NCBI RefSeq assembly: GCF_013127955.1
Contig: NZ_CP053435.1
Span: 4,836,001-4,900,000, forward strand
Direction of reading: 5' to 3'
DNA length: 64,000 bases
From: Spirosoma taeanense
GTDB taxonomy: Bacteria; Bacteroidota; Bacteroidia; Cytophagales; Spirosomataceae
The position numbers were made by a program, and so were the translations under genes. Position 1 is the stretch's first letter. Each line of letters starts with the position of its first letter. The notes beneath the pieces were generated by a model. That model saw nothing but the letters and a program-made list of their open reading frames with translations, had not been told where the DNA came from and made no database searches. Shown here piece after piece: positions 1-64,000 of the stretch.

Positions 1-208
1 TACCCACAACCAGAGTGGTTTTGTTGGGAATTTCCATTCCCTGCACGGAAAGCGACCGCTCCGTAACCAGCGTTTTAACGTTCTTGAGTTTGTCCATGCC
101 GCCCAGGGCCGCAATGTGCTTGTCGACAATTTCGTCTACTGACTGCGCATAAGCGCCGATGGTTGTAAAAACGGCCAGTGCAGCGGCCAGAAATGTGTTC
201 GTTTTCAT
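1..208 (-). CDS. LolA-like outer-membrane lipoprotein-sorting family protein (N-terminal part only)
   Basis: The gene begins at the ATG at 206-208 on the minus strand and runs off the left edge, so 69 codons are visible. The product starts with a typical Sec signal peptide (MKTNTFLAAALAV, ending in a YAQ-type cleavage site). It continues with VDEIVDKHIAALGGMDKLK and then an MEIPNKTTLVVG stretch. That layout (a helix ending in GG-x-x-K, then a strand carrying a substrate description) is what Bacteroidota LolA-like, secreted lipoprotein-sorting-type proteins look like. The protein would act in the periplasm or at the outer membrane. The family call rests on the N-terminus alone and is moderate. 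It lies downstream of the TonB receptor on the same strand with a 137-bp gap, so cotranscription is possible but unproven. Confidence 0.6.
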   Translation of the reverse strand, partial: MKTNTFLAAALAVFTTIGAYAQSVDEIVDKHIAALGGMDKLKNVKTLVTERSLSVQGMEIPNKTTLVVG

Positions 209-345
209 TCTATTCATTGGGTTTATCAGGCAAAGTACACCGACTTGCACTCTTTTGCTATGTTAGTTAAAAAACAGTGGATTACCAAACGGGTGTCACC
301 TCATTTTTCCGGACCGGCTTTTCAGCCCTTCCGAGGGTGCAGCGT

Positions 346-2916
346 TTACTGTCGCGGCTGACCGCCACCCGCCGGAGCGCCACCCGACTGCGTCTGTCCG
401 CCACCCTCGCTCTTGACATCATCGTTGTTAACCGAGCGGGCTTTCTTACGAGGAGCGTCCATTGTCATCTTGCCAATTTTGTAGGTAAACGTCAGGCGGA
501 TACCCCGGTTGTAAAGATATACATCGCTTACCTGGCTGAATTGGGCTGAATTCAGGACGGTGTGGATGTTGAACCGGTTCGAGAGGAAGTTTTCGGCCGC
601 CAGCCCAATGCTGCCTTTCTTATTGCTGAAGTCTTTCTTCACCCCAACGGTGTAGAAGCCAAAGCCACCCTGCCGTCCCTGCAACTGTACCTGCGATCCC
701 TGCATGAAGCCGAAGGCCTGCGCGCCCCAGCCATTCTTAAACTGCGCCGATGCAAACGAACCTCCGCTGACGTTGAAGCCGGTGTTGGTCAGTGTTTCCG
801 AAATACCATCGACGCTCATAGCCTGACCCGTCAGACTGGTGTAGAAGGTATTCAGAAACAGACCAATGTTAATCTTCGAGGTTACCGCTACGTTCGCAAA
901 GATGTTGGTTCCGTAGGCGTGTTGCCGACCGATGTTCTGATACGTAGTGACGATAGCCCCCGGCAGCGTATCGGACGGTTGACGAACCTGCGTGATGGCG
1001 TTGTTCGTTACCCGGCCGAAGAAGGTTGCGTTGATGAACGTTTTCTTGATGGTTCTGCTCAGCCCCAGTTCAACGTTGTTCGTCAACTCCGGACGCAGCG
1101 ACGGGTTACCGATGGTGATGTTCTGCGGGTTGGCCGCGTTGAAATTAGGGTTCAGCTGCTGCAGGCCGGGCCGCTGAATCCGCCGGTTATACCCCAGTTT
1201 TACGGTGGTTCCCTTAATGGTTTTCGACGCATTCACACTGGGCACCAGCACACCGTAATTACCGATGCCGAGGGTACCGCTTTCGCGGGTGCTGGCGTCG
1301 ATAAACGTGTGTTCATAACGCAGGCCACCCTTCAGTGTATATCGCTGCTTGGTTGTGTAGGTATAGGACGTATAGCCAGCCGCGATGTTCTGGTGATACA
1401 GAAGTTCACCGAGCGTATTGTTGTTTTCGGTTACGAAATTTCCCGAAGGCCCAGCCTGCAGGTAGCGGTAGTCGCTGTTGACCTGCCGGAAGATGGCTTT
1501 ACCGCCGAACTCAATCAGCTGGTTTTTCTTGATGGGCGTCTGGTAATCGGTTTGCAGCGTAAGTTCCTGGTTTACGTTTTTATTCAGGTTACGCTGGCGA
1601 CCCGTCAGCACGTCGGAGCCGTTCAGCAGATCGGCGTCGAAGTTGTTGGTCAGATCATTCCGGCTATACAGCGTCGAAATGCTCCACTCCTGCTGTGGCT
1701 TGAAGGTATGCAGGTAATCCACGTTTACGTCAACCGTACCCGACAGGTTCTTGGCGTCTACGTTCCGGTTTGACACCGAACCGGCCATACCGTTGGTAAA
1801 CAACCGCGTGACGAGGTCCTGCTGGCTGATCATGTTCCGAACGCCATACCGTACGCCCGCCGTCAGGCTCTGATTTTTAGCCAGATCGTAGTCGAAGCCC
1901 AGGTTATACTGCCCGAACATTCCCGAGCTGTGGCCGTCGCCGGTCTGACGCGTCATGGTTGTTACGCCATCCACCTGGCTGGTCTGCTCCAGGCTGGTCT
2001 TGGTAATGGTGTTGTACATGGCCCGGCCGAAACCACCCAGCGTAAAGCCGGTCTTGCCTTTCCGGTAGTTGCCATTCAGCGACAGCATCGAGCCCCGGTT
2101 ACCCACGCCTGAATCGACATTCAGGTTCAGGCCCTGCAGGCTGTTCTTTTTGGTGATGATGTTGATAATCCCGCCCGACCCTTCGGCATCGTACTTGGCC
2201 GAGGGGCTGGTGATGACTTCCACCGTTTTGATCTGGTCGGCCGGAATCTGCTTCAGGGCATCGGCAACGCTGCTGGCCACGATGGTGGATGGCTTGTTGT
2301 TGATCAGCACCCGTATATTCTGGCTACCCCGCAGCGAAACGTTCCCGTCCAGATCGACCGTGAGCAGCGGCACTTTCCGCAGAATGTCCGTTGCATCGCC
2401 CCCTTTGGCGGCAATGTCTTTATCGGCGTTATAAACCAGCCGGTCCACTTTTTCTTCGATAATAGCTGCCTGACCGGTTACGGTTACCTCCTCCAGGGTT
2501 TTTACGCTCGAAGGCAACTTGATTACGCCCAGATCCACCGTCTGGCCATTGGTCAGGTTGAGGTTGTCGATCGTTTTGCTCCGATAGCCAACGAAGCTGA
2601 CCAGAACCCGGTATTCACCGGGCGCCAGTTTGGTCAAGGCAAACTTCCCTTTCTCGTCGGCAACGGTACCGTCCACAGCTTTACCCGTGGTTTTGTTGTA
2701 GAGGGCAATGCTGGCAAATTCAACAGCCTTCGTCTGCGTCGAATCGACTACATAGCCAATGATTTTGCCGCTTCCCTTGGGACTTTGGTCACCGGCCGTG
2801 CCGGGCAGTGCCTTTGCCTGGGTGGAGCTCCCCATTACCGGGAACTGGGCTTTAGCGGGCGAAAGCAAATTAGCAGTCAGTAAACTTGTTGCGATAAGAA
2901 GGATGTGTGTTTTCAT
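346..2916 (-). CDS. TonB-dependent outer-membrane receptor (carboxypeptidase-regulatory-like domain, OMP_b-brl_3 type barrel)
   Basis: An 856-residue outer-membrane receptor. The ATG at 2916 was chosen because it starts a clean signal peptide (MKTHILLIATSLL...AKAQ). An upstream extension of 24 residues would bury it. After a short linker comes a carboxypeptidase-regulatory-like domain (roughly residues 50-135, containing GEYRVLVSFVGYRS). A plug domain follows (motif SAKYDAEGSGGIINI), then a long beta-barrel with alternating aromatic strands. The C-terminus carries a Gly/Gln-rich tail (GGGQTQSGG...), unusual because the last strand normally ends the protein in an aromatic residue. It probably belongs to the SusC-unrelated outer-membrane-beta-barrel family, since no SusD partner is nearby. 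Ligand unknown; candidates are an iron chelate, peptide or oligosaccharide. Confidence 0.88.
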   Translation of the reverse strand: MKTHILLIATSLLTANLLSPAKAQFPVMGSSTQAKALPGTAGDQSPKGSGKIIGYVVDSTQTKAVEFASIALYNKTTGKAVDGTVADEKGKFALTKLAPGEYRVLVSFVGYRSKTIDNLNLTNGQTVDLGVIKLPSSVKTLEEVTVTGQAAIIEEKVDRLVYNADKDIAAKGGDATDILRKVPLLTVDLDGNVSLRGSQNIRVLINNKPSTIVASSVADALKQIPADQIKTVEVITSPSAKYDAEGSGGIINIITKKNSLQGLNLNVDSGVGNRGSMLSLNGNYRKGKTGFTLGGFGRAMYNTITKTSLEQTSQVDGVTTMTRQTGDGHSSGMFGQYNLGFDYDLAKNQSLTAGVRYGVRNMISQQDLVTRLFTNGMAGSVSNRNVDAKNLSGTVDVNVDYLHTFKPQQEWSISTLYSRNDLTNNFDADLLNGSDVLTGRQRNLNKNVNQELTLQTDYQTPIKKNQLIEFGGKAIFRQVNSDYRYLQAGPSGNFVTENNNTLGELLYHQNIAAGYTSYTYTTKQRYTLKGGLRYEHTFIDASTRESGTLGIGNYGVLVPSVNASKTIKGTTVKLGYNRRIQRPGLQQLNPNFNAANPQNITIGNPSLRPELTNNVELGLSRTIKKTFINATFFGRVTNNAITQVRQPSDTLPGAIVTTYQNIGRQHAYGTNIFANVAVTSKINIGLFLNTFYTSLTGQAMSVDGISETLTNTGFNVSGGSFASAQFKNGWGAQAFGFMQGSQVQLQGRQGGFGFYTVGVKKDFSNKKGSIGLAAENFLSNRFNIHTVLNSAQFSQVSDVYLYNRGIRLTFTYKIGKMTMDAPRKKARSVNNDDVKSEGGGQTQSGGAPAGGGQPRQ

Positions 2917-3169
2917 GAGATTGCTTTGAACAGGACAAAGGTTATTCCCCATTCGCGCACCTGAAAAAGAAAAGGGATGAAAGCCCAAATCAACCGGATA
3001 GACATCGGTTTACGGCTGACGAATGAAGGACAGCCAGGCGTAAAGAAAGCCCTTACTCAAAGCTGACAATATATAACCCAAATCTGCCAGCCCTTCTGAG
3101 CGCATCGGAGGACCTTTGATCTGTCCAAAGCGGACAAGTCAGAAGTTCAACCTTTACTCTGTCAACACC

Positions 3170-3436
3170 ATGAAAGCGCTCCTCTTAATCACCCATGTTA
3201 GTCGCTTAGTCGTCGGCCTTTTCCTGTTCAGCGCACTCAACGGCCTGGTGTCCTGCAATCAGCCCGAAGTAATCAAGCCAAAACCTGGTCCCAACGTTCA
3301 TATAGTCCGCAAAGTGCCGGTTATCAATCACAAACTGCCCCGCGTTCCTGACGAAAGCATTGATGGAAATCAGCCTCTGGAAGACCCGACGGATACTGTT
3401 GATCCGCAACCACGTTTCAAACCGGCGAACCTCTAG
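3170..3436 (+). CDS. Small lipoprotein of unknown function
   Basis: An 88-residue protein from the ATG at 3170. The alternative start at 3116 adds 18 residues ahead of the signal peptide and is less likely. The N-terminus is a lipoprotein signal (hydrophobic stretch ending LNGLVSC, lipidated Cys at residue 29). The mature part is short, Pro-rich and acidic (KPKPGPN..., DPTDTVDPQPR), with no recognisable domain and probably little fixed structure. It is divergent from the TonB receptor across about 250 bp. A strong terminator-like hairpin follows at 3454-3520, which supports a monocistronic gene. I do not recognise a family. Confidence 0.6.
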   Translation: MKALLLITHVSRLVVGLFLFSALNGLVSCNQPEVIKPKPGPNVHIVRKVPVINHKLPRVPDESIDGNQPLEDPTDTVDPQPRFKPANL

Positions 3437-3453
3437 TGGGAGGTTTCCCGGCA

Positions 3454-3520
3454 AACAGGAAGAACCGTAGCGCAGATCAGAGCCACGTATGAGTTGAGCC
3501 GTGCTACGTTTTTTCCTGTT
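3454..3520 (+). terminator. Rho-independent terminator after the small lipoprotein gene
   Basis: An 18-bp imperfect inverted repeat (3454-3471 with 3503-3520, two mismatches). The right arm contains a run of six T. It sits 17 bp after the lipoprotein stop codon. Confidence 0.7.
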
Positions 3521-3645
3521 CAGTTGCTACCGCTTACTCGAATCCGGCCGATGGTTACGTGCAAACGCGCATTGGGCGGTTGCTTCGCATATGAACTCCC
3601 TTAATTTTGTCTGATTCAGGGCACACCAAGTACCTTCAGCGGGCA

Positions 3646-5610
3646 ATGAAGACAAAAATCCTCCTGGTTGACGACGAAACGGATCTGGAAGATCTGTTCA
3701 GTAAGCGGTTTCGGCGCGAAATCAACGCCAATGAGTATGAGTTTGTCTTCGTCCATGACGGACTTGAAGCCCTGAACACCCTCGAACAGCAACCCGATAT
3801 TGACCTCATTTTGAGCGACATTAATATGCCGGGCATGGACGGTCTGAGTCTGCTGGCCAAACTGCCGGACATTAACCCGATGGTCCGTGCCGTGATGGTA
3901 ACGGCTTATGGCGATATGGACAATATCCGGACAGCCATGAACCTGGGTGCCTTCGACTTCCTGACTAAGCCCATCAACTTCAACGATCTCCAGCTTACTA
4001 TCGAAAAAACCCGGCGTTACGTGAATCAGCTGCGCGAAACCGCCGAGCTGAAAGCCGTGGATGAAATGAAAACCCGCTTTTTCGCCAACATCACCCACGA
4101 ACTACGTACCCCGCTTACCATGATTGTTTCGCCGGTTGATAAGCTGCTCGAAACCCCCGACCTGCCCACACCTTATCAGCAGCACCTCACGCTGGTTCAA
4201 CGGAACGCCCGCCAGTTGCTCAGGCTCATCAACCAGTTGCTGGATATTAATAAGCTCGAAGCCCAGCAGATGGATCTGGTCAATGAGGTGGGTGATTTAC
4301 CGGGGTTCATCGGACAGATTGTCGATCTGTTCCGCCCCTCGGCCGACATTAAAAATCTGGCTCTGACCTTTCAGACGGATATGTCTCCCGGCAACTACCT
4401 GTTTGATGCGGGCAAATGGGAGAAGATACTGTATAACCTCCTGTCAAACGCCATCAAGTTTACGCCCGCCGGAAGCATTACCGTCAGTCTTCAGCAAACG
4501 GCCACGGGCGTCCGGCTAATCGTACGGGATACCGGCATTGGGATTCCAGCCGACAAGATTGTCCACGTTTTCGACCGGTTCTACCAGATTGACAACGCCC
4601 GGGCGCGGGCCTACGAAGGGACGGGCATTGGGCTGGCGCTGGTCAAGGAATTAACCAGCCGGCTGGGCGGGACCATTCGGGTAGAAAGCCAGGCGGATAG
4701 CACCGGCGAACGATCCGGTACGGAGTTTGTGCTGGAGATTCCGGTTCAACTGGTGAGCGGTTACGTAGATGCCCAGCCCGTAGCGGCCCCAACCCTGGTC
4801 GTTGACCCGCCTTCAACCCCCACGGGAATAGAGCCTTCGTTCCATCCTAAAAGTTCTGACCAGGCCGCCCTGGTGCTGGTTGTCGAAGACAATGCAGAGC
4901 TTCGGGAGTTTATCGTGGCAGAGCTGGCCACTTCCTACCGGATTCGGGCGGCCGCCAATGGTTATGAGGGCTGGATACTGGCAAAGGAGGAATTACCCGA
5001 CGTGATAATATCCGATCTGATGATGCCCCGCATGGATGGATACGCACTCATTGATCGACTAAGAACCGACCTGGCAACGGATCACATACCGGTCATGCTG
5101 CTGACGGCCAGTCTTGAACCAGATAGTAGGCTGAAAGGGCTCGAATACGGGGCCGACGAGTATCTGACCAAGCCGTTTCACGTTGGCGAACTGCGGCTGC
5201 GGCTGCGGAACCTGCTGAGCCGCCAGCAGAAATTACGCGATCATTATCGGCAGCAATTAGCGCAGCCAGATACAACGGAAACTTCTGAGACTGTACAGGA
5301 TCAGTTTCTGCGCCGTTTGTATCAACTCGTTGAGCAGCGACTGGATGACTCAACGCTGAGCGTTGAATGGCTGGCCGATCAGATGGCGATGAGCCGTAAA
5401 ACTCTTTACCTGAAAGTGCATAATCTGACGCATCTGCCGCCCAACGAACTTATTCGCCAGTACCGGCTCCGCAAAGCGATTGATCTGCTCCGGTTAGGGC
5501 ACAATGCCTCCGAGACAGCCTATATGGTTGGCTTTGAATCCCCATCGTATTTCACCAAAGTTTTCCGGGAGTTTTATCAACAAACCCCCACCGACTACGT
5601 AAAGCGGTAA
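3646..5610 (+). CDS. Soluble hybrid regulator: REC - histidine kinase - REC - AraC-type HTH
   Basis: A 654-residue phosphorelay protein from the ATG at 3646 (MKTKILLVDDE); a TTG 13 codons upstream is a less likely start. Domains in order: N-terminal receiver (acidic pair D9/D10, phospho-acceptor D58 in SDINMPGMDG, K108 in LTKP); a linker helix; HisKA with H151 in the H-box HELRTPL; HATPase_c with N-box [11 protein letters not shown] and G-boxes DTGIGIP and GTGIGLAL; a second receiver (VVEDN..., SDLMMPRMDG, LTKP); and a C-terminal AraC-type HTH ending FREFYQQTPTDYVKR. Classical Bacteroidota hybrid two-component systems begin with a periplasmic Y_Y_Y sensor and membrane anchor. This one has a receiver instead and no membrane segment. 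It therefore should take phosphate or a signal from another cytoplasmic protein and bind DNA itself. Targets are unknown; nearby genes are candidates. Confidence 0.9.
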   Translation: MKTKILLVDDETDLEDLFSKRFRREINANEYEFVFVHDGLEALNTLEQQPDIDLILSDINMPGMDGLSLLAKLPDINPMVRAVMVTAYGDMDNIRTAMNLGAFDFLTKPINFNDLQLTIEKTRRYVNQLRETAELKAVDEMKTRFFANITHELRTPLTMIVSPVDKLLETPDLPTPYQQHLTLVQRNARQLLRLINQLLDINKLEAQQMDLVNEVGDLPGFIGQIVDLFRPSADIKNLALTFQTDMSPGNYLFDAGKWEKILYNLLSNAIKFTPAGSITVSLQQTATGVRLIVRDTGIGIPADKIVHVFDRFYQIDNARARAYEGTGIGLALVKELTSRLGGTIRVESQADSTGERSGTEFVLEIPVQLVSGYVDAQPVAAPTLVVDPPSTPTGIEPSFHPKSSDQAALVLVVEDNAELREFIVAELATSYRIRAAANGYEGWILAKEELPDVIISDLMMPRMDGYALIDRLRTDLATDHIPVMLLTASLEPDSRLKGLEYGADEYLTKPFHVGELRLRLRNLLSRQQKLRDHYRQQLAQPDTTETSETVQDQFLRRLYQLVEQRLDDSTLSVEWLADQMAMSRKTLYLKVHNLTHLPPNELIRQYRLRKAIDLLRLGHNASETAYMVGFESPSYFTKVFREFYQQTPTDYVKR

Positions 5611-5800
5611 GACCAGCTCTGCTTTTGGGGCCTTTACTCATAATTGATAGTATCAGTAACATCAGTCATAGTTGAATCCGGGCTTTCCTGCCACCTTTGT
5701 CCAGGCAGTGCAATGGTCGTAGCCTAATCGGTGAAGACGCCTGCTCTAGTTAATCGGGTGCTGTGTTTCTATCCGCGCTATGAGTCAACCTTCCTCTTTT

Positions 5801-5825
5801 GGGTCGCCAGTTTTACTGGCGACCC
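5801..5825. repeat. Perfect 11-bp inverted repeat with 3-nt loop between the hybrid regulator and the hydrolase gene
   Basis: Arm GGGTCGCCAGT at 5801-5811, loop TTT, perfect complement at 5815-5825, with one more T-A pair outside. There is no T-tract after either orientation, so it is not an ordinary intrinsic terminator. It lies about 65 bp before the hydrolase start in an otherwise featureless 278-bp gap. It could be a terminator without a U-tract, an RNA structure in the leader, or a protein-binding site. Confidence 0.6.
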
Positions 5826-5888
5826 ATATCCAGAAAGTCCAGGGCAACTAGTTTAAAAAGATTCATACCAGCTTCTTCTTAATCAGCC

Positions 5889-7097
5889 ATGATACGCTTA
5901 CGCATACACCAGTCCGGACGCTGGCTCAGCCTCATCTTCTTTTTAGCCATCTACCTGGTTGGCTGTAATCCCAACGGAACCAACAGCCCTAAACCCGCGG
6001 CTGATCAATACCTGGTCAGCAGCACTACCCTGACCGAACTCAGCCGGGAGCAGCTGGCCACGCAGGCCGCTGCAATCAGTCCGGTCTATGCGGCCTTGTT
6101 GCGTCAGGGCATATCGGTGGTTAAGCTGGTTTACAACACCACTAACTGGGATGGCAGCGCCGTTCAGGCATCGGGTCTGCTGCTGGTGCCGAACACGACC
6201 ACGGCGGTTCCCATGATCAGCCAGCAGCACGGCACTATTTTCGACGACTCCGAAGCACCCTCCAACTTTGGCCCGGCCAGCGAAGCCTATCAGTACGCCA
6301 CGATTTTTGCCTCCATCGGCTATATCATGGCCTGTCCGGATTATATCGGTTACGGAGCCTCTAAAAACCTGCCGCATACCTACGAACACCGGGCGAGCCT
6401 GGCCCAGGCCGGTCTGGATATGATCCGGGCATCGCGCGAATACATTAACAGCCACTCTGCCATCAACTGGGATTCCCGGCTGTATCTGGCCGGCTATTCG
6501 GAAGGCGGTTACGCAACAATGGCTCTGTACAAGAAATTACAGGAAGAAACACCAACCGAGTTTAACCTCCGGGCAGTGTCCTGCGGAGCGGGTGCCTACG
6601 ATAAAACCAGCTTTATGAAGGCCCTGCTGACCCAGAAATCGGCGGGGGTAGCGCAATGGAACCGGGCGTTTTTGTGGGTACTGCTTACTTACGACCAGCT
6701 TTACAAACTCAATAGACCTTTATCCAACTATTTTAAAGAACCATACTTAACCGAGGTTCAGACCAAACGACAGTTGGCTACGCTTGATGTCAGCTTCGAT
6801 CAGGTACTGACCGATTCATTCAAAGCCGGTATTCTGGATGGCACCGATACAGCCTTTCTCAAGGCCGTCGCCGACAATGATATCTACGACTGGAGACCCC
6901 TGACAACTCTGCAACTCTATCACGGCGACGCCGATCCGCAGGTCTATTACCTGAACTCGAAGAATTGCTATAACGCCATGGCGACACGGGGCGCGGGCAG
7001 CACCGTACAGCTCTTTACGAGCGCCGGTAAAACCCACCTGCAGACCATTCCGGACTGGCTGCTTGGTACGTACAGCTTGTTTTCGACAGCTCGATGA
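5889..7097 (+). CDS. Alpha/beta-hydrolase lipoprotein (secretory-lipase/prolyl-oligopeptidase-like fold)
   Basis: A 402-residue predicted lipoprotein. The signal peptide ends in IYLVGC with Cys 26 as the lipidation site, so the enzyme is likely anchored in the envelope. The nucleophile elbow is GYSEGG with S204. A later D in YHGDADPQVYY and H in GKTHLQ complete a plausible Ser-Asp-His triad. The order and spacing fit alpha/beta hydrolases of the secretory-lipase or serine-aminopeptidase type. It probably hydrolyses esters or small amides, but the substrate cannot be told from sequence. The following kinase gene begins 39 bp after its stop on the same strand, so the two may be cotranscribed. 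Confidence 0.8.
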   Translation: MIRLRIHQSGRWLSLIFFLAIYLVGCNPNGTNSPKPAADQYLVSSTTLTELSREQLATQAAAISPVYAALLRQGISVVKLVYNTTNWDGSAVQASGLLLVPNTTTAVPMISQQHGTIFDDSEAPSNFGPASEAYQYATIFASIGYIMACPDYIGYGASKNLPHTYEHRASLAQAGLDMIRASREYINSHSAINWDSRLYLAGYSEGGYATMALYKKLQEETPTEFNLRAVSCGAGAYDKTSFMKALLTQKSAGVAQWNRAFLWVLLTYDQLYKLNRPLSNYFKEPYLTEVQTKRQLATLDVSFDQVLTDSFKAGILDGTDTAFLKAVADNDIYDWRPLTTLQLYHGDADPQVYYLNSKNCYNAMATRGAGSTVQLFTSAGKTHLQTIPDWLLGTYSLFSTAR

Positions 7098-7136
7098 GGC
7101 CTCACCTGCCTTAACGCAACGCGTTCTGCTTTCGCT

Positions 7137-8480
7137 ATGTCCAACGAGCCGCCATATGATTCAGAACTGATTGATTGCTTTCGCCACTTTCTTAACCTGT
7201 GGGCGGAAAAAAGCGATCAGTCAATGCTGGCTATGGCCGAAGTCATTGCCCCTGATGTGACAGCCATCGGAACCGGCCGCCATGAGTTCATTTACAGCCG
7301 CGATGAAGCCCTTGATCTGTTTAAACGAGAGCAGCAATTTCCCCAGGTTCTTGCTTACAAACTTTTAAACATAACCACCCGCCAGACCAGCACGACGGGG
7401 ATTGTGTCGGGCGATATAGAGGTTAGCGTTCCGGTAGAAAAAAATTCGCACCTTATCTACGTTCGGCAAACAGCTGTTTTTGAAAAAGTTAAAACGAAAT
7501 GGGTACTCATCCATTGGCACATGTCAGTCCCGCTGACCAGGCAGGCTAACGATGAAACGTTTCGCATTGAAGCGTTGAAGGTAAAAAATCAGGAACTGGA
7601 GCAGTTAGTGGCCCGGTGCACCGTCCTGCTACAACGGAAAGCTGAAGAGCTGGAGCAGTCTACGCAACGACTGAAGGCCACTCAGGAGCAGCTCATGCAG
7701 AAAGAAAAAATGGCTTCTCTTGGCGAACTCACCGCCGGGATTGCGCACGAAATTCAGAACCCGCTGAATTTCGTGCATAACTTTTCGGAGGTCTGCACGG
7801 AACTGCTCGAAGAACTGGCCGACGAGCAGCAAAAAGCCGAACGCGACTCCGATCTGGAAACCGAGTTGCTGACTGACGTCAGGGAAAACCTGCACAAAAT
7901 CGTCCATCACAGCCAGAGGGCCTCCTCTATCGTCAGGAGTATGCTCGAACACTCGCGTGCCTCCGTCGGAGAGAGTCACCCCACCGATCTCAACGCGCTG
8001 GTCGATGAGTATCTGCGTCTAGCTTATCATGGACTGCGGGCCAAAGACAAATCCTTTAACTGCCAGTTGACTACGCACTTCGATGCGCACCTGGGATTGG
8101 TTGAAGCCATTCCTCAGGATCTGGGGCGTGTGCTGCTGAACCTATACAGTAATGCCTTCTACGCGGTGCAGCAGCGGCAACAGCAAAGCAGTTCTTCGTA
8201 TAAACCCCAATTACAGGTCAGCACCAGCCGCGCCGAGGGAACTGTTGAGATTCGGGTGAGCGACAACGGTATGGGCATACCGGAGAGCGTAAAACAGAAA
8301 ATCTTTCAGCCTTTCTTCACAACAAAGCCAACAGGCGAAGGCACGGGGCTGGGGCTTTCGCTTAGCTACGATATCATCACCAAAGGCCACGGTGGGTCGC
8401 TAACCGTAACGAGTCAGGAAGGCGAAGGAACGGAATTCCGTATCTGCTTACCCGATTCACTGGTCCATGTTGACGGCTGA
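7137..8480 (+). CDS. Histidine kinase with N-terminal NTF2/SnoaL-like domain
   Basis: A 447-residue cytoplasmic kinase without membrane segments. Residues 1-135 look like an NTF2/SnoaL-fold domain of the DUF4440/SnoaL_3 kind: an N-terminal helix, APDVTAIGTGRHE, a strand-rich centre, and the closing strand KWVLIHWHMSVP. A coiled coil follows (about 145-190: VKNQELEQLVAR...QKEKMASLGEL). HisKA has H204 in HEIQNPL. HATPase_c has N-box NLYSNAFYAVQ and G-boxes DNGMGIP and GEGTGLGLSL. This is the ArcB/NtrB-like class that often follows a PAS or similar sensor. The SnoaL-like domain is the likely small-molecule sensor. No response regulator is adjacent. It may be cotranscribed with the upstream hydrolase. 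Confidence 0.85.
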   Translation: MSNEPPYDSELIDCFRHFLNLWAEKSDQSMLAMAEVIAPDVTAIGTGRHEFIYSRDEALDLFKREQQFPQVLAYKLLNITTRQTSTTGIVSGDIEVSVPVEKNSHLIYVRQTAVFEKVKTKWVLIHWHMSVPLTRQANDETFRIEALKVKNQELEQLVARCTVLLQRKAEELEQSTQRLKATQEQLMQKEKMASLGELTAGIAHEIQNPLNFVHNFSEVCTELLEELADEQQKAERDSDLETELLTDVRENLHKIVHHSQRASSIVRSMLEHSRASVGESHPTDLNALVDEYLRLAYHGLRAKDKSFNCQLTTHFDAHLGLVEAIPQDLGRVLLNLYSNAFYAVQQRQQQSSSSYKPQLQVSTSRAEGTVEIRVSDNGMGIPESVKQKIFQPFFTTKPTGEGTGLGLSLSYDIITKGHGGSLTVTSQEGEGTEFRICLPDSLVHVDG

Positions 8481-8655
8481 TCATTTCCGGCGTCCGCGTA
8501 GCCACTGAAATTTTTCTGACCCTACAGGACCCTACACCAGCTGTGCCCGGAATTACAGCCACAATGGGTATGATTACTCGCTTGTATGTCTTTACGTATC
8601 CGAAGCCTGCTGCCAGTTGGATGGCCCGCAGGATCGGCATGTTTATTTTCTTAAT

Positions 8656-9603
8656 ATGACCATGAAGAACCGCAGAGATTTCCTGAAAAACGCCGGAGCG
8701 CTGACTCTAGGCGGCATAATACTTCCCCGATTAACCCAAGCTGAGTACCTGTTTAGTCCAGCGGCTTTGCGCCCCGTGGGTATTCAACTCTATACGTTGT
8801 TCCGGTCGATGAACGAAGACCCGCAGGGCACTTTGAAGCAGATTGCAGCTGCTGGCTACAAAGAAGTTGAATCGGCCTTTAACACGCGCGGGGGCTATTA
8901 CGGCTATAGCGCCAAAGAGTTTAAGAAGGTAGTTGAAGATTTAGGAATGAAGTGGCGGGCCCACCATGCCGGAGGTGCTCCCCGTCGGCCCCGGCCCGCG
9001 CCCGCTGCCAGTACAGCCGCAACGCAACCGGCCAACCCAATGCCAGCAAACATGCCGCCGATGCTCAATCTGCGTGATAATTACCAGCAACTGGTTGACG
9101 AAGCAACCGAGGGCGGGCTGTCTTACCTGGTTTGTTCCAGTACACCCGTAAGCACGGTAGATGAGATCAATAAATCCATTGAAGTGTTTCAGAAAACGGG
9201 CGAAGCAGCCAAGAAAGCAGGCATCGGCTTTGCCTACCATAACCACGCCACGGAGTTTGACCCGGTCGAGGGCGGTAAAACCCCTTACGAGTTGATCCTG
9301 TCGCAGACCGATAAAGACCTCGTTAAGATGGAACTGGATCTGGCCTGGGCCACAAAGGCCGGTAAAGACCCGGTCGAACTGTTCAAGGGGCAGCCGGGCC
9401 GTTTCCCGCTCTGGCATATCAAGGACATCAAGTCGGACCTGAAAACCATTACGGAAGTAGGCAATGGCGTGGTTGATTTTAAACGCATTTTCACGGCGGC
9501 TAAACTGGCGGGGCTGAAATACATTTTCGTCGAGCAGGATATGGCCCCCGGCGTCGATAGTATCCAGACCAGCTATCAGAATCTGACGAAGGTTCTGGCC
9601 TGA
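8656..9603 (+). CDS. Tat-exported sugar phosphate isomerase/epimerase-like (xylose-isomerase-like TIM barrel) protein
   Basis: A 315-residue protein. The start at 8656 (MTMKNRR) or 8662 (MKNRR) keeps the twin-arginine motif NRRDFLK at the N-terminus; an upstream ATG at 8617 is unlikely. After the Tat signal comes an AP endonuclease 2/xylose-isomerase-like TIM barrel: VGIQLYTLFR, AAAGYKEVESAF, GFAYHNHATEF, MELDLAWATKAG, FPLWHIKDI, YIFVEQD. The E, D, H and E metal ligands of this fold appear at the expected strand ends. A Pro/Ala-rich insertion of about 30 residues (APRRPRPAPAA...) lies between barrel strands and is not typical. It is probably a periplasmic sugar isomerase or epimerase of unknown substrate, working with the carbohydrate-active genes that follow. 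Confidence 0.85.
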   Translation: MTMKNRRDFLKNAGALTLGGIILPRLTQAEYLFSPAALRPVGIQLYTLFRSMNEDPQGTLKQIAAAGYKEVESAFNTRGGYYGYSAKEFKKVVEDLGMKWRAHHAGGAPRRPRPAPAASTAATQPANPMPANMPPMLNLRDNYQQLVDEATEGGLSYLVCSSTPVSTVDEINKSIEVFQKTGEAAKKAGIGFAYHNHATEFDPVEGGKTPYELILSQTDKDLVKMELDLAWATKAGKDPVELFKGQPGRFPLWHIKDIKSDLKTITEVGNGVVDFKRIFTAAKLAGLKYIFVEQDMAPGVDSIQTSYQNLTKVLA

Positions 9604-9642
9604 GTCGTAACGGGCTAACAACCCAAAAGCGTCCTACGCAGG

Positions 9643-9691
9643 GCAATGAAAAAGCCGCTACTGCTTTGTCAGATGGCGGCTTTTTCATTGC
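9643..9691 (+). terminator. Strong intrinsic terminator after the isomerase-like gene
   Basis: A perfect 16-bp inverted repeat (9643-9658 with 9676-9691) whose arms contain A5/T5 runs. It is followed by TTTT, 40 bp after the stop codon at 9603. Confidence 0.85.
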
Positions 9692-9796
9692 TTTTACAGT
9701 AAGAATCAGCACCTATTAACCCGCTATCAGTAGAGGCAGGCCAATATTGTTTTTATAAGCTGGAGACCATTCGATTGCCGCCTAACCAACGTTTCA

Positions 9797-12292
9797 ATGT
9801 TCAAATCATCCGCTGTTCGCTTTTCTCTCCTGTTAACTGCTCTGGCGCTGGCTACGGCGCAGGCGCAGACGTTACGTCCACCGGCTTATCCACTCATTAC
9901 GCACGACCCGTATTTCAGCGTATGGAGTACGACCGACAAACTCACCGATAGCCCCACCCGCCACTGGACTGGTAAGCCGCAGTCGCTGGAAGGCGTTGTG
10001 CGCGTCGATGGAAAGGCGTATCAGTTTCTGGGCGCCCCGCCAACGACCTATGCGCCTATCCTCTCCACTGGCGAGTCGCAAGCGTATACGGCTCAGTACA
10101 CGCTCACCAAACCCGATGCGGGCTGGGAGCAACCTGATTTCAACGCGCAGGGCTGGCAATCCGCACCGGGGCCATTCGGCGATACGCCCGAAGCTCGCAC
10201 GGCCTGGCGCAACAGCAACACCGATAAGGACGGCATTTATGTCCGGCGCGAATTCACCTACGATGGTAAAACGGACCCGGCAAAGCTGCTGCTGGCGCTC
10301 AACCACGACGACGATATCACGGTCTACCTGAATGGTACGCAGATTCTGAACAAACCCGGCTACATCAACGAATATATCTATCTGCCGCTGTCGACCGAAG
10401 GGCAGAAAGCCCTGCGCACTGGCCGGAACGTGCTGGCCGTGCACTGCGTCAGTCCGCGGGGTGGTTCGTTCGTCGATGTGGGGATTGTGAATCCGATTAC
10501 CTCGTCGGCAGTCGCTACGGCGACCCAGACGGGCGTAACCGTATCGGCCACGCAGACCGATTACACCTTTATGGCTGGTCCGGTGGATCTGCGCGTTAAT
10601 TTTCTCTCGCCCCTGCTGCTGGATGAACTGGAAGTAGCTGCCCGACCCGTCACCTACGTTACGTTCGACGCCCGTTCGCGCGACGGAAAGTCCCATTCAG
10701 TTCAGCTCTTTTTTGGCGAATCGGCGACTCTGGCGACCAACACCGCCGGACAGGAAGTTATCGCCGACGCCGGCAGTACGACGGGGTTACGCTGGCTGAA
10801 GGTAGGAACCCAGCAACAGCCGGTATTGCAGAAAAAAGGCGATAACGTTCGTATCGACTGGGGCTATGCCTATCTGGCCGTACCGGAGCAGGCCAACGCT
10901 CAGTTAACGCCGGGTTCGCTGACAACTCTTAAAACGGCTTTCATGAACAAGGGAACACTCCCCGCTGGCCAACAGGCTACCGGAACGGCGCAGGAAAACG
11001 GACTGGCCGTGAGCCTGCCCATGGGTTCGGTCGGGACCACGCCCGTTCAGCGACACCTCATGCTGGCTTACGATGATCTCTACTCGGTCCAGTATTTTGG
11101 CCAGAATCTACGCCCCTGGTGGCGACGGGACGAAAAAACGACCTTACCGGCCCTGTTGCAGACAGCCGAAAAAGACTACGCCCGGCTGCGGCAGAAAAGC
11201 TCAACTTTCGACACCCAGCTTCGGGCCGAAGCCGAGAGAGCCGGGGGTAAAGCCTATGCCGACCTGTGTGTTTTAGCCTATCGCCAGGCTATCGCGGCTC
11301 ACAAGATTGTAGCCAGCCCGAAAGGTGAGGTGCTGTTTTTCTCAAAAGAGAATTTTTCCAACGGCTCCATCGGCACCGTCGACGTTACGTACCCTTCGGC
11401 CCCGCTGTTTCTGGTCTATAATAATGAGCTGGCCAAAGGGCTGATGCGCTTCATTTTCGAGTACAGCGAGTCGGGTCAGTGGAAGAAGGACTTCCCGGCC
11501 CATGACGTTGGCACCTATCCGCTGGCGAACGGGCAAACCTATGGCGAAGATATGCCGGTTGAAGAAGCCGGTAACATGATGATTCTGACGGCGGCAGCCG
11601 TGCAGATGGACGGCAAGCCCGACTTTGCCCGCCAGCACTGGCCAACACTGACCAAGTGGGTGGGTTTCCTCAAGCGCGATGGCTTCGACCCCGCCAATCA
11701 GCTCTGCACCGACGATTTTGCCGGGCACCTGGCCCGCAACGCCAACCTGTCGGCGAAGGCCATTGTCGGTATTGCCTGTTACGGTAAAATGGCCCGGATG
11801 CTGGGCGATCAGAAAACTGCCGATGAACACCTGACGCTGGCCCGCGATATGGCCCGCCGGTGGATGCAGATGGACAGCGAAGGCGACCATTACGCCCTCA
11901 CCTTCGATAAAACACCCGGCAGCTGGAGTCAGAAATACAATATTGTGTGGGACAAGCTCCTGGATCTGAACATCTTCCCAGACGAAGTGGCGAAGAAAGA
12001 AGTGGCCTTTTACCTGAACCACCAGAACCCCTATGGCCTGCCGCTCGACAGCCGCCGGACATACACTAAATCAGACTGGATTATGTGGACAGCCACGCTT
12101 ACTGATTCAGACAAGGACTTTCAGGCATTTATTACGCCCATCTGGAAATTCGCCAACGAAACGCCGTCGCGGGTGCCGCTTACAGACTGGCACGAAACAA
12201 CCAACGCCAAACAGGTTGGTTTTCAGGCCCGGTCGGTCGTGGGTGGCTACTTCATCAAAATGCTGGAAAGACGACTGGCGGCAAAGCGTTAA
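9797..12292 (+). CDS. DUF4965/DUF5127 glutaminase-family protein with inserted jelly-roll domain
   Basis: An 831-residue secreted protein with signal peptide MFKSSAVRF...ATAQAQ. The sequence PAYPLITHDPYFSVWS marks the DUF4964 N-terminus. The DUF5127 region begins near QTDYTFMAGPVDLRVNF. DUF4965 and the alpha-helical glutaminase-like core fill the C-terminal half (FIFEYSESGQW, FPAHDVGTYP, EDMPVEEAGNMMI, MWTATL). Between DUF4964 and DUF5127 (about residues 95-235) is an extra galactose-binding-like segment: FNAQGWQSAPGPFG, YVRREFTYDG, LNHDDDITVYLNGTQI, GRNVLAVHC. The family includes the fungal glutaminase GtaA, but in Bacteroidota these proteins sit with glycan-degrading genes and their true substrate is unclear. 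It lies between the isomerase-like and GH127 genes. Confidence 0.8.
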   Translation: MFKSSAVRFSLLLTALALATAQAQTLRPPAYPLITHDPYFSVWSTTDKLTDSPTRHWTGKPQSLEGVVRVDGKAYQFLGAPPTTYAPILSTGESQAYTAQYTLTKPDAGWEQPDFNAQGWQSAPGPFGDTPEARTAWRNSNTDKDGIYVRREFTYDGKTDPAKLLLALNHDDDITVYLNGTQILNKPGYINEYIYLPLSTEGQKALRTGRNVLAVHCVSPRGGSFVDVGIVNPITSSAVATATQTGVTVSATQTDYTFMAGPVDLRVNFLSPLLLDELEVAARPVTYVTFDARSRDGKSHSVQLFFGESATLATNTAGQEVIADAGSTTGLRWLKVGTQQQPVLQKKGDNVRIDWGYAYLAVPEQANAQLTPGSLTTLKTAFMNKGTLPAGQQATGTAQENGLAVSLPMGSVGTTPVQRHLMLAYDDLYSVQYFGQNLRPWWRRDEKTTLPALLQTAEKDYARLRQKSSTFDTQLRAEAERAGGKAYADLCVLAYRQAIAAHKIVASPKGEVLFFSKENFSNGSIGTVDVTYPSAPLFLVYNNELAKGLMRFIFEYSESGQWKKDFPAHDVGTYPLANGQTYGEDMPVEEAGNMMILTAAAVQMDGKPDFARQHWPTLTKWVGFLKRDGFDPANQLCTDDFAGHLARNANLSAKAIVGIACYGKMARMLGDQKTADEHLTLARDMARRWMQMDSEGDHYALTFDKTPGSWSQKYNIVWDKLLDLNIFPDEVAKKEVAFYLNHQNPYGLPLDSRRTYTKSDWIMWTATLTDSDKDFQAFITPIWKFANETPSRVPLTDWHETTNAKQVGFQARSVVGGYFIKMLERRLAAKR

Positions 12293-12348
12293 CCTGAGTG
12301 GGCGTTAAGTCTGAGATTCTCTGTAATAGTCAGATACCTCTGAACCGT

Positions 12349-14376
12349 ATGCGTATTTGTTCGTTTTCGCTGATAGCTGTTACGTTATTGTCAGCGGCTG
12401 CCCTGGCTCAGCCGACGGCTCCGCTGGCGAATCGTGCCCCGCTGGCTCCGCAAAAATACATGGAAATGCCCCTCGGCTCCATCAAACCCCAGGGGTGGCT
12501 GCGCGATCAGTTCCTGATTATGAACCAGGGCACGACGGGCCACCTGGACGAGTATTATCCAAAGCTGAAAAACGACAACGGCTGGCTCGGCGGCAAGGGC
12601 GACAACTGGGAAGAAACGCCCTACTGGCTCGACGGCGCCCTGCCACTGGCCTATCTGCTGGACGATAAACCCCTGCAGGAAAAGGTTCTGCGTTACGTCA
12701 ACTGGTCGCTCAACAACCAGCGGCCGTCGGGCTATTTTGGTCCTTTATCAAAATACGAACGCGAGACCGGTAAGCCCGTTACGTCGGGTGAGCAGGGCGA
12801 AGACTGGTGGCCCCGCATGGTCATGCTCAAGGTCATGCAGCAGTATTACCAGGCTACCGGCGACAAACGGGTAATTCCGTTCATGACCAAGTATTTTCAG
12901 TATCAGTACAACAACCTGGCGAAAACTCCGCTGGGCAAATTCACCGAGTGGTCCACGGCGCGCGGTGGCGACAACCTGCTGACAGTTTACTGGCTCTACA
13001 ACCTGACCGGCGACAAATTTCTGCTGGAACTGGGCGACCTACTGAACAAACAGACGACACCCTGGACGCAATACTTCGGGGGACGTAACTGGGTGATGGC
13101 GGCAGCCGCCCAGCAAAACGACACGGCCTGGATGGACCGGCACGCCGTCAACGTAGGCATGGGTCTGAAACTGCCGGTTGTCTATTATCAGGGCAAAAAA
13201 GCCCCGCAGCTGCTGGCGGCTTTCAAAACCGGCTGGACCGACATGATGACGCTGCACGGTTTGCCGCACGGCATGTTTTCGGGCGACGAAGACCTGCACG
13301 GCAACGACCCCACGCAGGGCGTAGAGCTGTGTGCGCTCGTCGAAACGATGTTTTCGCTCGAACAGGCCATCAGCATCACTGGCGACCCAATGTATATGGA
13401 TGCACTGGAGCGTATGACCTTCAACGCCCTGCCCACCCAGACAACCGACGATTACAACAGTCGGCAATACTTCCAGATGGCCAATCAGGTGCAGGTATCG
13501 CGGGGCGTGTTTGATTTTTCGCTGCCCTTCGACCGGGGCATGAACAACGTGTTCGGGCCGTATGCGGGTTATACGTGTTGTACCGTAAACATGCACCAGG
13601 GCTGGACCAAGTTTGCCACGCACCTCTGGTATGCCACGCCCGAACAAGGCGTGGCGGCTCTGGCATACGCACCCAGCACCGTTACGTTTCCGGCAAGCGG
13701 TGGCACAATGGTTACCATTCAGGAAACGACCAATTACCCGTTTGCCGACCAGATCAACTTCGCCATCTCGGCTGCTAAACCGGTTTCGTTTCCGCTGGAG
13801 CTCAGGATTCCGGGCTGGTGCCGCGAGGCCACGGTGCTGGTCAATGGTCAGAAACTACGCAGCGACAAGGGCGGGCAGGTGATCCGGCTGATGCAGGTCT
13901 GGAAACCCGGCGATCAGATTACGCTGCAACTGCCGATGCAGGTAACGACCAGCAACTGGGGCCGCAATTCCCGCACTGTTGAGCGCGGACCGCTGGTGTA
14001 TGCGCTTAAGGTTGCCGCGAAGGTGGACAAAAAAGAAGAACCTAAAGAAGGTACGTATTACGAGTACCGGCCCGAAAGCCCCTGGAACTACGGATTGCTT
14101 CAGTCGGTGGTGAAAGACCCTGTGCAGAACACGCAGGTTGTAGAGAAACCGTTTCCGGCTCCTTTTGTCTGGAATGAAGCCAGTGCGCCCATCGAAATCC
14201 GGACTACCGGCCGACAAATTCCGAACTGGCAGCTGGTAGATGGCGTTGCCCGCCAGCCCGTATCAGCCCGCGACGGGTACTACAAAGGTGAGGTAAGCGA
14301 TAAGACCGACTCCTTGACGCTCATTCCGTACGGCTGCACCAAGCTGCGGATTGTGGCGTTCCCGGTGGTTAAATAA
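12349..14376 (+). CDS. GH127 beta-L-arabinofuranosidase family protein (DUF1680)
   Basis: A 675-residue protein from the ATG at 12349, which starts signal peptide MRICSFSLIAVT...ALAQ; a GTG at 12298 would add 17 residues ahead of it. It has the GH127 (alpha/alpha)6 core: GSIKPQGWLRDQF near the N-terminus, EETPYWLDGALPLAYL, DGLP-like loops, and the GYTCCTVNMHQGW motif. Those adjacent Cys residues correspond to the zinc-bound catalytic Cys region of HypBA1-type enzymes. A C-terminal beta-sandwich follows (ERGPLVYAL). It most likely removes beta-L-arabinofuranosyl residues, or a related sugar, from plant glycans in the periplasm. It starts 57 bp after the DUF4965 gene, so the two probably form one operon. 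Confidence 0.88.
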   Translation: MRICSFSLIAVTLLSAAALAQPTAPLANRAPLAPQKYMEMPLGSIKPQGWLRDQFLIMNQGTTGHLDEYYPKLKNDNGWLGGKGDNWEETPYWLDGALPLAYLLDDKPLQEKVLRYVNWSLNNQRPSGYFGPLSKYERETGKPVTSGEQGEDWWPRMVMLKVMQQYYQATGDKRVIPFMTKYFQYQYNNLAKTPLGKFTEWSTARGGDNLLTVYWLYNLTGDKFLLELGDLLNKQTTPWTQYFGGRNWVMAAAAQQNDTAWMDRHAVNVGMGLKLPVVYYQGKKAPQLLAAFKTGWTDMMTLHGLPHGMFSGDEDLHGNDPTQGVELCALVETMFSLEQAISITGDPMYMDALERMTFNALPTQTTDDYNSRQYFQMANQVQVSRGVFDFSLPFDRGMNNVFGPYAGYTCCTVNMHQGWTKFATHLWYATPEQGVAALAYAPSTVTFPASGGTMVTIQETTNYPFADQINFAISAAKPVSFPLELRIPGWCREATVLVNGQKLRSDKGGQVIRLMQVWKPGDQITLQLPMQVTTSNWGRNSRTVERGPLVYALKVAAKVDKKEEPKEGTYYEYRPESPWNYGLLQSVVKDPVQNTQVVEKPFPAPFVWNEASAPIEIRTTGRQIPNWQLVDGVARQPVSARDGYYKGEVSDKTDSLTLIPYGCTKLRIVAFPVVK

Positions 14377-14381
14377 CCCTG

Positions 14382-14429
14382 TACGTATCGTGGCGGTCAA
14401 TTACTGTGAATTAACCGCCACGATACGTA
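14382..14429. terminator. Shared bidirectional terminator between convergent genes
   Basis: A perfect 16-bp inverted repeat (14382-14397 with 14414-14429). It fills the 57-bp gap between the stop codons of the GH127 gene (+) and the AI-2E gene (-). The loop itself contains AATT/AATT complementarity. Confidence 0.85.
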
Positions 14430-14433
14430 AGCC

Positions 14434-15522
14434 TTACCCGATATGGAGTATTTGTTTGAGTTTCTTGCCCAGACTGGTTTCGTTTTCAGAGCCGACTTTA
14501 CCGATCAGAAACCCGTAGGGCCTTAACGGTTCTACGTGGTCGCAGATGACCTTGATGATACCCAGCATAGGCAGCGCCAGGATCATACCCGGTATGCCCC
14601 AGACCGCTTCGCCAACCACGATCACCAGGATGGTGAACAGCGGATTGATACTTACCTCATTCCCGACTACCAGTGGTTCGATAATGTACGTCTGCGTAAA
14701 CTGCACAACCCCGTAAACGACCAGGATACCCAGAATGGTGTTAGTGTCTCCTCCCTGCGCCATCGTTACCAGAATGGCGAGCGCGGTGCCGGTGAGGTTG
14801 CCGATAAACGGAATCATTTCAAGCAGACCGCACAGAATCGCCAGAAAGATGGCGTGCTTAACGCCGACGATACTGAAGCCAATCCCATACAGGACCCACA
14901 GAGCCGTAATCATTGCGGCAAGGCCAGCCAGATACTGCTGAGCCACCTCGCTGCTTTCCTGAAGAATCTTGCGGGTTTCCGGCTGTTTATCCGTCGAAAC
15001 CATCTGGAGTACGAAGCTCCGCAGGTGGTTGCGGAAATATAGAAGCAGGAACAGATAAACCAGAACCAGGACGGTGTCAACCGCAACGGCCAACAGAGAG
15101 TCCAGAATAGCCATCACGATCCTGGAAACCTGTCCCCCACCCGAAGCCTGTTGCTGCTGGATAAGCTTCTGCTGCTGTTGCGGCTCAATACCGACTGTGT
15201 GCCGGATGAACTCCTTTAGCTGACCGACCCACTCAGAAATTCGATCTTCCACCCCCGATAGATCGCGGGTAAGCTCCGACGATTGCCAGGCCAGCAGCCC
15301 GCCAATTCCGGCGATTAGAGCCAGCAAGCAAACGATACAAAGAAAAGCGGCCCATGCCCGACTTACACCTTTTTTCTCTAATCGGTTGCTCAGGGGCAGA
15401 AACAGCATAGCCAGCAGGCCTCCAATTATAACGGGAACCAGAACTGTCCGGGCAAAATACAAGCCACCAAACAGCAGAATCAGAAAAAACAGAAACCGTG
15501 AGGGTTTTGCCAGTGCCTGCAT
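14434..15522 (-). CDS. AI-2E family transporter-like membrane protein
   Basis: A 362-residue polytopic membrane protein of the PF01594 family, called AI-2E transporters after TqsA. Other members are PerM-like or work as Na+(Li+)/H+ antiporters. The N-terminal helices FLFFLILLFGGLYFARTVL and IIGGLLAMLFLPLSNRLEKKG are followed by a large soluble segment with a poly-Gln stretch (QQQQKLIQQQQ). The conserved C-terminal membrane block contains GLLEMIPFIGNLTG, YIIEPLVVG and GIPGMILALPMLGI. It lies 75 bp downstream of the transaldolase on the same strand. The real cargo of family members without AI-2 signalling is unknown. A second member is encoded at 19725-20789. Confidence 0.85.
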   Translation of the reverse strand: MQALAKPSRFLFFLILLFGGLYFARTVLVPVIIGGLLAMLFLPLSNRLEKKGVSRAWAAFLCIVCLLALIAGIGGLLAWQSSELTRDLSGVEDRISEWVGQLKEFIRHTVGIEPQQQQKLIQQQQASGGGQVSRIVMAILDSLLAVAVDTVLVLVYLFLLLYFRNHLRSFVLQMVSTDKQPETRKILQESSEVAQQYLAGLAAMITALWVLYGIGFSIVGVKHAIFLAILCGLLEMIPFIGNLTGTALAILVTMAQGGDTNTILGILVVYGVVQFTQTYIIEPLVVGNEVSINPLFTILVIVVGEAVWGIPGMILALPMLGIIKVICDHVEPLRPYGFLIGKVGSENETSLGKKLKQILHIG

Positions 15523-15597
15523 TGAATGAATGGTAAAAATCGGTAACTAACCGCCTTCCGGCGGAACGATCGTCCGGCCAGTGCCGAACAGTTCTTT

Positions 15598-16707
15598 CTA
15601 AGCCGAGGCCAGTGATTTTTCTTTCTGGGTATTAATTGCCTCCAGCAGTTTGTCGTAAGGTTTATTGAACTTCTCGATGCCTTCCTCTTCAAGCTGCTGG
15701 CTGATGTCGTTCAGATCAATCCCGGCCTGCTCGATTCGGTTCAGAGTCTGCGTAGCCAGATCCATATCCGTTTCCAGTCGAAAATCGGCCTGGCCGTGGT
15801 CGCGGAAAGCTTCGAGAGTTTCCATCGGGATAGTGTTCACCGTTTTAGGACCAATCAGGGCCTCTACGTATTTCACATCCGAGAAGGCCGGGTCCTTACT
15901 GCTCGTGCTGGCCCAGAGCAGCCGCTGGGGGTTGGCACCCTTGGCCGCCAGGGGCTTGAACCGGTCGCTGCTGAATTCGCGCTTATAGATTTCATACGCT
16001 TTTTTGGCCGACGCAATGGCAACTTCACCTTTCAGGTCACCCAGTCCTTTTTCATCCAGCATTGGGTCGATCAGCACGTCGATACGGCTGAGAAAGAAGC
16101 TGGCTACTGACGCAATGTGGTCAATGGGTTGCCCGGCCCTGTCCCGCTCTTCCAGTCCCGATATATAGGCATCAATTACGGCTTCGTACCGTTCCAGCCC
16201 AAACAGCAGCGTAACGTTGATGTTGATGCCGTCGCTGATGCACTGACGGATGGCGGGCAGGCACTCGGCCGTACCGGGAATCTTAATCATAACATTGTCC
16301 CGTCCAACGGCTTTCCAGAGGGCACGTGCCTGGCGGAGCGTGCCCTCCATATCCTGCGCCAGATGGGGCGACACTTCCAGGCTTACGTATCCATCGGCAC
16401 CCCGAACCTCTTCTTCATATACCGGCTTGAATAAGTCGGCGGCCCGCTGAATGTCGGCGACGGCCAGGCCATAGAAAATGTCCTCGTTGCTTTTCCCTTC
16501 CTGAGCGAGCCGCTTAATGTCCTCGTCATATTCGGAACCGCTGCTGATGGCTTTTTCGAAAATCGCCGGATTTGACGTAAGCCCCCGGACACCGTCCTCG
16601 TCAATGAGTTTCTGCAGCTCGCCACTGTCCATAATCTTGCGATCAATGAAGTCCAGCCAGATGCTCTGATCAAATTCGTGAATCTTCTTTACGTTGTTCG
16701 TTTCCAT
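15598..16707 (-). CDS. tal: Transaldolase
   Basis: A 369-residue cytosolic enzyme of the non-oxidative pentose phosphate pathway. It transfers dihydroxyacetone from sedoheptulose-7-phosphate to glyceraldehyde-3-phosphate. Signature motifs are GLTSNPAIFEKAI near residue 42 and the Schiff-base lysine K142 in NVMIKIPGT. Further conserved blocks are ININVTLLFGLERYEA and LLWASTSSKDP. The length fits the long (about 360-370 residue) class found in actinobacteria and cyanobacteria-type tal. The transketolase gene lies 63 bp upstream on the same strand, so the pair is very likely one operon, possibly continuing into the AI-2E gene. Confidence 0.95.
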   Translation of the reverse strand: METNNVKKIHEFDQSIWLDFIDRKIMDSGELQKLIDEDGVRGLTSNPAIFEKAISSGSEYDEDIKRLAQEGKSNEDIFYGLAVADIQRAADLFKPVYEEEVRGADGYVSLEVSPHLAQDMEGTLRQARALWKAVGRDNVMIKIPGTAECLPAIRQCISDGININVTLLFGLERYEAVIDAYISGLEERDRAGQPIDHIASVASFFLSRIDVLIDPMLDEKGLGDLKGEVAIASAKKAYEIYKREFSSDRFKPLAAKGANPQRLLWASTSSKDPAFSDVKYVEALIGPKTVNTIPMETLEAFRDHGQADFRLETDMDLATQTLNRIEQAGIDLNDISQQLEEEGIEKFNKPYDKLLEAINTQKEKSLASA

Positions 16708-16770
16708 GATTGAGTCGTTTAATGAGTTACTTACTGAGTAATCCGTAGTGGATTACGGATAATGCTGGTT

Positions 16771-18816
16771 TTACGACAGCACCTCTTTTTTCTCGATTCC
16801 TTCGGGTCTGCCTTCCAGCACCGCTTTGGCGGTGGAAACGACATTCTCGACCGTAAAGCCGAAATAAGCCATCACCTCATCGGCTGGCCCCGACAGGCCA
16901 AAGCGGTTCATGCTCACCGTAGTCCCTTCGTCGGTGACGTACTTATACCAGCCAATAGGAGAGCCAGCTTCAACGGCCAGCCGCTTACGAATGGTGGGCG
17001 GCAGCACTTCGTGGTGATACGCCTGGTCCTGTTTCTCAAACAGCTCCCAGGACGGCATACTGACCACCCGCGCCTGAATCCCCTGCTTTTTGAGTTCTTC
17101 CTGCGCATTGAGCACCAGCGACACCTCCGAGCCAGTACCGATCAGAATAAGTTGCGGAGTTCCTTCGGCTTCGCTGAGGATGTAAGCCCCCCGCTCGACC
17201 CCACGCGCCGAACCGTATTTCGTCTGGTCCAGCACGGGCAGTTTCTGGCGGCTTAGAATCAGCACGACGGGCGTTTTAGGCTGGGTCATGGCCACGCGCC
17301 AGGCTTCCACCGTTTCGTTGGCGTCGGCGGGCCGGATCACCACGATATTCGGGATTGTTCGGAGCGAGACCACCTGCTCCACCGGCTGGTGCGTTGGACC
17401 GTCCTCACCCAGCCCGATGCTGTCGTGGGTAAATACAAACGTAGCTTTTGATTCGGACAGGGCCGTCAGGCGGATAGCGCCCCGCATATAATCGGAGAAG
17501 TTCAGGAAAGTGCCGCCGTAGGGATGCACACCACCATGCTGCGACATCCCATTCAGAGCCGCGCCCATGGCGTGTTCGCGAACGCCGAACCAGATATTGG
17601 AATTTTCGTACTGACCGGGCTGGAAACTTACGTCGCCTTTGGTGGGCATTTCGTTGGACGAAGCCAGATCGGCAGAGCCACCAAACAGAAACGGAACTTT
17701 CTTTTTCAAGGCTTCCAGCGCCTTACCCGATGCCTGCCGGGTCGCCATGTCTTTGTCGGCGGGCGTAAACCGGGGCAGATCGGCATCCCAGCCATCGGGC
17801 AGTTTACCGGCAAAAGACAGTTCAAACTGCTTAGCCTCGGCCGCAAATTGGCTTTTATAGGCGTCAAACCGCTTTTGCCAGACGGCCTGCAGGTCGGCGC
17901 CCCGCTGCCCCGGCTGACGCAGGTAGTCCCGCACTTCGTTGGGCACGACAAACGACTGATTGGGATCGAACCCGAAAAACTCCTTTACCTTCCGTACGTT
18001 CTCCTCCCCCAGCGGACTCCCGTGAACTTTACTAGTGCCTTCCAGGGGACTCCCGTAGCCGATAATGGTTCTGACGGCAATGATCGACGGACGTTCTTTC
18101 TCATCCTGTGCCGCCCGGATAGCGGCTTCGATAGCATCCAGATCATTTCCGTCGGCTACGTGCTGCGTATGCCAGCCATAGGCGTCGAAGCGGGCCATCC
18201 GGTCTTCGGTAAAGGCCAGATTGGTAGGGCCGTCGAGCGAGATCAGGTTATCGTCGTAGAGATAAATGAGCTTTCCCAGCTTAAGGTGTCCCGCCAGTGA
18301 AGCCGCTTCGGAGGCAATCCCCTCCATCAGGTCGCCATCGCTCACGATAGAATAGGTGTAGTGGTCCATGATGGTGTGGCCCTCGCGGTTATAATTAGCC
18401 GCCAGAAACGCTTCGGCCATGGCCATACCGACGCCGTTGGCAAATCCCTGCCCCAGCGGGCCGGTCGTTACTTCAACGCCCGCCGTCAGGTTCGACTCGG
18501 GGTGGCCGGGTGTTTTGGAATGAGTCTGCCGGAACTGTTTCAGATCCTCCAGTGAAAGATCGTATCCGTACAGGTGCAGCATGCTATACAGCAGGGCCGA
18601 ACCATGCCCGGCCGATAACACAAACCGATCGCGGTTGGGCCAGTGCGGGTCCTGTGGGTTGAACCGCAAAAAGCGCGACCAGAGCACATATGCCATCGGG
18701 GCCGCGCCCAGGGGTAGACCTGGATGCCCCGAATTGGCTTTCTGCACGGCATCAACGGATAAAAGCCGGATGGTATTAATACTAAGTTCGTCGAGCGAGG
18801 AAGTCTGCTGAGTCAT
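16771..18816 (-). CDS. tkt: Transketolase
   Basis: A 681-residue full-length transketolase. It carries the TPP-binding motif beginning [13 protein letters not shown] and ending near YLYDDN, the N-terminal [27 protein letters not shown], the pyrimidine-domain [17 protein letters not shown], and a C-terminal domain with GTGSEV. The ATG at 18816 was chosen ([11 protein letters not shown]); an upstream start at 18837 adds seven residues. The enzyme shuttles two-carbon units between pentose and hexose phosphates in the cytosol. It is the first gene of the tkt-tal unit. Confidence 0.96.
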
Positions 18817-19009
18817 AATGGGAGGGTTTGCTATCAAAAACGAATGGACTGTTCACCAGATTTATTATCAGGCCATTGGCCCAATAACGTTGCCTATAAA
18901 GAAGACAAAAAAACGGAACGAATGTTTGACGAACCGAATGCGATTGCCTGTTAAGAGCAGGCCGTTAGAACTACGTAAGGCCGCCCGCATCCGGACCTCG
19001 TATAAAACA

Positions 19010-19048
19010 AAAACGGCGGCTTAGCTGAATCGCTGAAGCCGCCGTTTT
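19010..19048 (-). terminator. Intrinsic terminator downstream of the DUF4136 gene
   Basis: A perfect 13-bp GC-rich inverted repeat (19010-19022 with 19036-19048) flanked by A4/T4. It lies 16 bp beyond the stop codon of the minus-strand DUF4136 gene. The rest of the gap up to tkt (18817-19009) shows no further structure. Confidence 0.85.
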
Positions 19049-19064
19049 GTCTTTCACTCACAGT

Positions 19065-19625
19065 TTAAAGTTTATCCGCCCGGAACGAATACTGTTCGAA
19101 AATCAGGTTAACGGCCTGTTTGATTTTGTTTTCGTCGCGGTCAAATCCGTTGGTATTGGTTAGGCCCGTTGCCAATCCGCGCCATACGACCTGGCCGGTC
19201 TTTACGTCCACCAGATTGACAACAATTGAGCCGGGTTTGATATCGAAGGTCGTTACGTCTTCCGGATCGCGCACTTCATTGGAACCGAAGTACGTGCTAC
19301 CGTAGCCGGTATAGCCTTTAACCGTGGCGGCCTTATCGAAGACCCGGAAGTTAACCAGCAGATCGGGCGACTGTCGGGTGAACTTATAGCCCCGCCCGTC
19401 CAGAGCGAATGCTACGGCATCCCGAATTCGTTTTTTGAGCGCTAAATCATTCAGAAAATATAGACCGGGATCGAGCTGGTTGTCTACCTGCGAAGCCCAG
19501 GTATAGGTTTTATACTTACTGAAATCGGTGTTGAGTTTTTTATCGGCATCGACTGTAACGTTCTGCGCCTGCGTCAGGCTGACCGACAGCAGCAGGGCTG
19601 CGGCAATAAAAAATCGCGTTTTCAT
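19065..19625 (-). CDS. DUF4136 envelope protein
   Basis: A 186-residue exported protein: signal peptide MKTRFFIAAALLLSVSLTQAQ, then the DUF4136 pattern. VTVDADKKLNTDFSKYKTYTWA opens it, RIRDAVAFALDGRGYKF sits in the middle, and LVNFRVF, SIVVNLVDVKTGQVVWRG and LIFEQY follow. In many members a Cys makes it a lipoprotein; here no lipobox is seen, so it is probably periplasmic. The biochemical role of DUF4136 is unknown. It has its own 11-bp-period operator array (19675-19713) about 50 bp upstream and its own terminator, so it is a single-gene unit of the predicted stress regulon. Confidence 0.85.
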   Translation of the reverse strand: MKTRFFIAAALLLSVSLTQAQNVTVDADKKLNTDFSKYKTYTWASQVDNQLDPGLYFLNDLALKKRIRDAVAFALDGRGYKFTRQSPDLLVNFRVFDKAATVKGYTGYGSTYFGSNEVRDPEDVTTFDIKPGSIVVNLVDVKTGQVVWRGLATGLTNTNGFDRDENKIKQAVNLIFEQYSFRADKL

Positions 19626-19656
19626 ATTTGTTGAGTTTATGTTGTAAATACAGTGG

Positions 19657-19713
19657 CAAACTTGGCGCTCCCGATTTAGAAAGGCCTTAAGGTAAGCTTA
19701 AAATTACCTTAGA
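19657..19713 (-). promoter_or_regulatory. Operator array A and promoter of the DUF4136 gene
   Basis: Plus-strand hexamers TTTAGA (19675), CTTAAG (19686), CTTAAA (19697) and CTTAGA (19708) are spaced exactly 11 bp apart. On the gene's strand a -7-like element CAAGTTTG (consensus TAnnTTTG) lies at 19657-19664, 10 bp from the nearest repeat. There is no TTTG at the -33 position; repeats occupy that region. Confidence 0.75.
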
Positions 19714-19724
19714 AACTCGCCAGA

Positions 19725-20789
19725 CTAACTGGATGAGCTATTACCACCCTTTTGCTTTTCGAGCCGATCCTTTACGTACAACTCATCGACAATGACAAGT
19801 AATACGGCAATCAACGGCGATGCAAACAGCACACCAACTAGCCCCACCAGAATCCCCAGCAGTACCTGACCAAACAAAAGCAGCGCGGGCGGCATCGACA
19901 CGAACCGCTTGTCGAGCAGGGGCGTCAGCACGTAGCCTTCCAGCGACTGCACACCCATATAAAGAATAAAGACGTAAAGAACCTGGTTGAGCCCCTGTGG
20001 AAACGCCACCAGCAGAGCTGGAGCGAGGGCGATATAAGGGCCGAGATTAGGAATAAAGTTCAGAACTCCGGCAAGAATCCCCAGCACAATAGCAAAGGGA
20101 ACGCCCAGCAGGGCCAGGCCGATTCCGGTCACGACACCGACAACGACCATGGTGATAGAGCGGCTGATAAACCAGTTTTTAAGCGTATCGTAACACTGGT
20201 CCATTACGCCCAGCAGCCGGTCGCGGTAGGATGGATTAAACAGGCGCGTGAAGCCCTTGCGATAAGCGCCGGGATTCGAAGCCAGATAGATGCCGGTGAT
20301 GAGCACAATCAGTATATTGACCAGTCCGCCAAGCGTACTCGACACCATGCCCGTAACCTGCGACAGCACACCTTTGCCCGGCCCGCCCGACGATAGTAAC
20401 TGACCCGGCTGCTCCGGGATACCGTCCAGCACCCGCTGCCCCCATTCAGACTGGCCAAGGGTTGTTTTGAGCCGGCTGACCGATTGCGGCAGCGACTGGG
20501 CAAGCTGGTCGACCTGCTGGCTGACGGTTGGTGCCAGTGCCCAGATCGTACCGCCAATGAGTGCTACGAGTAACAGGACGACCAGCCCGACCGAGAGACC
20601 ATAGGACAGGGACGTTTTCTGGCTGACAAAATGACTTAATCCACTGATGACTACCGCGAAGGTAATACCACCGAATACCAGAAAGAAAAAACTGGCTGCG
20701 TAGCCGATCAGCAGAAACAGGGTTGCTATCAGCAAACTAATAAAAGCCGCCGTAGCAGCCCGCCGGGCAAAAGAAGTCGTTTGTTCCAT
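19725..20789 (-). CDS. AI-2E family transporter-like membrane protein (second copy)
   Basis: A 354-residue PF01594 protein starting at the ATG at 20789 (MEQTTSFARRAATAAFISLL); a TTG two codons upstream is not needed. N-terminal helices (FLLIGYAASFFFLVFGGITFAVVISGL and a Leu/Val-rich hairpin) precede a soluble segment (SQQVDQLAQSLPQSVSRL). The conserved C-terminal block contains GVLNFIPNLGPYIALAPA and YVLTPLLDKRFVSMPPALLLFGQ. It is the last gene of a tight minus-strand run 22380 - mscS - DUF421 - this gene (13-bp gap to DUF421), so it should be controlled by operator array B. The physiological cargo is unknown; the context suggests ion or osmotic balance. Confidence 0.85.
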   Translation of the reverse strand: MEQTTSFARRAATAAFISLLIATLFLLIGYAASFFFLVFGGITFAVVISGLSHFVSQKTSLSYGLSVGLVVLLLVALIGGTIWALAPTVSQQVDQLAQSLPQSVSRLKTTLGQSEWGQRVLDGIPEQPGQLLSSGGPGKGVLSQVTGMVSSTLGGLVNILIVLITGIYLASNPGAYRKGFTRLFNPSYRDRLLGVMDQCYDTLKNWFISRSITMVVVGVVTGIGLALLGVPFAIVLGILAGVLNFIPNLGPYIALAPALLVAFPQGLNQVLYVFILYMGVQSLEGYVLTPLLDKRFVSMPPALLLFGQVLLGILVGLVGVLFASPLIAVLLVIVDELYVKDRLEKQKGGNSSSS

Positions 20790-20802
20790 AACCAAATTCA
20801 GA

Positions 20803-21369
20803 TTAGCAGGCCTGACGGCTCCCGTCGGCTGTTAACCGCTGAACGTTCTGCAGGCTGGTTGCCCTGGCTGAGTCATTGCTCTGAATCACGGTAAATGAAC
20901 CATCCGTTTCCAGAACAACAGCCGTTACTGTTTCTGGTCGGGCACCCCCCGAACTGCGTATGGCCGACAGCACCTCATCTTCCGTAACGCGCTCCCGGCG
21001 CATCGACATCCGGAGATATTCCCCCTGGTGAAACAGTAGCGTCGGCTCGCTTTTTACCCGATGGCGGAACCAGGTCCACCGCACGGATAACCAGGCTACG
21101 CCATACTGAAGCGCGATGAGTACGGCCATCGCCATCAACCCATCGGCGACACCGGTTTGCCGGGATACAATAATCGTTGAAAGTGTTGAGCCCAGAGCGA
21201 CAGTCACTACCAGGTCGAAAGCGTTCATTTTCGAGAGCGTGCGCTTGCCGGAAATTCGCAGAAAAATAAGCAGTCCAAGATAGGCCAGCACGCCCACGAA
21301 CAGTACCCGCCAGATACTCTCCCACCCTTTGAAAAGCCAATCGTGTATAGTACTGAGGATATCGATCAT
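20803..21369 (-). CDS. DUF421 (YetF/YcaP-type) membrane protein
   Basis: A 188-residue protein with three N-terminal hydrophobic helices. These include VLFVGVLAYLGLLIFLRISGKRTL (the RxxGKRxLxxMxxFD signature continues as SKMNAFDLVVTVALGS) and MAMAVLIALQYGVAWL. A C-terminal cytoplasmic YetF-like domain follows: KSEPTLLFHQGEYL, ERVTEDEVLSAIRSSG, AVVLETDGSFTVI. Family members in Bacillus spores (YetF, YdfS) and in E. coli (YcaP) have no firmly known activity. Its start overlaps the mscS stop by 4 bp (ATGA), showing translational coupling with the mechanosensitive channel. Confidence 0.85.
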   Translation of the reverse strand: MIDILSTIHDWLFKGWESIWRVLFVGVLAYLGLLIFLRISGKRTLSKMNAFDLVVTVALGSTLSTIIVSRQTGVADGLMAMAVLIALQYGVAWLSVRWTWFRHRVKSEPTLLFHQGEYLRMSMRRERVTEDEVLSAIRSSGGARPETVTAVVLETDGSFTVIQSNDSARATSLQNVQRLTADGSRQAC

Positions 21370-22343
21370 GATGGTTGTCCGTTCGAATTATTTACTGGTG
21401 TTTGATTAAGCGCTGCGGGCCTCGACAGGATGGCGGGTCCATCGGGCTGCTTCTCCAGCAGCACAACCGTATGTGGATACGGCATGTCGATACCGGCTTT
21501 GTCGAGCGCCAGTTTAACACCCGTTACAACCTGATCGCTTACTTTCAGTACGTTAGCCTGGTGCGACTCGGTCCAGAAATAAACCGTCAGGTTAACCGAC
21601 GACCCGGCCAGTTCCGATACGTAAACCCAGGGAGCGGGGTCGCGCAGTACCCCGTCAATGCCATCCAGTACGCGGTGAATTACCTGCCGGGCTTCTTCAA
21701 TGGAATCTGGGTAGCCAATGCCCACGACAAACTTCATCCGGCGTTTTTCGTAAGCTGTCCGAACCAGGATCGAGCTCGTGTAAACGTCTCCATTGGGCAG
21801 AATAGCCCGTTCGCCGTCGTAGGTTTTCAGGCGGGTCGAGCGCATGTTAATGTCCTCGACGGTACCTTCGTAATCTTTCACCCGAATCTGATCACCCACC
21901 TTGAATGGCCGACGCCACAGAATCAGCAATCCGGCAAAGAAATTCTGCAGAATATCCTTGAAGGCGAAGCCAATGGCAACCGACGTAATCCCTAGACCGG
22001 CAATGATATCGCCGGGCTTAAACGACGGGAAAATAACTACGCAGGCTGCCAGAAAGCCGAAAATCGTGACGAGTGTGCTAACAATGCGGCTGACCAGATT
22101 GGCCAGCATATCATCGATCGCGTGGCTCCGAACGGCCACCCGGTTGATGACGCTCTTGAGAAGTTTACCCAGCAGCCAGAACAGCACGAAGACCCCCACA
22201 CCTACAATAAGATAAGGTAGTCGTTCGGCAAAGCCTTTGGCAAAATCCTTGACTGTGCGCCAGAACAGAATCACGCCGTCGTTGAACGTAAAGGGCGGCT
22301 CGTTCACCCGTGGGGGCTGTAGATAGGTTAGCAGAAACTTCAT
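21366..22343 (-). CDS. Small-conductance mechanosensitive channel family protein
   Basis: A 325-residue MscS-like channel. Helices occur at about residues 40-65 (LPYLIVGVGVFVLFWLLG) and 85-115 (VSTLVTIFGFLAACVVIF). The pore-lining TM3 and beta-domain entrance is ITSVAIGFAFKDILQNFFAGLLIL. The beta domain follows with the family signature RPFKVGDQIRVKDYEGTVEDIN and LPNGDVYTSSILVRT, and a C-terminal alpha/beta cage domain ends the protein. It should open on membrane tension and release solutes during hypo-osmotic shock. It is the second gene of the operon that begins with the cache-like membrane protein (36-bp gap) and overlaps DUF421. Confidence 0.9.
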   Translation of the reverse strand: MKFLLTYLQPPRVNEPPFTFNDGVILFWRTVKDFAKGFAERLPYLIVGVGVFVLFWLLGKLLKSVINRVAVRSHAIDDMLANLVSRIVSTLVTIFGFLAACVVIFPSFKPGDIIAGLGITSVAIGFAFKDILQNFFAGLLILWRRPFKVGDQIRVKDYEGTVEDINMRSTRLKTYDGERAILPNGDVYTSSILVRTAYEKRRMKFVVGIGYPDSIEEARQVIHRVLDGIDGVLRDPAPWVYVSELAGSSVNLTVYFWTESHQANVLKVSDQVVTGVKLALDKAGIDMPYPHTVVLLEKQPDGPAILSRPAALNQTPVNNSNGQPS

Positions 22344-22379
22344 AACGTCGAATTGAAGCCCCTTATGGGCAGCAGGATT

Positions 22380-22952
22380 TTACGGGTTAGTTGGCGAAGC
22401 GGGTAAAAGCGAAGCGGGGTTGTAAAACATAACCAGTGTCCCTAAGCGCTGATTAGGCCCGGTAATCGGCGCCGAAAGCTCATACGGCCGTTTATCGCCA
22501 AAGTAGATCGTTTCCTGCTGAAGCAGATAAGCCGGAAACCGTTCGGCGAACTGGACACCCTGATTTTTCTTATTGGTCGAGATGGTCACCCGGCCTTTTG
22601 GGTCCACCAGCAGCACTTCCCGAACGCCCCGGTCCTTTACCAGAGTATTGAAGTACTCGTTGATTTCGCCCGGCTTGTTCTGCAACAGGGAGTTCCGAAC
22701 GGCCCAGCCAAAGGTTTTCATGCTAAACATGAGCTGCTGTTTGTCGTTGGCAAGCTGATTCTGTTGTACGGTCGTCCGGAGCGTAGTTCGCTCATTCTCA
22801 AATTCTTCGCCAATTTTCCAGTTGCGATAGAGCAGATACCCTACGCCAATACCCAGAAAAAGGATAATAACGCCATACAGCACAACCATTGGACTCAGAT
22901 TGAGTTTGTAACCGCCAATGGTCGTTGTCTTTTCTTCTTGATCGGTAGCCAT
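22380..22952 (-). CDS. Single-pass membrane protein with cache-like extracytoplasmic domain
   Basis: A 190-residue protein I do not recognise as a named family. A short cytoplasmic N-terminus (MATDQEEKTTTIGGYKLN) is followed by one strong membrane helix (VVLYGVIILFLGIGVGYLLYR, about 23-43). A coiled-coil stretch (EEFENERTTLRTTVQQNQLANDKQQ) comes next, then an extracytoplasmic segment resembling a single cache/PAS sensor: REVLLVDPKGRVTISTNKK, GTLVMFYNPASLL. No kinase or GGDEF output is attached. It opens an operon with mscS, DUF421 and an AI-2E-like gene and has operator array B upstream. It may therefore sense the envelope or help assemble the channel. Confidence 0.7.
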   Translation of the reverse strand: MATDQEEKTTTIGGYKLNLSPMVVLYGVIILFLGIGVGYLLYRNWKIGEEFENERTTLRTTVQQNQLANDKQQLMFSMKTFGWAVRNSLLQNKPGEINEYFNTLVKDRGVREVLLVDPKGRVTISTNKKNQGVQFAERFPAYLLQQETIYFGDKRPYELSAPITGPNQRLGTLVMFYNPASLLPASPTNP

Positions 22953-23056
22953 TGTTGTATTGAGGTTAATATTTTTGAGTATGTAGCCTATATCCTGGTT
23001 ATCTATAATCTGATAACCAGGCCTGATTGCCAGTTTCCTTAATAAACTCCGAAAAC

Positions 23057-23095
23057 GTTAGTCAGGGCTTAATGAAACCTTAGAATTTGGTTAGA
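23057..23095 (-). promoter_or_regulatory. Operator array B upstream of the 22380-mscS-DUF421-AI-2E operon
   Basis: Plus-strand hexamers GTTAGT (23057), CTTAAT (23068), CTTAGA (23079) and GTTAGA (23090) have an exact 11-bp period, 105 bp upstream of the first start codon. The promoter element is less clear than at the other arrays; only GAAA (TTTC on the gene's strand) is found at 23051-23054 at about the expected distance. Confidence 0.7.
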
Positions 23096-23159
23096 GATGC
23101 CTGGAAGTGACTTACCACAGCGGTTTTTGCATACTGTTGCTGGTTGACCCGTGGCCGAA

Positions 23160-24491
23160 TCAGAGCCAGGTTTCCTTTAATTCATTATACAAGTTCCGCA
23201 CCAGTTGCTTCTCATAGTCGGTTGCCAGCGTCTGATCGGCGTAGTCCATAAGCAGGTAAACCTGCTTCCGAATGGTGGGTTTGCGGTTATCGGAGCGCGT
23301 GTGGTTGCTGACCAGCGCCAGCGCCCGCAGCAACCGCAGAATTACCGCGTGGTTTCCTTTGGCATTGATTCGGATCAGATCGAAAGCCAGCCGGCTGTAA
23401 GCCTCAAAATCGGCTGCCCGAACCAGAATACGTTGCTGCCCATCATCGGTGCGCAGTGGGTCGGGAAACGTTCGCTTAGCAAGCCGCTCCAGAATGGCGC
23501 TTAAGTAATCAACCGCCATGATGGCTGTCGTTGTATCGTTAATTCCGGGCGATAGCGCTTTCAGAGCAATATCGACCAGCTGCTGAATTCCAAACGCTAC
23601 GTCCTGATCAATGCTGCGATGCCGGCCAATGACAATTCGTTTTTTCAGGGCGTTGAACTTGTCTTTCTCCGAAAACTCCGCGCGTTCCTTATCCGGACGG
23701 ACACTGAACAGAATAGCCTTTTCACCCACAAAGGCGCCAACCTGTTGTTCTACCCGCAGCAGTGCCTGATGCTCAACGGCCCATTGCAGTAACCCGTCTG
23801 AATCAATACTTTGTACATAGCCCGACTGCGTCGACAAAACTGGCTGCCAGCCAGCCTGACCAGTCTTTTTCTGCCAGATAGCTTCTTGCTCTACGGGTTC
23901 ATCGGCCGACTCGCCCAGTTCTTCGGGAAACAGATCGTCAATCGCCTTGATTGTCTCTCGGCTAATGTGTTCGGCAATGGTACCCGTTTGCAGCGACTCG
24001 GCGATGTGGTGAATAAAAAAAATCAGCGCAGCAACCCCGCCCAGCGCCAGCAGCAGCCCGGCGAGTACGGCCGTTGACGGCACAAACTTCTGCTCATCGG
24101 TACCCCGAATGGTGCCCAGCACAAGCAGGCAGTAGGCAAATACGCCCACGAAATAGCCTATGACAACCTGGTTGTTCCGGTCGCCCATGAAGTTCCGCAA
24201 CACCCGGGGCGAATACTGGCTGCTCACCTGCGTAATTGTCGAAAGCGTCAGCGAAAAAGCCAGAGCCGCTACCGTCAGCATCGAGCTGGCAATGGCCGTA
24301 AGCATACTCCGGGAACCCTCTGCCCCCGCGCCGAACAGCAGCGGAAATCGCTTGGCCCCGTTGAACGAAGTACGCAGATCGAACTCAATCAGTCCATAGG
24401 CCAGCCCGAATGCCCCCAGCACCATGAGTCCAGGCACAAACCAGAGCGATTCTAAAAGTTGCTGCCAGTATTGGCGGAGCCGGATGTTCAT
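23160..24491 (-). CDS. DUF2254 membrane protein
   Basis: A 443-residue predicted inner-membrane protein of the DUF2254 family. Four hydrophobic segments lie in the N-terminal third: FVPGLMVLGAFGLAYGLIEF, MLTAIASSMLTVAALAFSLTLS, YFVGVFAYCLLVLGTI and AVLAGLLLALGGVAALIFFIHH. The family-typical phrases SPRVLRNFMGDRNNQVVIG and AFGIQQLVDIALKALSPGINDTTTA follow. The C-terminal part is soluble and helical. Function is unknown in all members I know of. It lies downstream of the TPR gene but after a hairpin (24615-24647). Its own upstream region has only a single TTTAGA (24513), not an array, so its inclusion in the predicted regulon is doubtful. Confidence 0.85.
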   Translation of the reverse strand: MNIRLRQYWQQLLESLWFVPGLMVLGAFGLAYGLIEFDLRTSFNGAKRFPLLFGAGAEGSRSMLTAIASSMLTVAALAFSLTLSTITQVSSQYSPRVLRNFMGDRNNQVVIGYFVGVFAYCLLVLGTIRGTDEQKFVPSTAVLAGLLLALGGVAALIFFIHHIAESLQTGTIAEHISRETIKAIDDLFPEELGESADEPVEQEAIWQKKTGQAGWQPVLSTQSGYVQSIDSDGLLQWAVEHQALLRVEQQVGAFVGEKAILFSVRPDKERAEFSEKDKFNALKKRIVIGRHRSIDQDVAFGIQQLVDIALKALSPGINDTTTAIMAVDYLSAILERLAKRTFPDPLRTDDGQQRILVRAADFEAYSRLAFDLIRINAKGNHAVILRLLRALALVSNHTRSDNRKPTIRKQVYLLMDYADQTLATDYEKQLVRNLYNELKETWL

Positions 24492-24614
24492 GCGAGCTGG
24501 GTTGATTTCTAGTTTAGAAACCCGGCTCTCCGGAAATAGTTATTGAGGACTTACGTCGCTTTGGCTGTGCTGACCGCTTTAACGCAGCCTTACAGTCAGC
24601 ATCTACAAGACAAA

Positions 24615-24647
24615 ACCGCTACCAGAGATCAGAGCTCCAGTAGCGGT
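24615..24647 (-). terminator. Terminator downstream of the TPR protein gene
   Basis: A perfect 8-bp inverted repeat (24615-24622 with 24640-24647) with TTTT following in the minus-strand transcript, 37 bp after the stop at 24684. Confidence 0.65.
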
Positions 24648-24683
24648 CAGGTCATGTTCAACTATGAGAACAACTTATTTAAT

Positions 24684-26399
24684 TTATTGCGTATCGGCTT
24701 CGGTGGCGGGCTCGGCAATTTTAGCCAGATCCTTATTCTCGGGGAAGAAAGACAGTCCTTTCTGAAGCCATTCGTTACGGGCAGCGCTATCCTTGGTCAC
24801 CAGCTCATGGTAGGAGATCAGGTATTTGAACGCCAGCACCAGGTCTTTTTTGTAGCGATTACGTTCTTCCTCCTTGTCGGCTACCATACTGATGAACTGC
24901 TCAAAGTAGGGCTTGGCCTTACCGTTTCGAACGGCTTCTTCCGGCGTGTAAGCGTAATAGTTTGCCTTCGCCCGGTAAAGTACCGTGGGCGCATACTCCG
25001 GTGAGCCTTTCTGCGCCAGGGCCAGTGCCGAATCGGCCAGGGCAAAACGAACCGTGTCGCGCACCAGCTTACCGGCACTATCGCGCTGAAAACCGAGCGT
25101 ATAGTTACTCATACCGTAGCGGAACAAATCCTGTACGTCGGCTTTGAAACCGTGCTTGGCGGCTGAATCAAGAGCGGCTACGGCCTCCGGATGTTTCTTG
25201 GTCCGGTAGTAATATTTGGCGACGTCGCTATACAGATTCTCGGTCGTATCGTAGGGCGCAGCTTTCAGCAGATTGGCGATTCCCAATGAATCGCTGATGG
25301 CTTTCAGCGAATCGCTGCCGGATGACTCTGTACCCAGGTAGGCGCGGCCCAGATACTTATAATCGTCGGGCATGGCCTTACCGGGCGCTTTCTCCAGGAA
25401 CGTATTGATGTTCTGGATAGCCTTCTGGGGCTCGTTCAGCGACGAGTAAGCCCAACCCTGAATCCGGTACACGATGGGGTTCTGCGCCAGGGCCGTCCGG
25501 TTGCTATCGATCAGACTTACAGTCCGCTGGTAATCCTTAGCCAGGAAGTGGAACTGTGCCTGCCGGAGCAGCGTCTCCTGCCGAACATCTTTCGACACGT
25601 TGACATATTGATCAATGTAGTTGGCAGCTTCTTTATAGCGGTTTACCAGGAAGTACAATTCGGCCAGCTGGCTATAAGCTGGTGCATAATTTGGATTGGC
25701 ATCGATGGCTTTTTTATAATTTTCAACGGCCAGATTCAGGTTACGTCCCTGCCAGTAGATATCGCCGATCCGCTGGTATACCCGGGAGGCATCCATACCC
25801 AGTTCCAGAGCCGACTCATAACGGGTAACGGCCGTGCCCGCGTCCTTATTCAGGTAATGAGCATCGCCCAGCGCCAGTTGAATCGCCGAATTTTTCTTAT
25901 CCCGCTCGGCCGCCCGGTTCAGGTAATCGATGGCTTGCGCGGGGTTAACTGCTTTGGGGTACACGGGTTTAATGGAGCCGTTGCCGGGGGTTAGATATCC
26001 GGTGTAAGCCTCGCCAATGCGAAACAGAATATCGGCGTTTTTGCCTTTACTTTTCTTGACAACTTCCGCCAGCTTAGGATCGGCATTGGCCGCGTTATTC
26101 TGAACGAGATAGGTAATGGCAACGCCGGTTTCGTTCAGCGGCACCCGCTTTTCGTCCATAGGTATTCCTTTCTCGAACCAGATGCGGGCCGAATCAGGCT
26201 GGCCGGCACGGAGATAGCCGTAACCAGCGTCGAAATAAGTTTGAATAGAAGGGTTCTGCTGGGCATTCCGGTTTAGAAGCTGCTTGGCTTCGTCAAAACG
26301 GCCCAGACTCATGAGCGTACTGGCATCGGGAGCTGGCGTCTGCGCCAGAGCGGAACCAGCCAGCCCCACAAGAAGGAATAGGGTTATGTGCGTTTTCAT
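24684..26399 (-). CDS. Secreted TPR-repeat protein
   Basis: A 571-residue protein with signal peptide MKTHITLFLLVGLAGSALAQ, then a nearly continuous array of helix pairs of the tetratricopeptide type. Clear repeats include QTYFDAGYGYLRAGQPDSARIWF, IDYLNRAAERDKKNSAIQLALGDAHY, LNLAVENYKKAIDANPNYAPAYSQLAELYFL and VYRIQGWAYSSLNEPQKAIQNI. The Gly/Ala/Pro positions of TPRs are conserved. No catalytic domain is attached, so it is probably a periplasmic scaffold. Operator array C lies upstream and terminators flank both sides, making it a single-gene unit. The sequence gives no partner; neighbouring envelope proteins of the same predicted regulon are candidates. Confidence 0.82.
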   Translation of the reverse strand: MKTHITLFLLVGLAGSALAQTPAPDASTLMSLGRFDEAKQLLNRNAQQNPSIQTYFDAGYGYLRAGQPDSARIWFEKGIPMDEKRVPLNETGVAITYLVQNNAANADPKLAEVVKKSKGKNADILFRIGEAYTGYLTPGNGSIKPVYPKAVNPAQAIDYLNRAAERDKKNSAIQLALGDAHYLNKDAGTAVTRYESALELGMDASRVYQRIGDIYWQGRNLNLAVENYKKAIDANPNYAPAYSQLAELYFLVNRYKEAANYIDQYVNVSKDVRQETLLRQAQFHFLAKDYQRTVSLIDSNRTALAQNPIVYRIQGWAYSSLNEPQKAIQNINTFLEKAPGKAMPDDYKYLGRAYLGTESSGSDSLKAISDSLGIANLLKAAPYDTTENLYSDVAKYYYRTKKHPEAVAALDSAAKHGFKADVQDLFRYGMSNYTLGFQRDSAGKLVRDTVRFALADSALALAQKGSPEYAPTVLYRAKANYYAYTPEEAVRNGKAKPYFEQFISMVADKEEERNRYKKDLVLAFKYLISYHELVTKDSAARNEWLQKGLSFFPENKDLAKIAEPATEADTQ

Positions 26400-26452
26400 G
26401 CTGCTTTCGGTTTCTTCAGGTTGCGATGTGTTTCATCACCAGATTATACAAG

Positions 26453-26508
26453 CAAGGTACAGGGCAGACTTAAGAGCAGGCTTAGATTAAACTTAGAATT
26501 GGCTTAGA
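26453..26508 (-). promoter_or_regulatory. Operator array C upstream of the TPR gene
   Basis: Plus-strand hexamers CTTAAG (26469), CTTAGA (26481), CTTAGA (26492) and CTTAGA (26503). The steps are 12, 11 and 11 bp. On the gene's strand a weak -7-like TACCTTG overlaps 26453-26459. The nearest repeat is 70 bp from the start codon. Confidence 0.72.
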
Positions 26509-26537
26509 AGCCTTTATTAACGTTCAGGATAAATGAA

Positions 26538-26570
26538 AAACCGCTGCCCGATTATGACCGGCAGCGGTTT
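26538..26570 (-). terminator. Terminator downstream of the coiled-coil membrane protein gene
   Basis: A perfect 11-bp inverted repeat (26538-26548 with 26560-26570). On the minus strand it is followed by TTTTTCATTT. It separates the 26623 gene from the TPR promoter. Confidence 0.8.
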
Positions 26571-26622
26571 ACTAATTAGGCACCCGTGCAGACGTTACGT
26601 CACACGCGCTCGATCTAATCCA

Positions 26623-27543
26623 TTAAAAAAACCAGAAGCTGTCCCGGAACTGAAATTCAACCGAACCCAGATAAGCATCTTTCGTGAACACGAAGGCCCG
26701 ATACAAACCAGGCTTGATGTCGTCGGATGGCGTGATGCTGAACGTAATTCGTTGCGGACTACGCCCGAAGTTTACGTTCTGCACGGCATGAACCGGTATG
26801 ATCTCGTTTACGTCGGCCAGCGAGATAGTCGTGGTCCGGAGTGGCGGCATCATATTGTTCTGATTCTCGTCTTTCAGACTCAGGTACACTTCCTGCATAC
26901 CGTTTAGATCAAGTTCGCCCGGTACGTTCAGAGAAACCAGTAGGGTATGCACCTTCTTGGCTTTGGCGGTTTCTTTCTTATTGCGCTTCTCAGCTTCCAC
27001 CCGGAAGGCGTCAGCTGTTACGGCCGAGCGTGGTACCATTGTAAGCAGCGTTGCATTAAGGGCGGTCACGTTCTGCTGCAGCTCCTTATTCTGGCTGGTC
27101 AGCAGGCTGTTGGAATCCGTTAGCCACGAGATTTTATCATTCACGGCCACCATCTGGTTTTCCAGGCTATCGCGTACTGTCTGCAATCCGGCAATGTTAT
27201 GGTTCAGGTCCCGGATGGTGCGGGTCCGACCCAGGTTGCCCTGCCGAAGTTCACGCACAATGCGGTCCCGGCTGACGATCAGCCCCTGGAGGTCGGTTAG
27301 GCGTTTGTCGAGGGAAGCCTTCTCACCCGTAGATGTTTCAATCTGGTTCTGCAAAGTCCTGATATCGCCTTCCAGCCGGATTTTGACCGCCAGCAGCGAG
27401 TCAGCCCGCTGCTCAGCGTCGTTATTCTGCCGGGTCAGCGTCTGGTTTCGCTGCCAGAAATAAATACTCCCGACCAGAAACAGGGCCATCAGGCCGCTGA
27501 CGATACCCAGGTATACGTTTCCTCTTTGTTCATTGTTTTCCAT
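26623..27543 (-). CDS. Membrane-anchored coiled-coil protein of unknown function
   Basis: A 306-residue protein. The N-terminal membrane helix VYLGIVSGLMALFLVGSIYFW (about 10-30) is followed by a long coiled coil to about residue 175 with heptad-like stretches (ADSLLAVKIRLEGDIRTLQNQIE, KASLDKRLTDLQGL, LTSQNKELQQNVTALNATLL). The C-terminal 120 residues form a beta-rich globular domain: HTLLVSLNVPGELDLNGMQEVYLSL, ITFSITPSDDIKPGLYRAFVFTKDAYLGSVEFQFRDSFWFF. No family is recognised. The topology resembles periplasmic adaptor or septum-type proteins, with the C-terminal domain projected away from the membrane. Array D lies directly upstream with a good -7 element, and the gene has its own terminator. 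Confidence 0.7.
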   Translation of the reverse strand: MENNEQRGNVYLGIVSGLMALFLVGSIYFWQRNQTLTRQNNDAEQRADSLLAVKIRLEGDIRTLQNQIETSTGEKASLDKRLTDLQGLIVSRDRIVRELRQGNLGRTRTIRDLNHNIAGLQTVRDSLENQMVAVNDKISWLTDSNSLLTSQNKELQQNVTALNATLLTMVPRSAVTADAFRVEAEKRNKKETAKAKKVHTLLVSLNVPGELDLNGMQEVYLSLKDENQNNMMPPLRTTTISLADVNEIIPVHAVQNVNFGRSPQRITFSITPSDDIKPGLYRAFVFTKDAYLGSVEFQFRDSFWFF

Positions 27544-27580
27544 AACGCAGGTTCGGTTAGTTGATCAATTCACTATGACC

Positions 27581-27636
27581 CAAACTTACCTGGTGCCTTT
27601 AACAGGGGCTTAAGGAAAACTTAAAATTTGCTTAGA
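27581..27636 (-). promoter_or_regulatory. Operator array D and promoter of the coiled-coil protein gene
   Basis: Plus-strand hexamers TTTAAC (27598), CTTAAG (27609), CTTAAA (27620) and CTTAGA (27631), exact 11-bp period. On the gene's strand TAAGTTTG, a perfect TAnnTTTG element, lies at 27581-27588, 9 bp from the first repeat. No -33 TTTG is present, because repeats cover that position. This is the clearest of the seven arrays. Confidence 0.8.
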
Positions 27637-27675
27637 GGGTGTTCATTATTAAATAAATAACCAGCGCGCAGGCCC

Positions 27676-28920
27676 TCAATTATTCGGATATAGCCGCCGG
27701 ATAAGGCGCTCCATTGTTAGCCCCTGGCCGATAACCGAGAACAAGACCACAGCGTAGGTAATCGTCACGATCAGGTCTTTATGCGGCAGTTCATTCGGAA
27801 TCGACAGGGCCATGGCGATGGACAACCCACCCCGTAAACCACCCCAGGTCAGCATGATCGGCGCTTTATCGTCGAGGTCAAGCCAGCGCCGGGCCAGGCG
27901 GAACGGAACCCAGATGGCAATAAATCGGGCTGTCAGGACCAGCAACACCGACGCAATACAGATTACCCAGTAGGCCGACTGAAAATCAATGAGTAATAAT
28001 TCGAGGCCAATGAGCACAAACAGCAGCGCATTGAGGATACTGTCAATCAGTTCCCAGAATTTATCGACGTATTCTTCGGTCTGGCGGCTCATTGCTTCGT
28101 GCCGGGCGTGGTCGCCAACAAACAGGCCAGCCACCACCATGGCCAGCGGCCCCGATATATGCAGTCGTTGTGCCAGCAGATAACCGCCCATGACGCCCGC
28201 TACGGTAATGATGACTTCGGTTTGATAGTGGTTGATCGAGCGTAGCAACCAATACATAGCGTAGCCCAGCGCCAGGCCGAACAGAATACCGCCCCCGGCT
28301 TCTTCCAGAAACAGAAGGGCGATCTCTCCTCCTGTGATACTATCGGCTCCGTTGACCACGATCCGGTAAATGGAGGCAAAAACAACTACGCCCACCCCAT
28401 CGTTGAATAGCGACTCGCCCACAATATTGAGCTTTACGCTTTCGGGCAGTTTGAATTTTGCCAGAATTCCCAGCACGGCAATCGGATCGGTGGGTGAAAT
28501 TAAGGCGCCAAACAACAGGCAGAGCATATAGGGCAGGGGAAAGCCTAACCCACCCGCTATGTAGTAGAGTCCGGTGCCCACCAGCCCCGTGCTCAGCATT
28601 ATGCCCACTAGTGCAAACAGCATCACCGACCGGCGCTCGACCCGTAGCTGGGCCGCATCGGTGTGGAATGCCCCGGCAAACAGCAGGAAACTGAGCATCA
28701 CGTCGAACAGCAGCCAGCCGAAATCAATCTGGGCAACTGACTCCCGGATCAGCTTGAACCAGGAAGGTATGGTTGCATTGAGCGCAATCAGTATTAGTGA
28801 AAACAGGAGTGACAGCACCATGACTCCAATGGCGTCGGGGAGTTTTAGCAGCCGGGTATTCAGGTAGGCAAACAAGGCCGCTATGACAAGCAGGAGTGTA
28901 GTGAGCGTAAATAAATCCAT
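27676..28920 (-). CDS. Na+/H+ antiporter, CPA1 family
   Basis: A 414-residue membrane protein with about 12 hydrophobic segments. CPA1 signatures are present: GALISPTDPIAVLGIL, the ion-binding Asn-Asp in GESLFNDGVGVVVF, and the arginine motif TWGGLRGGLSIAMALS. It exchanges Na+ (or K+) for protons across the inner membrane and so serves pH and salt tolerance. It lacks the long cytoplasmic tail of the NhaP2/YcgO subgroup. It is divergent from the DUF389 gene with 85 bp between start codons. No complete 11-bp array was found in that gap, only isolated ATTAGA at 28932. Confidence 0.93.
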   Translation of the reverse strand: MDLFTLTTLLLVIAALFAYLNTRLLKLPDAIGVMVLSLLFSLILIALNATIPSWFKLIRESVAQIDFGWLLFDVMLSFLLFAGAFHTDAAQLRVERRSVMLFALVGIMLSTGLVGTGLYYIAGGLGFPLPYMLCLLFGALISPTDPIAVLGILAKFKLPESVKLNIVGESLFNDGVGVVVFASIYRIVVNGADSITGGEIALLFLEEAGGGILFGLALGYAMYWLLRSINHYQTEVIITVAGVMGGYLLAQRLHISGPLAMVVAGLFVGDHARHEAMSRQTEEYVDKFWELIDSILNALLFVLIGLELLLIDFQSAYWVICIASVLLVLTARFIAIWVPFRLARRWLDLDDKAPIMLTWGGLRGGLSIAMALSIPNELPHKDLIVTITYAVVLFSVIGQGLTMERLIRRLYPNN

Positions 28921-29005
28921 GTAGAAAAAGAATTAGATAAGATTGCACTAAATTCATCGAGAAATACGTACTGCCGTTAATACAGACGTAACTCCTTTAC
29001 CTATT

Positions 29006-30400
29006 ATGATTGTTAACGACCCTAACCTACCCCGCACCAAACCACCAGACCCACTGGCTCGTTTCGGCGCTTTTCTGCGGGACCGCTTTAGTCTGGAAGA
29101 AGATAAGGAAGAAGAAGCCGCCATTATTCAATCCATCAGCCGGGGCATTGAGTTTAAAGGGGTTAATTTATGGACACTCATTTTCGCCATTTTCATTGCG
29201 TCAATTGGTTTAAATGTTAACTCCACGGCCGTTATTATCGGAGCCATGCTTATATCGCCGTTGATGGGCCCGATTATGGGCGTCGGGCTAGGCATTGGCA
29301 TCAATGACCTGACCCTCATTCAGCAGTCGCTCAAAAACCTGGCGATTGCGTGTTTCATCAGTCTATTGACATCAACTGTTTACTTTTTGGTTAGTCCGCT
29401 GCATATCGCTCAATCTGAGTTGCTGGCCCGTACGTCGCCAACCGTCTGGGATGCTTTTATTGCTTTTTTCGGCGGTCTGTCGGGTATTGTGGCCGGTTCG
29501 CGCCGGGATAAAATAACCAACGTAATTCCAGGGGTGGCCATCGCCACGGCTCTTATGCCGCCCCTCTGCACGGCCGGTTACGGGCTTTCGACGGGTAACC
29601 TGTATTACTTTGCCGGTGCATTCTACCTGTTTCTCATCAACAGCGTTTGTATCAGTCTGGCGACCTATCTTATTGTGCGTTTTCTGGGTTACCACCAGAA
29701 AGAGTATCCTACGCCTGAGATAGAGCGCCGGGTGCGGCACACCATCTGGCTGGCCGTGCTGGTGGTGGTGGTTCCCAGCAGTTACCTCGGTTATCAGATT
29801 GTTCGGAAGACTATCTTTGAACAGGCTGCCAAGCGTTTTGTTGCCAATGAATGTAATTTCCAGTACCGGCAGGTAATCAATTACGCGGCTCGCTTCAGCC
29901 GTCGGCAGAGTAAACTGGAACTGACTCTGGTGGGTGAACCGCTACCAGCGGATTCTATTAACTTACTGCGCTCCAAAATGCCAGCCTATGGTCTGGAAGA
30001 TTCGCAGCTTGTTATCAAACAGGGAAGCTTCAAGGACGCCGAAGTAGACGTTGATGCCATTACGAACACGGTGACCGATCAGGTAATTAAATACAGCCAG
30101 TCGTCGATTGCCCAGAAAGATCAGATCATTGACTCCCTCCGCCGACAGCTTGATATTACGCAAAACACCAATATTCCGGTCGCTGATCTGCGAAATGAGC
30201 TGAAAACGCTGATGCCCGACGTGCAAACCTTCACCGCAGCCCAGTCGCTGGTCATGAGCGGAAACAGCCCAAAGCCAGATACCGTCCTGCTGGTTTATGC
30301 CAAGTTCTCCCGGCGGCATACGGCCGCCGAGCGATACCGGATCCAGAGGTGGCTGCAGAGCCGCACGAAAAGCAAACGGATCAAATTGCTGGTTGATTAA
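29006..30400 (+). CDS. DUF389 membrane protein (TIGR00341-like)
   Basis: A 464-residue protein. The DUF389 core occupies about residues 50-260. It contains LWTLIFAIFIASIGLNVNST, the strongly conserved AVIIGAMLISPLMGPIMGVGLG, and further helices ACFISLLTSTVYFLVS, VIPGVAIATALMPPLCTAGYGL and LVVVVPSSYLGYQ. The C-terminal 200 residues are soluble, with a coiled-coil-like stretch (SIAQKDQIIDSLRRQLDIT). The biochemical role of DUF389 is not settled. The gene is divergent from the antiporter and convergent with the small membrane protein gene. Confidence 0.88.
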   Translation: MIVNDPNLPRTKPPDPLARFGAFLRDRFSLEEDKEEEAAIIQSISRGIEFKGVNLWTLIFAIFIASIGLNVNSTAVIIGAMLISPLMGPIMGVGLGIGINDLTLIQQSLKNLAIACFISLLTSTVYFLVSPLHIAQSELLARTSPTVWDAFIAFFGGLSGIVAGSRRDKITNVIPGVAIATALMPPLCTAGYGLSTGNLYYFAGAFYLFLINSVCISLATYLIVRFLGYHQKEYPTPEIERRVRHTIWLAVLVVVVPSSYLGYQIVRKTIFEQAAKRFVANECNFQYRQVINYAARFSRRQSKLELTLVGEPLPADSINLLRSKMPAYGLEDSQLVIKQGSFKDAEVDVDAITNTVTDQVIKYSQSSIAQKDQIIDSLRRQLDITQNTNIPVADLRNELKTLMPDVQTFTAAQSLVMSGNSPKPDTVLLVYAKFSRRHTAAERYRIQRWLQSRTKSKRIKLLVD

Positions 30401-30418
30401 AACAAGCCTGCCCAGACA

Positions 30419-30454
30419 GATATTCCCGGCCTACCGCAGTAAACCGGGAATATC
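30419..30454. terminator. Convergent hairpin at the end of the DUF389 and small membrane protein genes
   Basis: A perfect 11-bp inverted repeat (30419-30429 with 30444-30454), 18 bp beyond the DUF389 stop. It overlaps the last codons of the minus-strand small gene. In the minus direction TTTT follows at some distance. Confidence 0.6.
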
Positions 30455-30646
30455 AACCAGCCAGGCAATAAATAGCGTAATCAGGGAAAGAATAGCGACC
30501 AGAATCAGGAGCCAGTCGGGCTTACGGGGCGGTTTATCGCCGGGCGGGCGATTCATGCGGCTCAACACTGGCGATGGATCGGACTGACTGACGGAGCCAG
30601 GCAAAATAAACGAGGTATATAAATAAATCAGTGCTTGGTAGGTCAT
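30431..30646 (-). CDS. Small single-pass membrane protein, predicted stress-regulon member
   Basis: A 71-residue ORF. Its C-terminus is a clear membrane helix (WLLILVAILSLITLFIAWLV) preceded by a Pro/Lys-rich stretch (NRPPGDKPPRKPD). No family is recognised. Two starts are possible. The ATG at 30646 gives 71 residues; the ATG at 30556 gives 41 and looks like a plain tail-anchored peptide. Array E and its -7 element at 30670-30677 lie right upstream. The short leaders of the other array-controlled genes (about 25-31 bp) favour 30646. The support for this being a real gene is the dedicated promoter plus the good membrane helix; homology was not tested. Confidence 0.55.
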   Translation of the reverse strand: MTYQALIYLYTSFILPGSVSQSDPSPVLSRMNRPPGDKPPRKPDWLLILVAILSLITLFIAWLVDIPGLLR

Positions 30647-30669
30647 AGTCTGGTGGGTTTTTTCTTAGC

Positions 30670-30726
30670 CAAAGATGTTAACAGCGACTTAATTTTCGCT
30701 GATAAACTCCTTAGAATCTGCTTAGA
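30670..30726 (-). promoter_or_regulatory. Operator array E and promoter of the small membrane protein gene
   Basis: Plus-strand hexamers CTTAAT (30688), degenerate CTGATA (30699), CTTAGA (30710) and CTTAGA (30721) are in exact 11-bp phase. An in-phase GTTAAC at 30677 overlaps the -7-like CATCTTTG (gene strand, 30670-30677), which is 10 bp from the 30688 repeat. The rest of the gap to the response regulator gene shows nothing clear. Confidence 0.72.
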
Positions 30727-30863
30727 ATCTCTACAGTTGACCAGGCTGCAACTAACGGTTTGTCGTAGGGCCGGCTGAAACGGCCAGTCTTATACGTCGG
30801 GGCTCCATAATCACCCGCAAATCACGTTCATCAGCGAAAGACTATATCCACTTTCAAACCCGG

Positions 30864-31541
30864 TTACTCTTCCCTGAACATATAGCCCATACCAAAATGG
30901 GTATGAATTAATTTCTGCGGGAAGTCTTTATCCATTTTTTTCCGTAGGTAGTTGATATACACCTCCACGACGTTGGTGCCCGTATCGAAGTTTATATCCC
31001 ATACATGCTCGGCAATTTCCGGCTTCGACAGCACCCGTCCTTTATTGTGCATCAGAAACTGCAGTAGGGCAAATTCGCGCGCTGTCAGGTCAATTGCCCG
31101 CCCGTCGCGCGTTACGGTTTTGGCATCCAGGTTTATCTCCACACCGCCATAGCGTAGAATCTGGGCGGTAATGGCTACCTGCCGGTTTCGCTTGGTCAGC
31201 GAACGCACACGGGCGAGCAATTCGCCGAATTGAAACGGTTTGGTCAGGTATTGATCGGCTCCGGCGTCGAACCCCGTCACTACGTCGTCTGTACCGCTTA
31301 ATGCCGTCAGGATAAGCAGGGGCGTGGTTAAGCCCTCGGCCCGCAACTGTCGGCAGAGTTCGTAGCCATTCAGGCCGGGCAGCACCAGATCGGTGATAAT
31401 GGCGGCATAATCATTCTTGAGCGCGAGCCGCTTCGCAATCAGTCCATCATAGGCGATGTCGACCTCAAACTGGCTTTCTTCCAGCCCCTGCTGGATTGCC
31501 TGCAGTGTTTTCGGCTCGTCTTCAACAACCAGGAGTTTCAT
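30864..31541 (-). CDS. OmpR-family response regulator, no partner kinase adjacent
   Basis: A 225-residue two-domain regulator. The receiver has acidic residues E7-D8-E9, phospho-acceptor D51 in ITDLVLPGLNG, T79 in LILTAL and K101 in LTKPF. The winged-helix DNA-binding domain contains LTAREFALLQFLMHNKGRVLSK, the recognition helix region TNVVEVYINYLRKKMD, and the wing IHTHFGMGYMF. That places it in the CusR/RprY-like part of the OmpR family. A gene for a sensor kinase normally follows such a regulator; here the neighbours are the OtsAB fusion and the small membrane protein gene. Its own upstream region has no 11-bp array. Family members bind direct repeats as tandem dimers, so it is the natural candidate reader of arrays A-G. 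Confidence 0.92.
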   Translation of the reverse strand: MKLLVVEDEPKTLQAIQQGLEESQFEVDIAYDGLIAKRLALKNDYAAIITDLVLPGLNGYELCRQLRAEGLTTPLLILTALSGTDDVVTGFDAGADQYLTKPFQFGELLARVRSLTKRNRQVAITAQILRYGGVEINLDAKTVTRDGRAIDLTAREFALLQFLMHNKGRVLSKPEIAEHVWDINFDTGTNVVEVYINYLRKKMDKDFPQKLIHTHFGMGYMFREE

Positions 31542-31683
31542 AGCGGTAAGCCAGGATGCGTTACTGGATCATTGGTTCAGTCTAAGCATATAGAGGGCAG
31601 TCGGCCACCAGACAGCGAATAGCCGCCTACCCGACATTTGCTTCCGAATGGAGAGTAAGGTTTTGCTGCCGTGCTTAGTAGCT

Positions 31684-33900
31684 TCAGACTTCAATCAGCG
31701 CTTCGCTCATTCGCTGCAGGAGGGTTTCTACATCCTGTTGCCGGGCTAACCGGTAGCGTGCATTGGATACCCCCGCCCCTACTTTTACGGTGTAGGCCCA
31801 GTTTGGCAACTGCCGGAACATATCCTCGTCGGTAGTATCGTCGCCAATGCTCACAATAAAGTCATAGGGCGTTTGCTCGAAGATGTTGAGCGCTACGGTG
31901 CCTTTGCTATGCTGAGCGGGTTTAACCTCAATGACTTTACTGCCCTGGATAACGGTCAGCGGAATTGAAAAGGCTCCCCCCCGCAGCTGCGTAGCCAGTT
32001 CGACAGCCTGCGTTTCGATGTCATCGGCCTCAACCTTCCGATAGTGCCAGACGATAGCGGTTTCTTTTTCTTCGATGAACGAACCTTCAAACCGCTCTAC
32101 ATACTGGTTCATCACGGACCGGGCTGGCTCAACCCAGTCGCCCGCCGACAAATCGAGCCGTTCCCAGTCCTGGTCGGGCTTTTTCAGAAAGGCACCGTGC
32201 TCGGCGACCAGGTAAACCGGAATACCGTCGAATATTTTTTCCAGAAAGGATCGGTTTCGACCACTGATAACCACCAGATCGCTGTTCTCGGCTAACTGAT
32301 ACAAGGCCTTTTTCAGCGTTTCGGACGGACGCGCTTCGGCCGGATCGTTGACAATAGGGGCTAGGGTTCCGTCGAAATCGAACAGCAGCAGGCGCTGACG
32401 GGCTTCACCAAAGGCGTGAATAAACGGTTGTACGGGTAAGTCGGTTTCCATATCAGGTTGATTACTTAACACATCGTCGAAAGCGGTGAGAAATTCGCTG
32501 CTCCACCGGAAAACATTGTGATTCTGCAGATGCGTCCGCATGCTCAGTAAGCGTCGTTCCTGCTCCTGCGGACTCATGTTCAGGCCCTGTTTAATAGCAT
32601 CGGCCACTTCCTGCGTGTCGGTAGGATTAATGATTACGGCCTCTTTCAGTTCCTGGGCGGCACCGGCCAGTTCGCTCAGAATCAACACCCCGTGCAGGTC
32701 CTGCCGGCTGGCGACAAACTCCTTGCAGACCAGATTCATGCCATCGCGGATGGGCGTAATAAGAGCAATATCGCAGCCGGTATATAAAGCCATCAGCTCG
32801 GTGAAGGTCAGCGATGTGTAGGAATACACAATGGGCCGCCAGCCAATGGTACCAAACAGGCCGTTAATGCGGCCAACTGTCTCTTCAATTTCCCGCTTGA
32901 TTTCCTGGTAATGCCCAATTTTATCCCGCGATGGAACAACCGTAATCACAAACGTAACCTTGTCGTGCCAGTCGGGATTCTGGAGCAGGAACCGCTCGTA
33001 GCCTTGTAGGCGGTAGGTAATTCCTTTTGTATAATCGAGTCGATCGACCGAGAAGATAATTTTGTTGTTCCGGAGCAGGTTCTGGTAATGCTGCCGGGTT
33101 TCGACCACGTCGGTTTCCTGCCCGGTCAGATTAAACTTGTTAAAATCAATGCTAATCGGAAAATCCCGCACCACCACCGATCGGTCGGGTAACACAATCC
33201 GCTGACCAATAATGGGCAGGTTCGTTACCTCCGATACGCTCTGCATGAAATACTGCACGTAATCGACAGTATGGAAGCCTACAATATCAGCGCCCAGTAT
33301 TCCCCTAACCAACGCCTGACGCCAGGTGCGCGGCAATAGTTTGATGATTTCGTAAGACGGGAAGGGGATATGGAAAAAATAACCGATTGTTATGTTGGGC
33401 ATGGCCTGCCGCAGCATATCGGGCAGTAACATCAGTTGAAAATCGTGAATCCAGACCAGATCGCCCGGCTCGACAAAAGCGGTCAGCTCTTCCAGAAAAC
33501 GCGTGTTGGCCTGCTGATAATGGTCAAAATCGCTTTCTCGGAACGAGGCATAGGACGGAAAATAATGAAATAACGGCCAGATTAAATCGTTACTGAAACC
33601 TTCGTAAAACCCTTTATGGACGACCTCATCCATAAAAACCGGATGGGCCACGAATGTATCATTTTCCAGAGTAGCCGGATCAATTTGCTGGAGGGACGCA
33701 TCGCCATGGCCTAGCCAATGGATTTTAGAGGCCATGCCTTCCTGACTCTGCCCCATCCGCTCGGCCATGGACAGCACAGCCGAAACTAGACCGCCCGAAT
33801 TCTGAATTAATTCTGCACCCTGTTCCGTCTGCTTTACGGTAAATGGTAAACGATAAGAAACAATAAGTAGTCGTTTGAATGATGATTTAGAATTTTTCAT
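31684..33900 (-). CDS. Bifunctional trehalose-6-phosphate synthase / trehalose-phosphatase (OtsA-OtsB fusion)
   Basis: A 738-residue cytosolic fusion. Residues 10-475 are a GT20 synthase: NSGGLVSAV near 34-42, WIHDFQLMLLP, SVDRLDYTKGITYRLQGYERF at 284-304, and RDGMNLVCKEFVASR. It makes trehalose-6-phosphate from UDP- (or GDP-/ADP-) glucose and glucose-6-phosphate. Residues 500-735 are a HAD-type phosphatase with the nucleophile motif DFDGT at 508-512, VVISGRNR, and GDDTTDEDMF for metal binding. It releases free trehalose. This synthase-phosphatase order is found in plants, yeast and several Bacteroidota. The gene is divergent from treS across a 306-bp regulatory region holding array F. Confidence 0.95.
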   Translation of the reverse strand: MKNSKSSFKRLLIVSYRLPFTVKQTEQGAELIQNSGGLVSAVLSMAERMGQSQEGMASKIHWLGHGDASLQQIDPATLENDTFVAHPVFMDEVVHKGFYEGFSNDLIWPLFHYFPSYASFRESDFDHYQQANTRFLEELTAFVEPGDLVWIHDFQLMLLPDMLRQAMPNITIGYFFHIPFPSYEIIKLLPRTWRQALVRGILGADIVGFHTVDYVQYFMQSVSEVTNLPIIGQRIVLPDRSVVVRDFPISIDFNKFNLTGQETDVVETRQHYQNLLRNNKIIFSVDRLDYTKGITYRLQGYERFLLQNPDWHDKVTFVITVVPSRDKIGHYQEIKREIEETVGRINGLFGTIGWRPIVYSYTSLTFTELMALYTGCDIALITPIRDGMNLVCKEFVASRQDLHGVLILSELAGAAQELKEAVIINPTDTQEVADAIKQGLNMSPQEQERRLLSMRTHLQNHNVFRWSSEFLTAFDDVLSNQPDMETDLPVQPFIHAFGEARQRLLLFDFDGTLAPIVNDPAEARPSETLKKALYQLAENSDLVVISGRNRSFLEKIFDGIPVYLVAEHGAFLKKPDQDWERLDLSAGDWVEPARSVMNQYVERFEGSFIEEKETAIVWHYRKVEADDIETQAVELATQLRGGAFSIPLTVIQGSKVIEVKPAQHSKGTVALNIFEQTPYDFIVSIGDDTTDEDMFRQLPNWAYTVKVGAGVSNARYRLARQQDVETLLQRMSEALIEV

Positions 33901-33907
33901 TTGTACT

Positions 33908-33923
33908 GCGTGTCAATACACGC
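33908..33923 (-). promoter_or_regulatory. Leader hairpin just before the otsAB start codon
   Basis: A perfect 6-bp stem with a 4-nt loop (33908-33913 with 33918-33923), ending 7 bp before the ATG of the trehalose synthase fusion. It lies inside the predicted 31-nt leader. It could limit ribosome access, but the stem is short. Confidence 0.4.
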
Positions 33924-33937
33924 GGATTGTATTGTAA

Positions 33938-33994
33938 CAAATAACGCGGCTGCGGCTTAGAGGGGGCTTAACCTAATCTTAGAAACTCCTTAGA
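33938..33994 (-). promoter_or_regulatory. Operator array F in the divergent otsAB-treS control region
   Basis: Plus-strand hexamers CTTAGA (33956), CTTAAC (33967), CTTAGA (33978) and CTTAGA (33989), exact 11-bp period. A further CTTAGA at 34044 is still in phase (5 x 11 bp). The gene-strand element GTTATTTG at 33938-33945 keeps the TTTG of the -7 box, 10 bp from the first repeat. The remaining stretch 33995-34206 towards treS shows no clear promoter that I can defend. Confidence 0.75.
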
Positions 33995-34206
33995 GACCTA
34001 ACCAGTCACCGGAATTATGGTTATTTAGTTAGTCATCATATTCCTTAGACTAATTTCTATACAGATTACAGACTGATTCTCAGCCTGCAACCATCAGACG
34101 TCCGAACTTCTTTAGTGGTAAACGGTTCAGCTAGAAACGCTGAAGCCGCCCCGTCGTTCATCTGGGTAACTGCGGCTGGCAACCACTGCCTTAATCGGAA
34201 GCAACC

Positions 34207-37200
34207 ATGGCAAAAGACACTATTGAGTTAGACGATAATCTCCACTGGTACAAGGATGCAATTATATACGAACTACACATCAAGGCTTTCCGGGATGGCA
34301 ACGGCGATGGAATCGGCGACTTCCAGGGCCTGCTCGAAAAGCTGGATTATCTGCAGGAACTGGGCGTTACAGCCATCTGGCTGCTTCCCTTCTATCCATC
34401 GCCCCTGCGCGACGACGGCTACGACATTGCCGATTACTACACCATTAACCCGTCCTACGGGAATATTGAACAGTTCAGGCGGTTTCTCGACGAAGCCCAC
34501 CAGCGAAACCTGAAAGTCATTACCGAGCTGGTTATCAACCACTCCTCCGACCAGCACCCCTGGTTTCAGCGGGCCCGCAAGGCGCCCAAAGGCTCGCCCG
34601 AGCGCGAATATTACGTCTGGACCGACGACCCGACCCAATACAAAGACGTCCGGATTATTTTCCAGGATTTCGAGGTCTCCAACTGGACCTGGGACAACGT
34701 AGCGCAACAGTACTACTGGCATCGTTTTTTCCATCACCAGCCCGACCTCAATTACGACAACCCGCTGGTTCAGGAAGAGGTGTTCAAAATGATCGACTAC
34801 TGGTGCGACATGGGCGTCGATGGCTTCCGGCTCGATGCCGTTCCGTATCTGTTTGAGCGGGAAGGCACCAACGGCGAAAACCTGCCCGAAACCCACGCGT
34901 TCCTCAAAAAGCTGCGTAAACACATTGATGACCGGTATCCGGGCGTCGTCTTTCTGGCCGAAGCGAATATGTGGCCCGAAGATTCGGCTTCCTACTTCGG
35001 TGATGGCGACGAATGCCACATGAATTACCATTTTCCGGTCATGCCCCGCATGTTCATGGCGCTGCAGATGGAAGACCGGTACCCGATTACCGATATTTTC
35101 GACCAGACACCCGAAATCCCCAAAACCTGTCAATGGGCCATCTTTCTGCGGAACCACGACGAGCTTACGCTCGAAATGGTAACCGACGAAGAGCGGGATT
35201 ACATGTATAAGACGTATGCCAAAGACCCCAAAGCCAAAATCAACCTCGGTATCCGCCACCGGCTAGCCCCGCTGATGGGTAACAACCGCAAGCGGATCGA
35301 GCTCCTGAACAGTCTGCTGTTTTCGCTGCCCGGTACGCCGGTGCTGTATTACGGCGATGAAATTGGCATGGGCGACAACGTGTATCTGGGCGACCGCGAC
35401 GGCGTTCGTACGCCCATGCAGTGGTCCCCCGACCGGAACGCCGGTTTCTCTAGTACGAACCCGCAGAAGCTGTACCTGCCAACGATTCTGGACCCCGAAT
35501 ACCACTACGAATCCGTGAACGTGGAAACGCAGCGACGTAATACGTCCTCGCTGTTCTGGTTCACCAAGCGGATGATTAACCTGCGCAAGACGTATAAAGC
35601 GTTTGGACGGGGAGATCTGAAGTTTGTGAACGTAGAGAACCCCAAGGTGCTTGCCTTTACCCGTTCCTACGAAGACGAAACGCTCCTGATCGTCGTCAAC
35701 CTGTCGAAATACGCGCAGCCGGCAGAAATTGACCTCAGTGAACACAAAGGCGATAGCCTGATCGAAGCCTTCAGCCGAAACCAGTTTCCGGCCGTGCCTG
35801 ATACGGGGGCTTACTTTTTTACGTTGGCCCCGCACGACTACCAGTGGTTTGTGCTGAAGAAAACCCATGTCGAAGCGGCCGAACGCGAGTTACTGCCCAC
35901 CCTCAAAGTCCGCAATCGCAGCGAACTGGTCAACAGCCGCAGCCGCGAAAAGCTCGAAAACCAGATACTGCCTGATTATCTGGCCCGCGTTGACTGGTTC
36001 GGCGGCAGAGGTCAGAACCTGTTCGGAGTCAGCGTTACGGACTATGGCGTGATTCCGCTGGCCGACACGAAAGTATATATACTGCTGATTGAGGTTTCGT
36101 ATGAACGGGGGCTGCCCGAGACCTACCAGCTCCCCGTGATGTACGTCAGCGACCAACATGCCGCCCGGATGCGGGAGAACTGTCCGCAGGCTGTGCTGGC
36201 TAACCTCAATGTAGGTAACGAAGAAGGCGTTCTCTGCGATGCGCTCTACACCGCCGAATTTCAGCAGGCCCTGCTTCACCAGATAGTTGACGGAAAGACG
36301 CAGTCCGGAACCGGAAGCCCGGTGCTTTTCCAGAGCAGCCCGGCGCTGGACGCCTATGTCCGCGAACATCCCGAAATTCGCTCGAAACTGCTCACCACAA
36401 GTCAGGGCTATACGTCCATTAGTTACGATAACTGCTTTCTGCTGAAAATATACCGGAAGGTCGACCAGGCCCTTAACCCCGACGTTGAAATCAACCGGTA
36501 TCTGTCCGAAACCGCCGGGTTCGAATACGTTCCGGCCTTCTCCGGCGTCATTGAACTTCAGTCGGCCAGCCACCCCGTAACGCTGGGTATGATGCAGGTC
36601 ATGGTGGCCAATCACGGCGACGGTCACAGCTTCATGCTGGAGCGGATCAACAACTTCATTGAACGGATTCTGGCGCGGGATCAGGCTCAGCTGGATGCCA
36701 CTGACCGCAAAGGGCTCCTTTCTGAGCCGGTTGGTTTTGAAGAGTTGTCGGCCGATAAACAGGAATTGCTGGGCGTTCGGGCGGAGCAGGCACGGCTGAT
36801 GGGTGTGCGGTTAGGCGAAATGCATCTGGCGCTGGCGGCTGGCGACGACGTAAAAGATTTTACGCCGGAAGCCTTCTCGCTCCATTACCAGCGATCGCTA
36901 TTTTCGGGTATGCAGTCGCTGGTTCGCGAAGCCTACCAGAACCTGCACAAAAATCGGCAACGGCTTCCCGATGATGTGCGGCAGGACGCCGAGCAGTTAT
37001 CCGACCGTAAAGACGAGATTCTGACCACCCTCAAACGCATCTACAGCAAGAAGCTCGATACGGCTAAAATTCGTATTCATGGCGATCTGCGGCTGGAAAA
37101 GATTCTGTTTACCGGTAAGGATCTTGCCATTCAGGATTTTGGTGGCGATCCGCGACGCAGTTACAGCGAACGGCGGCTGAAACGTTCTCCGCTGCGCGAC

Positions 37201-37518
37201 GTTGCCGCCATGATCCGCTCGTTTTATTACGTAGCCTACGAGGGCTTCCTGCAGAATAATCAGGTGCCTGCCGACGAAACCCTGCGGCTCCTGCCGTTCG
37301 CTGATTTCTGGGCGCACTATATGAGCGGCTTTTTCCTGAAGGCTTATCTACAAACGGTTCAGAACAGCGTTTTCATTCCGAACCAGACCGATTTGCAGAT
37401 GATGCTGGAAACCTACCTGCTGGAGAAGGCTTTTCTGGATTTAAATGATGATCTTAGCCACCATCCCGATAGAGTACGGGCACCGTTGCAAATCATTAAA
37501 TCAATCCTTGGTCGATAG
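34207..37518 (+). CDS. treS: Trehalose synthase - maltokinase fusion (TreS-Mak/Pep2)
   Basis: A 1103-residue cytosolic protein. Residues 10-555 are a GH13 trehalose synthase that interconverts maltose and trehalose: YELHIKAFRDGNGDGIGDF, nucleophile D210 in GFRLDAV, acid/base E252 in FLAEANMWPED, and the FLRNHDELT region. The rest is a maltokinase-like domain with VDWFGGRGQN at its start and the catalytic loop HGD (D960) followed by metal-binding D977 in QDFGGD. In well-studied maltokinases the loop reads HGDxHLGQ and IDFEGE. Here the Gln is replaced by Lys965, the second His by Arg962, and the Glu by Gly, so kinase activity is uncertain. The normal role is to link trehalose to maltose-1-phosphate and glycogen-like glucan via GlgE, which is not in this window. 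Confidence 0.93.
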   Translation: MAKDTIELDDNLHWYKDAIIYELHIKAFRDGNGDGIGDFQGLLEKLDYLQELGVTAIWLLPFYPSPLRDDGYDIADYYTINPSYGNIEQFRRFLDEAHQRNLKVITELVINHSSDQHPWFQRARKAPKGSPEREYYVWTDDPTQYKDVRIIFQDFEVSNWTWDNVAQQYYWHRFFHHQPDLNYDNPLVQEEVFKMIDYWCDMGVDGFRLDAVPYLFEREGTNGENLPETHAFLKKLRKHIDDRYPGVVFLAEANMWPEDSASYFGDGDECHMNYHFPVMPRMFMALQMEDRYPITDIFDQTPEIPKTCQWAIFLRNHDELTLEMVTDEERDYMYKTYAKDPKAKINLGIRHRLAPLMGNNRKRIELLNSLLFSLPGTPVLYYGDEIGMGDNVYLGDRDGVRTPMQWSPDRNAGFSSTNPQKLYLPTILDPEYHYESVNVETQRRNTSSLFWFTKRMINLRKTYKAFGRGDLKFVNVENPKVLAFTRSYEDETLLIVVNLSKYAQPAEIDLSEHKGDSLIEAFSRNQFPAVPDTGAYFFTLAPHDYQWFVLKKTHVEAAERELLPTLKVRNRSELVNSRSREKLENQILPDYLARVDWFGGRGQNLFGVSVTDYGVIPLADTKVYILLIEVSYERGLPETYQLPVMYVSDQHAARMRENCPQAVLANLNVGNEEGVLCDALYTAEFQQALLHQIVDGKTQSGTGSPVLFQSSPALDAYVREHPEIRSKLLTTSQGYTSISYDNCFLLKIYRKVDQALNPDVEINRYLSETAGFEYVPAFSGVIELQSASHPVTLGMMQVMVANHGDGHSFMLERINNFIERILARDQAQLDATDRKGLLSEPVGFEELSADKQELLGVRAEQARLMGVRLGEMHLALAAGDDVKDFTPEAFSLHYQRSLFSGMQSLVREAYQNLHKNRQRLPDDVRQDAEQLSDRKDEILTTLKRIYSKKLDTAKIRIHGDLRLEKILFTGKDLAIQDFGGDPRRSYSERRLKRSPLRDVAAMIRSFYYVAYEGFLQNNQVPADETLRLLPFADFWAHYMSGFFLKAYLQTVQNSVFIPNQTDLQMMLETYLLEKAFLDLNDDLSHHPDRVRAPLQIIKSILGR

Positions 37519-37609
37519 GCCTGGCAATTTCCTCTGTAAATCAGATACTTATCTTAATTAGCAATTAACACTTATTTCAGATTCTTCATCTATAAAGCTT
37601 TGTAATCGT

Positions 37610-37663
37610 TTAGAAAACAGGCCATACAGTCTATAAACGGCTCTGGACTGGCCTGTTTTCTAA
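37610..37663 (+). terminator. Terminator after treS
   Basis: A perfect 15-bp inverted repeat (37610-37624 with 37649-37663), about 90 bp past the treS stop. The arms contain an A4/T4 run. Its right arm overlaps the first hexamer of array G. Confidence 0.7.
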
Positions 37664-37697
37664 GTAAATTTTAAGATTTCTATAAGCCAGTTCTAAC
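37659..37697 (+). promoter_or_regulatory. Operator array G upstream of the sterol-desaturase-family gene
   Basis: Plus-strand TCTAAG (37659), TTTAAG (37670), TATAAG (37681) and TCTAAC (37692) have an exact 11-bp period. They are the reverse complement of the hexamers in arrays A-F, as expected for a plus-strand gene. A weak -7-like element (TTCTTTTA, 37708-37715) lies at the same 10-bp distance. The rest of the 331-bp gap (37519-37849) holds only the treS terminator. Confidence 0.72.
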
Positions 37698-37849
37698 CCG
37701 GAATAAATTCTTTTACGGAGAAGAGGACATATTGATTTCCGTGCATTACATGGGCGGCCAGAACCCAACCCGGGACAATGGGTAGCCAACAGGAGCTCGG
37801 TACAGTATCGCTGCTCTTTCGTCAGCTTTTTATCAATTACCAACTATTC

Positions 37850-38773
37850 ATGAATGAACCTCTTTTCGGTGCCCCAGAAATTTCATTAGAGAACCTGTCA
37901 ACGATTGAACAATCAGCTCCCAACCTGATTCTGTGGGCGGTTCCCGTGATGCTCCTGTTTACCGCTCTGGAAATGTTTATCACCTTTAAACAGGAGCACC
38001 CGTTTTACGAGAAGCGGGAAACAATCGGTTCAATTCTGGTTGGGCTGGGATCGCTGGTAGTCGGGGCGTCCATCAAGTTTGCGCTTCTATACGCTACCGT
38101 CTGGCTATACAATCAGCTACCGTGGCGGATGTCGCTGCAGTGGTGGACCTTTATTCCCTGCTACATAATTTTTGATTTCTGCAGCTACTGGGCGCACCGC
38201 GTGTCGCACGAACAGCGGTTCTGGTGGGCTACGCACGTTGTGCACCATTCGGGCGAGCATTATAACCTTACGGTTTCCTTCCGGCTGAGCTGGATTCAGA
38301 ACCTGAAAACAATATTTTTCCTGCCGGTTGCCCTGATTGGCTTTCACCCGGTTGTGTTCTTCACAACCAACCAGGTTGCCGTACTTTTCCAATTCTGGGT
38401 GCATACCGAATACATTCGTCGTTTACCGAAGTGGGTAGAGTTTATCTTTGCAACGCCCTCCAATCACCGCGTCCACCACGGTTCGCAGCCAAAATATATT
38501 GACCGGAATTTCGGGGCTACGTTCATTGTCTGGGATCGGATTTTCGGTACCTACCAGCCCGAAGAAGAGCCGCCTATCTATGGCATAACCACCAATATTA
38601 CCCAGAAGGCAAACCCGTTCATGATCAATTTTCACGAGGTAGCCGACATTATCCGCGACGTAAAAGCGGCCAGAGGTTTCCGCCGAAAATTGTTTTTTAT
38701 CTTCGGCAGCCCAATAAAAATAGCGGAAGAAAAACAGCAGAAGCTAAACAAAGAAGCTGTAATAGCAGACTAG
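37850..38773 (+). CDS. Sterol desaturase / fatty-acid hydroxylase family membrane protein
   Basis: A 307-residue integral membrane di-iron enzyme from the ATG at 37850 (MNEPLFGAPE). An in-frame ATG at 37778 would add 24 residues and cannot be excluded. Membrane segments occur around NLILWAVPVMLLFTALEMF, TIGSILVGLGSLVVGASIKFALLY and the central TIFFLPVALIGFHPVVFF. The histidine boxes are HRVSH, HVVHHSGEHYN and HRVHHG, the usual HxxxH, HxxHH and HxxHH set. It should hydroxylate or desaturate a lipid chain in the membrane, but the substrate is unknown. Operator array G puts it in the same predicted regulon as trehalose synthesis, which suggests lipid remodelling under stress. Confidence 0.9.
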   Translation: MNEPLFGAPEISLENLSTIEQSAPNLILWAVPVMLLFTALEMFITFKQEHPFYEKRETIGSILVGLGSLVVGASIKFALLYATVWLYNQLPWRMSLQWWTFIPCYIIFDFCSYWAHRVSHEQRFWWATHVVHHSGEHYNLTVSFRLSWIQNLKTIFFLPVALIGFHPVVFFTTNQVAVLFQFWVHTEYIRRLPKWVEFIFATPSNHRVHHGSQPKYIDRNFGATFIVWDRIFGTYQPEEEPPIYGITTNITQKANPFMINFHEVADIIRDVKAARGFRRKLFFIFGSPIKIAEEKQQKLNKEAVIAD

Positions 38774-38813
38774 GAAGTTCTGGTTGTTTATTACCCAGAA
38801 TTAATTGTCAAAT

Positions 38814-38858
38814 CAGGGATAACTGGCGGTATTATAGCCAATTATCCCTGCTTTTTTT
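38814..38858 (+). terminator. Terminator after the sterol-desaturase-family gene
   Basis: A 9-bp perfect stem (38814-38822 with 38842-38850), extended inside by TGGC/GCCA, then C and seven T. A textbook intrinsic terminator. Confidence 0.9.
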
Positions 38859-39076
38859 ATGGCACTGTGAGTATAAAGTAGTTGTTAGACCCTGGTCTAC
38901 TACATTATTTCGGGCAACAGCAAAGCTACACGCCTATCGTAACATTTCTGATAAACAGGGGGTTGCCTTGCAAAAGCACGTATTATTACCGATATAAAAT
39001 CATATTCCATAACATATTCCAATAGCCACAGTTATAAGCTGCAGTACACCTAATTTCAACGATAAAAAACACAGTT
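38859..39076 (+). other. Leader region of the lmo0937-type gene, nothing else recognised
   Basis: These 218 bp are AT-rich near the right end. No 11-bp array, hairpin or ORF that I would defend was found. A weak partial inverted repeat (AGACC/GGTCT) lies near 38887-38897. Confidence 0.4.
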
Positions 39077-39238
39077 ATGGGCAATCTTCTGTATACAATC
39101 GCAGTAGTGCTGATCATCATTTGGCTACTGGGTTTTTTAGGCTTCAATAGCTTTGGCCTTGGCGGAATTATTCACGTATTACTGGTAATCGCCGTAATCA
39201 TGATTATCCTACGTCTGATTCAGGGCAGGGGTGTTTGA
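39077..39238 (+). CDS. lmo0937 family membrane protein (53 residues)
   Basis: A 53-residue protein, too short for most gene callers. It begins MGNLLYTIAVVLIIIWLLGF, continues with a GFNSFGLGGIIHVLLV turn and a second helix (VIAVIMIILRLIQGR), and ends with V. Two membrane helices separated by a Gly-rich loop containing a conserved His match the lmo0937 family of tiny stress-associated membrane proteins widespread in bacteria. Function unknown. A perfect hairpin terminator follows 24 bp later, which supports a real single-gene unit. No CTTAGA-type array is seen upstream. Confidence 0.85.
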   Translation: MGNLLYTIAVVLIIIWLLGFLGFNSFGLGGIIHVLLVIAVIMIILRLIQGRGV

Positions 39239-39262
39239 CAGGCGATCGTATCGAAAAAATTG

Positions 39263-39290
39263 AAGCCAGCTCACATGAGCTGGCTTTTCT
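39263..39290 (+). terminator. Terminator after the lmo0937-type gene
   Basis: A perfect 11-bp inverted repeat (39263-39273 with 39276-39286) followed by TTCT. The short loop means the top pairs will be open. Confidence 0.85.
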
Positions 39291-39418
39291 GTTAACTGCA
39301 CTCCTGAGTCCGGATGATGCAAACTGTTTCGCCGAATTTAGATATTTTTGGCCTTACCTGAGTGCTCTACTCCGTTCTGAAACCGCTCACCGGCTACCAG
39401 GCGGCCAGGTTTATCTGT

Positions 39419-39958
39419 ATGAAAAAGCTTCTTTCAGTTCTATTCCTATTTTCAACCACTGTACTGGCGCAGATGCGCCTGCCAACCAGTCCTGATGGTC
39501 AGGTTCAGTATCAGGAAATTGTTCGTTTGCCGGATGCCACCCGGCCAGCCCGTCAGGTTTACAACCAGATTCGTTCGTGGGACGAGCAACATTATAAAGC
39601 TGGCACCAACGCCGAACGGCAATACGACGACCGGCACGGGATTCTGTTCGTTCGGTCGGCCTTCCCCTTTGGGAAACGTTTGGTTAGGTACACGCTCACG
39701 GTCGAAGCCAGAATTGGCCGCTATCGGGCAACGCTAACCGATCTGGTTGCCGAAGGCGATGGTCTTTCGTTACCTGTTCAGGCTACCAGCCCAACTGTCG
39801 ACGAGCTAAGCCGGGCATCGACTGGAGAGATAAAAAATAAACAGGTCGTTGAACAGATCGCGGCCGATCAGGCTGAGCTGTATCAACAGATTGACAAAGC
39901 CTGCCGCGCTACCCTGGCGAGCCTGAAAGAGGCCATGACGGCGCCAATCAGCAAATAG
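39419..39958 (+). CDS. DUF4468-like exported protein
   Basis: A 179-residue protein from the ATG at 39419, which starts signal peptide MKKLLSVLFLFSTTVLAQ; a longer reading frame from 39362 is not needed. The mature part matches the DUF4468 (TBP-like fold) layout of Bacteroidota: GQVQYQEIVRLPDATRPARQVYNQIRSW, then RLVRYTLTVEARIGRYRATLTDLV, with a helical C-terminus (IDKACRATLASLKEAM). Probably periplasmic; function unknown. It is convergent with the endonuclease III gene, 27 bp apart. Confidence 0.7.
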   Translation: MKKLLSVLFLFSTTVLAQMRLPTSPDGQVQYQEIVRLPDATRPARQVYNQIRSWDEQHYKAGTNAERQYDDRHGILFVRSAFPFGKRLVRYTLTVEARIGRYRATLTDLVAEGDGLSLPVQATSPTVDELSRASTGEIKNKQVVEQIAADQAELYQQIDKACRATLASLKEAMTAPISK

Positions 39959-39985
39959 CACGGAAAGATTCTCATCAAAGATCGC

Positions 39986-40648
39986 TTAGCGGTGCCGGGT
40001 TACGCCTACCTGCTCGCACCATTGCCGTACCGGGCAGGTTGAACAATGCGGCAGCGTGCCGGTGCAGATGTGTTTACCGAATGGCATCAGCAGGCGGTTA
40101 ATACTTACCCACTGTTTACGCGGGACCTGCGCTTCGAGCACTTTCAGGGTTTGCTCGGGCTGCTTTGTCTGCACATAACCCCAGCGATTGACGACCCGGT
40201 GAACGTGAATGTCTACGCTGATGGCCGCCTGCCCCGTAGCGACGCCCAGCGCCAGATTCGCGCACTTTGGTCCAACCCCTTTCAGCGACGTCAGTGTCTC
40301 AAAATCGGCGGGTAGTTGCCCGCCAAACTCGTTCATGGTCCGCTCGGCGATACCCCGTAACGTATAGGCTTTCTGGTCGGGATAAGTCGTTCCGTAAAGC
40401 AGTTGCGTTAGTGTCGGAATGTCCAGTGCGAGGAGTTGTTCAGGCGTTCGGGCAGCTTCAAACAAGCGCAGCGATACCGGAATCGTAGTTTCGTCGAGCG
40501 TTCGGATGGAAACGATGCAGGAAATCAGCTGCTCGAACAGACTATTATAGCCGCGTTCGGCCAGGTCAAACATGGCGGCTTTTGGGTAGGGCCGAATGGC
40601 TTCTTCGATATGCGCAAGAACAACGCCGAGGTCGAAATCAGGTTTCAT
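39986..40648 (-). CDS. nth: Endonuclease III family DNA glycosylase/AP lyase
   Basis: A 220-residue base-excision-repair enzyme. The helix-hairpin-helix is LKGVGPKCANLAL, carrying the catalytic Lys. The catalytic Asp lies in SVDIHVHRVVNRWG. A C-terminal iron-sulfur cluster loop has the spacing C-x6-C-x2-C-x5-C (CTGTLPHCSTCPVRQWC), typical of Nth. It removes oxidised pyrimidines from DNA and nicks the strand. The start codon lies 13 bp from a hairpin that probably ends the OmpA-family transcript, so it has its own promoter or reads through. The gene symbol is used for family membership; activity on a given lesion is not shown. Confidence 0.9.
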   Translation of the reverse strand: MKPDFDLGVVLAHIEEAIRPYPKAAMFDLAERGYNSLFEQLISCIVSIRTLDETTIPVSLRLFEAARTPEQLLALDIPTLTQLLYGTTYPDQKAYTLRGIAERTMNEFGGQLPADFETLTSLKGVGPKCANLALGVATGQAAISVDIHVHRVVNRWGYVQTKQPEQTLKVLEAQVPRKQWVSINRLLMPFGKHICTGTLPHCSTCPVRQWCEQVGVTRHR

Positions 40649-40660
40649 GCAATGCGTTTA

Positions 40661-40709
40661 ACGTTTGTCCACTAGAGTGTATTGAGGCAACACCCTAACA
40701 GACAAACGT
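40661..40709 (-). terminator. Hairpin between the OmpA-family gene and the endonuclease III gene
   Basis: A perfect 9-bp inverted repeat (40661-40669 with 40701-40709) with GTGT/ACAC complementarity inside the loop. It lies just past the OmpA-family stop (40730) and directly before the nth start. Terminator or attenuator; no T-run. Confidence 0.5.
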
Positions 40710-40729
40710 CAAACACGTCAACAGGTTTT

Positions 40730-42007
40730 TCACACCTTCACAACAACCATCTCCACGCGCCGGTTCTCGGGTCGCTCTTTCAAACTTTTATTCGTATTAA
40801 TGGGCCGAGACGGGCCGTAGCCAACGGTTTCAATCCGACCGGCGCTGATTCCTTTAGAGACCAAATACCGTTTTACTTCATTAACGCGGTTCCGCGACAG
40901 TTCAACGTTGGCGTCAAAATCACCGACGGTATCGGTATGACCTTCCAGCCGGATATTCATGGTCGAGTTCTCCTGCATGACTTCAACGAGCCGGTCGAGT
41001 TCCGGAAATGACTCTGGTTTAAGATCAAATTTGGACGCATTGAAGTAGATATTCCGGAGGGTAATTTTCGCGCCGGTCTCAATAGGAACCAGGTTAAAAT
41101 CACGCATAACGTCAACACGGTTAGTCGTCAGCGTATCGCTCTGGCTGAAATAGCCCTTAGCAGAAGCCGTTACGGCATAAACGCCCCGGCGGTCAATAGG
41201 TATCGTGTATTTTCCGGCTGGGCTGACACTGCGGACCGAATCGCCGGGATCATCGCCCGTAGCCTCTGCGCCGGATATCAGTCGGTACGTAACGGTGGCC
41301 GTTATTGGTTTTTTGGTACGGGCATCCCGCGTAATGCCGTTGATCGCTATAGATGCTGCCGGAGCGGTTTCTGCTTCCGGCCGGGCAGGCGTTTCATCAG
41401 GCGTTCCGACGCCGGGTGTTGTGCGGGGCGTATAGCGGGGTTTGGCCTGAACCGGTGGCTTGGGCTTTGGCGTTCGCTGCGAGTAGGTGTCCTTGCGGGC
41501 CGGATTGATGATATGAACGCCCCAGAAGTTGAAACAGACGTAGCCGTTCCCGTCTTTGCACTCAAACAGATCAAACACCGTATAGCCAGGGTCAATGCGC
41601 TCAAAGTAGGCTATGAAATCAACGCGCTCGCCGGGCTCTACCCGCCGACGGGTTTCGGCCGGGATATTTTCAGCTCTGATGAATTTATAGGATCGCTCGC
41701 CCTGGTTAACGTAAAGCCGGGATGCAGGCTGAAAGCCGATGTGACTGCTTACATCAATCTGACTGCCCCGCCCGCCGTTTGGCATAGGAATCGGGAAAGG
41801 CCACGAACGCCCCATCGACCCCATGCCTTTCGCTTCAAACTTCATGTAAATGATCGTGTACTGTTCGGTCAGCTCCACACGCCGGATCGTTACGTCACGG
41901 TCGTTGACATCGTCAACGCGGGGATTTTCGGTCGTGTACTGAACCTGTGCCTGTAGCCCCAGCGCAGTCAGTAACAGACAAAAGAGAAGAAGTAGTCGGC
42001 AGTTCAT
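40730..42007 (-). CDS. OmpA-family outer-membrane protein with carboxypeptidase-regulatory-like domain
   Basis: A 425-residue exported protein with signal peptide MNCRLLLLFCLLLTALGLQAQ. Residues about 22-160 form a beta-rich region (VRVDD..., ELTEQYTIIYMKFEAKGMG). A Pro-rich linker (PKPKPPVQAKPRYTPRTTPG) follows, then a carboxypeptidase-regulatory-like beta-sandwich (INGITRDARTKKPITATVTYRLI). A C-terminal OmpA domain (about 310-425) has NIYFNASKFDLKPES, LEGHTDTVGD, LSRNRVNEVKRYLV, GYGPSRPI and ENRRVEMVV. The OmpA domain binds peptidoglycan, so the protein should tether envelope layers. It is monocistronic with a hairpin behind it. Confidence 0.88.
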   Translation of the reverse strand: MNCRLLLLFCLLLTALGLQAQVQYTTENPRVDDVNDRDVTIRRVELTEQYTIIYMKFEAKGMGSMGRSWPFPIPMPNGGRGSQIDVSSHIGFQPASRLYVNQGERSYKFIRAENIPAETRRRVEPGERVDFIAYFERIDPGYTVFDLFECKDGNGYVCFNFWGVHIINPARKDTYSQRTPKPKPPVQAKPRYTPRTTPGVGTPDETPARPEAETAPAASIAINGITRDARTKKPITATVTYRLISGAEATGDDPGDSVRSVSPAGKYTIPIDRRGVYAVTASAKGYFSQSDTLTTNRVDVMRDFNLVPIETGAKITLRNIYFNASKFDLKPESFPELDRLVEVMQENSTMNIRLEGHTDTVGDFDANVELSRNRVNEVKRYLVSKGISAGRIETVGYGPSRPINTNKSLKERPENRRVEMVVVKV

Positions 42008-42161
42008 GGTCGTTGTTTACAGGAGAGATTCCCCTTATAAACGTTTGACCATGCCGAGTAGTTTAGGGTTTAATTAACGGCCGTTCAAACCCGCTATCTA
42101 CGAACTGTACTACTGCTGCATCGTACTGGCGTCTTTTTATATTCAGGAATTGGCAGGCCAC

Positions 42162-42206
42162 AAAAAAAGCAGTCGTCAGCTATCCCGAAAGACATCCGAC
42201 GACTGC
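42162..42206 (-). terminator. Terminator after the first susD gene
   Basis: A 9-bp perfect stem (42169-42177 with 42198-42206). On the minus strand it is followed by seven T. It lies 24 bp after the susD stop. Confidence 0.9.
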
Positions 42207-42229
42207 TCTTAAGCAGCTAGACAATCAAA

Positions 42230-43594
42230 TTAGTACCCGGCGTTCTGCACCAGAGCTGGATTGGTCGTTGTTTCGCGAAGGGGAATCGGGAAGATCAACC
42301 GCGGACTATTGTAAGCCAGCGAACCAATGCTCTGACGCGTGCGCTTGAGGTCGTGGATCAGCGTACCTTCAAAGGCCAGCTCAAGCCGACGCTCCCGCAG
42401 AATGGCGTTCAGCGTTAACTGCGATTCAGTCAATGGGGCTGCACCCGCCCGCGCCCGAACCCGGTTAATATCGGTCAGCGGAGTGGCTCCTACTGTTGTA
42501 CCCGCCCGGAAATTGGCTTCAGCCCGCGTCAGATACATTTCAGCCAGACGTAAGATTTGAATATTACCGTACTGGTTGAGGTACTTGGCCGTCCGAACCA
42601 GACCATCGCTGTCTTCGTAGAAGAGCTGACCGCGTACGTCGTCGGCACCGTACAGGCTCAGGTGACGCTCCGTAATGTTAATGTCGCCCCGGCCGCCCAC
42701 GTCAGTAGCCCCATAAAAAGTGTTCAGGCTGTTTGTACCCGACTGGTCGGTAACCTGAACCGCAAAGATGGTTTCCGACGTATTGACACCATTGATGTTT
42801 TCGCGCAGATCGAATACTTCGTCAATGGGAACCAATTGGTAGCGTCCGCTGGCAATAACCCGGTTGGCTGCATTCGCTGCGTTGGGGAAATCGGACTTTT
42901 GCAGGTACACCCGTGACAACTGAGCAGCAGCCGCGCCTTTGGCCGCAAAGAAGCCATTCGTAGCCGGTAGTTTAGTTTCGGCATCGGTCAGGTCTTTAAT
43001 GACCTGATCATAAACAGCGGCTACGCTGCTGCGTGGTACGCTACTGCTGGCATCGAGAACAGCCGTAGGCGTTGTTACAAGGGGTACCCCCGGGTTCGCA
43101 TTAGCGTCGCCATCGCCCCAGGGCCGGGCGAACATCCGCACCAGCTCAAAATACATCGACGCCCGGATGAACTTGGCTTCGCCTTCGGTACGGTCCTTAT
43201 CGGCAGCCAGGGCCAGATTCAGATTAGCCAGTACGGTATTACAGATGTTGATCGTTCGGTAGGCGTCCGTCCAGGTGATATCAGCCTGACCGTTTGTCAC
43301 CAGCAGGCGCTTGGTATAGACCTCACGGGGGGCAGTAAACGTACCGGTCCATTCAACATCGCCATTGTCGCCCAGCAGTTCAGCGTCGCGCTGAATATTG
43401 CCGCCGTACAGGTCAGCGTCGCCCAGGCTATTGTAAGCGCCCACCAGCAAAGCCTGCAAGTCGGCCGGTGTGCTGAGAGCCTGCGCCGTCGCTACCGTAT
43501 TAACCGGCTTAATATCCAATTTGCTGTCGCACGAAGTCAGCCACAAACCAACCGACACTGCCGACGCGAGTATATAATATTGTCTTGTTTTCAT
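42230..43594 (-). CDS. SusD/RagB family nutrient-uptake lipoprotein (pair 1)
   Basis: A 454-residue surface lipoprotein; the signal peptide ends LWLTSC (lipid-anchored Cys 22). It has the SusD order: DIKPVNTVATAQALSTPADLQALLVGAYNSL at the start, TPR-like helices (ITWTDAYRTINICNTVLANLN, EAKFIRASMYFELVRMFARPWG), PLVTTPTAV, and the C-terminal ILRERRLELAFEGTLIHDLKRT. It caps the SusC channel and binds the glycan or peptide substrate. It follows susC by 18 bp on the same strand. No enzyme or sensor is linked, so the ligand is unknown. Confidence 0.93.
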   Translation of the reverse strand: MKTRQYYILASAVSVGLWLTSCDSKLDIKPVNTVATAQALSTPADLQALLVGAYNSLGDADLYGGNIQRDAELLGDNGDVEWTGTFTAPREVYTKRLLVTNGQADITWTDAYRTINICNTVLANLNLALAADKDRTEGEAKFIRASMYFELVRMFARPWGDGDANANPGVPLVTTPTAVLDASSSVPRSSVAAVYDQVIKDLTDAETKLPATNGFFAAKGAAAAQLSRVYLQKSDFPNAANAANRVIASGRYQLVPIDEVFDLRENINGVNTSETIFAVQVTDQSGTNSLNTFYGATDVGGRGDINITERHLSLYGADDVRGQLFYEDSDGLVRTAKYLNQYGNIQILRLAEMYLTRAEANFRAGTTVGATPLTDINRVRARAGAAPLTESQLTLNAILRERRLELAFEGTLIHDLKRTRQSIGSLAYNSPRLIFPIPLRETTTNPALVQNAGY

Positions 43595-43612
43595 GAGTCT
43601 TCTTGTCGTTGC

Positions 43613-46600
43613 TTAGAAGCCAATTTGTAAGCCACCGATGATCGTTTTCGGCTGCGGAGCCGAATAGAAGTCAATACCAATGTTTACCGGGTTAGCCGAA
43701 TACGCGTCCGAGTTCACTTCCGGATCCCAGCCATTGTACTTGGTAAACGTCAGGACGTTCTGTCCCGTTACGTATACCCGTACGCGGGTTAGCTTCACGC
43801 GGTTAACCAGATTCGAAGGCAGGTTATACCCCAGCGTAATGGTGCGCAGCCGAACGAAATCGCCTTTGGACAGGTAACGCGACGATTCGCCCGTACCATT
43901 GCCGCCCAGCAGACGCGCCTGCGGTACATTGGTAATATCGCCCGGCTTCTGCCAGCGATTCATCTGATCAACCGTCTGGTTGTCGAAGAAGTCGCCGTTG
44001 GCCGACATGAACTTACCTCCTCCGTTATAGATGTAGTTACCAAACTGGCCATTAAACAGGACGCTCAGGTCGATGCCTTTATAGCTGAAATTGTTGGTAA
44101 CGCCACCGATAAACTTAGGCGTTGGGCTGCCCAGTGGCACGTATTCGGCATCGTTGTAATTATTGGTCGTCGAACGATCGCGGCTGCCATCAGCATTGGC
44201 CGTGTTTTTGTAGTACAGCGCGTCGCCATTCTGAGGATCAACACCGGCGTATTCCGGCCCAACAAATACGCCCAGCGGCTGGCCTTCCTGCGCCCGGTTC
44301 AGGAAACTACCCGTAATGGTTGTTCCGCCGAGATCCTGGACTTTATTCTGGTTATAGGCAATGTTGAGCGAGGTATTCCACTTGAACGCACCAACCAGGT
44401 TGCTCGAATTAAACACAAACTCAAGCCCGTAGTTCTCCATTTTCCCTACGTTGCGGAGCTGTGTCCGGAAGCCCGATGAGCCCGGTACGTTTACGCCCAG
44501 CAGCAGACCACTCGTGTTCTTAACATAGTAATCAATTTCGCCCGTGATGCGGTTGTTCAACAAGCCGTATTCCAGACCGATATCCGTTTGCAGCGTTTTT
44601 TCCCACGTAAGATCAGGGTTGGCAATCTGCTCAGGTGCCTGCCCCGGTACGCCCGCATAGCCAGCAGCGGCTGAGTATAGAGCCAGCGAACCGAAGTTAC
44701 CGATCTCAGCGTTCCCCGTCAGACCATAGCTGGCCCGCAATTTCAACAGGCTCAGCGTCGACAGGTTCTTCATAAACGATTCTTCGGTAATGATCCAGCC
44801 AGCCGAAACAGACGGGAAAAAACCATACCGATTGTTCGCTCCGAAACGCGACGATCCATCTGCCCGCGCCGATACGCCCAGCAGGTAACGGTTGTTGAAC
44901 CGATAGTTGGCCCGCGCAAAGTACGACAGGAAGCTGTACCGCGTTTCGGTACCTAACCCACCGGTGACCCTGGCCCCCGACGAGATTTGCTTATAGGCGT
45001 TACTCGGGAACTGCTGCGCCGTTACGGAGTTGAAGTTCGAGCGCGACTCCTGATACGACATACCCAACGTAGCATCCAGGTCATGCTTTTGGGAAATGGT
45101 CCGGCCTAAGCTGAAGTAGTTGTTCGTGGTGTAGTTGGATACCTGCCGGAAGCTGTTCGAACCTAAGCCGTTTGGCGCACCCGTATTCCGCTGGGTTTCA
45201 CGCCCATAATACTCATCTTCCTGCTGACTCAGCAGGTCGGTACCGATTTCCGTCCGGAATGACAGACCCGGCAGGATCTTGTAGTCGGCATAGGCGCTAC
45301 CAAATACCCGGTACACCCGAGCCTGCAGCGACGCGAAATCGCGGTTCAGCAGCGGGTTGTAATAGAGTGTGTAATCGGCGCTCAGCTGATTCGTGCGCGG
45401 ATCAATCACCGGGTGCAGGGGCGGCAGGGCCACAATCTGCATAGGTGTCGAGAACGCGTTGTCATTCGAAACGCGGTCGTTTTTCGAGTGCGCTATATTT
45501 AGGTTCACGCCCAGCGTCAGCTTATCAGTAGCACTATGGTCGAGGTTAACCCGCCCGCTCAGGCGACGGAAACGGTTCTTGATGATAATACCACTCTGGT
45601 CGAAATACTGCCCCGATACAAAGAAACGGGTTTTGGCATCACCACCCCGCGCACTCAGATCATACTGCTGCGAAGGAGCGTCCTGGAAGGCTTCCTGCTG
45701 CCAGTCGGTGTTGTATTTCGGATTCTCGCCCTGCCAGCCAGCCGCATCGCCTGCTGCGTACCGCGTAAAGCGGTTCGTCAGTGACGATGTTGAATAAACG
45801 GGAATCCCCAGCGCTGCCGAGTTGTTCCGGGCTTCGGTGAATAACGTTACATACTGCTGGGTATTGAGCCATTCCCGAACATGGGTTGGCTTGCTGCTAC
45901 CCGCGTAGGCCGAAGCCTCAAACACGGTTTTACCGACCTTACCTTTTTTGGTCGTAATCAGCACAACCCCGTTCGATGCCCGCGCTCCGTAAATCGCCGA
46001 GGCCGACGCATCTTTCAGGATTTCCAGCGACTCGATATCGTTGGGGTTCAGATCGGCGATGGGGTTCGTCGGCGCAACGGTTGACGACTGATCCGACGAC
46101 GTAATGGGGATACCATCAATGACGTAAAGCGGCTGGCTGCTGGCGGTTACCGACGAGGTACCCCGTACCCGAATCTGTAGACCCTGTCCAACTTTACCGT
46201 TCAGTGACGTAATCTGTACCCCGGCGACTTTACCCTGAATAGCCTGCTCAACGCTCGGCACCGGAATATTTTCGATTTCGCGGGAAGCTACCTTGGCAAT
46301 GTTGCCCGTCAGGTTACGCTTCGACTGCGCACCGTAACCGGTAACGACAACCTCATCGAGCGAACGGGTATCGTTGCTCAGAGCTACGTTGACAACCGAC
46401 CGATTACCGACATTCACTTCCTGCGTTGTTACGCCAACGAAGCTAAAAACCAGCGAGTTGATGTTATCTGGCAGTACCAGTGAGTAATTCCCTTCTGCAT
46501 CAGTTTGCGTACCGCGACTGGTGCCTTTGGCTACGACAGAAACGCCCGGTAATGGGTTTCCATCATCCGCCGAGGTGACCTTTCCAGTCACTCGCCGGTC

Positions 46601-46669
46601 CTGCGCCACTGCAGGACTGACTAACGCGGTACTTAACGCTGTCAGCAGAAACAGTAGAAAAGTTTTCAT
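43613..46669 (-). CDS. SusC/RagA family TonB-linked outer-membrane transporter (pair 1)
   Basis: A 1018-residue receptor: signal peptide MKTFLLFLLTALSTALVSPAVAQ, then a carboxypeptidase-regulatory-like domain (RRVTGKVTSADDGNPLPGVSVVAKG, GNYSLVLPD). The TonB box region follows (SLDEVVVTGYGAQ), then the plug (VEQAIQGKVAGVQITS, IRVRGTSSV, LYVIDGIPI, LEILKDASASAIYGARASNGVVLITTKKG), and a large beta-barrel ending LQIGF. It imports ligands together with the downstream SusD in a TonB/ExbBD-driven manner. A TAnnTTTG -7 box with an upstream TTG is seen at 46698-46729. Confidence 0.95.
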   Translation of the reverse strand: MKTFLLFLLTALSTALVSPAVAQDRRVTGKVTSADDGNPLPGVSVVAKGTSRGTQTDAEGNYSLVLPDNINSLVFSFVGVTTQEVNVGNRSVVNVALSNDTRSLDEVVVTGYGAQSKRNLTGNIAKVASREIENIPVPSVEQAIQGKVAGVQITSLNGKVGQGLQIRVRGTSSVTASSQPLYVIDGIPITSSDQSSTVAPTNPIADLNPNDIESLEILKDASASAIYGARASNGVVLITTKKGKVGKTVFEASAYAGSSKPTHVREWLNTQQYVTLFTEARNNSAALGIPVYSTSSLTNRFTRYAAGDAAGWQGENPKYNTDWQQEAFQDAPSQQYDLSARGGDAKTRFFVSGQYFDQSGIIIKNRFRRLSGRVNLDHSATDKLTLGVNLNIAHSKNDRVSNDNAFSTPMQIVALPPLHPVIDPRTNQLSADYTLYYNPLLNRDFASLQARVYRVFGSAYADYKILPGLSFRTEIGTDLLSQQEDEYYGRETQRNTGAPNGLGSNSFRQVSNYTTNNYFSLGRTISQKHDLDATLGMSYQESRSNFNSVTAQQFPSNAYKQISSGARVTGGLGTETRYSFLSYFARANYRFNNRYLLGVSARADGSSRFGANNRYGFFPSVSAGWIITEESFMKNLSTLSLLKLRASYGLTGNAEIGNFGSLALYSAAAGYAGVPGQAPEQIANPDLTWEKTLQTDIGLEYGLLNNRITGEIDYYVKNTSGLLLGVNVPGSSGFRTQLRNVGKMENYGLEFVFNSSNLVGAFKWNTSLNIAYNQNKVQDLGGTTITGSFLNRAQEGQPLGVFVGPEYAGVDPQNGDALYYKNTANADGSRDRSTTNNYNDAEYVPLGSPTPKFIGGVTNNFSYKGIDLSVLFNGQFGNYIYNGGGKFMSANGDFFDNQTVDQMNRWQKPGDITNVPQARLLGGNGTGESSRYLSKGDFVRLRTITLGYNLPSNLVNRVKLTRVRVYVTGQNVLTFTKYNGWDPEVNSDAYSANPVNIGIDFYSAPQPKTIIGGLQIGF

Positions 46670-46697
46670 CTAAAACAATTTAATTAGTGGTTAACTG

Positions 46698-46729
46698 CAA
46701 AAATAAAGTTTAAAATTTGGTTAAAACAA
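46698..46729 (-). promoter_or_regulatory. Bacteroidota-type promoter of susC (pair 1)
   Basis: On the minus strand TATTTTTG (TAnnTTTG) lies at 46698-46705 and TTG at 46727-46729, separated by 21 bp. It is 29 bp upstream of the start codon. Confidence 0.6.
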
Positions 46730-47020
46730 GAGCACCCAAAAAGATTATAAAAAACGATAGTTTTGAACAATTCTGGGATTAGAGCGGCTCAGTGCCCAAT
46801 TTTTGTTGAGCAAAACCCAGAAGAGTGAAAAGTTGCCCATCATCGACTGGACCCACGCAGCGGTGGTGTATCAGGACAACCGACCTGGGGTGTACATCTG
46901 TTTACTCTTTAGATGAAAACTGTCGCCCGAAGCAGCAAATGGGTCATGCTTTTCAACGAAACCGGGAGCATAGGAAGAAAGTAATTCAAAGCAACTCCAT
47001 TACGCTAGCTTGACTTAAAA
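46730..47020. other. Intergenic stretch between the two SusCD units, no gene seen
   Basis: Together with flanking parts this gap is 436 bp (46670-47105). A 62-codon plus-strand ORF at 46825-47013 has no signal, domain or promoter and looks accidental. No sigma/anti-sigma or transposase remnant was recognised. Confidence 0.5.
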
Positions 47021-47058
47021 GATAAAGCGGTGCCGAGAAGTCCCAGCACCGCTTTATC
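47021..47058 (-). terminator. Terminator after the second susD gene
   Basis: A perfect 13-bp inverted repeat (47021-47033 with 47046-47058). On the minus strand it is followed by TTTTAAG. Confidence 0.85.
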
Positions 47059-47105
47059 ATATTCGGATGACTTATTTATAGAGCTAAGTACCCCTGTTTT
47101 TCCGT

Positions 47106-48737
47106 TTACTTTGGGTTTTTCGTCGGGGCGCTGCCTGCAGCAGCCGGATTATACGCCAACTCGTTATCCGGTACGTCCCAGTAATCGAGGAAGTTATAGG
47201 CGATTGTGGCGTTGGTATTGACTTTACCTGCTTTGTCGACGACAACAGCGCCTTTACGCCCGTCAGTGATGACGCCCCACCGGCGCGCATCGTAGAACGA
47301 CAGCCCCCGGAATGCCAGACCGACCCGGCGCTCTTTACGGAGTTCTTCTTTGGCCGCATCCAGCGATAAACCCGACAGGGGAGCCAGCCCCGCACCCTGA
47401 TAGGTTCTGACCGCGTCGATAGCCGCCAGCCCACCGGCAATATCGCCCGTATAGATCTTGGCTTCAGCTTTCATCAGTTCATTTTCTTCATACGTACCGG
47501 CGAGGTAAAGCTCATAGGCCCCAACGGCCTGGTTGCTCAGCACCGCTACGCCCGCTAAACCCTTACCCCCACTCACCAGTTGCCAGCGCGTATTGAACGA
47601 GTTGCCCCGGTCGGAGTTGAACAGCGCGGCCGACGCCAGTTTCGTGAAGTTATTGTCCAGCCGTTTGTCGCCCGCCGGGAAGTCCTGAATCAGGCGTTCG
47701 CTGACTTTGTAGGTTACGCTCCCCGGTGCCCCGGTTGCTTTCGCTGCAATATTGCCGTCTGTCCGGGCAAAGAAATCGCCGTTGTCATTCGAACGCCCGG
47801 TGAATACGTAGTCTGTTGCTTTTACGCCGTCGTTGGTCAGCGTCAGAATCTGGCCCCACTGGGCGGCCGTCATGGACTTGGCGGGCGTATTGACCAGAAT
47901 ATTGCGCGCTTTAAGGGTATTGATACTGCGCTTCCACATTTCCGGCGTTGGCGGAACACCTTTTCCAACCTGGTTGAAGTCGGGAATCAGCCCTTTCATA
48001 ACCCCCAGGTAGGTCGCATCATTCGTCAGTCCGCTCAGCAGCGTGGCCGCCTGATCCAGGTTTTTGGTTGCCTCCTCGATGATCTTTTCTTTCGCTATGT
48101 AGTTTCCATTCGTTACGCCTGTTTCGTTATTGATAATTCCGGCGTAATACATCGAGCCAATGCGCGAATAGGCGTAGCCTTTCCACCAGTAAGCCCAGGC
48201 TTTGATTGTGTTCTTCTTTGTCGTCTGCGCTGCGGCATCGCCCGAAAAGCTGGTTGCTTCGGCAATGGCCAGAACGCTGTTCATGGCGTTATTGATGTTG
48301 TACATATATGCCCACTCATAGTACAACGGATTAGCGCCCGCATTGGCGTTCACGTTTACGGTGCGGAGCAGCGCCATCTGGGTATTGATGGCGCTGGGAT
48401 TAACCACCCTCGTGCCATCGTCCAGAATGACGTAGTCGGGCATACCAATCTGGTTGCCGTAGACGTTAGCGGCTTCTTCGCCAATTACGTCGCCCATGAG
48501 TTCGTGGAAGCCGACGGCACCGGTCCAGAAGCGGCCAGGAACACCATCGTAATACTTAACTTCCTTAAACCCGCTGACGTATATGCCACCCTGACCCAGG
48601 GCAATAACGCCGGTTTCGGTAGCCGCGCTGCCGGGCGTCGGCTGATTGGGATTCTTGACATCAAGCTGTTCTTTGCAGGCACCCAGCAGACTCACCAGCG
48701 CAAAGGACAGTACCGTAGTTTTTATATATCGTTTCAT
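47106..48737 (-). CDS. SusD/RagB family lipoprotein (pair 2)
   Basis: A 543-residue lipoprotein with lipobox LLGAC (Cys 21) and the SusD opening EQLDVKNPNQPTPGSA. Helical hairpins follow (WAYMYNINNAMNSVLAIAE, IKAWAYWWKGYAYSRIGSMYYAG). The C-terminal segment ELRKERRVGLAFRGLSFYDARRWG is diagnostic. It should act at the cell surface with the SusC homologue 23 bp upstream. Because that SusC is frameshifted in this sequence, SusD may currently lack its partner. Substrate unknown; no linked hydrolase. Confidence 0.92.
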   Translation of the reverse strand: MKRYIKTTVLSFALVSLLGACKEQLDVKNPNQPTPGSAATETGVIALGQGGIYVSGFKEVKYYDGVPGRFWTGAVGFHELMGDVIGEEAANVYGNQIGMPDYVILDDGTRVVNPSAINTQMALLRTVNVNANAGANPLYYEWAYMYNINNAMNSVLAIAEATSFSGDAAAQTTKKNTIKAWAYWWKGYAYSRIGSMYYAGIINNETGVTNGNYIAKEKIIEEATKNLDQAATLLSGLTNDATYLGVMKGLIPDFNQVGKGVPPTPEMWKRSINTLKARNILVNTPAKSMTAAQWGQILTLTNDGVKATDYVFTGRSNDNGDFFARTDGNIAAKATGAPGSVTYKVSERLIQDFPAGDKRLDNNFTKLASAALFNSDRGNSFNTRWQLVSGGKGLAGVAVLSNQAVGAYELYLAGTYEENELMKAEAKIYTGDIAGGLAAIDAVRTYQGAGLAPLSGLSLDAAKEELRKERRVGLAFRGLSFYDARRWGVITDGRKGAVVVDKAGKVNTNATIAYNFLDYWDVPDNELAYNPAAAGSAPTKNPK

Positions 48738-48760
48738 GGATTGTTTCAGAAGGAATCAAA

Positions 48761-51700
48761 TTAGAAGCCGAAGTTGAGAGAAACCTGGTACGAGCGCAGG
48801 TTAGGCGTCGTGTTATGGTCGGTGCCCCGGTCCCAGGCTGAGCTTTCGTTACCCGTGGTCTGACCTGAGTTCACTTCAGGGTCCATACCTGTGTACTTCG
48901 TAAAGGTCAGCAGGTTACGACCGCCGAACACTACCTGCAGCCGCTTCATCGGCAGCCGGAAGATCTTCGTCAGCTCTACGCCAAGGGCTACGTTACGCAG
49001 GCGCACAAACGAAGCATCTTCGTAGAAGTAATCTTTCGTACCGTTGTTGGCCCCGGCCTGATAAACACCCCGATAGAAAGCTGTCCACGCGCCTGTCTGC
49101 CCGTTAATGGTGATTGGCGCTATGTAATCCTTGTGGATACCGTCGCGATACATCCACTCTTTCGTCTGGTTATACACGTGGCTGCCCTGCGTCCAGTCGA
49201 ACTGGAAGTTCAGCGTTACGATGTCGCGGAACGAAATGTCGTTGATGAACGAGGAAACAAACGTCGGATTCGGATCGCCAAAGCTGTACTGATTCGTGCT
49301 GTACAGCGGCTGCTTAGTTGCTTTGTTCACCACGTAGCCGTTGCTGGCTACCTCGTAATTCGGCTTCTGGGCTTCCGTCAGAGCAGGCGTGCCATCGGGC
49401 AGAATCTGGTCGAGGCTGCGGATAGCCACAAACCCAAAGAGCTGACCAATTTTCTGACCGGCTTTCAGGACGTAGTTTGTACTGCCCGCGCTGGAGGTAA
49501 CCACAATCTGCTGGTTGCCTTTGACGGCCGTAATCTCGGAGGTCTGATGACCGAAGTTGGTCGTAAAATTCCAGGTGAAGCTCCGGCCACGGTACAGCGT
49601 GGTGTTCAGCGAGAACTGGGTACCGCGCGAGGCCAGCGAGAAGGCGTTATCTTTCAGCGTACCCGAGCCCGACGACGGCGCTACGTTTACGTTAAAGATA
49701 GCGTTATCGGTAGAGCGTTTCCAGTAGGTGAACGAGAAGTTCAGCCGACGGAGCCAGTCGCCGTTACCGCCCTTAACCGTGAAGTCCGTACCCAGCTCAA
49801 GCTCTCTGGAAACCTCAACGCCAAGATCGGGGTTGTTCTGCGCCGGAGTATAATAGAATACGTTGTTGCTGCCCAGGGTACGGGTCCCCAGCGTTACGTA
49901 GCGATCGAAGGGTCTGGGCTGGATACCGGCCTCCCCATAAGCAGCGCGCAGCTTCAGCTCGGGTACGTAGGCTCCCAAGGCACCATTCTGCCAGAAGTTC
50001 AGCGACGACGGCCGCACGTAGGCATCTCCCCGCGGGAAGGTGAAGGGCGTAGAACCCCGCCCGAACGCCGACGAGTAATCGCTCCGGAAACCGCCCGATA
50101 TCCCCGCAATTTCGCCGTATTCGATCCGCTGGTTCACCAGGTAGCCATACGTAACGAACGGCTGGCTGTTGTCCAGCAAAATCCGGTACGTTCCCGCCTG
50201 AGCCGCCGTAAACGGCGAGTAGGTGGGCAACCCTACCCCGTAGGTATCATATTCCTTGTAGTTGTTCTTCCGATAGTCGAAAGCCAGTTGCGTCGACGTA
50301 CGAATGGGAAGGTTCAGCTTGAAATCTTCCTGAAAATCCGTTTTGATGATCGCGCTGGCCAGGAAATTCTGGAAAACCGTCTTGTAATCGTAATTACTGA
50401 CTTCCCCTTTAGCGTCCGACGCGTTGGTTGCTGTGTAGTAGTTGGGGTTAGCAACAATGTTACGGTTCAGCGTCTGGTTGGCGTAAGTGTACCGGTCTTC
50501 TTCGCGCGAGTAGTTCAGACCATACTTGGCGTTCAGATCCAGATATTTGATTGGCTTATAATCCAGTTCAAGACTCTGGATAATATCGACCTTATTATCC
50601 TGCCGGTCCCGGTATTGCAGCCGGTAGTTCGGATTATAGCCGTTTACGCCCGACGCGCTGCCGTAGTAGGCCGCATAGTTCCCATCCGGATCTACGTAAT
50701 CGTAGTTGTTGAACGGACGGGTGTTGTTGATATCGTACAGCACCGCCCGGTCATAGGTCTTGATGGTATTCTTCGTGTAGGCCAGCTGCGTAATACTGCG
50801 GAACGTCAGGTTTTTCGCCAGCGTCATCCCGAGGTTGCTGACGATGTTGCTCCGGTTATACGCTCCGTTGTTTTTGACGATCGAGTTCTGGTAGTTGTTG
50901 GATGCCGAGATACTGAAATCCGACTTCGCGTTGCCCCCGATACGTTGATCGAGTTGTTCACCGTGGTCGACGGCTTGAAGAACATCGCGTAGAGATCGTA
51001 AAACTTCAGGTTCTGCCCATACGGTTTGTTGGCCTGGCTGTTTACGTCCAGCGCGTTATACTGCACGTTTTCGCTCCAGGTGCTGGTCGCCGGATCGAGC
51101 GTGATGGGTTTACCCGATACGCCGATTACGTTGTTGTTCGCATCGGTCACGAAAGCGTGCTTGTCGGCCTGCGCTACCCCGCCAATGTTCAGGTACGAGT
51201 TGGTCGCGTAACTGTTAGAGAAATTTACGCTGATGGGGCCGTCTTTGCCGCGCTTGCTGAACAGCTGAATAACGCCGTTGGCGCCCTGGGCACCGTAGAT
51301 GGTTGCCGCAGCCGCGCCCTGCACCACTTCAACGCGCTCAATGGTGCTCAGGTCAATCGTGTTCAGATCGGTAGCTCCGACCTGAACGCCATCCATCAGG
51401 ACGATAGGTGCTGTACCCCGGTTAATAGTATTGATACCACGCAGCAGAATGTTCGCTTTGGCACCGGGTGTGCCGTTGGTGCTGGTGATCTGCGCACCGG
51501 CAATCTTTCCAACCAGCGCTTGGTCTACCGATGCGGTCGGAGCCTGCGGCAAATCCTTGGCCGCTACTGACTCAACCGCAATACCCAGCTTGGCTTTGGT
51601 GGTAGCGACACCTACCCCCGTAACAACCACTTCGGAAAGAATCCGCGAATCGGCCGATAATCTTACATTAATAACGGATTGATTCCCAATCGGCACTTCC

Positions 51701-51945
51701 TGCGACACCGTTCCAACGAAGCTAAATGTTAGCGTGCCTCCACTTTGAGGAACCACGATGGCATAATTACCTTCGGCATCGGTGTTAGCGCCCCTCGTTG
51801 TGCCTTTCAGAATGACCGATACTCCAGGCATTGCACTTCCGTCCTCAGCGGCCGTCACCTTACCTGTAATTCTGCGCTCCTGCGCCCAGGCCGGAGACCA
51901 TAGTGAACACATAAACAGTATGCTCACAAATAGAATTCTACTCAT
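48761..51945 (-). pseudogene. SusC/RagA family TonB-linked transporter (pair 2), broken by a one-base frameshift
   Basis: The reading frame is split in two. The N-terminal frame (50824-51945) has the signal peptide MSRILFVSILFMCSLWSPAWAQ, the regulatory-like domain (RRITGKVTAAEDGSAMPGVSV), and the plug with VLMDGVQVG and IERVEVVQGAAAATIYGAQGANG. It then runs into low-complexity Ser/Thr/Arg out-of-frame sequence after NNSINVSGA. The C-terminal frame, readable from QRIGGNAKSDFSISASNNYQ onward and called as an ORF from 50827 to 48761, carries the rest of the plug and the whole barrel, ending NFGF. One extra G in the G5 run at 50934-50938 restores the continuous protein of about 1060 residues. 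It is either a recent mutation, a phase-variation-like slip or a sequencing error. The promoter is intact and consensus-like, and susD follows. Confidence 0.88.
50934..50938 (-). other. Frameshift site in the second susC (G5 homopolymer)
   Basis: C5 on the plus strand, G5 in the coding strand. With five G the frame reads VSGATRS; with six it would read VSGGNAKSD, which matches the expected SusC plug-to-barrel junction. Confidence 0.85.
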
Positions 51946-51984
51946 AGTGAATTTTAGTTAGGCTAAGAAATACGTTACTGCAAG

Positions 51985-52015
51985 CAAATCTAATAAACTA
52001 AAATCGGTTAACAAA
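51985..52015 (-). promoter_or_regulatory. Consensus Bacteroidota promoter of susC (pair 2)
   Basis: On the minus strand TTTG (52012-52015), a 19-bp spacer and TAGATTTG (51985-51992) match TTTG-N19-TAnnTTTG exactly. The start codon is 40 bp downstream. Confidence 0.85.
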
Positions 52016-52226
52016 TTTTTGGCCTGTAGCCATTTTGACAACTTTTTGTTTTGTTATATTTTTTTCATGCAGAATAATATTCCAACACTATTTTTCTGTC
52101 TTCCTATTAATCCATATAAATAGAATTAGTATTATTTTTCAATTAAAATTTTTCCGACTGAGTATTTTCCCCACATTTCGTAGCTTACGAAACTGGCTAA
52201 TCGAATGAGCAGTACCTGAAAAAGAA
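52016..52226. other. AT-rich intergenic stretch, no gene seen
   Basis: Part of a 341-bp gap (51946-52286). The centre (about 52025-52155) is strikingly AT-rich with T-runs. No ORF or repeat that I can support. Confidence 0.5.
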
Positions 52227-52252
52227 AACGTCAGACCGGAGGGCCTGACGTT
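52227..52252 (-). terminator. Terminator after the patatin-like gene
   Basis: A perfect 8-bp stem (52227-52234 with 52245-52252), extended by three further pairs including one G-U. On the minus strand it is followed by TTCTTTTTC. Confidence 0.8.
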
Positions 52253-52286
52253 AGAGAATATCCTGAAAGAATGCGGAAGAAGCCGC

Positions 52287-53069
52287 TTATCCAATAGACT
52301 CAGGCGTGGGTTGCCGGAGCGTTTTTTCAATCTGGTCGGCCATGGCAATAGTGTGTTGGTAACCAATCCGGAACATCTCCCGCGCTTTGCTGACGTCGGT
52401 TGGCGCGTAGCTAACCAGCTCGGTAGGCTCGATCAAGACATTGCAGCGGCCAAACTTATCGCGCGTTTTGCTCTGCACGGCCAGAATCAGGCTGCGCTCG
52501 ATAACACCCCGCATGGAACGGATTGGACGAGCCAGGCCAAAGGGGTTGCAGTGCGACCCGATAATAAAGTCTACTTTATTTTCGATGACCTCAACAGGCA
52601 GGTTATTCAGAACGCCCCCGTCGATGAATTGCCGTTTATTGATCAGGAACGGCTCAAAAATACCCGGTAGGCAGCACGACGCCAGTACAGGCCGAATCAG
52701 TTCCCCTTCGTCGAAAACCACCTGAATGCCATCGGTCAGATCAACGGCCACAACGTGCAGTGGTATCTGAAGACTCTCGAAGCGGTCGTGGGGCAGGTAT
52801 TTTTTATATAGCTCAATGGCCGTATCGAGCCTGAGCAGTCCCATCCGGTTCCAGGCTGGGCGCAGGTGCCGCATAAACGACGAGGATTCGACAATGCGAA
52901 GCCCTTCGTCGGGCGTATATCCCTGCGCAATCAGGGCACCGGCAATCGCTCCGGCGCTCGTACCGGCAATCTGGTCGAATTGAATCCCCATTTCCTGAAG
53001 CGCTTTGATCACACCCAGGTGAGCAATGCCTCGCGCTCCGCCACCCGAAAGAACTAAGCCAATTCGCAT
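52287..53069 (-). CDS. Patatin-like phospholipase
   Basis: A 260-residue lipid acyl hydrolase of the bacterial RssA/YchK type. The oxyanion-hole glycine loop is SGGGARG (residues 8-14), the nucleophile S38 lies in GTSAG, and the dyad partner D150 in FIDGG. No signal peptide, so cytoplasmic. The length is normal for the minimal family. Substrate (phospholipid or lysophospholipid) is not defined by sequence. It stands alone with its own terminator. Confidence 0.92.
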   Translation of the reverse strand: MRIGLVLSGGGARGIAHLGVIKALQEMGIQFDQIAGTSAGAIAGALIAQGYTPDEGLRIVESSSFMRHLRPAWNRMGLLRLDTAIELYKKYLPHDRFESLQIPLHVVAVDLTDGIQVVFDEGELIRPVLASCCLPGIFEPFLINKRQFIDGGVLNNLPVEVIENKVDFIIGSHCNPFGLARPIRSMRGVIERSLILAVQSKTRDKFGRCNVLIEPTELVSYAPTDVSKAREMFRIGYQHTIAMADQIEKTLRQPTPESIG

Positions 53070-53152
53070 AAAACGATAATCAAGTGTTTAAATAACGGCA
53101 GGTTCCAGATTTTGGTTTATCAATATAGTCAATTGCATGGACTATTGATGCC

Positions 53153-54004
53153 CTACAAAAATTCGACCAGCTTTCCTTTCTCACGAATCCGAACGCCTTT
53201 TTCGGTCTGCTCAACGGTAGCGGCTTCGATTATGGGGTCGTGTTCAAACACCAGAATCCAGTTTTCGTTGGCGGCCCGCTGCAGGATATGGGTTTTTTCA
53301 TCCATCGTCAGCAGGGGCCGAACGTCGTAGCTCATAACGTAAGGGAGCGGCACATGCGCCGACGACGGAATCAGATCAGCCATATAGGCAACCGTCCGGC
53401 CCTGCACCCGAAACACCGGCAGCGCCATTTTTTCGGTATGGCCATCAACGTAAATAAGGCTCAGATCGGCAAACGGGAAAGGGTTCTCGGTCAGGAATTT
53501 TAGCTGGCCGCTTTCCTGTAGGGGCAGGATGTTTTCGGTCAGGAACGACGCTTTTTCACGCGGATTCGGTTGCATGGCCCATTGCCAGTGGGCCGGGTGC
53601 GTCCAGTAGGTGGCGTTGGAGAAAACAGGCGTCAGGGAACCTTCACCCTGCCCCGTCGGCAGACCAGCCACCGCCCCGCCCACATGATCGAAGTGCAGGT
53701 GGGTCAGCAGCACGTCCGTTACGTCGGTTGCTGAGTAACCCGCCTTGCGAATAGAGCCGAGCAGACTAGCGTCGCCGTGCAGGTCGTAATGCCCGAAAAA
53801 TTTGGCGTCCTGTTTATTGCCGATGCCCGTATCGACTACCAGCAGTCGGTCATTGGCTTCGTAGAGCAGGCAACGCATGGCCCAGGTGCAGCGATTCTGC
53901 TCGTCGGCCGGATTCAGTTTATTCCAGAGGGGTTTCGGCACCACGCCAAACATGGCCCCACCATCGAGTTTAAAGAAGCCTGTGTCGAGGGTTTGAAGAG
54001 TCAT
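53153..54004 (-). CDS. MBL-fold metallo-hydrolase (lactonase-like)
   Basis: A 283-residue protein from the ATG at 54004 (MTLQTLDTGFFKLDGG); an upstream start at 54031 is unlikely. The metal-binding motif THLHFDH gives H102, H104, D106 and H107. Further ligands are likely H in TYWTHPAHW, D in MADLIPSSAH and H in FEHDP. LLVVDTGIGNKQD before the motif is typical of the AHL-lactonase/AttM-like branch. It has no signal peptide. The reaction is probably hydrolysis of a lactone or ester; the exact substrate is unknown. Confidence 0.85.
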   Translation of the reverse strand: MTLQTLDTGFFKLDGGAMFGVVPKPLWNKLNPADEQNRCTWAMRCLLYEANDRLLVVDTGIGNKQDAKFFGHYDLHGDASLLGSIRKAGYSATDVTDVLLTHLHFDHVGGAVAGLPTGQGEGSLTPVFSNATYWTHPAHWQWAMQPNPREKASFLTENILPLQESGQLKFLTENPFPFADLSLIYVDGHTEKMALPVFRVQGRTVAYMADLIPSSAHVPLPYVMSYDVRPLLTMDEKTHILQRAANENWILVFEHDPIIEAATVEQTEKGVRIREKGKLVEFL

Positions 54005-54213
54005 AGTAAATTCACAAACGTTCAGTGGCAAAGGTACAAGCCCGGTTGGATAAGCCGGAAGTGGAGCCTATTGTCACCGCAACGAACTTGTGCCGGGTAG
54101 TCAACCCATTATATTGGGTAAAGTGCAACAATTCTCCAACAATTTAGTGTCCGGCAATCTATCCAGGGCCCTTATGCGTTATAACATAAGACCTGAACGG
54201 TCAACTGCTTACC

Positions 54214-54957
54214 ATGAAACGTATTATCCATAAGCATCCGCTAGCCATCCGTTGGTTTCACTGGATCAACTTTCCGGTTCTGTTCGTCATGATCTGGAGC
54301 GGCTTACTGATTTACTGGGCCTACGACCCGTACAAAATTCAGCTGGGCGACTACACGCTCGTGTCGTTCTTCCCCAATGGCTTTTATAAGTTTCTGCACG
54401 TACCGTTCCGACTCGCCGAGGGCATGGCCTGGCACTGGGTGTTTATGTGGCTGTTCATGCTGAACGGTCTGCTCTACATTGCCTATACGTTCGCATCGGG
54501 CGAGTGGCGGCATCTAGTGCCCGACCAGAATTCCTTTCGCGAAGCGATCCAGGTAACCCTGTACGACCTTGGCTTGCGGAAAGAACAGCCACCGTTTATC
54601 AAATACAATGGCGCGCAGAAAATTGCGTACTTCTCGATCATGCTGATGGGCGTAGGCTCGGTGCTGACAGGCTTTGCGATCTATAAACCCACGCAGTTTT
54701 ACTGGCTCACGGCGCTGCTTGGGGGTTACGAAGCCGCCCGGCTGGAGCATTTCATTCTGACCATTGGTTATGTGTTGTTTTTCTTTATTCACGTAGGACA
54801 GGTCATTCGCGCCGGCTGGCAGAACTTTCAGTCGATGGTGACCGGCTTCGAAGTCATCAAACCAAACGCCGACGACCGTCCGAAAGTTAGCGAACCTACC
54901 GACGACCAGCCCGCTGGCCCCACCGAACCCCAGCCAATCCAGCCTGCTTTATCATGA
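54214..54957 (+). CDS. Cytochrome b (Ni/Fe-hydrogenase-type cytochrome b561) subunit
   Basis: A 247-residue membrane cytochrome of four helices. H residues in HPLAIRWFHWINFPVLFVMIW, the second helix with WHWVFMWLFMLNGLLYIAY, and EHFILTIGYVLFFFIHVGQV are plausible axial haem ligands. The C-terminal tail is Pro-rich and soluble. It overlaps the next gene by 4 bp (ATGA), which is a Mo-cofactor oxidoreductase. It should therefore pass electrons between the membrane quinone pool and that enzyme, doing the job MsrQ/YedZ does for MsrP but with a different protein fold. Confidence 0.88.
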   Translation: MKRIIHKHPLAIRWFHWINFPVLFVMIWSGLLIYWAYDPYKIQLGDYTLVSFFPNGFYKFLHVPFRLAEGMAWHWVFMWLFMLNGLLYIAYTFASGEWRHLVPDQNSFREAIQVTLYDLGLRKEQPPFIKYNGAQKIAYFSIMLMGVGSVLTGFAIYKPTQFYWLTALLGGYEAARLEHFILTIGYVLFFFIHVGQVIRAGWQNFQSMVTGFEVIKPNADDRPKVSEPTDDQPAGPTEPQPIQPALS

Positions 54958-55754
54958 GCCAGCCCCAGGAACCCCAACTGCCGCAGGACGAAGTTCCGGA
55001 ATCTGCCGTTCGTCGGCGAATGCTCAAATCGTTCGGCTGGTTTGCGCTGGCCGCGGCCATACCGGTCGGCATTTACGAGTGGATTACGCACAGTCCTCGG
55101 GCGCAGGGTATCGCTAAGCCGTTTCGGAAGGTGCTGGATGCCAACGAGCAGGTAGCCCGGACGTATTTCAGTAATACAAACTTAGTGAAGACGTTCCCCG
55201 CTGAACGGGCCGCCCGGCAGGCACGTATCAACGGCTACGAAGGCATCAAAACCCCACTTGCCGACGATTGGCAGCTGCAGGTTGACCGTCCCAACAACCA
55301 GCCGCTGCTGCTGAGCATGGACGCTATTAAAGCGCTGCCGAAGTACGAATTGATCTATGAGTTCAAGTGCATTGAAGGCTGGAGCCAGATTCAGCACTGG
55401 GGCGGGGCACGGTTGTCTGATTTTCTGGCGAAGCATAATCTTGGTACCCGCAGTGGCAACGCTCCCAGTCCCGACAATACCCATGATCTGTTTCGTTACG
55501 TCGGCATGGAAACGCCCGACAAGGGTTATTACGTCGGCATTGATCTGGAAAGCGCTCTGCATCCGCAGACGCTGCTGGCGTATGAACTCAACGGCCAGCC
55601 GATCAGCGCCCAGCATGGTGCACCGGTACGGTTGATTATTCCGGTCAAATACGGTGTCAAAAACCTGAAGCGGATTGGCCGGATTTTTTTCTCCGACGAC
55701 CGCCCCCGCGATTTCTGGGCCGAGCGCGGCTATGATTATTACGTAGGGCTATAA
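54954..55754 (+). CDS. Molybdopterin-dependent oxidoreductase (sulfite-oxidase/YedY-like), Tat-anchored
   Basis: A 266-residue enzyme. Residues 20-45 form a Tat-type signal anchor (RRRMLKSFGWFALAAAIPVGI). The oxidoreductase molybdopterin-binding domain follows. Cys 139 in EFKCIEGWSQIQHWGG is the predicted molybdenum ligand, and RLIIPVKYGVKNLKRI is the characteristic C-terminal block. The protein is exported folded with its cofactor and stays membrane-bound. Reductase or oxidase activity and substrate are unknown. It is translationally coupled to the cytochrome b gene. Confidence 0.88.
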   Translation: MSQPQEPQLPQDEVPESAVRRRMLKSFGWFALAAAIPVGIYEWITHSPRAQGIAKPFRKVLDANEQVARTYFSNTNLVKTFPAERAARQARINGYEGIKTPLADDWQLQVDRPNNQPLLLSMDAIKALPKYELIYEFKCIEGWSQIQHWGGARLSDFLAKHNLGTRSGNAPSPDNTHDLFRYVGMETPDKGYYVGIDLESALHPQTLLAYELNGQPISAQHGAPVRLIIPVKYGVKNLKRIGRIFFSDDRPRDFWAERGYDYYVGL

Positions 55755-55778
55755 CCCGTTTGTTCAACCGTTACCGCC

Positions 55779-56528
55779 ATGCCGTATCTGCTGTTTCTTT
55801 TTGTTGCACTCGCGCTGGCCGCGTCAACGCTGGTCAATCCACCTGTTGAACCGGTTGCCAGGGCTGCGGTTCAGCCCGTTGTGGTACTGGAATTGTTTAC
55901 GTCGCAGGGCTGTTCAAGCTGCCCACCCGCCGACCGCGCTCTTCAGGAACTGACTCAGCAGGCCGCCCGAGCCGGACAGGCCGTTTATGGGTTGTCGTTC
56001 CACGTTGATTACTGGAACAGGCTGGGCTGGCAGGACCCATTCAGTTCGAAACAATTCACCGACCGCCAGCGGCAATACGACCGCCTGCTGAAAACGCAGA
56101 CCTACACGCCCCAGCTTATCATCAACGGGCGGCAGGATGTTATTGGCGGGCAGCGCAGCCGCATTGAACAGGCCATCCGGTCGATTCAGCAGCAGCCCGC
56201 GTCGGCTTTCATTGGCGTTGATGGCAGCCTCACCCAAGACGCCGGACAAGTGACGGTTAACTATAGTTTATCAGCAAAGGGGCCTTACCGCGTCAACGTA
56301 GCCCTGCTTCAGAAAGAAGCCCGCACGGCCGTCAGGAACGGCGAGAACGGCGGCCGGACCTTGTTGAACACAAACGTTGTTCGACAGTTTATAACCACAG
56401 AACTGACAAGCGCTTCAGGCCGGGTGATCTTATCTTACCCTTATGACCTGACCGCCAATCAAACATCGGTTCTGATTTACGTTCAACGCAGCGATACCGG
56501 ACAGGTGGTTGGAGCCAGGCGGTTATAA
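55779..56528 (+). CDS. DUF1223 thioredoxin-like exported protein
   Basis: A 249-residue protein with an N-terminal signal ([19 protein letters not shown]). The DUF1223 hallmark [15 protein letters not shown] contains Cys 45 and Cys 48 in a CxxC arrangement. [34 protein letters not shown] and a C-terminal beta domain follow. The fold is thioredoxin-like, so a periplasmic thiol-redox role is plausible. The start is 24 bp after the oxidoreductase, making it the third gene of the operon. Confidence 0.88.
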
Positions 56529-56589
56529 AAGCGAATTTGCCACTCTATTCTTTTCTCTTTTCAAAGTTTGTCTGTCGGGAAACTTACAT

Positions 56590-58005
56590 ATGTCTTTATT
56601 AAATACTGTATCCATAGAAATGCTTCCTGTTCAGCCAGAGACCGATAGACGAATTGAGGCTCTTGATAGCTATAATATCCTCGATTCGTTACCCGAACAG
56701 GAATATGATGAGATTACCCGGCTTGCTTCCCAGATTTGCCAGACGCCAATCGCGCTCATCAGCCTCATTGACAGAAACCGCCAGTGGTTCAAGTCGAATC
56801 ATGGGCTTTCGGTCCGGGAAACACCCCGCGAGTTTTCGTTCTGTGCGCAGGCCATCAGGCAGCCAGACGAAATCATGGTGGTGCCGGATTCGCGGAAAGA
56901 TGAACGCTTTGCCCAAAATCCACTCGTCACGGGCGATCCTTACGTTATTTTCTATGCCGGTATACCGCTGGTCGATGCAGATGGTATTGCTCTGGGTTCG
57001 TTGTGCGTGATCGACAATAGCCCAAAACAACTAAGCCCTGATCAGCTCTCCGCTCTGCAGACTTTAGCCCGACAGGTTGTTAATCTGTTAACGCTGAGAC
57101 GGCAAAACATTGCTCTCCGCCAAAGCGAAGAACGGTACAGAATGGAGGTTGACAAGCAAATCCAGATACGGCTGGCCCTGGAAGCCAGTGAGCAGCGTTA
57201 CCGGCAACTGGCTCAGGAGTTAGAGGAACGCGTGCAGCAGCGAACCCAGGAACTTACTCAGGCTAATCAGGACCTGAAACGCTCCAACGATAATCTGCAG
57301 CAGTTTGCTTACATCGCCAGTCACGACCTGCAGGAGCCGCTGCGTAAAATTCAATCGTTCAGCGCGATACTATTGCAACAGTTGAATGGTCAGTTAGACG
57401 AACTGGCCCATGATTACCTGCAACGCATCATCAACGCGGGCGCCCGAATGTCTATCCAGATTAAGGATTTGCTCGCTTACTCCCGCATTTCAACCCGGCA
57501 GCAGTTCTTTGGGCCGATTTCGCTGACCACAGTCATTGCCAACGTCCTGGATACACTCTCGCTGGAGATTGAACAGCGGCAAGCCGATATACAGCTGGAT
57601 GATCTGGCGGTGGTCAATGGCGATGAATCGCAGCTGAACCAGCTGTTTCAGAATCTGCTGTCCAATGCGATTAAGTTTACCCCCGTGGGCCAGAAGCCCC
57701 GCATCCAGATTAACTATGCCCGTCGGAAACGGGGCGAATTATCCGATCAGGTTCGACTGAACAGTAATGCCCGGATGTTTCACCAGATCAGCGTCAGCGA
57801 TCAGGGCGTTGGCTTCGACGAAAAATACCTGGACCGCATTTTTCAGGTCTTTCAGCGGCTGCACGGTCGGAATGAGTTTCCCGGCACGGGGGTGGGGCTG
57901 GCCATTTGCGAGCGGGTCGCCACCAATCATGGCGGGGGCATTACGGCCAGCAGTAAACCCGGCGCCGGCGCTACGTTTTTTGTGTACTTGCCCGATAACA
58001 GCTAA
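56590..58005 (+). CDS. GAF-domain sensor histidine kinase
   Basis: A 471-residue cytoplasmic kinase from the ATG at 56590. A longer frame from 56509 would overlap DUF1223 and is unlikely. A GAF domain lies at about 35-170 ([54 protein letters not shown]). A coiled coil follows (175-240), then HisKA with H245 in SHDLQEPL. HATPase_c has N-box NLLSNAIKF and G-boxes DQGVGFD and GTGVGLAI. No membrane helix and no partner regulator nearby. GAF kinases of this type bind small ligands or haem and often resemble phytochrome-like kinases, but no chromophore Cys is evident. Signal unknown. Confidence 0.9.
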
Positions 58006-58039
58006 CTAAGCCTATCGTCCAGACGATGACAAGGCCGGT

Positions 58040-58882
58040 CTACCGACCTGATTTGTTCGGTTTCGCATTCGTCTGATTGACCGATTGGGCAACATCGATA
58101 AATGGCGCAATCCAGACTTCTTTTTCGTGCTGCTTGAGGAAACGCACGAGCTTGTTGTGTTCAGGCAGGGCCACATTCAGGTTGTGTTCGCCACCAACAC
58201 CGTGAAACAGGAAAACCAGCACGGAGTTGGTTTCCATCGCCTTCTTTACCAGCGCGATCATTTCTTCGCCGGACTCGCCGTTCATACCGTACGCGCCTAC
58301 ATCGGCCAGGTTGATTTCGCTTGCCCTACGCATTTCGGTGGTTACGCCCCGGGCCGCTACAAAATCGTTTTTCACCTGAGCGAAATAATCTACGTCGCCA
58401 ATTTTCGTATCGCCACAGGGATAGGCGAACGTCCGCTGGGTTTTGCCATCGATGGCCGCCAGCAGCGTGTTTGTCATACGAATTTCATCCACAATTCGGG
58501 GGACGGTGTACTTGCTCAGGTCGTACGTTGGATTTACCCAGCTGCGACCGGGTTTCTGGCTCGTGCACGGATGAAACAGGGTATGATTTCCTAACTCATG
58601 CCCATGGGCGGCTGCCTTCTTCCAGTCGTTCAGCCGGGCCCTGACACCAGGGAAGTTACCCGATAAATAGAAGGTGCCTTTCAGACCCAGCGAATCCAGA
58701 ACCGGTATGACCTTATCCAGATGAACCTGTAAGGCATCGTCATACGTCAGCGCAACGGCACATTTTTTACCATGCCAGCCAGCCGGAACCTGAGCTATTA
58801 AGGCGTGATTGATCAGGAACAGCAGACCGGCAGTAAGAAGCTTTTTCAAGGTTAGATCGGGTTTAAGTTGTAACGAGGTCAA
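58040..58882 (-). CDS. Polysaccharide deacetylase family protein
   Basis: A 280-residue exported protein with an N-terminal hydrophobic segment (LLTAGLLFLINHALIAQ). The NodB-type motif 1 is ALTYDDA (D48, D49). Metal-binding motif 2 is GHELGNHTLFHP. Later motifs are FAYPCGD and VLVFLFHGVGG. It should remove acetyl groups from a carbohydrate in the envelope or outside. It starts 9 bp after the GH78-like gene stop on the same strand, so the two form an operon that probably acts on the same glycan. Confidence 0.88.
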   Translation of the reverse strand: MTSLQLKPDLTLKKLLTAGLLFLINHALIAQVPAGWHGKKCAVALTYDDALQVHLDKVIPVLDSLGLKGTFYLSGNFPGVRARLNDWKKAAAHGHELGNHTLFHPCTSQKPGRSWVNPTYDLSKYTVPRIVDEIRMTNTLLAAIDGKTQRTFAYPCGDTKIGDVDYFAQVKNDFVAARGVTTEMRRASEINLADVGAYGMNGESGEEMIALVKKAMETNSVLVFLFHGVGGEHNLNVALPEHNKLVRFLKQHEKEVWIAPFIDVAQSVNQTNAKPNKSGR

Positions 58883-58891
58883 TAAGCTAAT

Positions 58892-61276
58892 TTACAGACT
58901 CACGGTCTGCGTTCCTCCTTTTAAAGGCAAGGTTTTTCCTTTCCAGCGGAGGGTGCCCGTCAGGTTCTGGGGTAACGTAACGCTGCCCGTCAGACCACCG
59001 GCCGGGGTTTTCTGAAACTCAACGGCGATGTCGCCCGAGGGGTGCGGCACGCGGCCGTTTACGGTGGTCAGATCGCCCATAAACGGCTCGATGCGGACGG
59101 ATCGGAAACCCGGTTCCGCCGACCGGATACCGCAGGTCGTCGTCAGGAATTCATAGAGGGGCGATGCACTCCAGGCGTGGCAGTCCGAGCGGGTTGGCTC
59201 GGGGTTCTCGGCAAAGGTTGTCAGGCCCATCGCCAGCATATCGCGCCAGGGTTTTAGCTGCGGAATAAACTGATCGCCCAGCCCCGTTTTTTTCAGCGCT
59301 TCGAACAGGTAAAACTTAAAATAGAACGTAGCCTGCGTCAAGGAGTCCGCGCTGGTCATGACCTTCTGCAGCAAAGCGGCCTGCTGCGCAACCGGCACAG
59401 CATCGGTCAGCACCGCGAGGATATTAGCGTGCTGGCTGAAGGCGGTTTTAGCCGGTGTTTCGGCAATCAGTCCGCGACCTGCGTCCCAGCATTGCGTAAA
59501 GACAGCTTTATTGAGTCGGCGGGCCAGTTCGCGGTAATGTTCGGCGCGTTCGTTCTGGCCAAAATGCGCCAGCAGATCAGCCGCCCGCAGGTACGTGTAA
59601 GCCTGTTGCAGCGTCAGAATGCTCGACCCACCTTCCCGTGCCCCGGCCGGAACGCCCCCGGATGTTTCGTTCTTCGCATCCTTCCAGGCCGACCAATCCA
59701 CGAAGTTCCACCACTCCAGCGGTCCGTTCAGCCCAGTTTTGCTGAGTCGCTGCTCGTGCCAGTTCAGCACACCCGTAATGCCCGGCAGCAGGGATTTTAC
59801 AAACGTATCGTCGGTGCGGTGCATCCAGTAGTCATGCACCATGCACACCCAGAACAGCGAGAACGTAGGAATCACCTGAAAGTCGGCGGAGGGGTAGCGG
59901 CTCTGGGTCAGGCCGTCGCTGAACCGGCTGTGATCGTAGTCCAGAATGGCCTTGCGCATGAGCCGGTCGTCGCCCGTTACGTAGAGCGAGATAAGCGACT
60001 GCACCCGCGTATCGCCGGTGTACTGCAACTGCTCGTAGTAAGGGCAATCGTAATACGTCTCGCCCGCGCAGAGCCGCGCCGTGCGCCAACCAACATTCCA
60101 GATGTTCTTAAGCGTTGAGTCGCTGGCGGCAAACTGCGCTTTCTGCTCAAACGGATAGCCCGTAAACTCGCCGGATAAGTCTTCCAGCACAAGCGGCTCT
60201 CTGGCCGTTTCGACCGTAAGCTGCAGGTAGCGGTAGGTGCGAAACCAGAGCGGCCGGAACAGACGCCGGGCCGCGCCATCAGCCACGAACTGGTCCTCAA
60301 AGCCAAGCAGCGTCCGGCCTTCTACCTGGTTTCGGTTGCCCTTCTGCCCTTTGGCATCGACCAGCGCTTCGGCATAGCCCAGCGTCACAACGGCACCCTT
60401 GCCCCGACTAACAATCAGTTCGGGATAGGCGTTTGTCAGGTGCCCCTGATCGAGCAGGAACACCGCCTTCGTGTTGGCAGGTACCGTTACCGGCGCTCTA
60501 CCCTGCAAAAACTCGTTTGACATCTGGCCGTTGGTTACCCGCCGGACGGCCGCCAGCCGAACGGTTCCCGTTTCCATCATGGGAATCGGACGCGGCACAA
60601 GCTGCCAGTTGCCATCGGTCCCGAAGCCGCGCGGTTTGGCCGTAAACCAGAGCTGCCGGGCGTTGGGCCAGTTTCGGTCATCGAAAGCGGGCTGCTCCCA
60701 CCCCCACGGGTACTGAACACCATCGACCCGATCGCCATCCCCCGCCACGATATATGTGCGCAGCTTGGCAATGTCATTTTTGATAGGGGAATAAGCCGCG
60801 TTCTGAATCACCCGCCAGCTCGCATCGGTATTGACAATCTTTTCGGCGTCGCTATCGCCCTGCACAATAAAGCCCGTCTGGTAGCTCATCTGTGCGAACG
60901 GAGCGCCCTCACCCATGTTCCAGACCTGCGCGGCCAGCACGTTACGTCCCGCCTGCATAAACGGAGCCAGATCAATCGTTTCGTAATGCCAGTTCTGCAG
61001 ATCGCTGCGGGCGGGCCCGAGCACAACCGAGCGGCCATTCACAAACAGCCGGTAGCGGTTATCAGCCGATATGTGTACGACAAACCGCGCGGGTTTCTGC
61101 GGCAGATCAAGAGCTTTCCGAAAATGAAAAATACCGTACTGTTTTGCCGGAGCGGTGGGGTGCATAATCCACTTAGCCGTCCAGTAGCGATTGGTCCAGT
61201 CGGTACCGGAAGCCGGGGACTGCGCCTGAACACTGAGAGTCATCAACACACCGGCGAGAAAGAGCAGAAAAGGCAT
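58892..61276 (-). CDS. GH78-like alpha-L-rhamnosidase family protein
   Basis: A 794-residue secreted protein with signal peptide MPFLLFLAGVLMTLSVQAQ. It has an N-terminal jelly-roll (TAKWIMHP, ADNRYRLFVNGRSV, GRNVLAAQVWNMG). The (alpha/alpha)6 catalytic region contains YYDCPYYEQLQYTGDTRVQ, LDYDHSRFSDGLTQSRYP and WFRTYRYLQLTVE before it. A C-terminal beta-sandwich follows (AVEFQKTPAGGLTGSVTLP). These match Bac_rhamnosid-type GH78 proteins. It probably removes alpha-L-rhamnose or a similar sugar from glycans. A 9-bp gap links it to the deacetylase downstream. Confidence 0.88.
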   Translation of the reverse strand: MPFLLFLAGVLMTLSVQAQSPASGTDWTNRYWTAKWIMHPTAPAKQYGIFHFRKALDLPQKPARFVVHISADNRYRLFVNGRSVVLGPARSDLQNWHYETIDLAPFMQAGRNVLAAQVWNMGEGAPFAQMSYQTGFIVQGDSDAEKIVNTDASWRVIQNAAYSPIKNDIAKLRTYIVAGDGDRVDGVQYPWGWEQPAFDDRNWPNARQLWFTAKPRGFGTDGNWQLVPRPIPMMETGTVRLAAVRRVTNGQMSNEFLQGRAPVTVPANTKAVFLLDQGHLTNAYPELIVSRGKGAVVTLGYAEALVDAKGQKGNRNQVEGRTLLGFEDQFVADGAARRLFRPLWFRTYRYLQLTVETAREPLVLEDLSGEFTGYPFEQKAQFAASDSTLKNIWNVGWRTARLCAGETYYDCPYYEQLQYTGDTRVQSLISLYVTGDDRLMRKAILDYDHSRFSDGLTQSRYPSADFQVIPTFSLFWVCMVHDYWMHRTDDTFVKSLLPGITGVLNWHEQRLSKTGLNGPLEWWNFVDWSAWKDAKNETSGGVPAGAREGGSSILTLQQAYTYLRAADLLAHFGQNERAEHYRELARRLNKAVFTQCWDAGRGLIAETPAKTAFSQHANILAVLTDAVPVAQQAALLQKVMTSADSLTQATFYFKFYLFEALKKTGLGDQFIPQLKPWRDMLAMGLTTFAENPEPTRSDCHAWSASPLYEFLTTTCGIRSAEPGFRSVRIEPFMGDLTTVNGRVPHPSGDIAVEFQKTPAGGLTGSVTLPQNLTGTLRWKGKTLPLKGGTQTVSL

Positions 61277-61365
61277 AAAAAGAGCGTAAAATTATGGTGC
61301 AATATACCAACAATCTTACGCTCCAAAATCAGTTCACAGGCCGATAGCCTGCAGGGGGCCAAACT

Positions 61366-62370
61366 TTAGATTCGATCAATCAGCTCAGCCACTTTGTGAA
61401 CTTCGCGGCCCACGATATGGTCGATGATAGCCTGGGCGTGTTCGCGGCCGTTTTCGATGAACACCTTTTCGGTATAGATACCCGCCAGCACGGTTCCGCA
61501 TACATATAGCCCCGGCACGTTCGTCTCGAAGGTTTCTTTGTTGTAGACCGGTACGTTGGTCGTCGGGTCGAGGGCAATGCCGCAGCGCCGGAGCAGATCG
61601 GCATCGGGAATGTAACCCGTCAGAATGAACACGAAGTCGGCCGGAAGCTGGGTTTCTTCGCCTGTTTTCAGGTTATTGACCGTTACGGTCTTCTCGTCAA
61701 TCTGCGTAACGCAGGAGTCGAATACCGTTTTGATCCTGCCTTCCTTCACCCGATTCTTTACGTCCGGCACCAGCCAGTACTTCACCGTGCTCCGAAAGTC
61801 CTCGCCCCGGTGAACGATGGTGATGTTTACGTCGTGGCGGTACAGCTCCAGAGCCGCTTCGACCGCTGAATTCGACGCGCCGACGATCACGACATTGGTA
61901 AACGAGTACTTGAACGGCTCGTCGTAGTAATGCGAAACGTGCGGCAGGTTTTCGCCGGGAACGCCCAGCCAGCGCGGACGGGTAAAATAACCCGTTGCCA
62001 TAATTACCTTCCGGGCCTGATAGCGGTCGCCGGTTTTGGTCGTTACGGTAAACAGGTCGCCTTCTTTATGCACCGCCCAGACTTCCTGAAACAGTTTGAA
62101 ATTCAGTTTGTAATAAGCCGCGGCTTTACGGTAATACTGCAGAGCCTCGTCGCGGCCTGCTTTTACGCTCGAAATTGAGAACGGCAATCCGCCAATTTCA
62201 ATGTTCTCGGCGGTGGAAAAAAACCGCATCCGGCGCGGGTACTGCCGGATCGATTCGGTCAGGCTACCCATCTCCAGAATCAGGTGGCTCAGGCCCGCTT
62301 TGGTTGCTTCAATACCGGCTGCCAGCCCACAGGGGCCACCGCCAACTATAATGACGTCGAATGTTTGCAT
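61366..62370 (-). CDS. YpdA-type NAD(P)H-dependent flavoprotein (putative bacillithiol disulfide reductase)
   Basis: A 334-residue FAD/NAD(P) enzyme. The true start is the ATG at 62370 (MQTFDVIIVGGGPCGLAAG). The frame stays open far upstream, but that part lies antisense to priA. Two dinucleotide folds are seen: GGGPCG at residues 11-16 for FAD and IVGASNSAVEAALELY for NAD(P)H. There is no CxxC redox pair between them, which separates it from thioredoxin reductase and fits YpdA. ATGYFTRPR, FSTAENIEIGGLPFS and CGTVLAGIYTEKVFIENG are family-typical. It should keep bacillithiol reduced, if this species makes it, as some Bacteroidota do. Confidence 0.88.
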   Translation of the reverse strand: MQTFDVIIVGGGPCGLAAGIEATKAGLSHLILEMGSLTESIRQYPRRMRFFSTAENIEIGGLPFSISSVKAGRDEALQYYRKAAAYYKLNFKLFQEVWAVHKEGDLFTVTTKTGDRYQARKVIMATGYFTRPRWLGVPGENLPHVSHYYDEPFKYSFTNVVIVGASNSAVEAALELYRHDVNITIVHRGEDFRSTVKYWLVPDVKNRVKEGRIKTVFDSCVTQIDEKTVTVNNLKTGEETQLPADFVFILTGYIPDADLLRRCGIALDPTTNVPVYNKETFETNVPGLYVCGTVLAGIYTEKVFIENGREHAQAIIDHIVGREVHKVAELIDRI

Positions 62371-62550
62371 ACGTAAAACGCGGGGTCGGTTCCTTCTTTT
62401 TGCGGGCAGAAACCCGCACTCTACGGTACTAACACCTAAAAAACCTGCAAAGGTTTGGTTACGAGCGTCTTTTTGCAAACCGGTTAAATTCCCGGGTTGC
62501 GCGCCGACCTTTATGCTTATCTTTACTTGGCATACCGCCTGAATTGACCC

Positions 62551-64000
62551 GTGGAGAATCAGATTTACTCGCTCTTTTCGCCCCTCGAAGCCGACGAAGT
62601 CACCTTCTTTGCCGATTTGATCCTGCCCATTCCCGTCCCGAAACTCTTTACGTATCGGGTGCCGCGGGGAATGGCCGAAGCGCTCAAAATCGGTGCGCGG
62701 GTTATCGTTCCCTTTGGCCGCAACAACGGGCGGGTACTGACGGCCGTTGTCGCCCGGCTTCACCACACGCCCCCCACGGGGTATCAGGCCCGCTACATTA
62801 GCGAAGTTCTCGACGAGTACCCGCTGGTAACCGGTTACCAGCTGGAGCTGTTCCGCTGGATGGCCGAGTATTATATGTGCTGCATTGGCGACGTAATGAA
62901 CGTAGCGCTGCCTTCCGGCCTGAAAATATCGAGCCAGTCGAAGGTGCAGTTTAACCCCGATTTCGATTATCCCGAACTGCTCACCGAGTTTGAAGAAACG
63001 CTGCTGGCCGAGCTGAAAAAGCACCCGGCCCTCTCCTACGACGAACTCGGTCGGCTGGTGGGCGAAGGCGGTAACGTTCCGGCCCTGATCAAGTCGCTGG
63101 TCGGGAAAAAAGCGGTGATCGTCTTCGAGGAAGTCAAAGAAAAATACATTCCCAAGATGGTGCGGAAGATTCGGCTGCACCGCAACTACGAAGAAAAAGA
63201 GCAGTTGCTGGCTCTGCTCCAGCGGCTGGAGAAGCTGCCCAAACAGCAGGAGGTAGTGATGCGCTACCTGCGCCACGTACCCATGCAGCACAACCCTGCC
63301 CTGAACCAGAAAGGGCTGGACAAAAGCATTCTGAATCAGGACGACGCGCTGTCGCAGTCGTCGCTGACCACGCTGATTAAAAACGCAGTTTTCGAAACCT
63401 TCGAGGTCATTCAGCCCCGGTTCGCAGATAACGCCCCGGATGCGCCGGTCGAAATCCGACTTACCGAACACCAGCAGCGGGCGTCGGACCAGATCATGGC
63501 TCAGTTCGAGCGGCAGAACATTGTCCTGTTTCATGGTATTACGGGCAGCGGCAAGACCGAAGTTTATATTGACCTTATCCAGCAGGCCCTCGCCGGCGGC
63601 TCACAAGTGCTGTATCTCCTGCCCGAAATTGCCCTGACCACCCAGATCGTGGTGCGGTTACAGCGCGTATTCGGCGATAAGATGGGGATTTACCATTCCA
63701 AGTTTTCGGATAATGAGCGGGTGGAGGTCTGGAAAGGCGTCGTGTCGGGGCAGTACCAGTTCGTGGTAGGCGTTCGATCGGCGGTGTTCCTGCCGTTCGA
63801 TAATCTGGGGTTGATTATCGTGGACGAAGAACACGAAACCAGCTACAAACAGCACGACCCGGCCCCGCGCTACCACGCCCGCGATGTAGCGATCATGCTG
63901 GCCCACTGGCAGCAGGCTAAAGTGCTGCTGGGTTCGGCCACGCCCTCGCTCGAAACCTATTATCAGGCGAAACAGGGTCGGTACGGTCTTGTGGAGTTAT
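62551..64000 (+). CDS. priA: Primosomal replication-restart helicase PriA (5' part, runs off the end)
   Basis: 483 codons are visible. The start is a GTG at 62551; a stop codon lies in frame just upstream (62545), so no earlier start is possible. The N-terminal 3'-DNA-binding domain (FADLILPIPVPKLFTYRVP, GARVIVPFGR) is followed by a winged-helix region. The helicase has Walker A GITGSGKT (K335), DEEHETSYKQHDPAPRYHARD, and LGSATPSLETY. The Cys-rich zinc region and the C-terminal half lie beyond the window. It restarts stalled replication forks. It is divergent from the ypdA gene. Confidence 0.96.
   Translation, partial: MENQIYSLFSPLEADEVTFFADLILPIPVPKLFTYRVPRGMAEALKIGARVIVPFGRNNGRVLTAVVARLHHTPPTGYQARYISEVLDEYPLVTGYQLELFRWMAEYYMCCIGDVMNVALPSGLKISSQSKVQFNPDFDYPELLTEFEETLLAELKKHPALSYDELGRLVGEGGNVPALIKSLVGKKAVIVFEEVKEKYIPKMVRKIRLHRNYEEKEQLLALLQRLEKLPKQQEVVMRYLRHVPMQHNPALNQKGLDKSILNQDDALSQSSLTTLIKNAVFETFEVIQPRFADNAPDAPVEIRLTEHQQRASDQIMAQFERQNIVLFHGITGSGKTEVYIDLIQQALAGGSQVLYLLPEIALTTQIVVRLQRVFGDKMGIYHSKFSDNERVEVWKGVVSGQYQFVVGVRSAVFLPFDNLGLIIVDEEHETSYKQHDPAPRYHARDVAIMLAHWQQAKVLLGSATPSLETYYQAKQGRYGLVEL

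Follow-up and report, generated by a model that had tools for sequence, protein, structure and literature searches.

A kinase-less OmpR-family response regulator of Spirosoma taeanense as the probable reader of 11-bp CTTAGA promoter arrays

The pho box of PhoB consists of 11-bp direct repeats replacing the upstream promoter element, and the CusR site is palindromic. PmrA recognizes the half-sites CTTAAT and CCTAAG in head-to-tail arrangement, both of which are occupied by the full-length protein once it is activated with BeF3 (PMC3973317). AgrR of Cupriavidus metallidurans is an OmpR-type response regulator (RR) that is active without phosphate after inactivation of its kinase (PMC7380067). 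The locus considered here lies in a window of 64,000 nucleotides, the whole stretch of S. taeanense DNA that was analyzed, and combines arrays of the hexamer CTTAGA with RR-A, an OmpR-family response regulator proposed as their reader. Like the PhoB sites, these arrays are 11-bp direct repeats in the place of the upstream promoter element, although the hexamer is different. PmrA/BasR is likewise an OmpR-family regulator, and its half-sites (PMC3973317) are two and three letters away from CTTAGA; in contrast, three or four half-sites are present here instead of two, the promoter is of the Bacteroidota type, and the targets are trehalose and transporter genes. CusR/CzcR/CopR provides the best NCBIfam match and shares the RR-kinase operon and, for some arrays, a position facing HlyD/CusB-type efflux operons, whereas the repeats here are direct and the main other targets are trehalose and membrane genes. 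AgrR resembles RR-A as an OmpR-type regulator working after kinase loss but, as described in PMC7380067, has an ATTACA inverted-repeat core with an extra direct repeat at some sites and concerns a laboratory mutant rather than a natural loss. By analogy, array reading may work like PmrA or PhoB. No earlier description of the RR clade or of the array was found in the literature searched, mostly outside subscription journals.

A preliminary description of this DNA had proposed RR-A as the likely reader of the arrays, and the co-occurrence of the two across genomes supports the proposal, strictly for the clade of RR-A. In a family survey of 222 genomes (orthologues at 76% identity or more), at least three exact CTTAGA-N5-CTTAGA pairs, the definition of array-positive, occur in 43 of the 47 genomes with an RR orthologue vs 0 of the 175 without; the latter have a mean of 0.27 exact pairs and a maximum of 2, with any pair in 40. 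The exceptions with an RR are G217 (71% complete, one pair), G173 and G190 (two pairs each), and G106 (none). The last of these carries an RR of 78% identity (C313:130527-131195) and a kinase, no exact CTTAGA pair genome-wide, and one looser three-unit array elsewhere. Presence and absence also alternate within genera: three genomes of genus g32 (G168, G169, G171) have the RR and 5-7 pairs and two (G170, G172) have neither, while in genus g50 the RR accompanies 4-5 pairs in G214 and G215 and both are missing from G216. Among Spirosoma genomes, with the orthologue threshold at 79% identity or more, the 29 with an RR hold 3-10 exact pairs vs 0-2 in the seven without (Mann-Whitney p 4.5e-5). An rpoB tree was built from 33 genomes of the genus out of 36 (G002, G021, and G033 gave no rpoB match). 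The RR switches state six times along it, and in all six independent pairs the arrays, at three pairs or more, switch in the same direction; the sign test gives p 0.031, the minimum attainable with six. These changes are read here as losses, on a tree that cannot separate gain from loss. On these comparisons of genomes, the assignment of array reading to the RR-A clade is well supported and very probably correct.

The trehalose gene OtsAB goes with the regulator, being found at 70% identity or more in 28 of the 29 RR-positive genus genomes vs 1 of the 7 RR-negative ones, with the copy in G015 broken. The package of RR, OtsAB, and arrays is therefore usually gained or lost whole and, since RR and targets travel together, one deletion could take regulator, targets, and arrays at the same time. 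The only genome separating targets from regulator is G003, which lacks the RR and retains OtsAB (70%) and TreS (73%) in the divergent arrangement of the window; no array was found at this pair within the 20 kb examined. The natural regulator losses, one kinase loss, and this one array-less target pair constitute ready-made tests. Regarding the broken copy in G015 (G015:C1:8010169-8012378), OtsAB is split by an internal stop and the adjoining TreS is in two pieces, while relatives have intact copies. A record titled Flavobacterium sp. SUN052 (L205) contains an RR 86% identical and is probably a misnamed Spirosoma relative.

Within the window, the chain finder returns eight arrays (seven distinct, one being a second reading of the array at 26481) vs two in the reversed sequence. 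Six lie on the plus strand and face minus-strand genes. Array A (19675-19713, four units) faces a DUF4136 gene (19065-19625), array B (23057-23095, four units) a gene without a Pfam match (22380-22952), array C (26481-26508, three exact units) a TPR gene (24684-26399), and array D (27609-27636, three units) another gene without a Pfam match (26623-27543). Array E (30688-30726, four units at 11 bp) faces the gene of a 71-aa protein (30431-30646), a conserved target without a Pfam match; this gene or a homologue is faced by 20 arrays in 37 regions, the window's included. Array F (33956-33994, four units) faces OtsAB (31684-33900), a bifunctional trehalose-6-phosphate synthase/phosphatase, with a TTTG 14 nt beyond its last unit. 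Array G (37659-37697, four degenerate units) is on the minus strand and faces a fatty-acid hydroxylase gene (37778-38773) on the plus strand. The island further includes a Na+/H+ exchanger (27676-28920, minus strand), a DUF389 membrane protein (29006-30400, plus strand), and a TreS/maltokinase fusion (34207-37518, plus strand), which is array-faced in some relatives (5 of 168 arrays) and by none in the window. RR-A lies between arrays E and F, as originally described, with OtsAB in the same interval; in most relatives, a kinase gene sits between array E and the RR.

RR-A (30864-31541, minus strand) encodes 225 aa from an ATG start. Its membership of the OmpR family, already suggested in the preliminary description, is borne out by Pfam: a receiver domain (PF00072, residues 4-113) scores 91.1 bits against a cutoff of 30.2, and a Trans_reg_C domain (PF00486, residues 147-222) 89 bits against 26.2. 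The receiver residues of the OmpR/PhoB family are kept in the translated sequence, namely the phospho-acceptor D51 and the conserved T79 and K101, and the recognition helix, read off the translated gene like all helices reported here, is TNVVEVYINYLRKK. The top NCBIfam model is CusR/CzcR/CopR (TIGR01387) at 234.6 bits, below its curated cutoff of 279.2, for which reason a metal-regulator name was rejected. The scores against PmrA (NF007928, 153.9 bits, cutoff 330), QseB (NF007663, 143.8 bits, cutoff 345), PhoB (TIGR02154, 156 bits, cutoff 296.2), and Bacteroides PhoB (NF053854, 157.3 bits, cutoff 270) also remain below their cutoffs. Judged by these models, RR-A is an OmpR-family member outside every named subfamily tested. 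Purifying selection acts on the gene, with dN/dS at 0.02-0.05 wherever it could be computed and dS close to saturation. At ten positions the residue differs from that of 90% or more of 41 orthologues; three of these positions (161, 165, and 167) cluster in the DNA-binding domain, and the end branch is long (0.16 vs about 0 in sisters), so the activity of RR-A may have shifted. A long branch on its own is no marker of kinase loss, because that of the RR in G168, which has a kinase, is equally long. Codons 161, 165, and 167 are invariant in the 41 orthologues and altered solely in the RR of the window.

The absence of an adjacent kinase, noted in the preliminary description, holds for the window: the neighbors of RR-A are the 71-aa protein and OtsAB, and the three kinase ORFs found elsewhere in the window (3607-5610, a hybrid; 7137-8480; 56509-58005) lie far from it. 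For the clade the orphan status does not stand. At 27 of 30 orthologous loci, a set that includes the paralogue RR-B and one sister-genus locus, the next gene is a kinase of cluster c1, two scanned members of which are HAMP-HisKA-HATPase proteins, and a clade orphan throughout was rejected on this count. A shortened kinase call lies one gene away in G015 and G016, and the window has none; in G214, from another genus, the kinase is also missing within 17 kb of the RR. The 132 bp between the RR-A stop and array E gave no DNA alignment to the kinase at a reporting score of 30, and in the translated comparison 166 of 200 shuffles were equal or better. A relocated copy was rejected as well, since a search of the genome returned the kinase of RR-B (60%) and then a match of 36%. 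On the evidence of these loci, RR-A is a derived orphan, its orphan state resulting from kinase loss.

RR-B (C1:2671632-2672306) is 79% identical to RR-A and has arrays nearby and a kinase adjoining. This kinase, at 60% to the lost type, is the sole close member of the subfamily that the genome still has, and most likely phosphorylates RR-A too. RR-A and RR-B have only one difference in their first 43 residues, a stretch that includes the first receiver helix, and the dimerization helix of the RR-B kinase is close to those of kinases paired with A-type RRs; because of this near-identity and similarity, cross-phosphorylation of RR-A appears likely. The two regulators also share the same recognition helix, and both are on this ground probably array readers. 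Consequently, the original proposal stands for RR-A as a reader and fails for RR-A as the only candidate, RR-B having the same helix, nearby arrays, and a kinase. The joint reading, held at a probability of roughly 0.8, is that the RR-A/RR-B clade binds the 11-bp CTTAGA ladders and activates an envelope/osmotic stress regulon, the RR-A kinase having been lost and the RR-B kinase serving both. Of this reading, co-occurrence, linkage with the 11-bp arrays, promoter register, kinase loss, and the shared helix are seen in the genomes, while binding, activation, cross-phosphorylation, and the signal are inferred. Ancestrally, each RR would have formed an operon with its own HAMP-HisKA-HATPase kinase; the one next to RR-A would then have disappeared without a detectable remnant, and that of RR-B most likely phosphorylates both RRs.

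The same observations could be read with RR-B and its kinase as the working reader and the kinase-less RR-A as a competitor, modulator, or leftover on the same arrays. RR-B alone has the adjoining kinase, its helix is that of RR-A, and RR-A shows a long branch and 10 unusual residues; however, RR-A retains D51, T79, and K101 together with strong purifying selection, and seven arrays persist around it, which makes this division of roles unlikely.

Equally doubtful is the possibility that, with its kinase lost, RR-A functions without phosphorylation and the regulon is expressed constantly or according to RR-A abundance. A precedent for an RR active without phosphate is AgrR of Cupriavidus (PMC7380067), and OtsAB, which has the same orientation as RR-A and lies 142 bp upstream of it, could provide array-driven feedback. 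Against it stand the closely matching kinase still present in the genome and the receivers of RR-A and RR-B, with their one difference in the first 43 residues. Regarding the promoter of RR-A itself, the preliminary description correctly found no array, there being none within 400 bp upstream; a lone CTTAGA on the minus strand at 31581-31586 was seen by eye. An array driving the RR was rejected for the clade, since none of the 30 orthologous loci has one facing it; at 12 of the 30 an array faces away from the RR, 93-153 bp upstream, and in G196, outside this set, an array does face the RR at 44 bp. OtsAB is directly upstream on the same strand at 8 of the 30 loci, the window included, so that read-through from its array could feed back on RR-A. 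With an array-bearing gene placed upstream in the same direction, the earlier suggestion that RR-A is constitutively made is not supported; its activation by phosphorylation, suggested in the same place, is an inference.

The joint reading, with the clade as array reader, is also reflected in the position of the arrays. The entire genome of the window contains eight exact pairs vs one for the reversed pattern, all eight within 13 kb of RR-A or RR-B, and the pattern CTTA-N7-CTTA-N7-CTTA has eight genome sites, all near one of the two regulators, vs 0 when reversed. None of the seven other full-length OmpR genes in this genome shares the helix or has an array within about 3.5-4 kb; a tenth OmpR match, a weak one, is not part of this count. 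The exact pairs listed for 26 RR-positive genomes, a set without G009, G013, G029, and part of G015, merge into 129 arrays, of which 84 are no more than 25 kb from an RR vs 0.9 expected. At least one array falls within this distance in 24 of the 26 genomes, again among the exact pairs listed; in the other two, G007 and G010, no array does so, and the one nearest to OtsAB is about 5 kb upstream of it. The remaining 45 of the 129 merged arrays, on the same listed pairs, lie farther than 25 kb away; some of them are due to chance, since the reversed pattern gives 13 in these 26 genomes, and six are beside a second type of RR (G025, G026, G035). The others point to a reader acting in trans. Furthermore, in G008, G013, G024, and G028, whose OtsAB sits at a distance from the RR or on a different contig, an array still directly precedes the gene.

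Arrays without an orthologue, which the preliminary description had held to speak against the assignment, are seen only as one or two exact pairs per genome in 40 of the 175 genomes lacking the RR, three of them in the genus (G003, G019, G034). In two of these three, another two-component pair is adjacent. The sole array of G003 (L144:8114-8174, six units) precedes an outer-membrane/membrane-fusion/pump operon, identified by eye, and lies beside an RR-kinase pair whose RR has the helix TNVVEVYINYLRKK letter-for-letter in an otherwise diverged protein. In G019, an array of five units (L145:6111-6160) precedes a similar efflux operon; a kinase is present there too, and an RR was matched at 52%. 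G034 stays unexplained: it has two pairs, and a three-unit array (L146:6748-6775) precedes an OmpA-like gene with no regulator seen nearby. The second-type RRs of G025, G026, and G035 are beside two-unit CTTAGA arrays, and the helix in G026 is again TNVVEVYINYLRKK.

That another island regulator reads the arrays while the RR merely co-travels is very improbable. Since the RR is found on the same islands as its targets and as one package with them, linkage alone yields co-occurrence; nevertheless, no transcription factor is found among the Pfam-scanned neighbor clusters (c2-c9, c11, c14, c16, c17, c20, c27, c28, and the kinase; for c10, c12, c13, c15, c18, and c19 the sequences were inspected by eye). 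In addition, RRs at distant loci that have the same helix adjoin the same kind of array, and some arrays are far from the RR.

A sister regulator of 58-59% identity is accompanied by a different hexamer. Four-unit CTTAAA ladders follow its kinase directly in G030, G019, and G006 (L141:5573-5611, L142:7265-7303, and L140:3503-3541), and its recognition helix is TNVIEVYVNFLRKK in G030 and G019 and TNVIEVYINFLRKK in G006. The 59% paralogue was rejected as a reader of CTTAGA arrays, as it has CTTAAA arrays of its own.

The arrays themselves are highly regular. In the 37 regions (1.26 Mb, the window plus regions of relatives), exact CTTAGA pairs 6-40 bp apart occur solely at 11 (120), 22 (36), and 33 bp (19). 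The chain finder returns 194 arrays vs 18 in the reversed sequence, or 118 vs 1 with four or more units, and removal of overlapping lower-scoring readings reduces the 194 to 168. Hexamers are conserved in the arrays and spacers vary. On the CTTAGA strand, the one or two units preceding an exact pair are partly conserved and those following it are not, so that, viewed toward the gene, the exact pair usually forms the upstream end. Of the 168 arrays, 142 have a gene start at most 400 bp away on the opposite strand from CTTAGA and 83 have one on the same strand (opposite alone 72, same alone 13, both 70, neither 13). Same-strand starts are common because many arrays lie between divergent genes. 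For the array preceding the efflux operon near RR-B (L070:9459-9486), the finder reads both strands, likewise in several relatives. The three-pair threshold, the 25 kb and 40 bp distances, the array score cutoffs, and the TAnnnT pattern used below were chosen by the authors, several of them after seeing the data.

The Bacteroidota -7 element is TAnnTTTG, with TTTG at its heart. In 98 of the 168 arrays, this TTTG follows the last unit at 13-15 or 24-26 nt, vs 2.4 expected from other offsets, and the same is seen in 4 of the 7 window arrays (19675, 27609, 30688, 33956); the longer offset is about one unit extra, the finder having missed the last unit. The T of the leading TA is mostly missing in array promoters, being present in 7 of 93. 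The fixed distance between array and TTTG suggests that the array occupies the place of the -33 element, in the geometry of an activator replacing it, and the same fixed register points to activation. In the proposed mechanism, RR-A or RR-B would bind head to tail on three or four CTTAGA half-sites (TCTAAG on the coding strand) at 11-bp spacing and activate the downstream gene, phosphorylated dimers filling the ladder from the exact pair toward the promoter. With the array standing in for the -33 element, the bound ladder would touch RNA polymerase directly, as with PhoB and PmrA, and hold it at a core promoter that has the -7 part only. The predicted regulon comprises trehalose synthesis, small membrane proteins, and ion and efflux transporters, and would be an envelope/osmotic stress regulon. 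Slippage can create tandem repeats, but that the arrays are nonregulatory structural repeats or mobile-element remnants is barely conceivable when hexamers are kept while spacers vary, the TTTG register is fixed in 98 of 168 arrays, and 142 of the 168 are within 400 bp of the gene start they face. The assignment would provide a regulator for a Spirosomaceae promoter code, with regulon genes predicted in dozens of genomes.

Ladders of the same spacing extend beyond the family. Among 80 loci scanned up to 3 kb on either flank, arrays are present in 25 of 26 at 76% identity or more, in all 5 at 59-69%, and in 27 of the 49 at or below 54%, vs 3, 2, and 7 in the reversed controls of the same classes. 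A motif-free scan covered 42 of the 49 distant loci (seven were left out) over the 200 bp where the long ORF behind the RR, the presumed kinase, ends, accepting five of six letters; a hexamer repeated three times was found at spacing 11 in 17 of the 42, vs 0 or 1 at the other spacings from 7 to 16. The 17 loci are in records titled Elusimicrobia, Omnitrophota, Aminicenantes, Formosa, Spirosoma, and others. A T(T/C)TAA ladder is present in 26 of the 49 distant loci, and 24 of these ladders lie 1.8-2.5 kb downstream of the RR start. In 19 of the 26, TAnnnT lies exactly 11 nt after the third unit vs 0-4 at other offsets, for a pattern picked after inspection of these data, and TTTG occurs at 25 in four. 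The ORFs after ten distant ladders are varied, five without a Pfam match and the others of no common family.

These findings lean, by a narrow measure, toward the window being one branch of an old multi-phylum module, in which a CusR-like RR and a kinase would be followed by an 11-bp ladder of three or four rungs in core-promoter register (TTTG in Bacteroidota, a TAnnnT -10 element elsewhere), with helix changes tracking the hexamer (CTTAGA, CTTAAA, ATTAAA). If the cross-phylum pattern holds, the binding sites of a large RR clade could be predicted from its helices and hexamers, with no need for organism-by-organism experiments, and, if the covariation of helix and hexamer is true, the regulons of many uncultured bacteria would be readable from sequence. 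The exact string CTTAGAATAACCTTAGA was observed in seven genomes of genus g30 and one of g25, for example at G122:C12:243278-243294.
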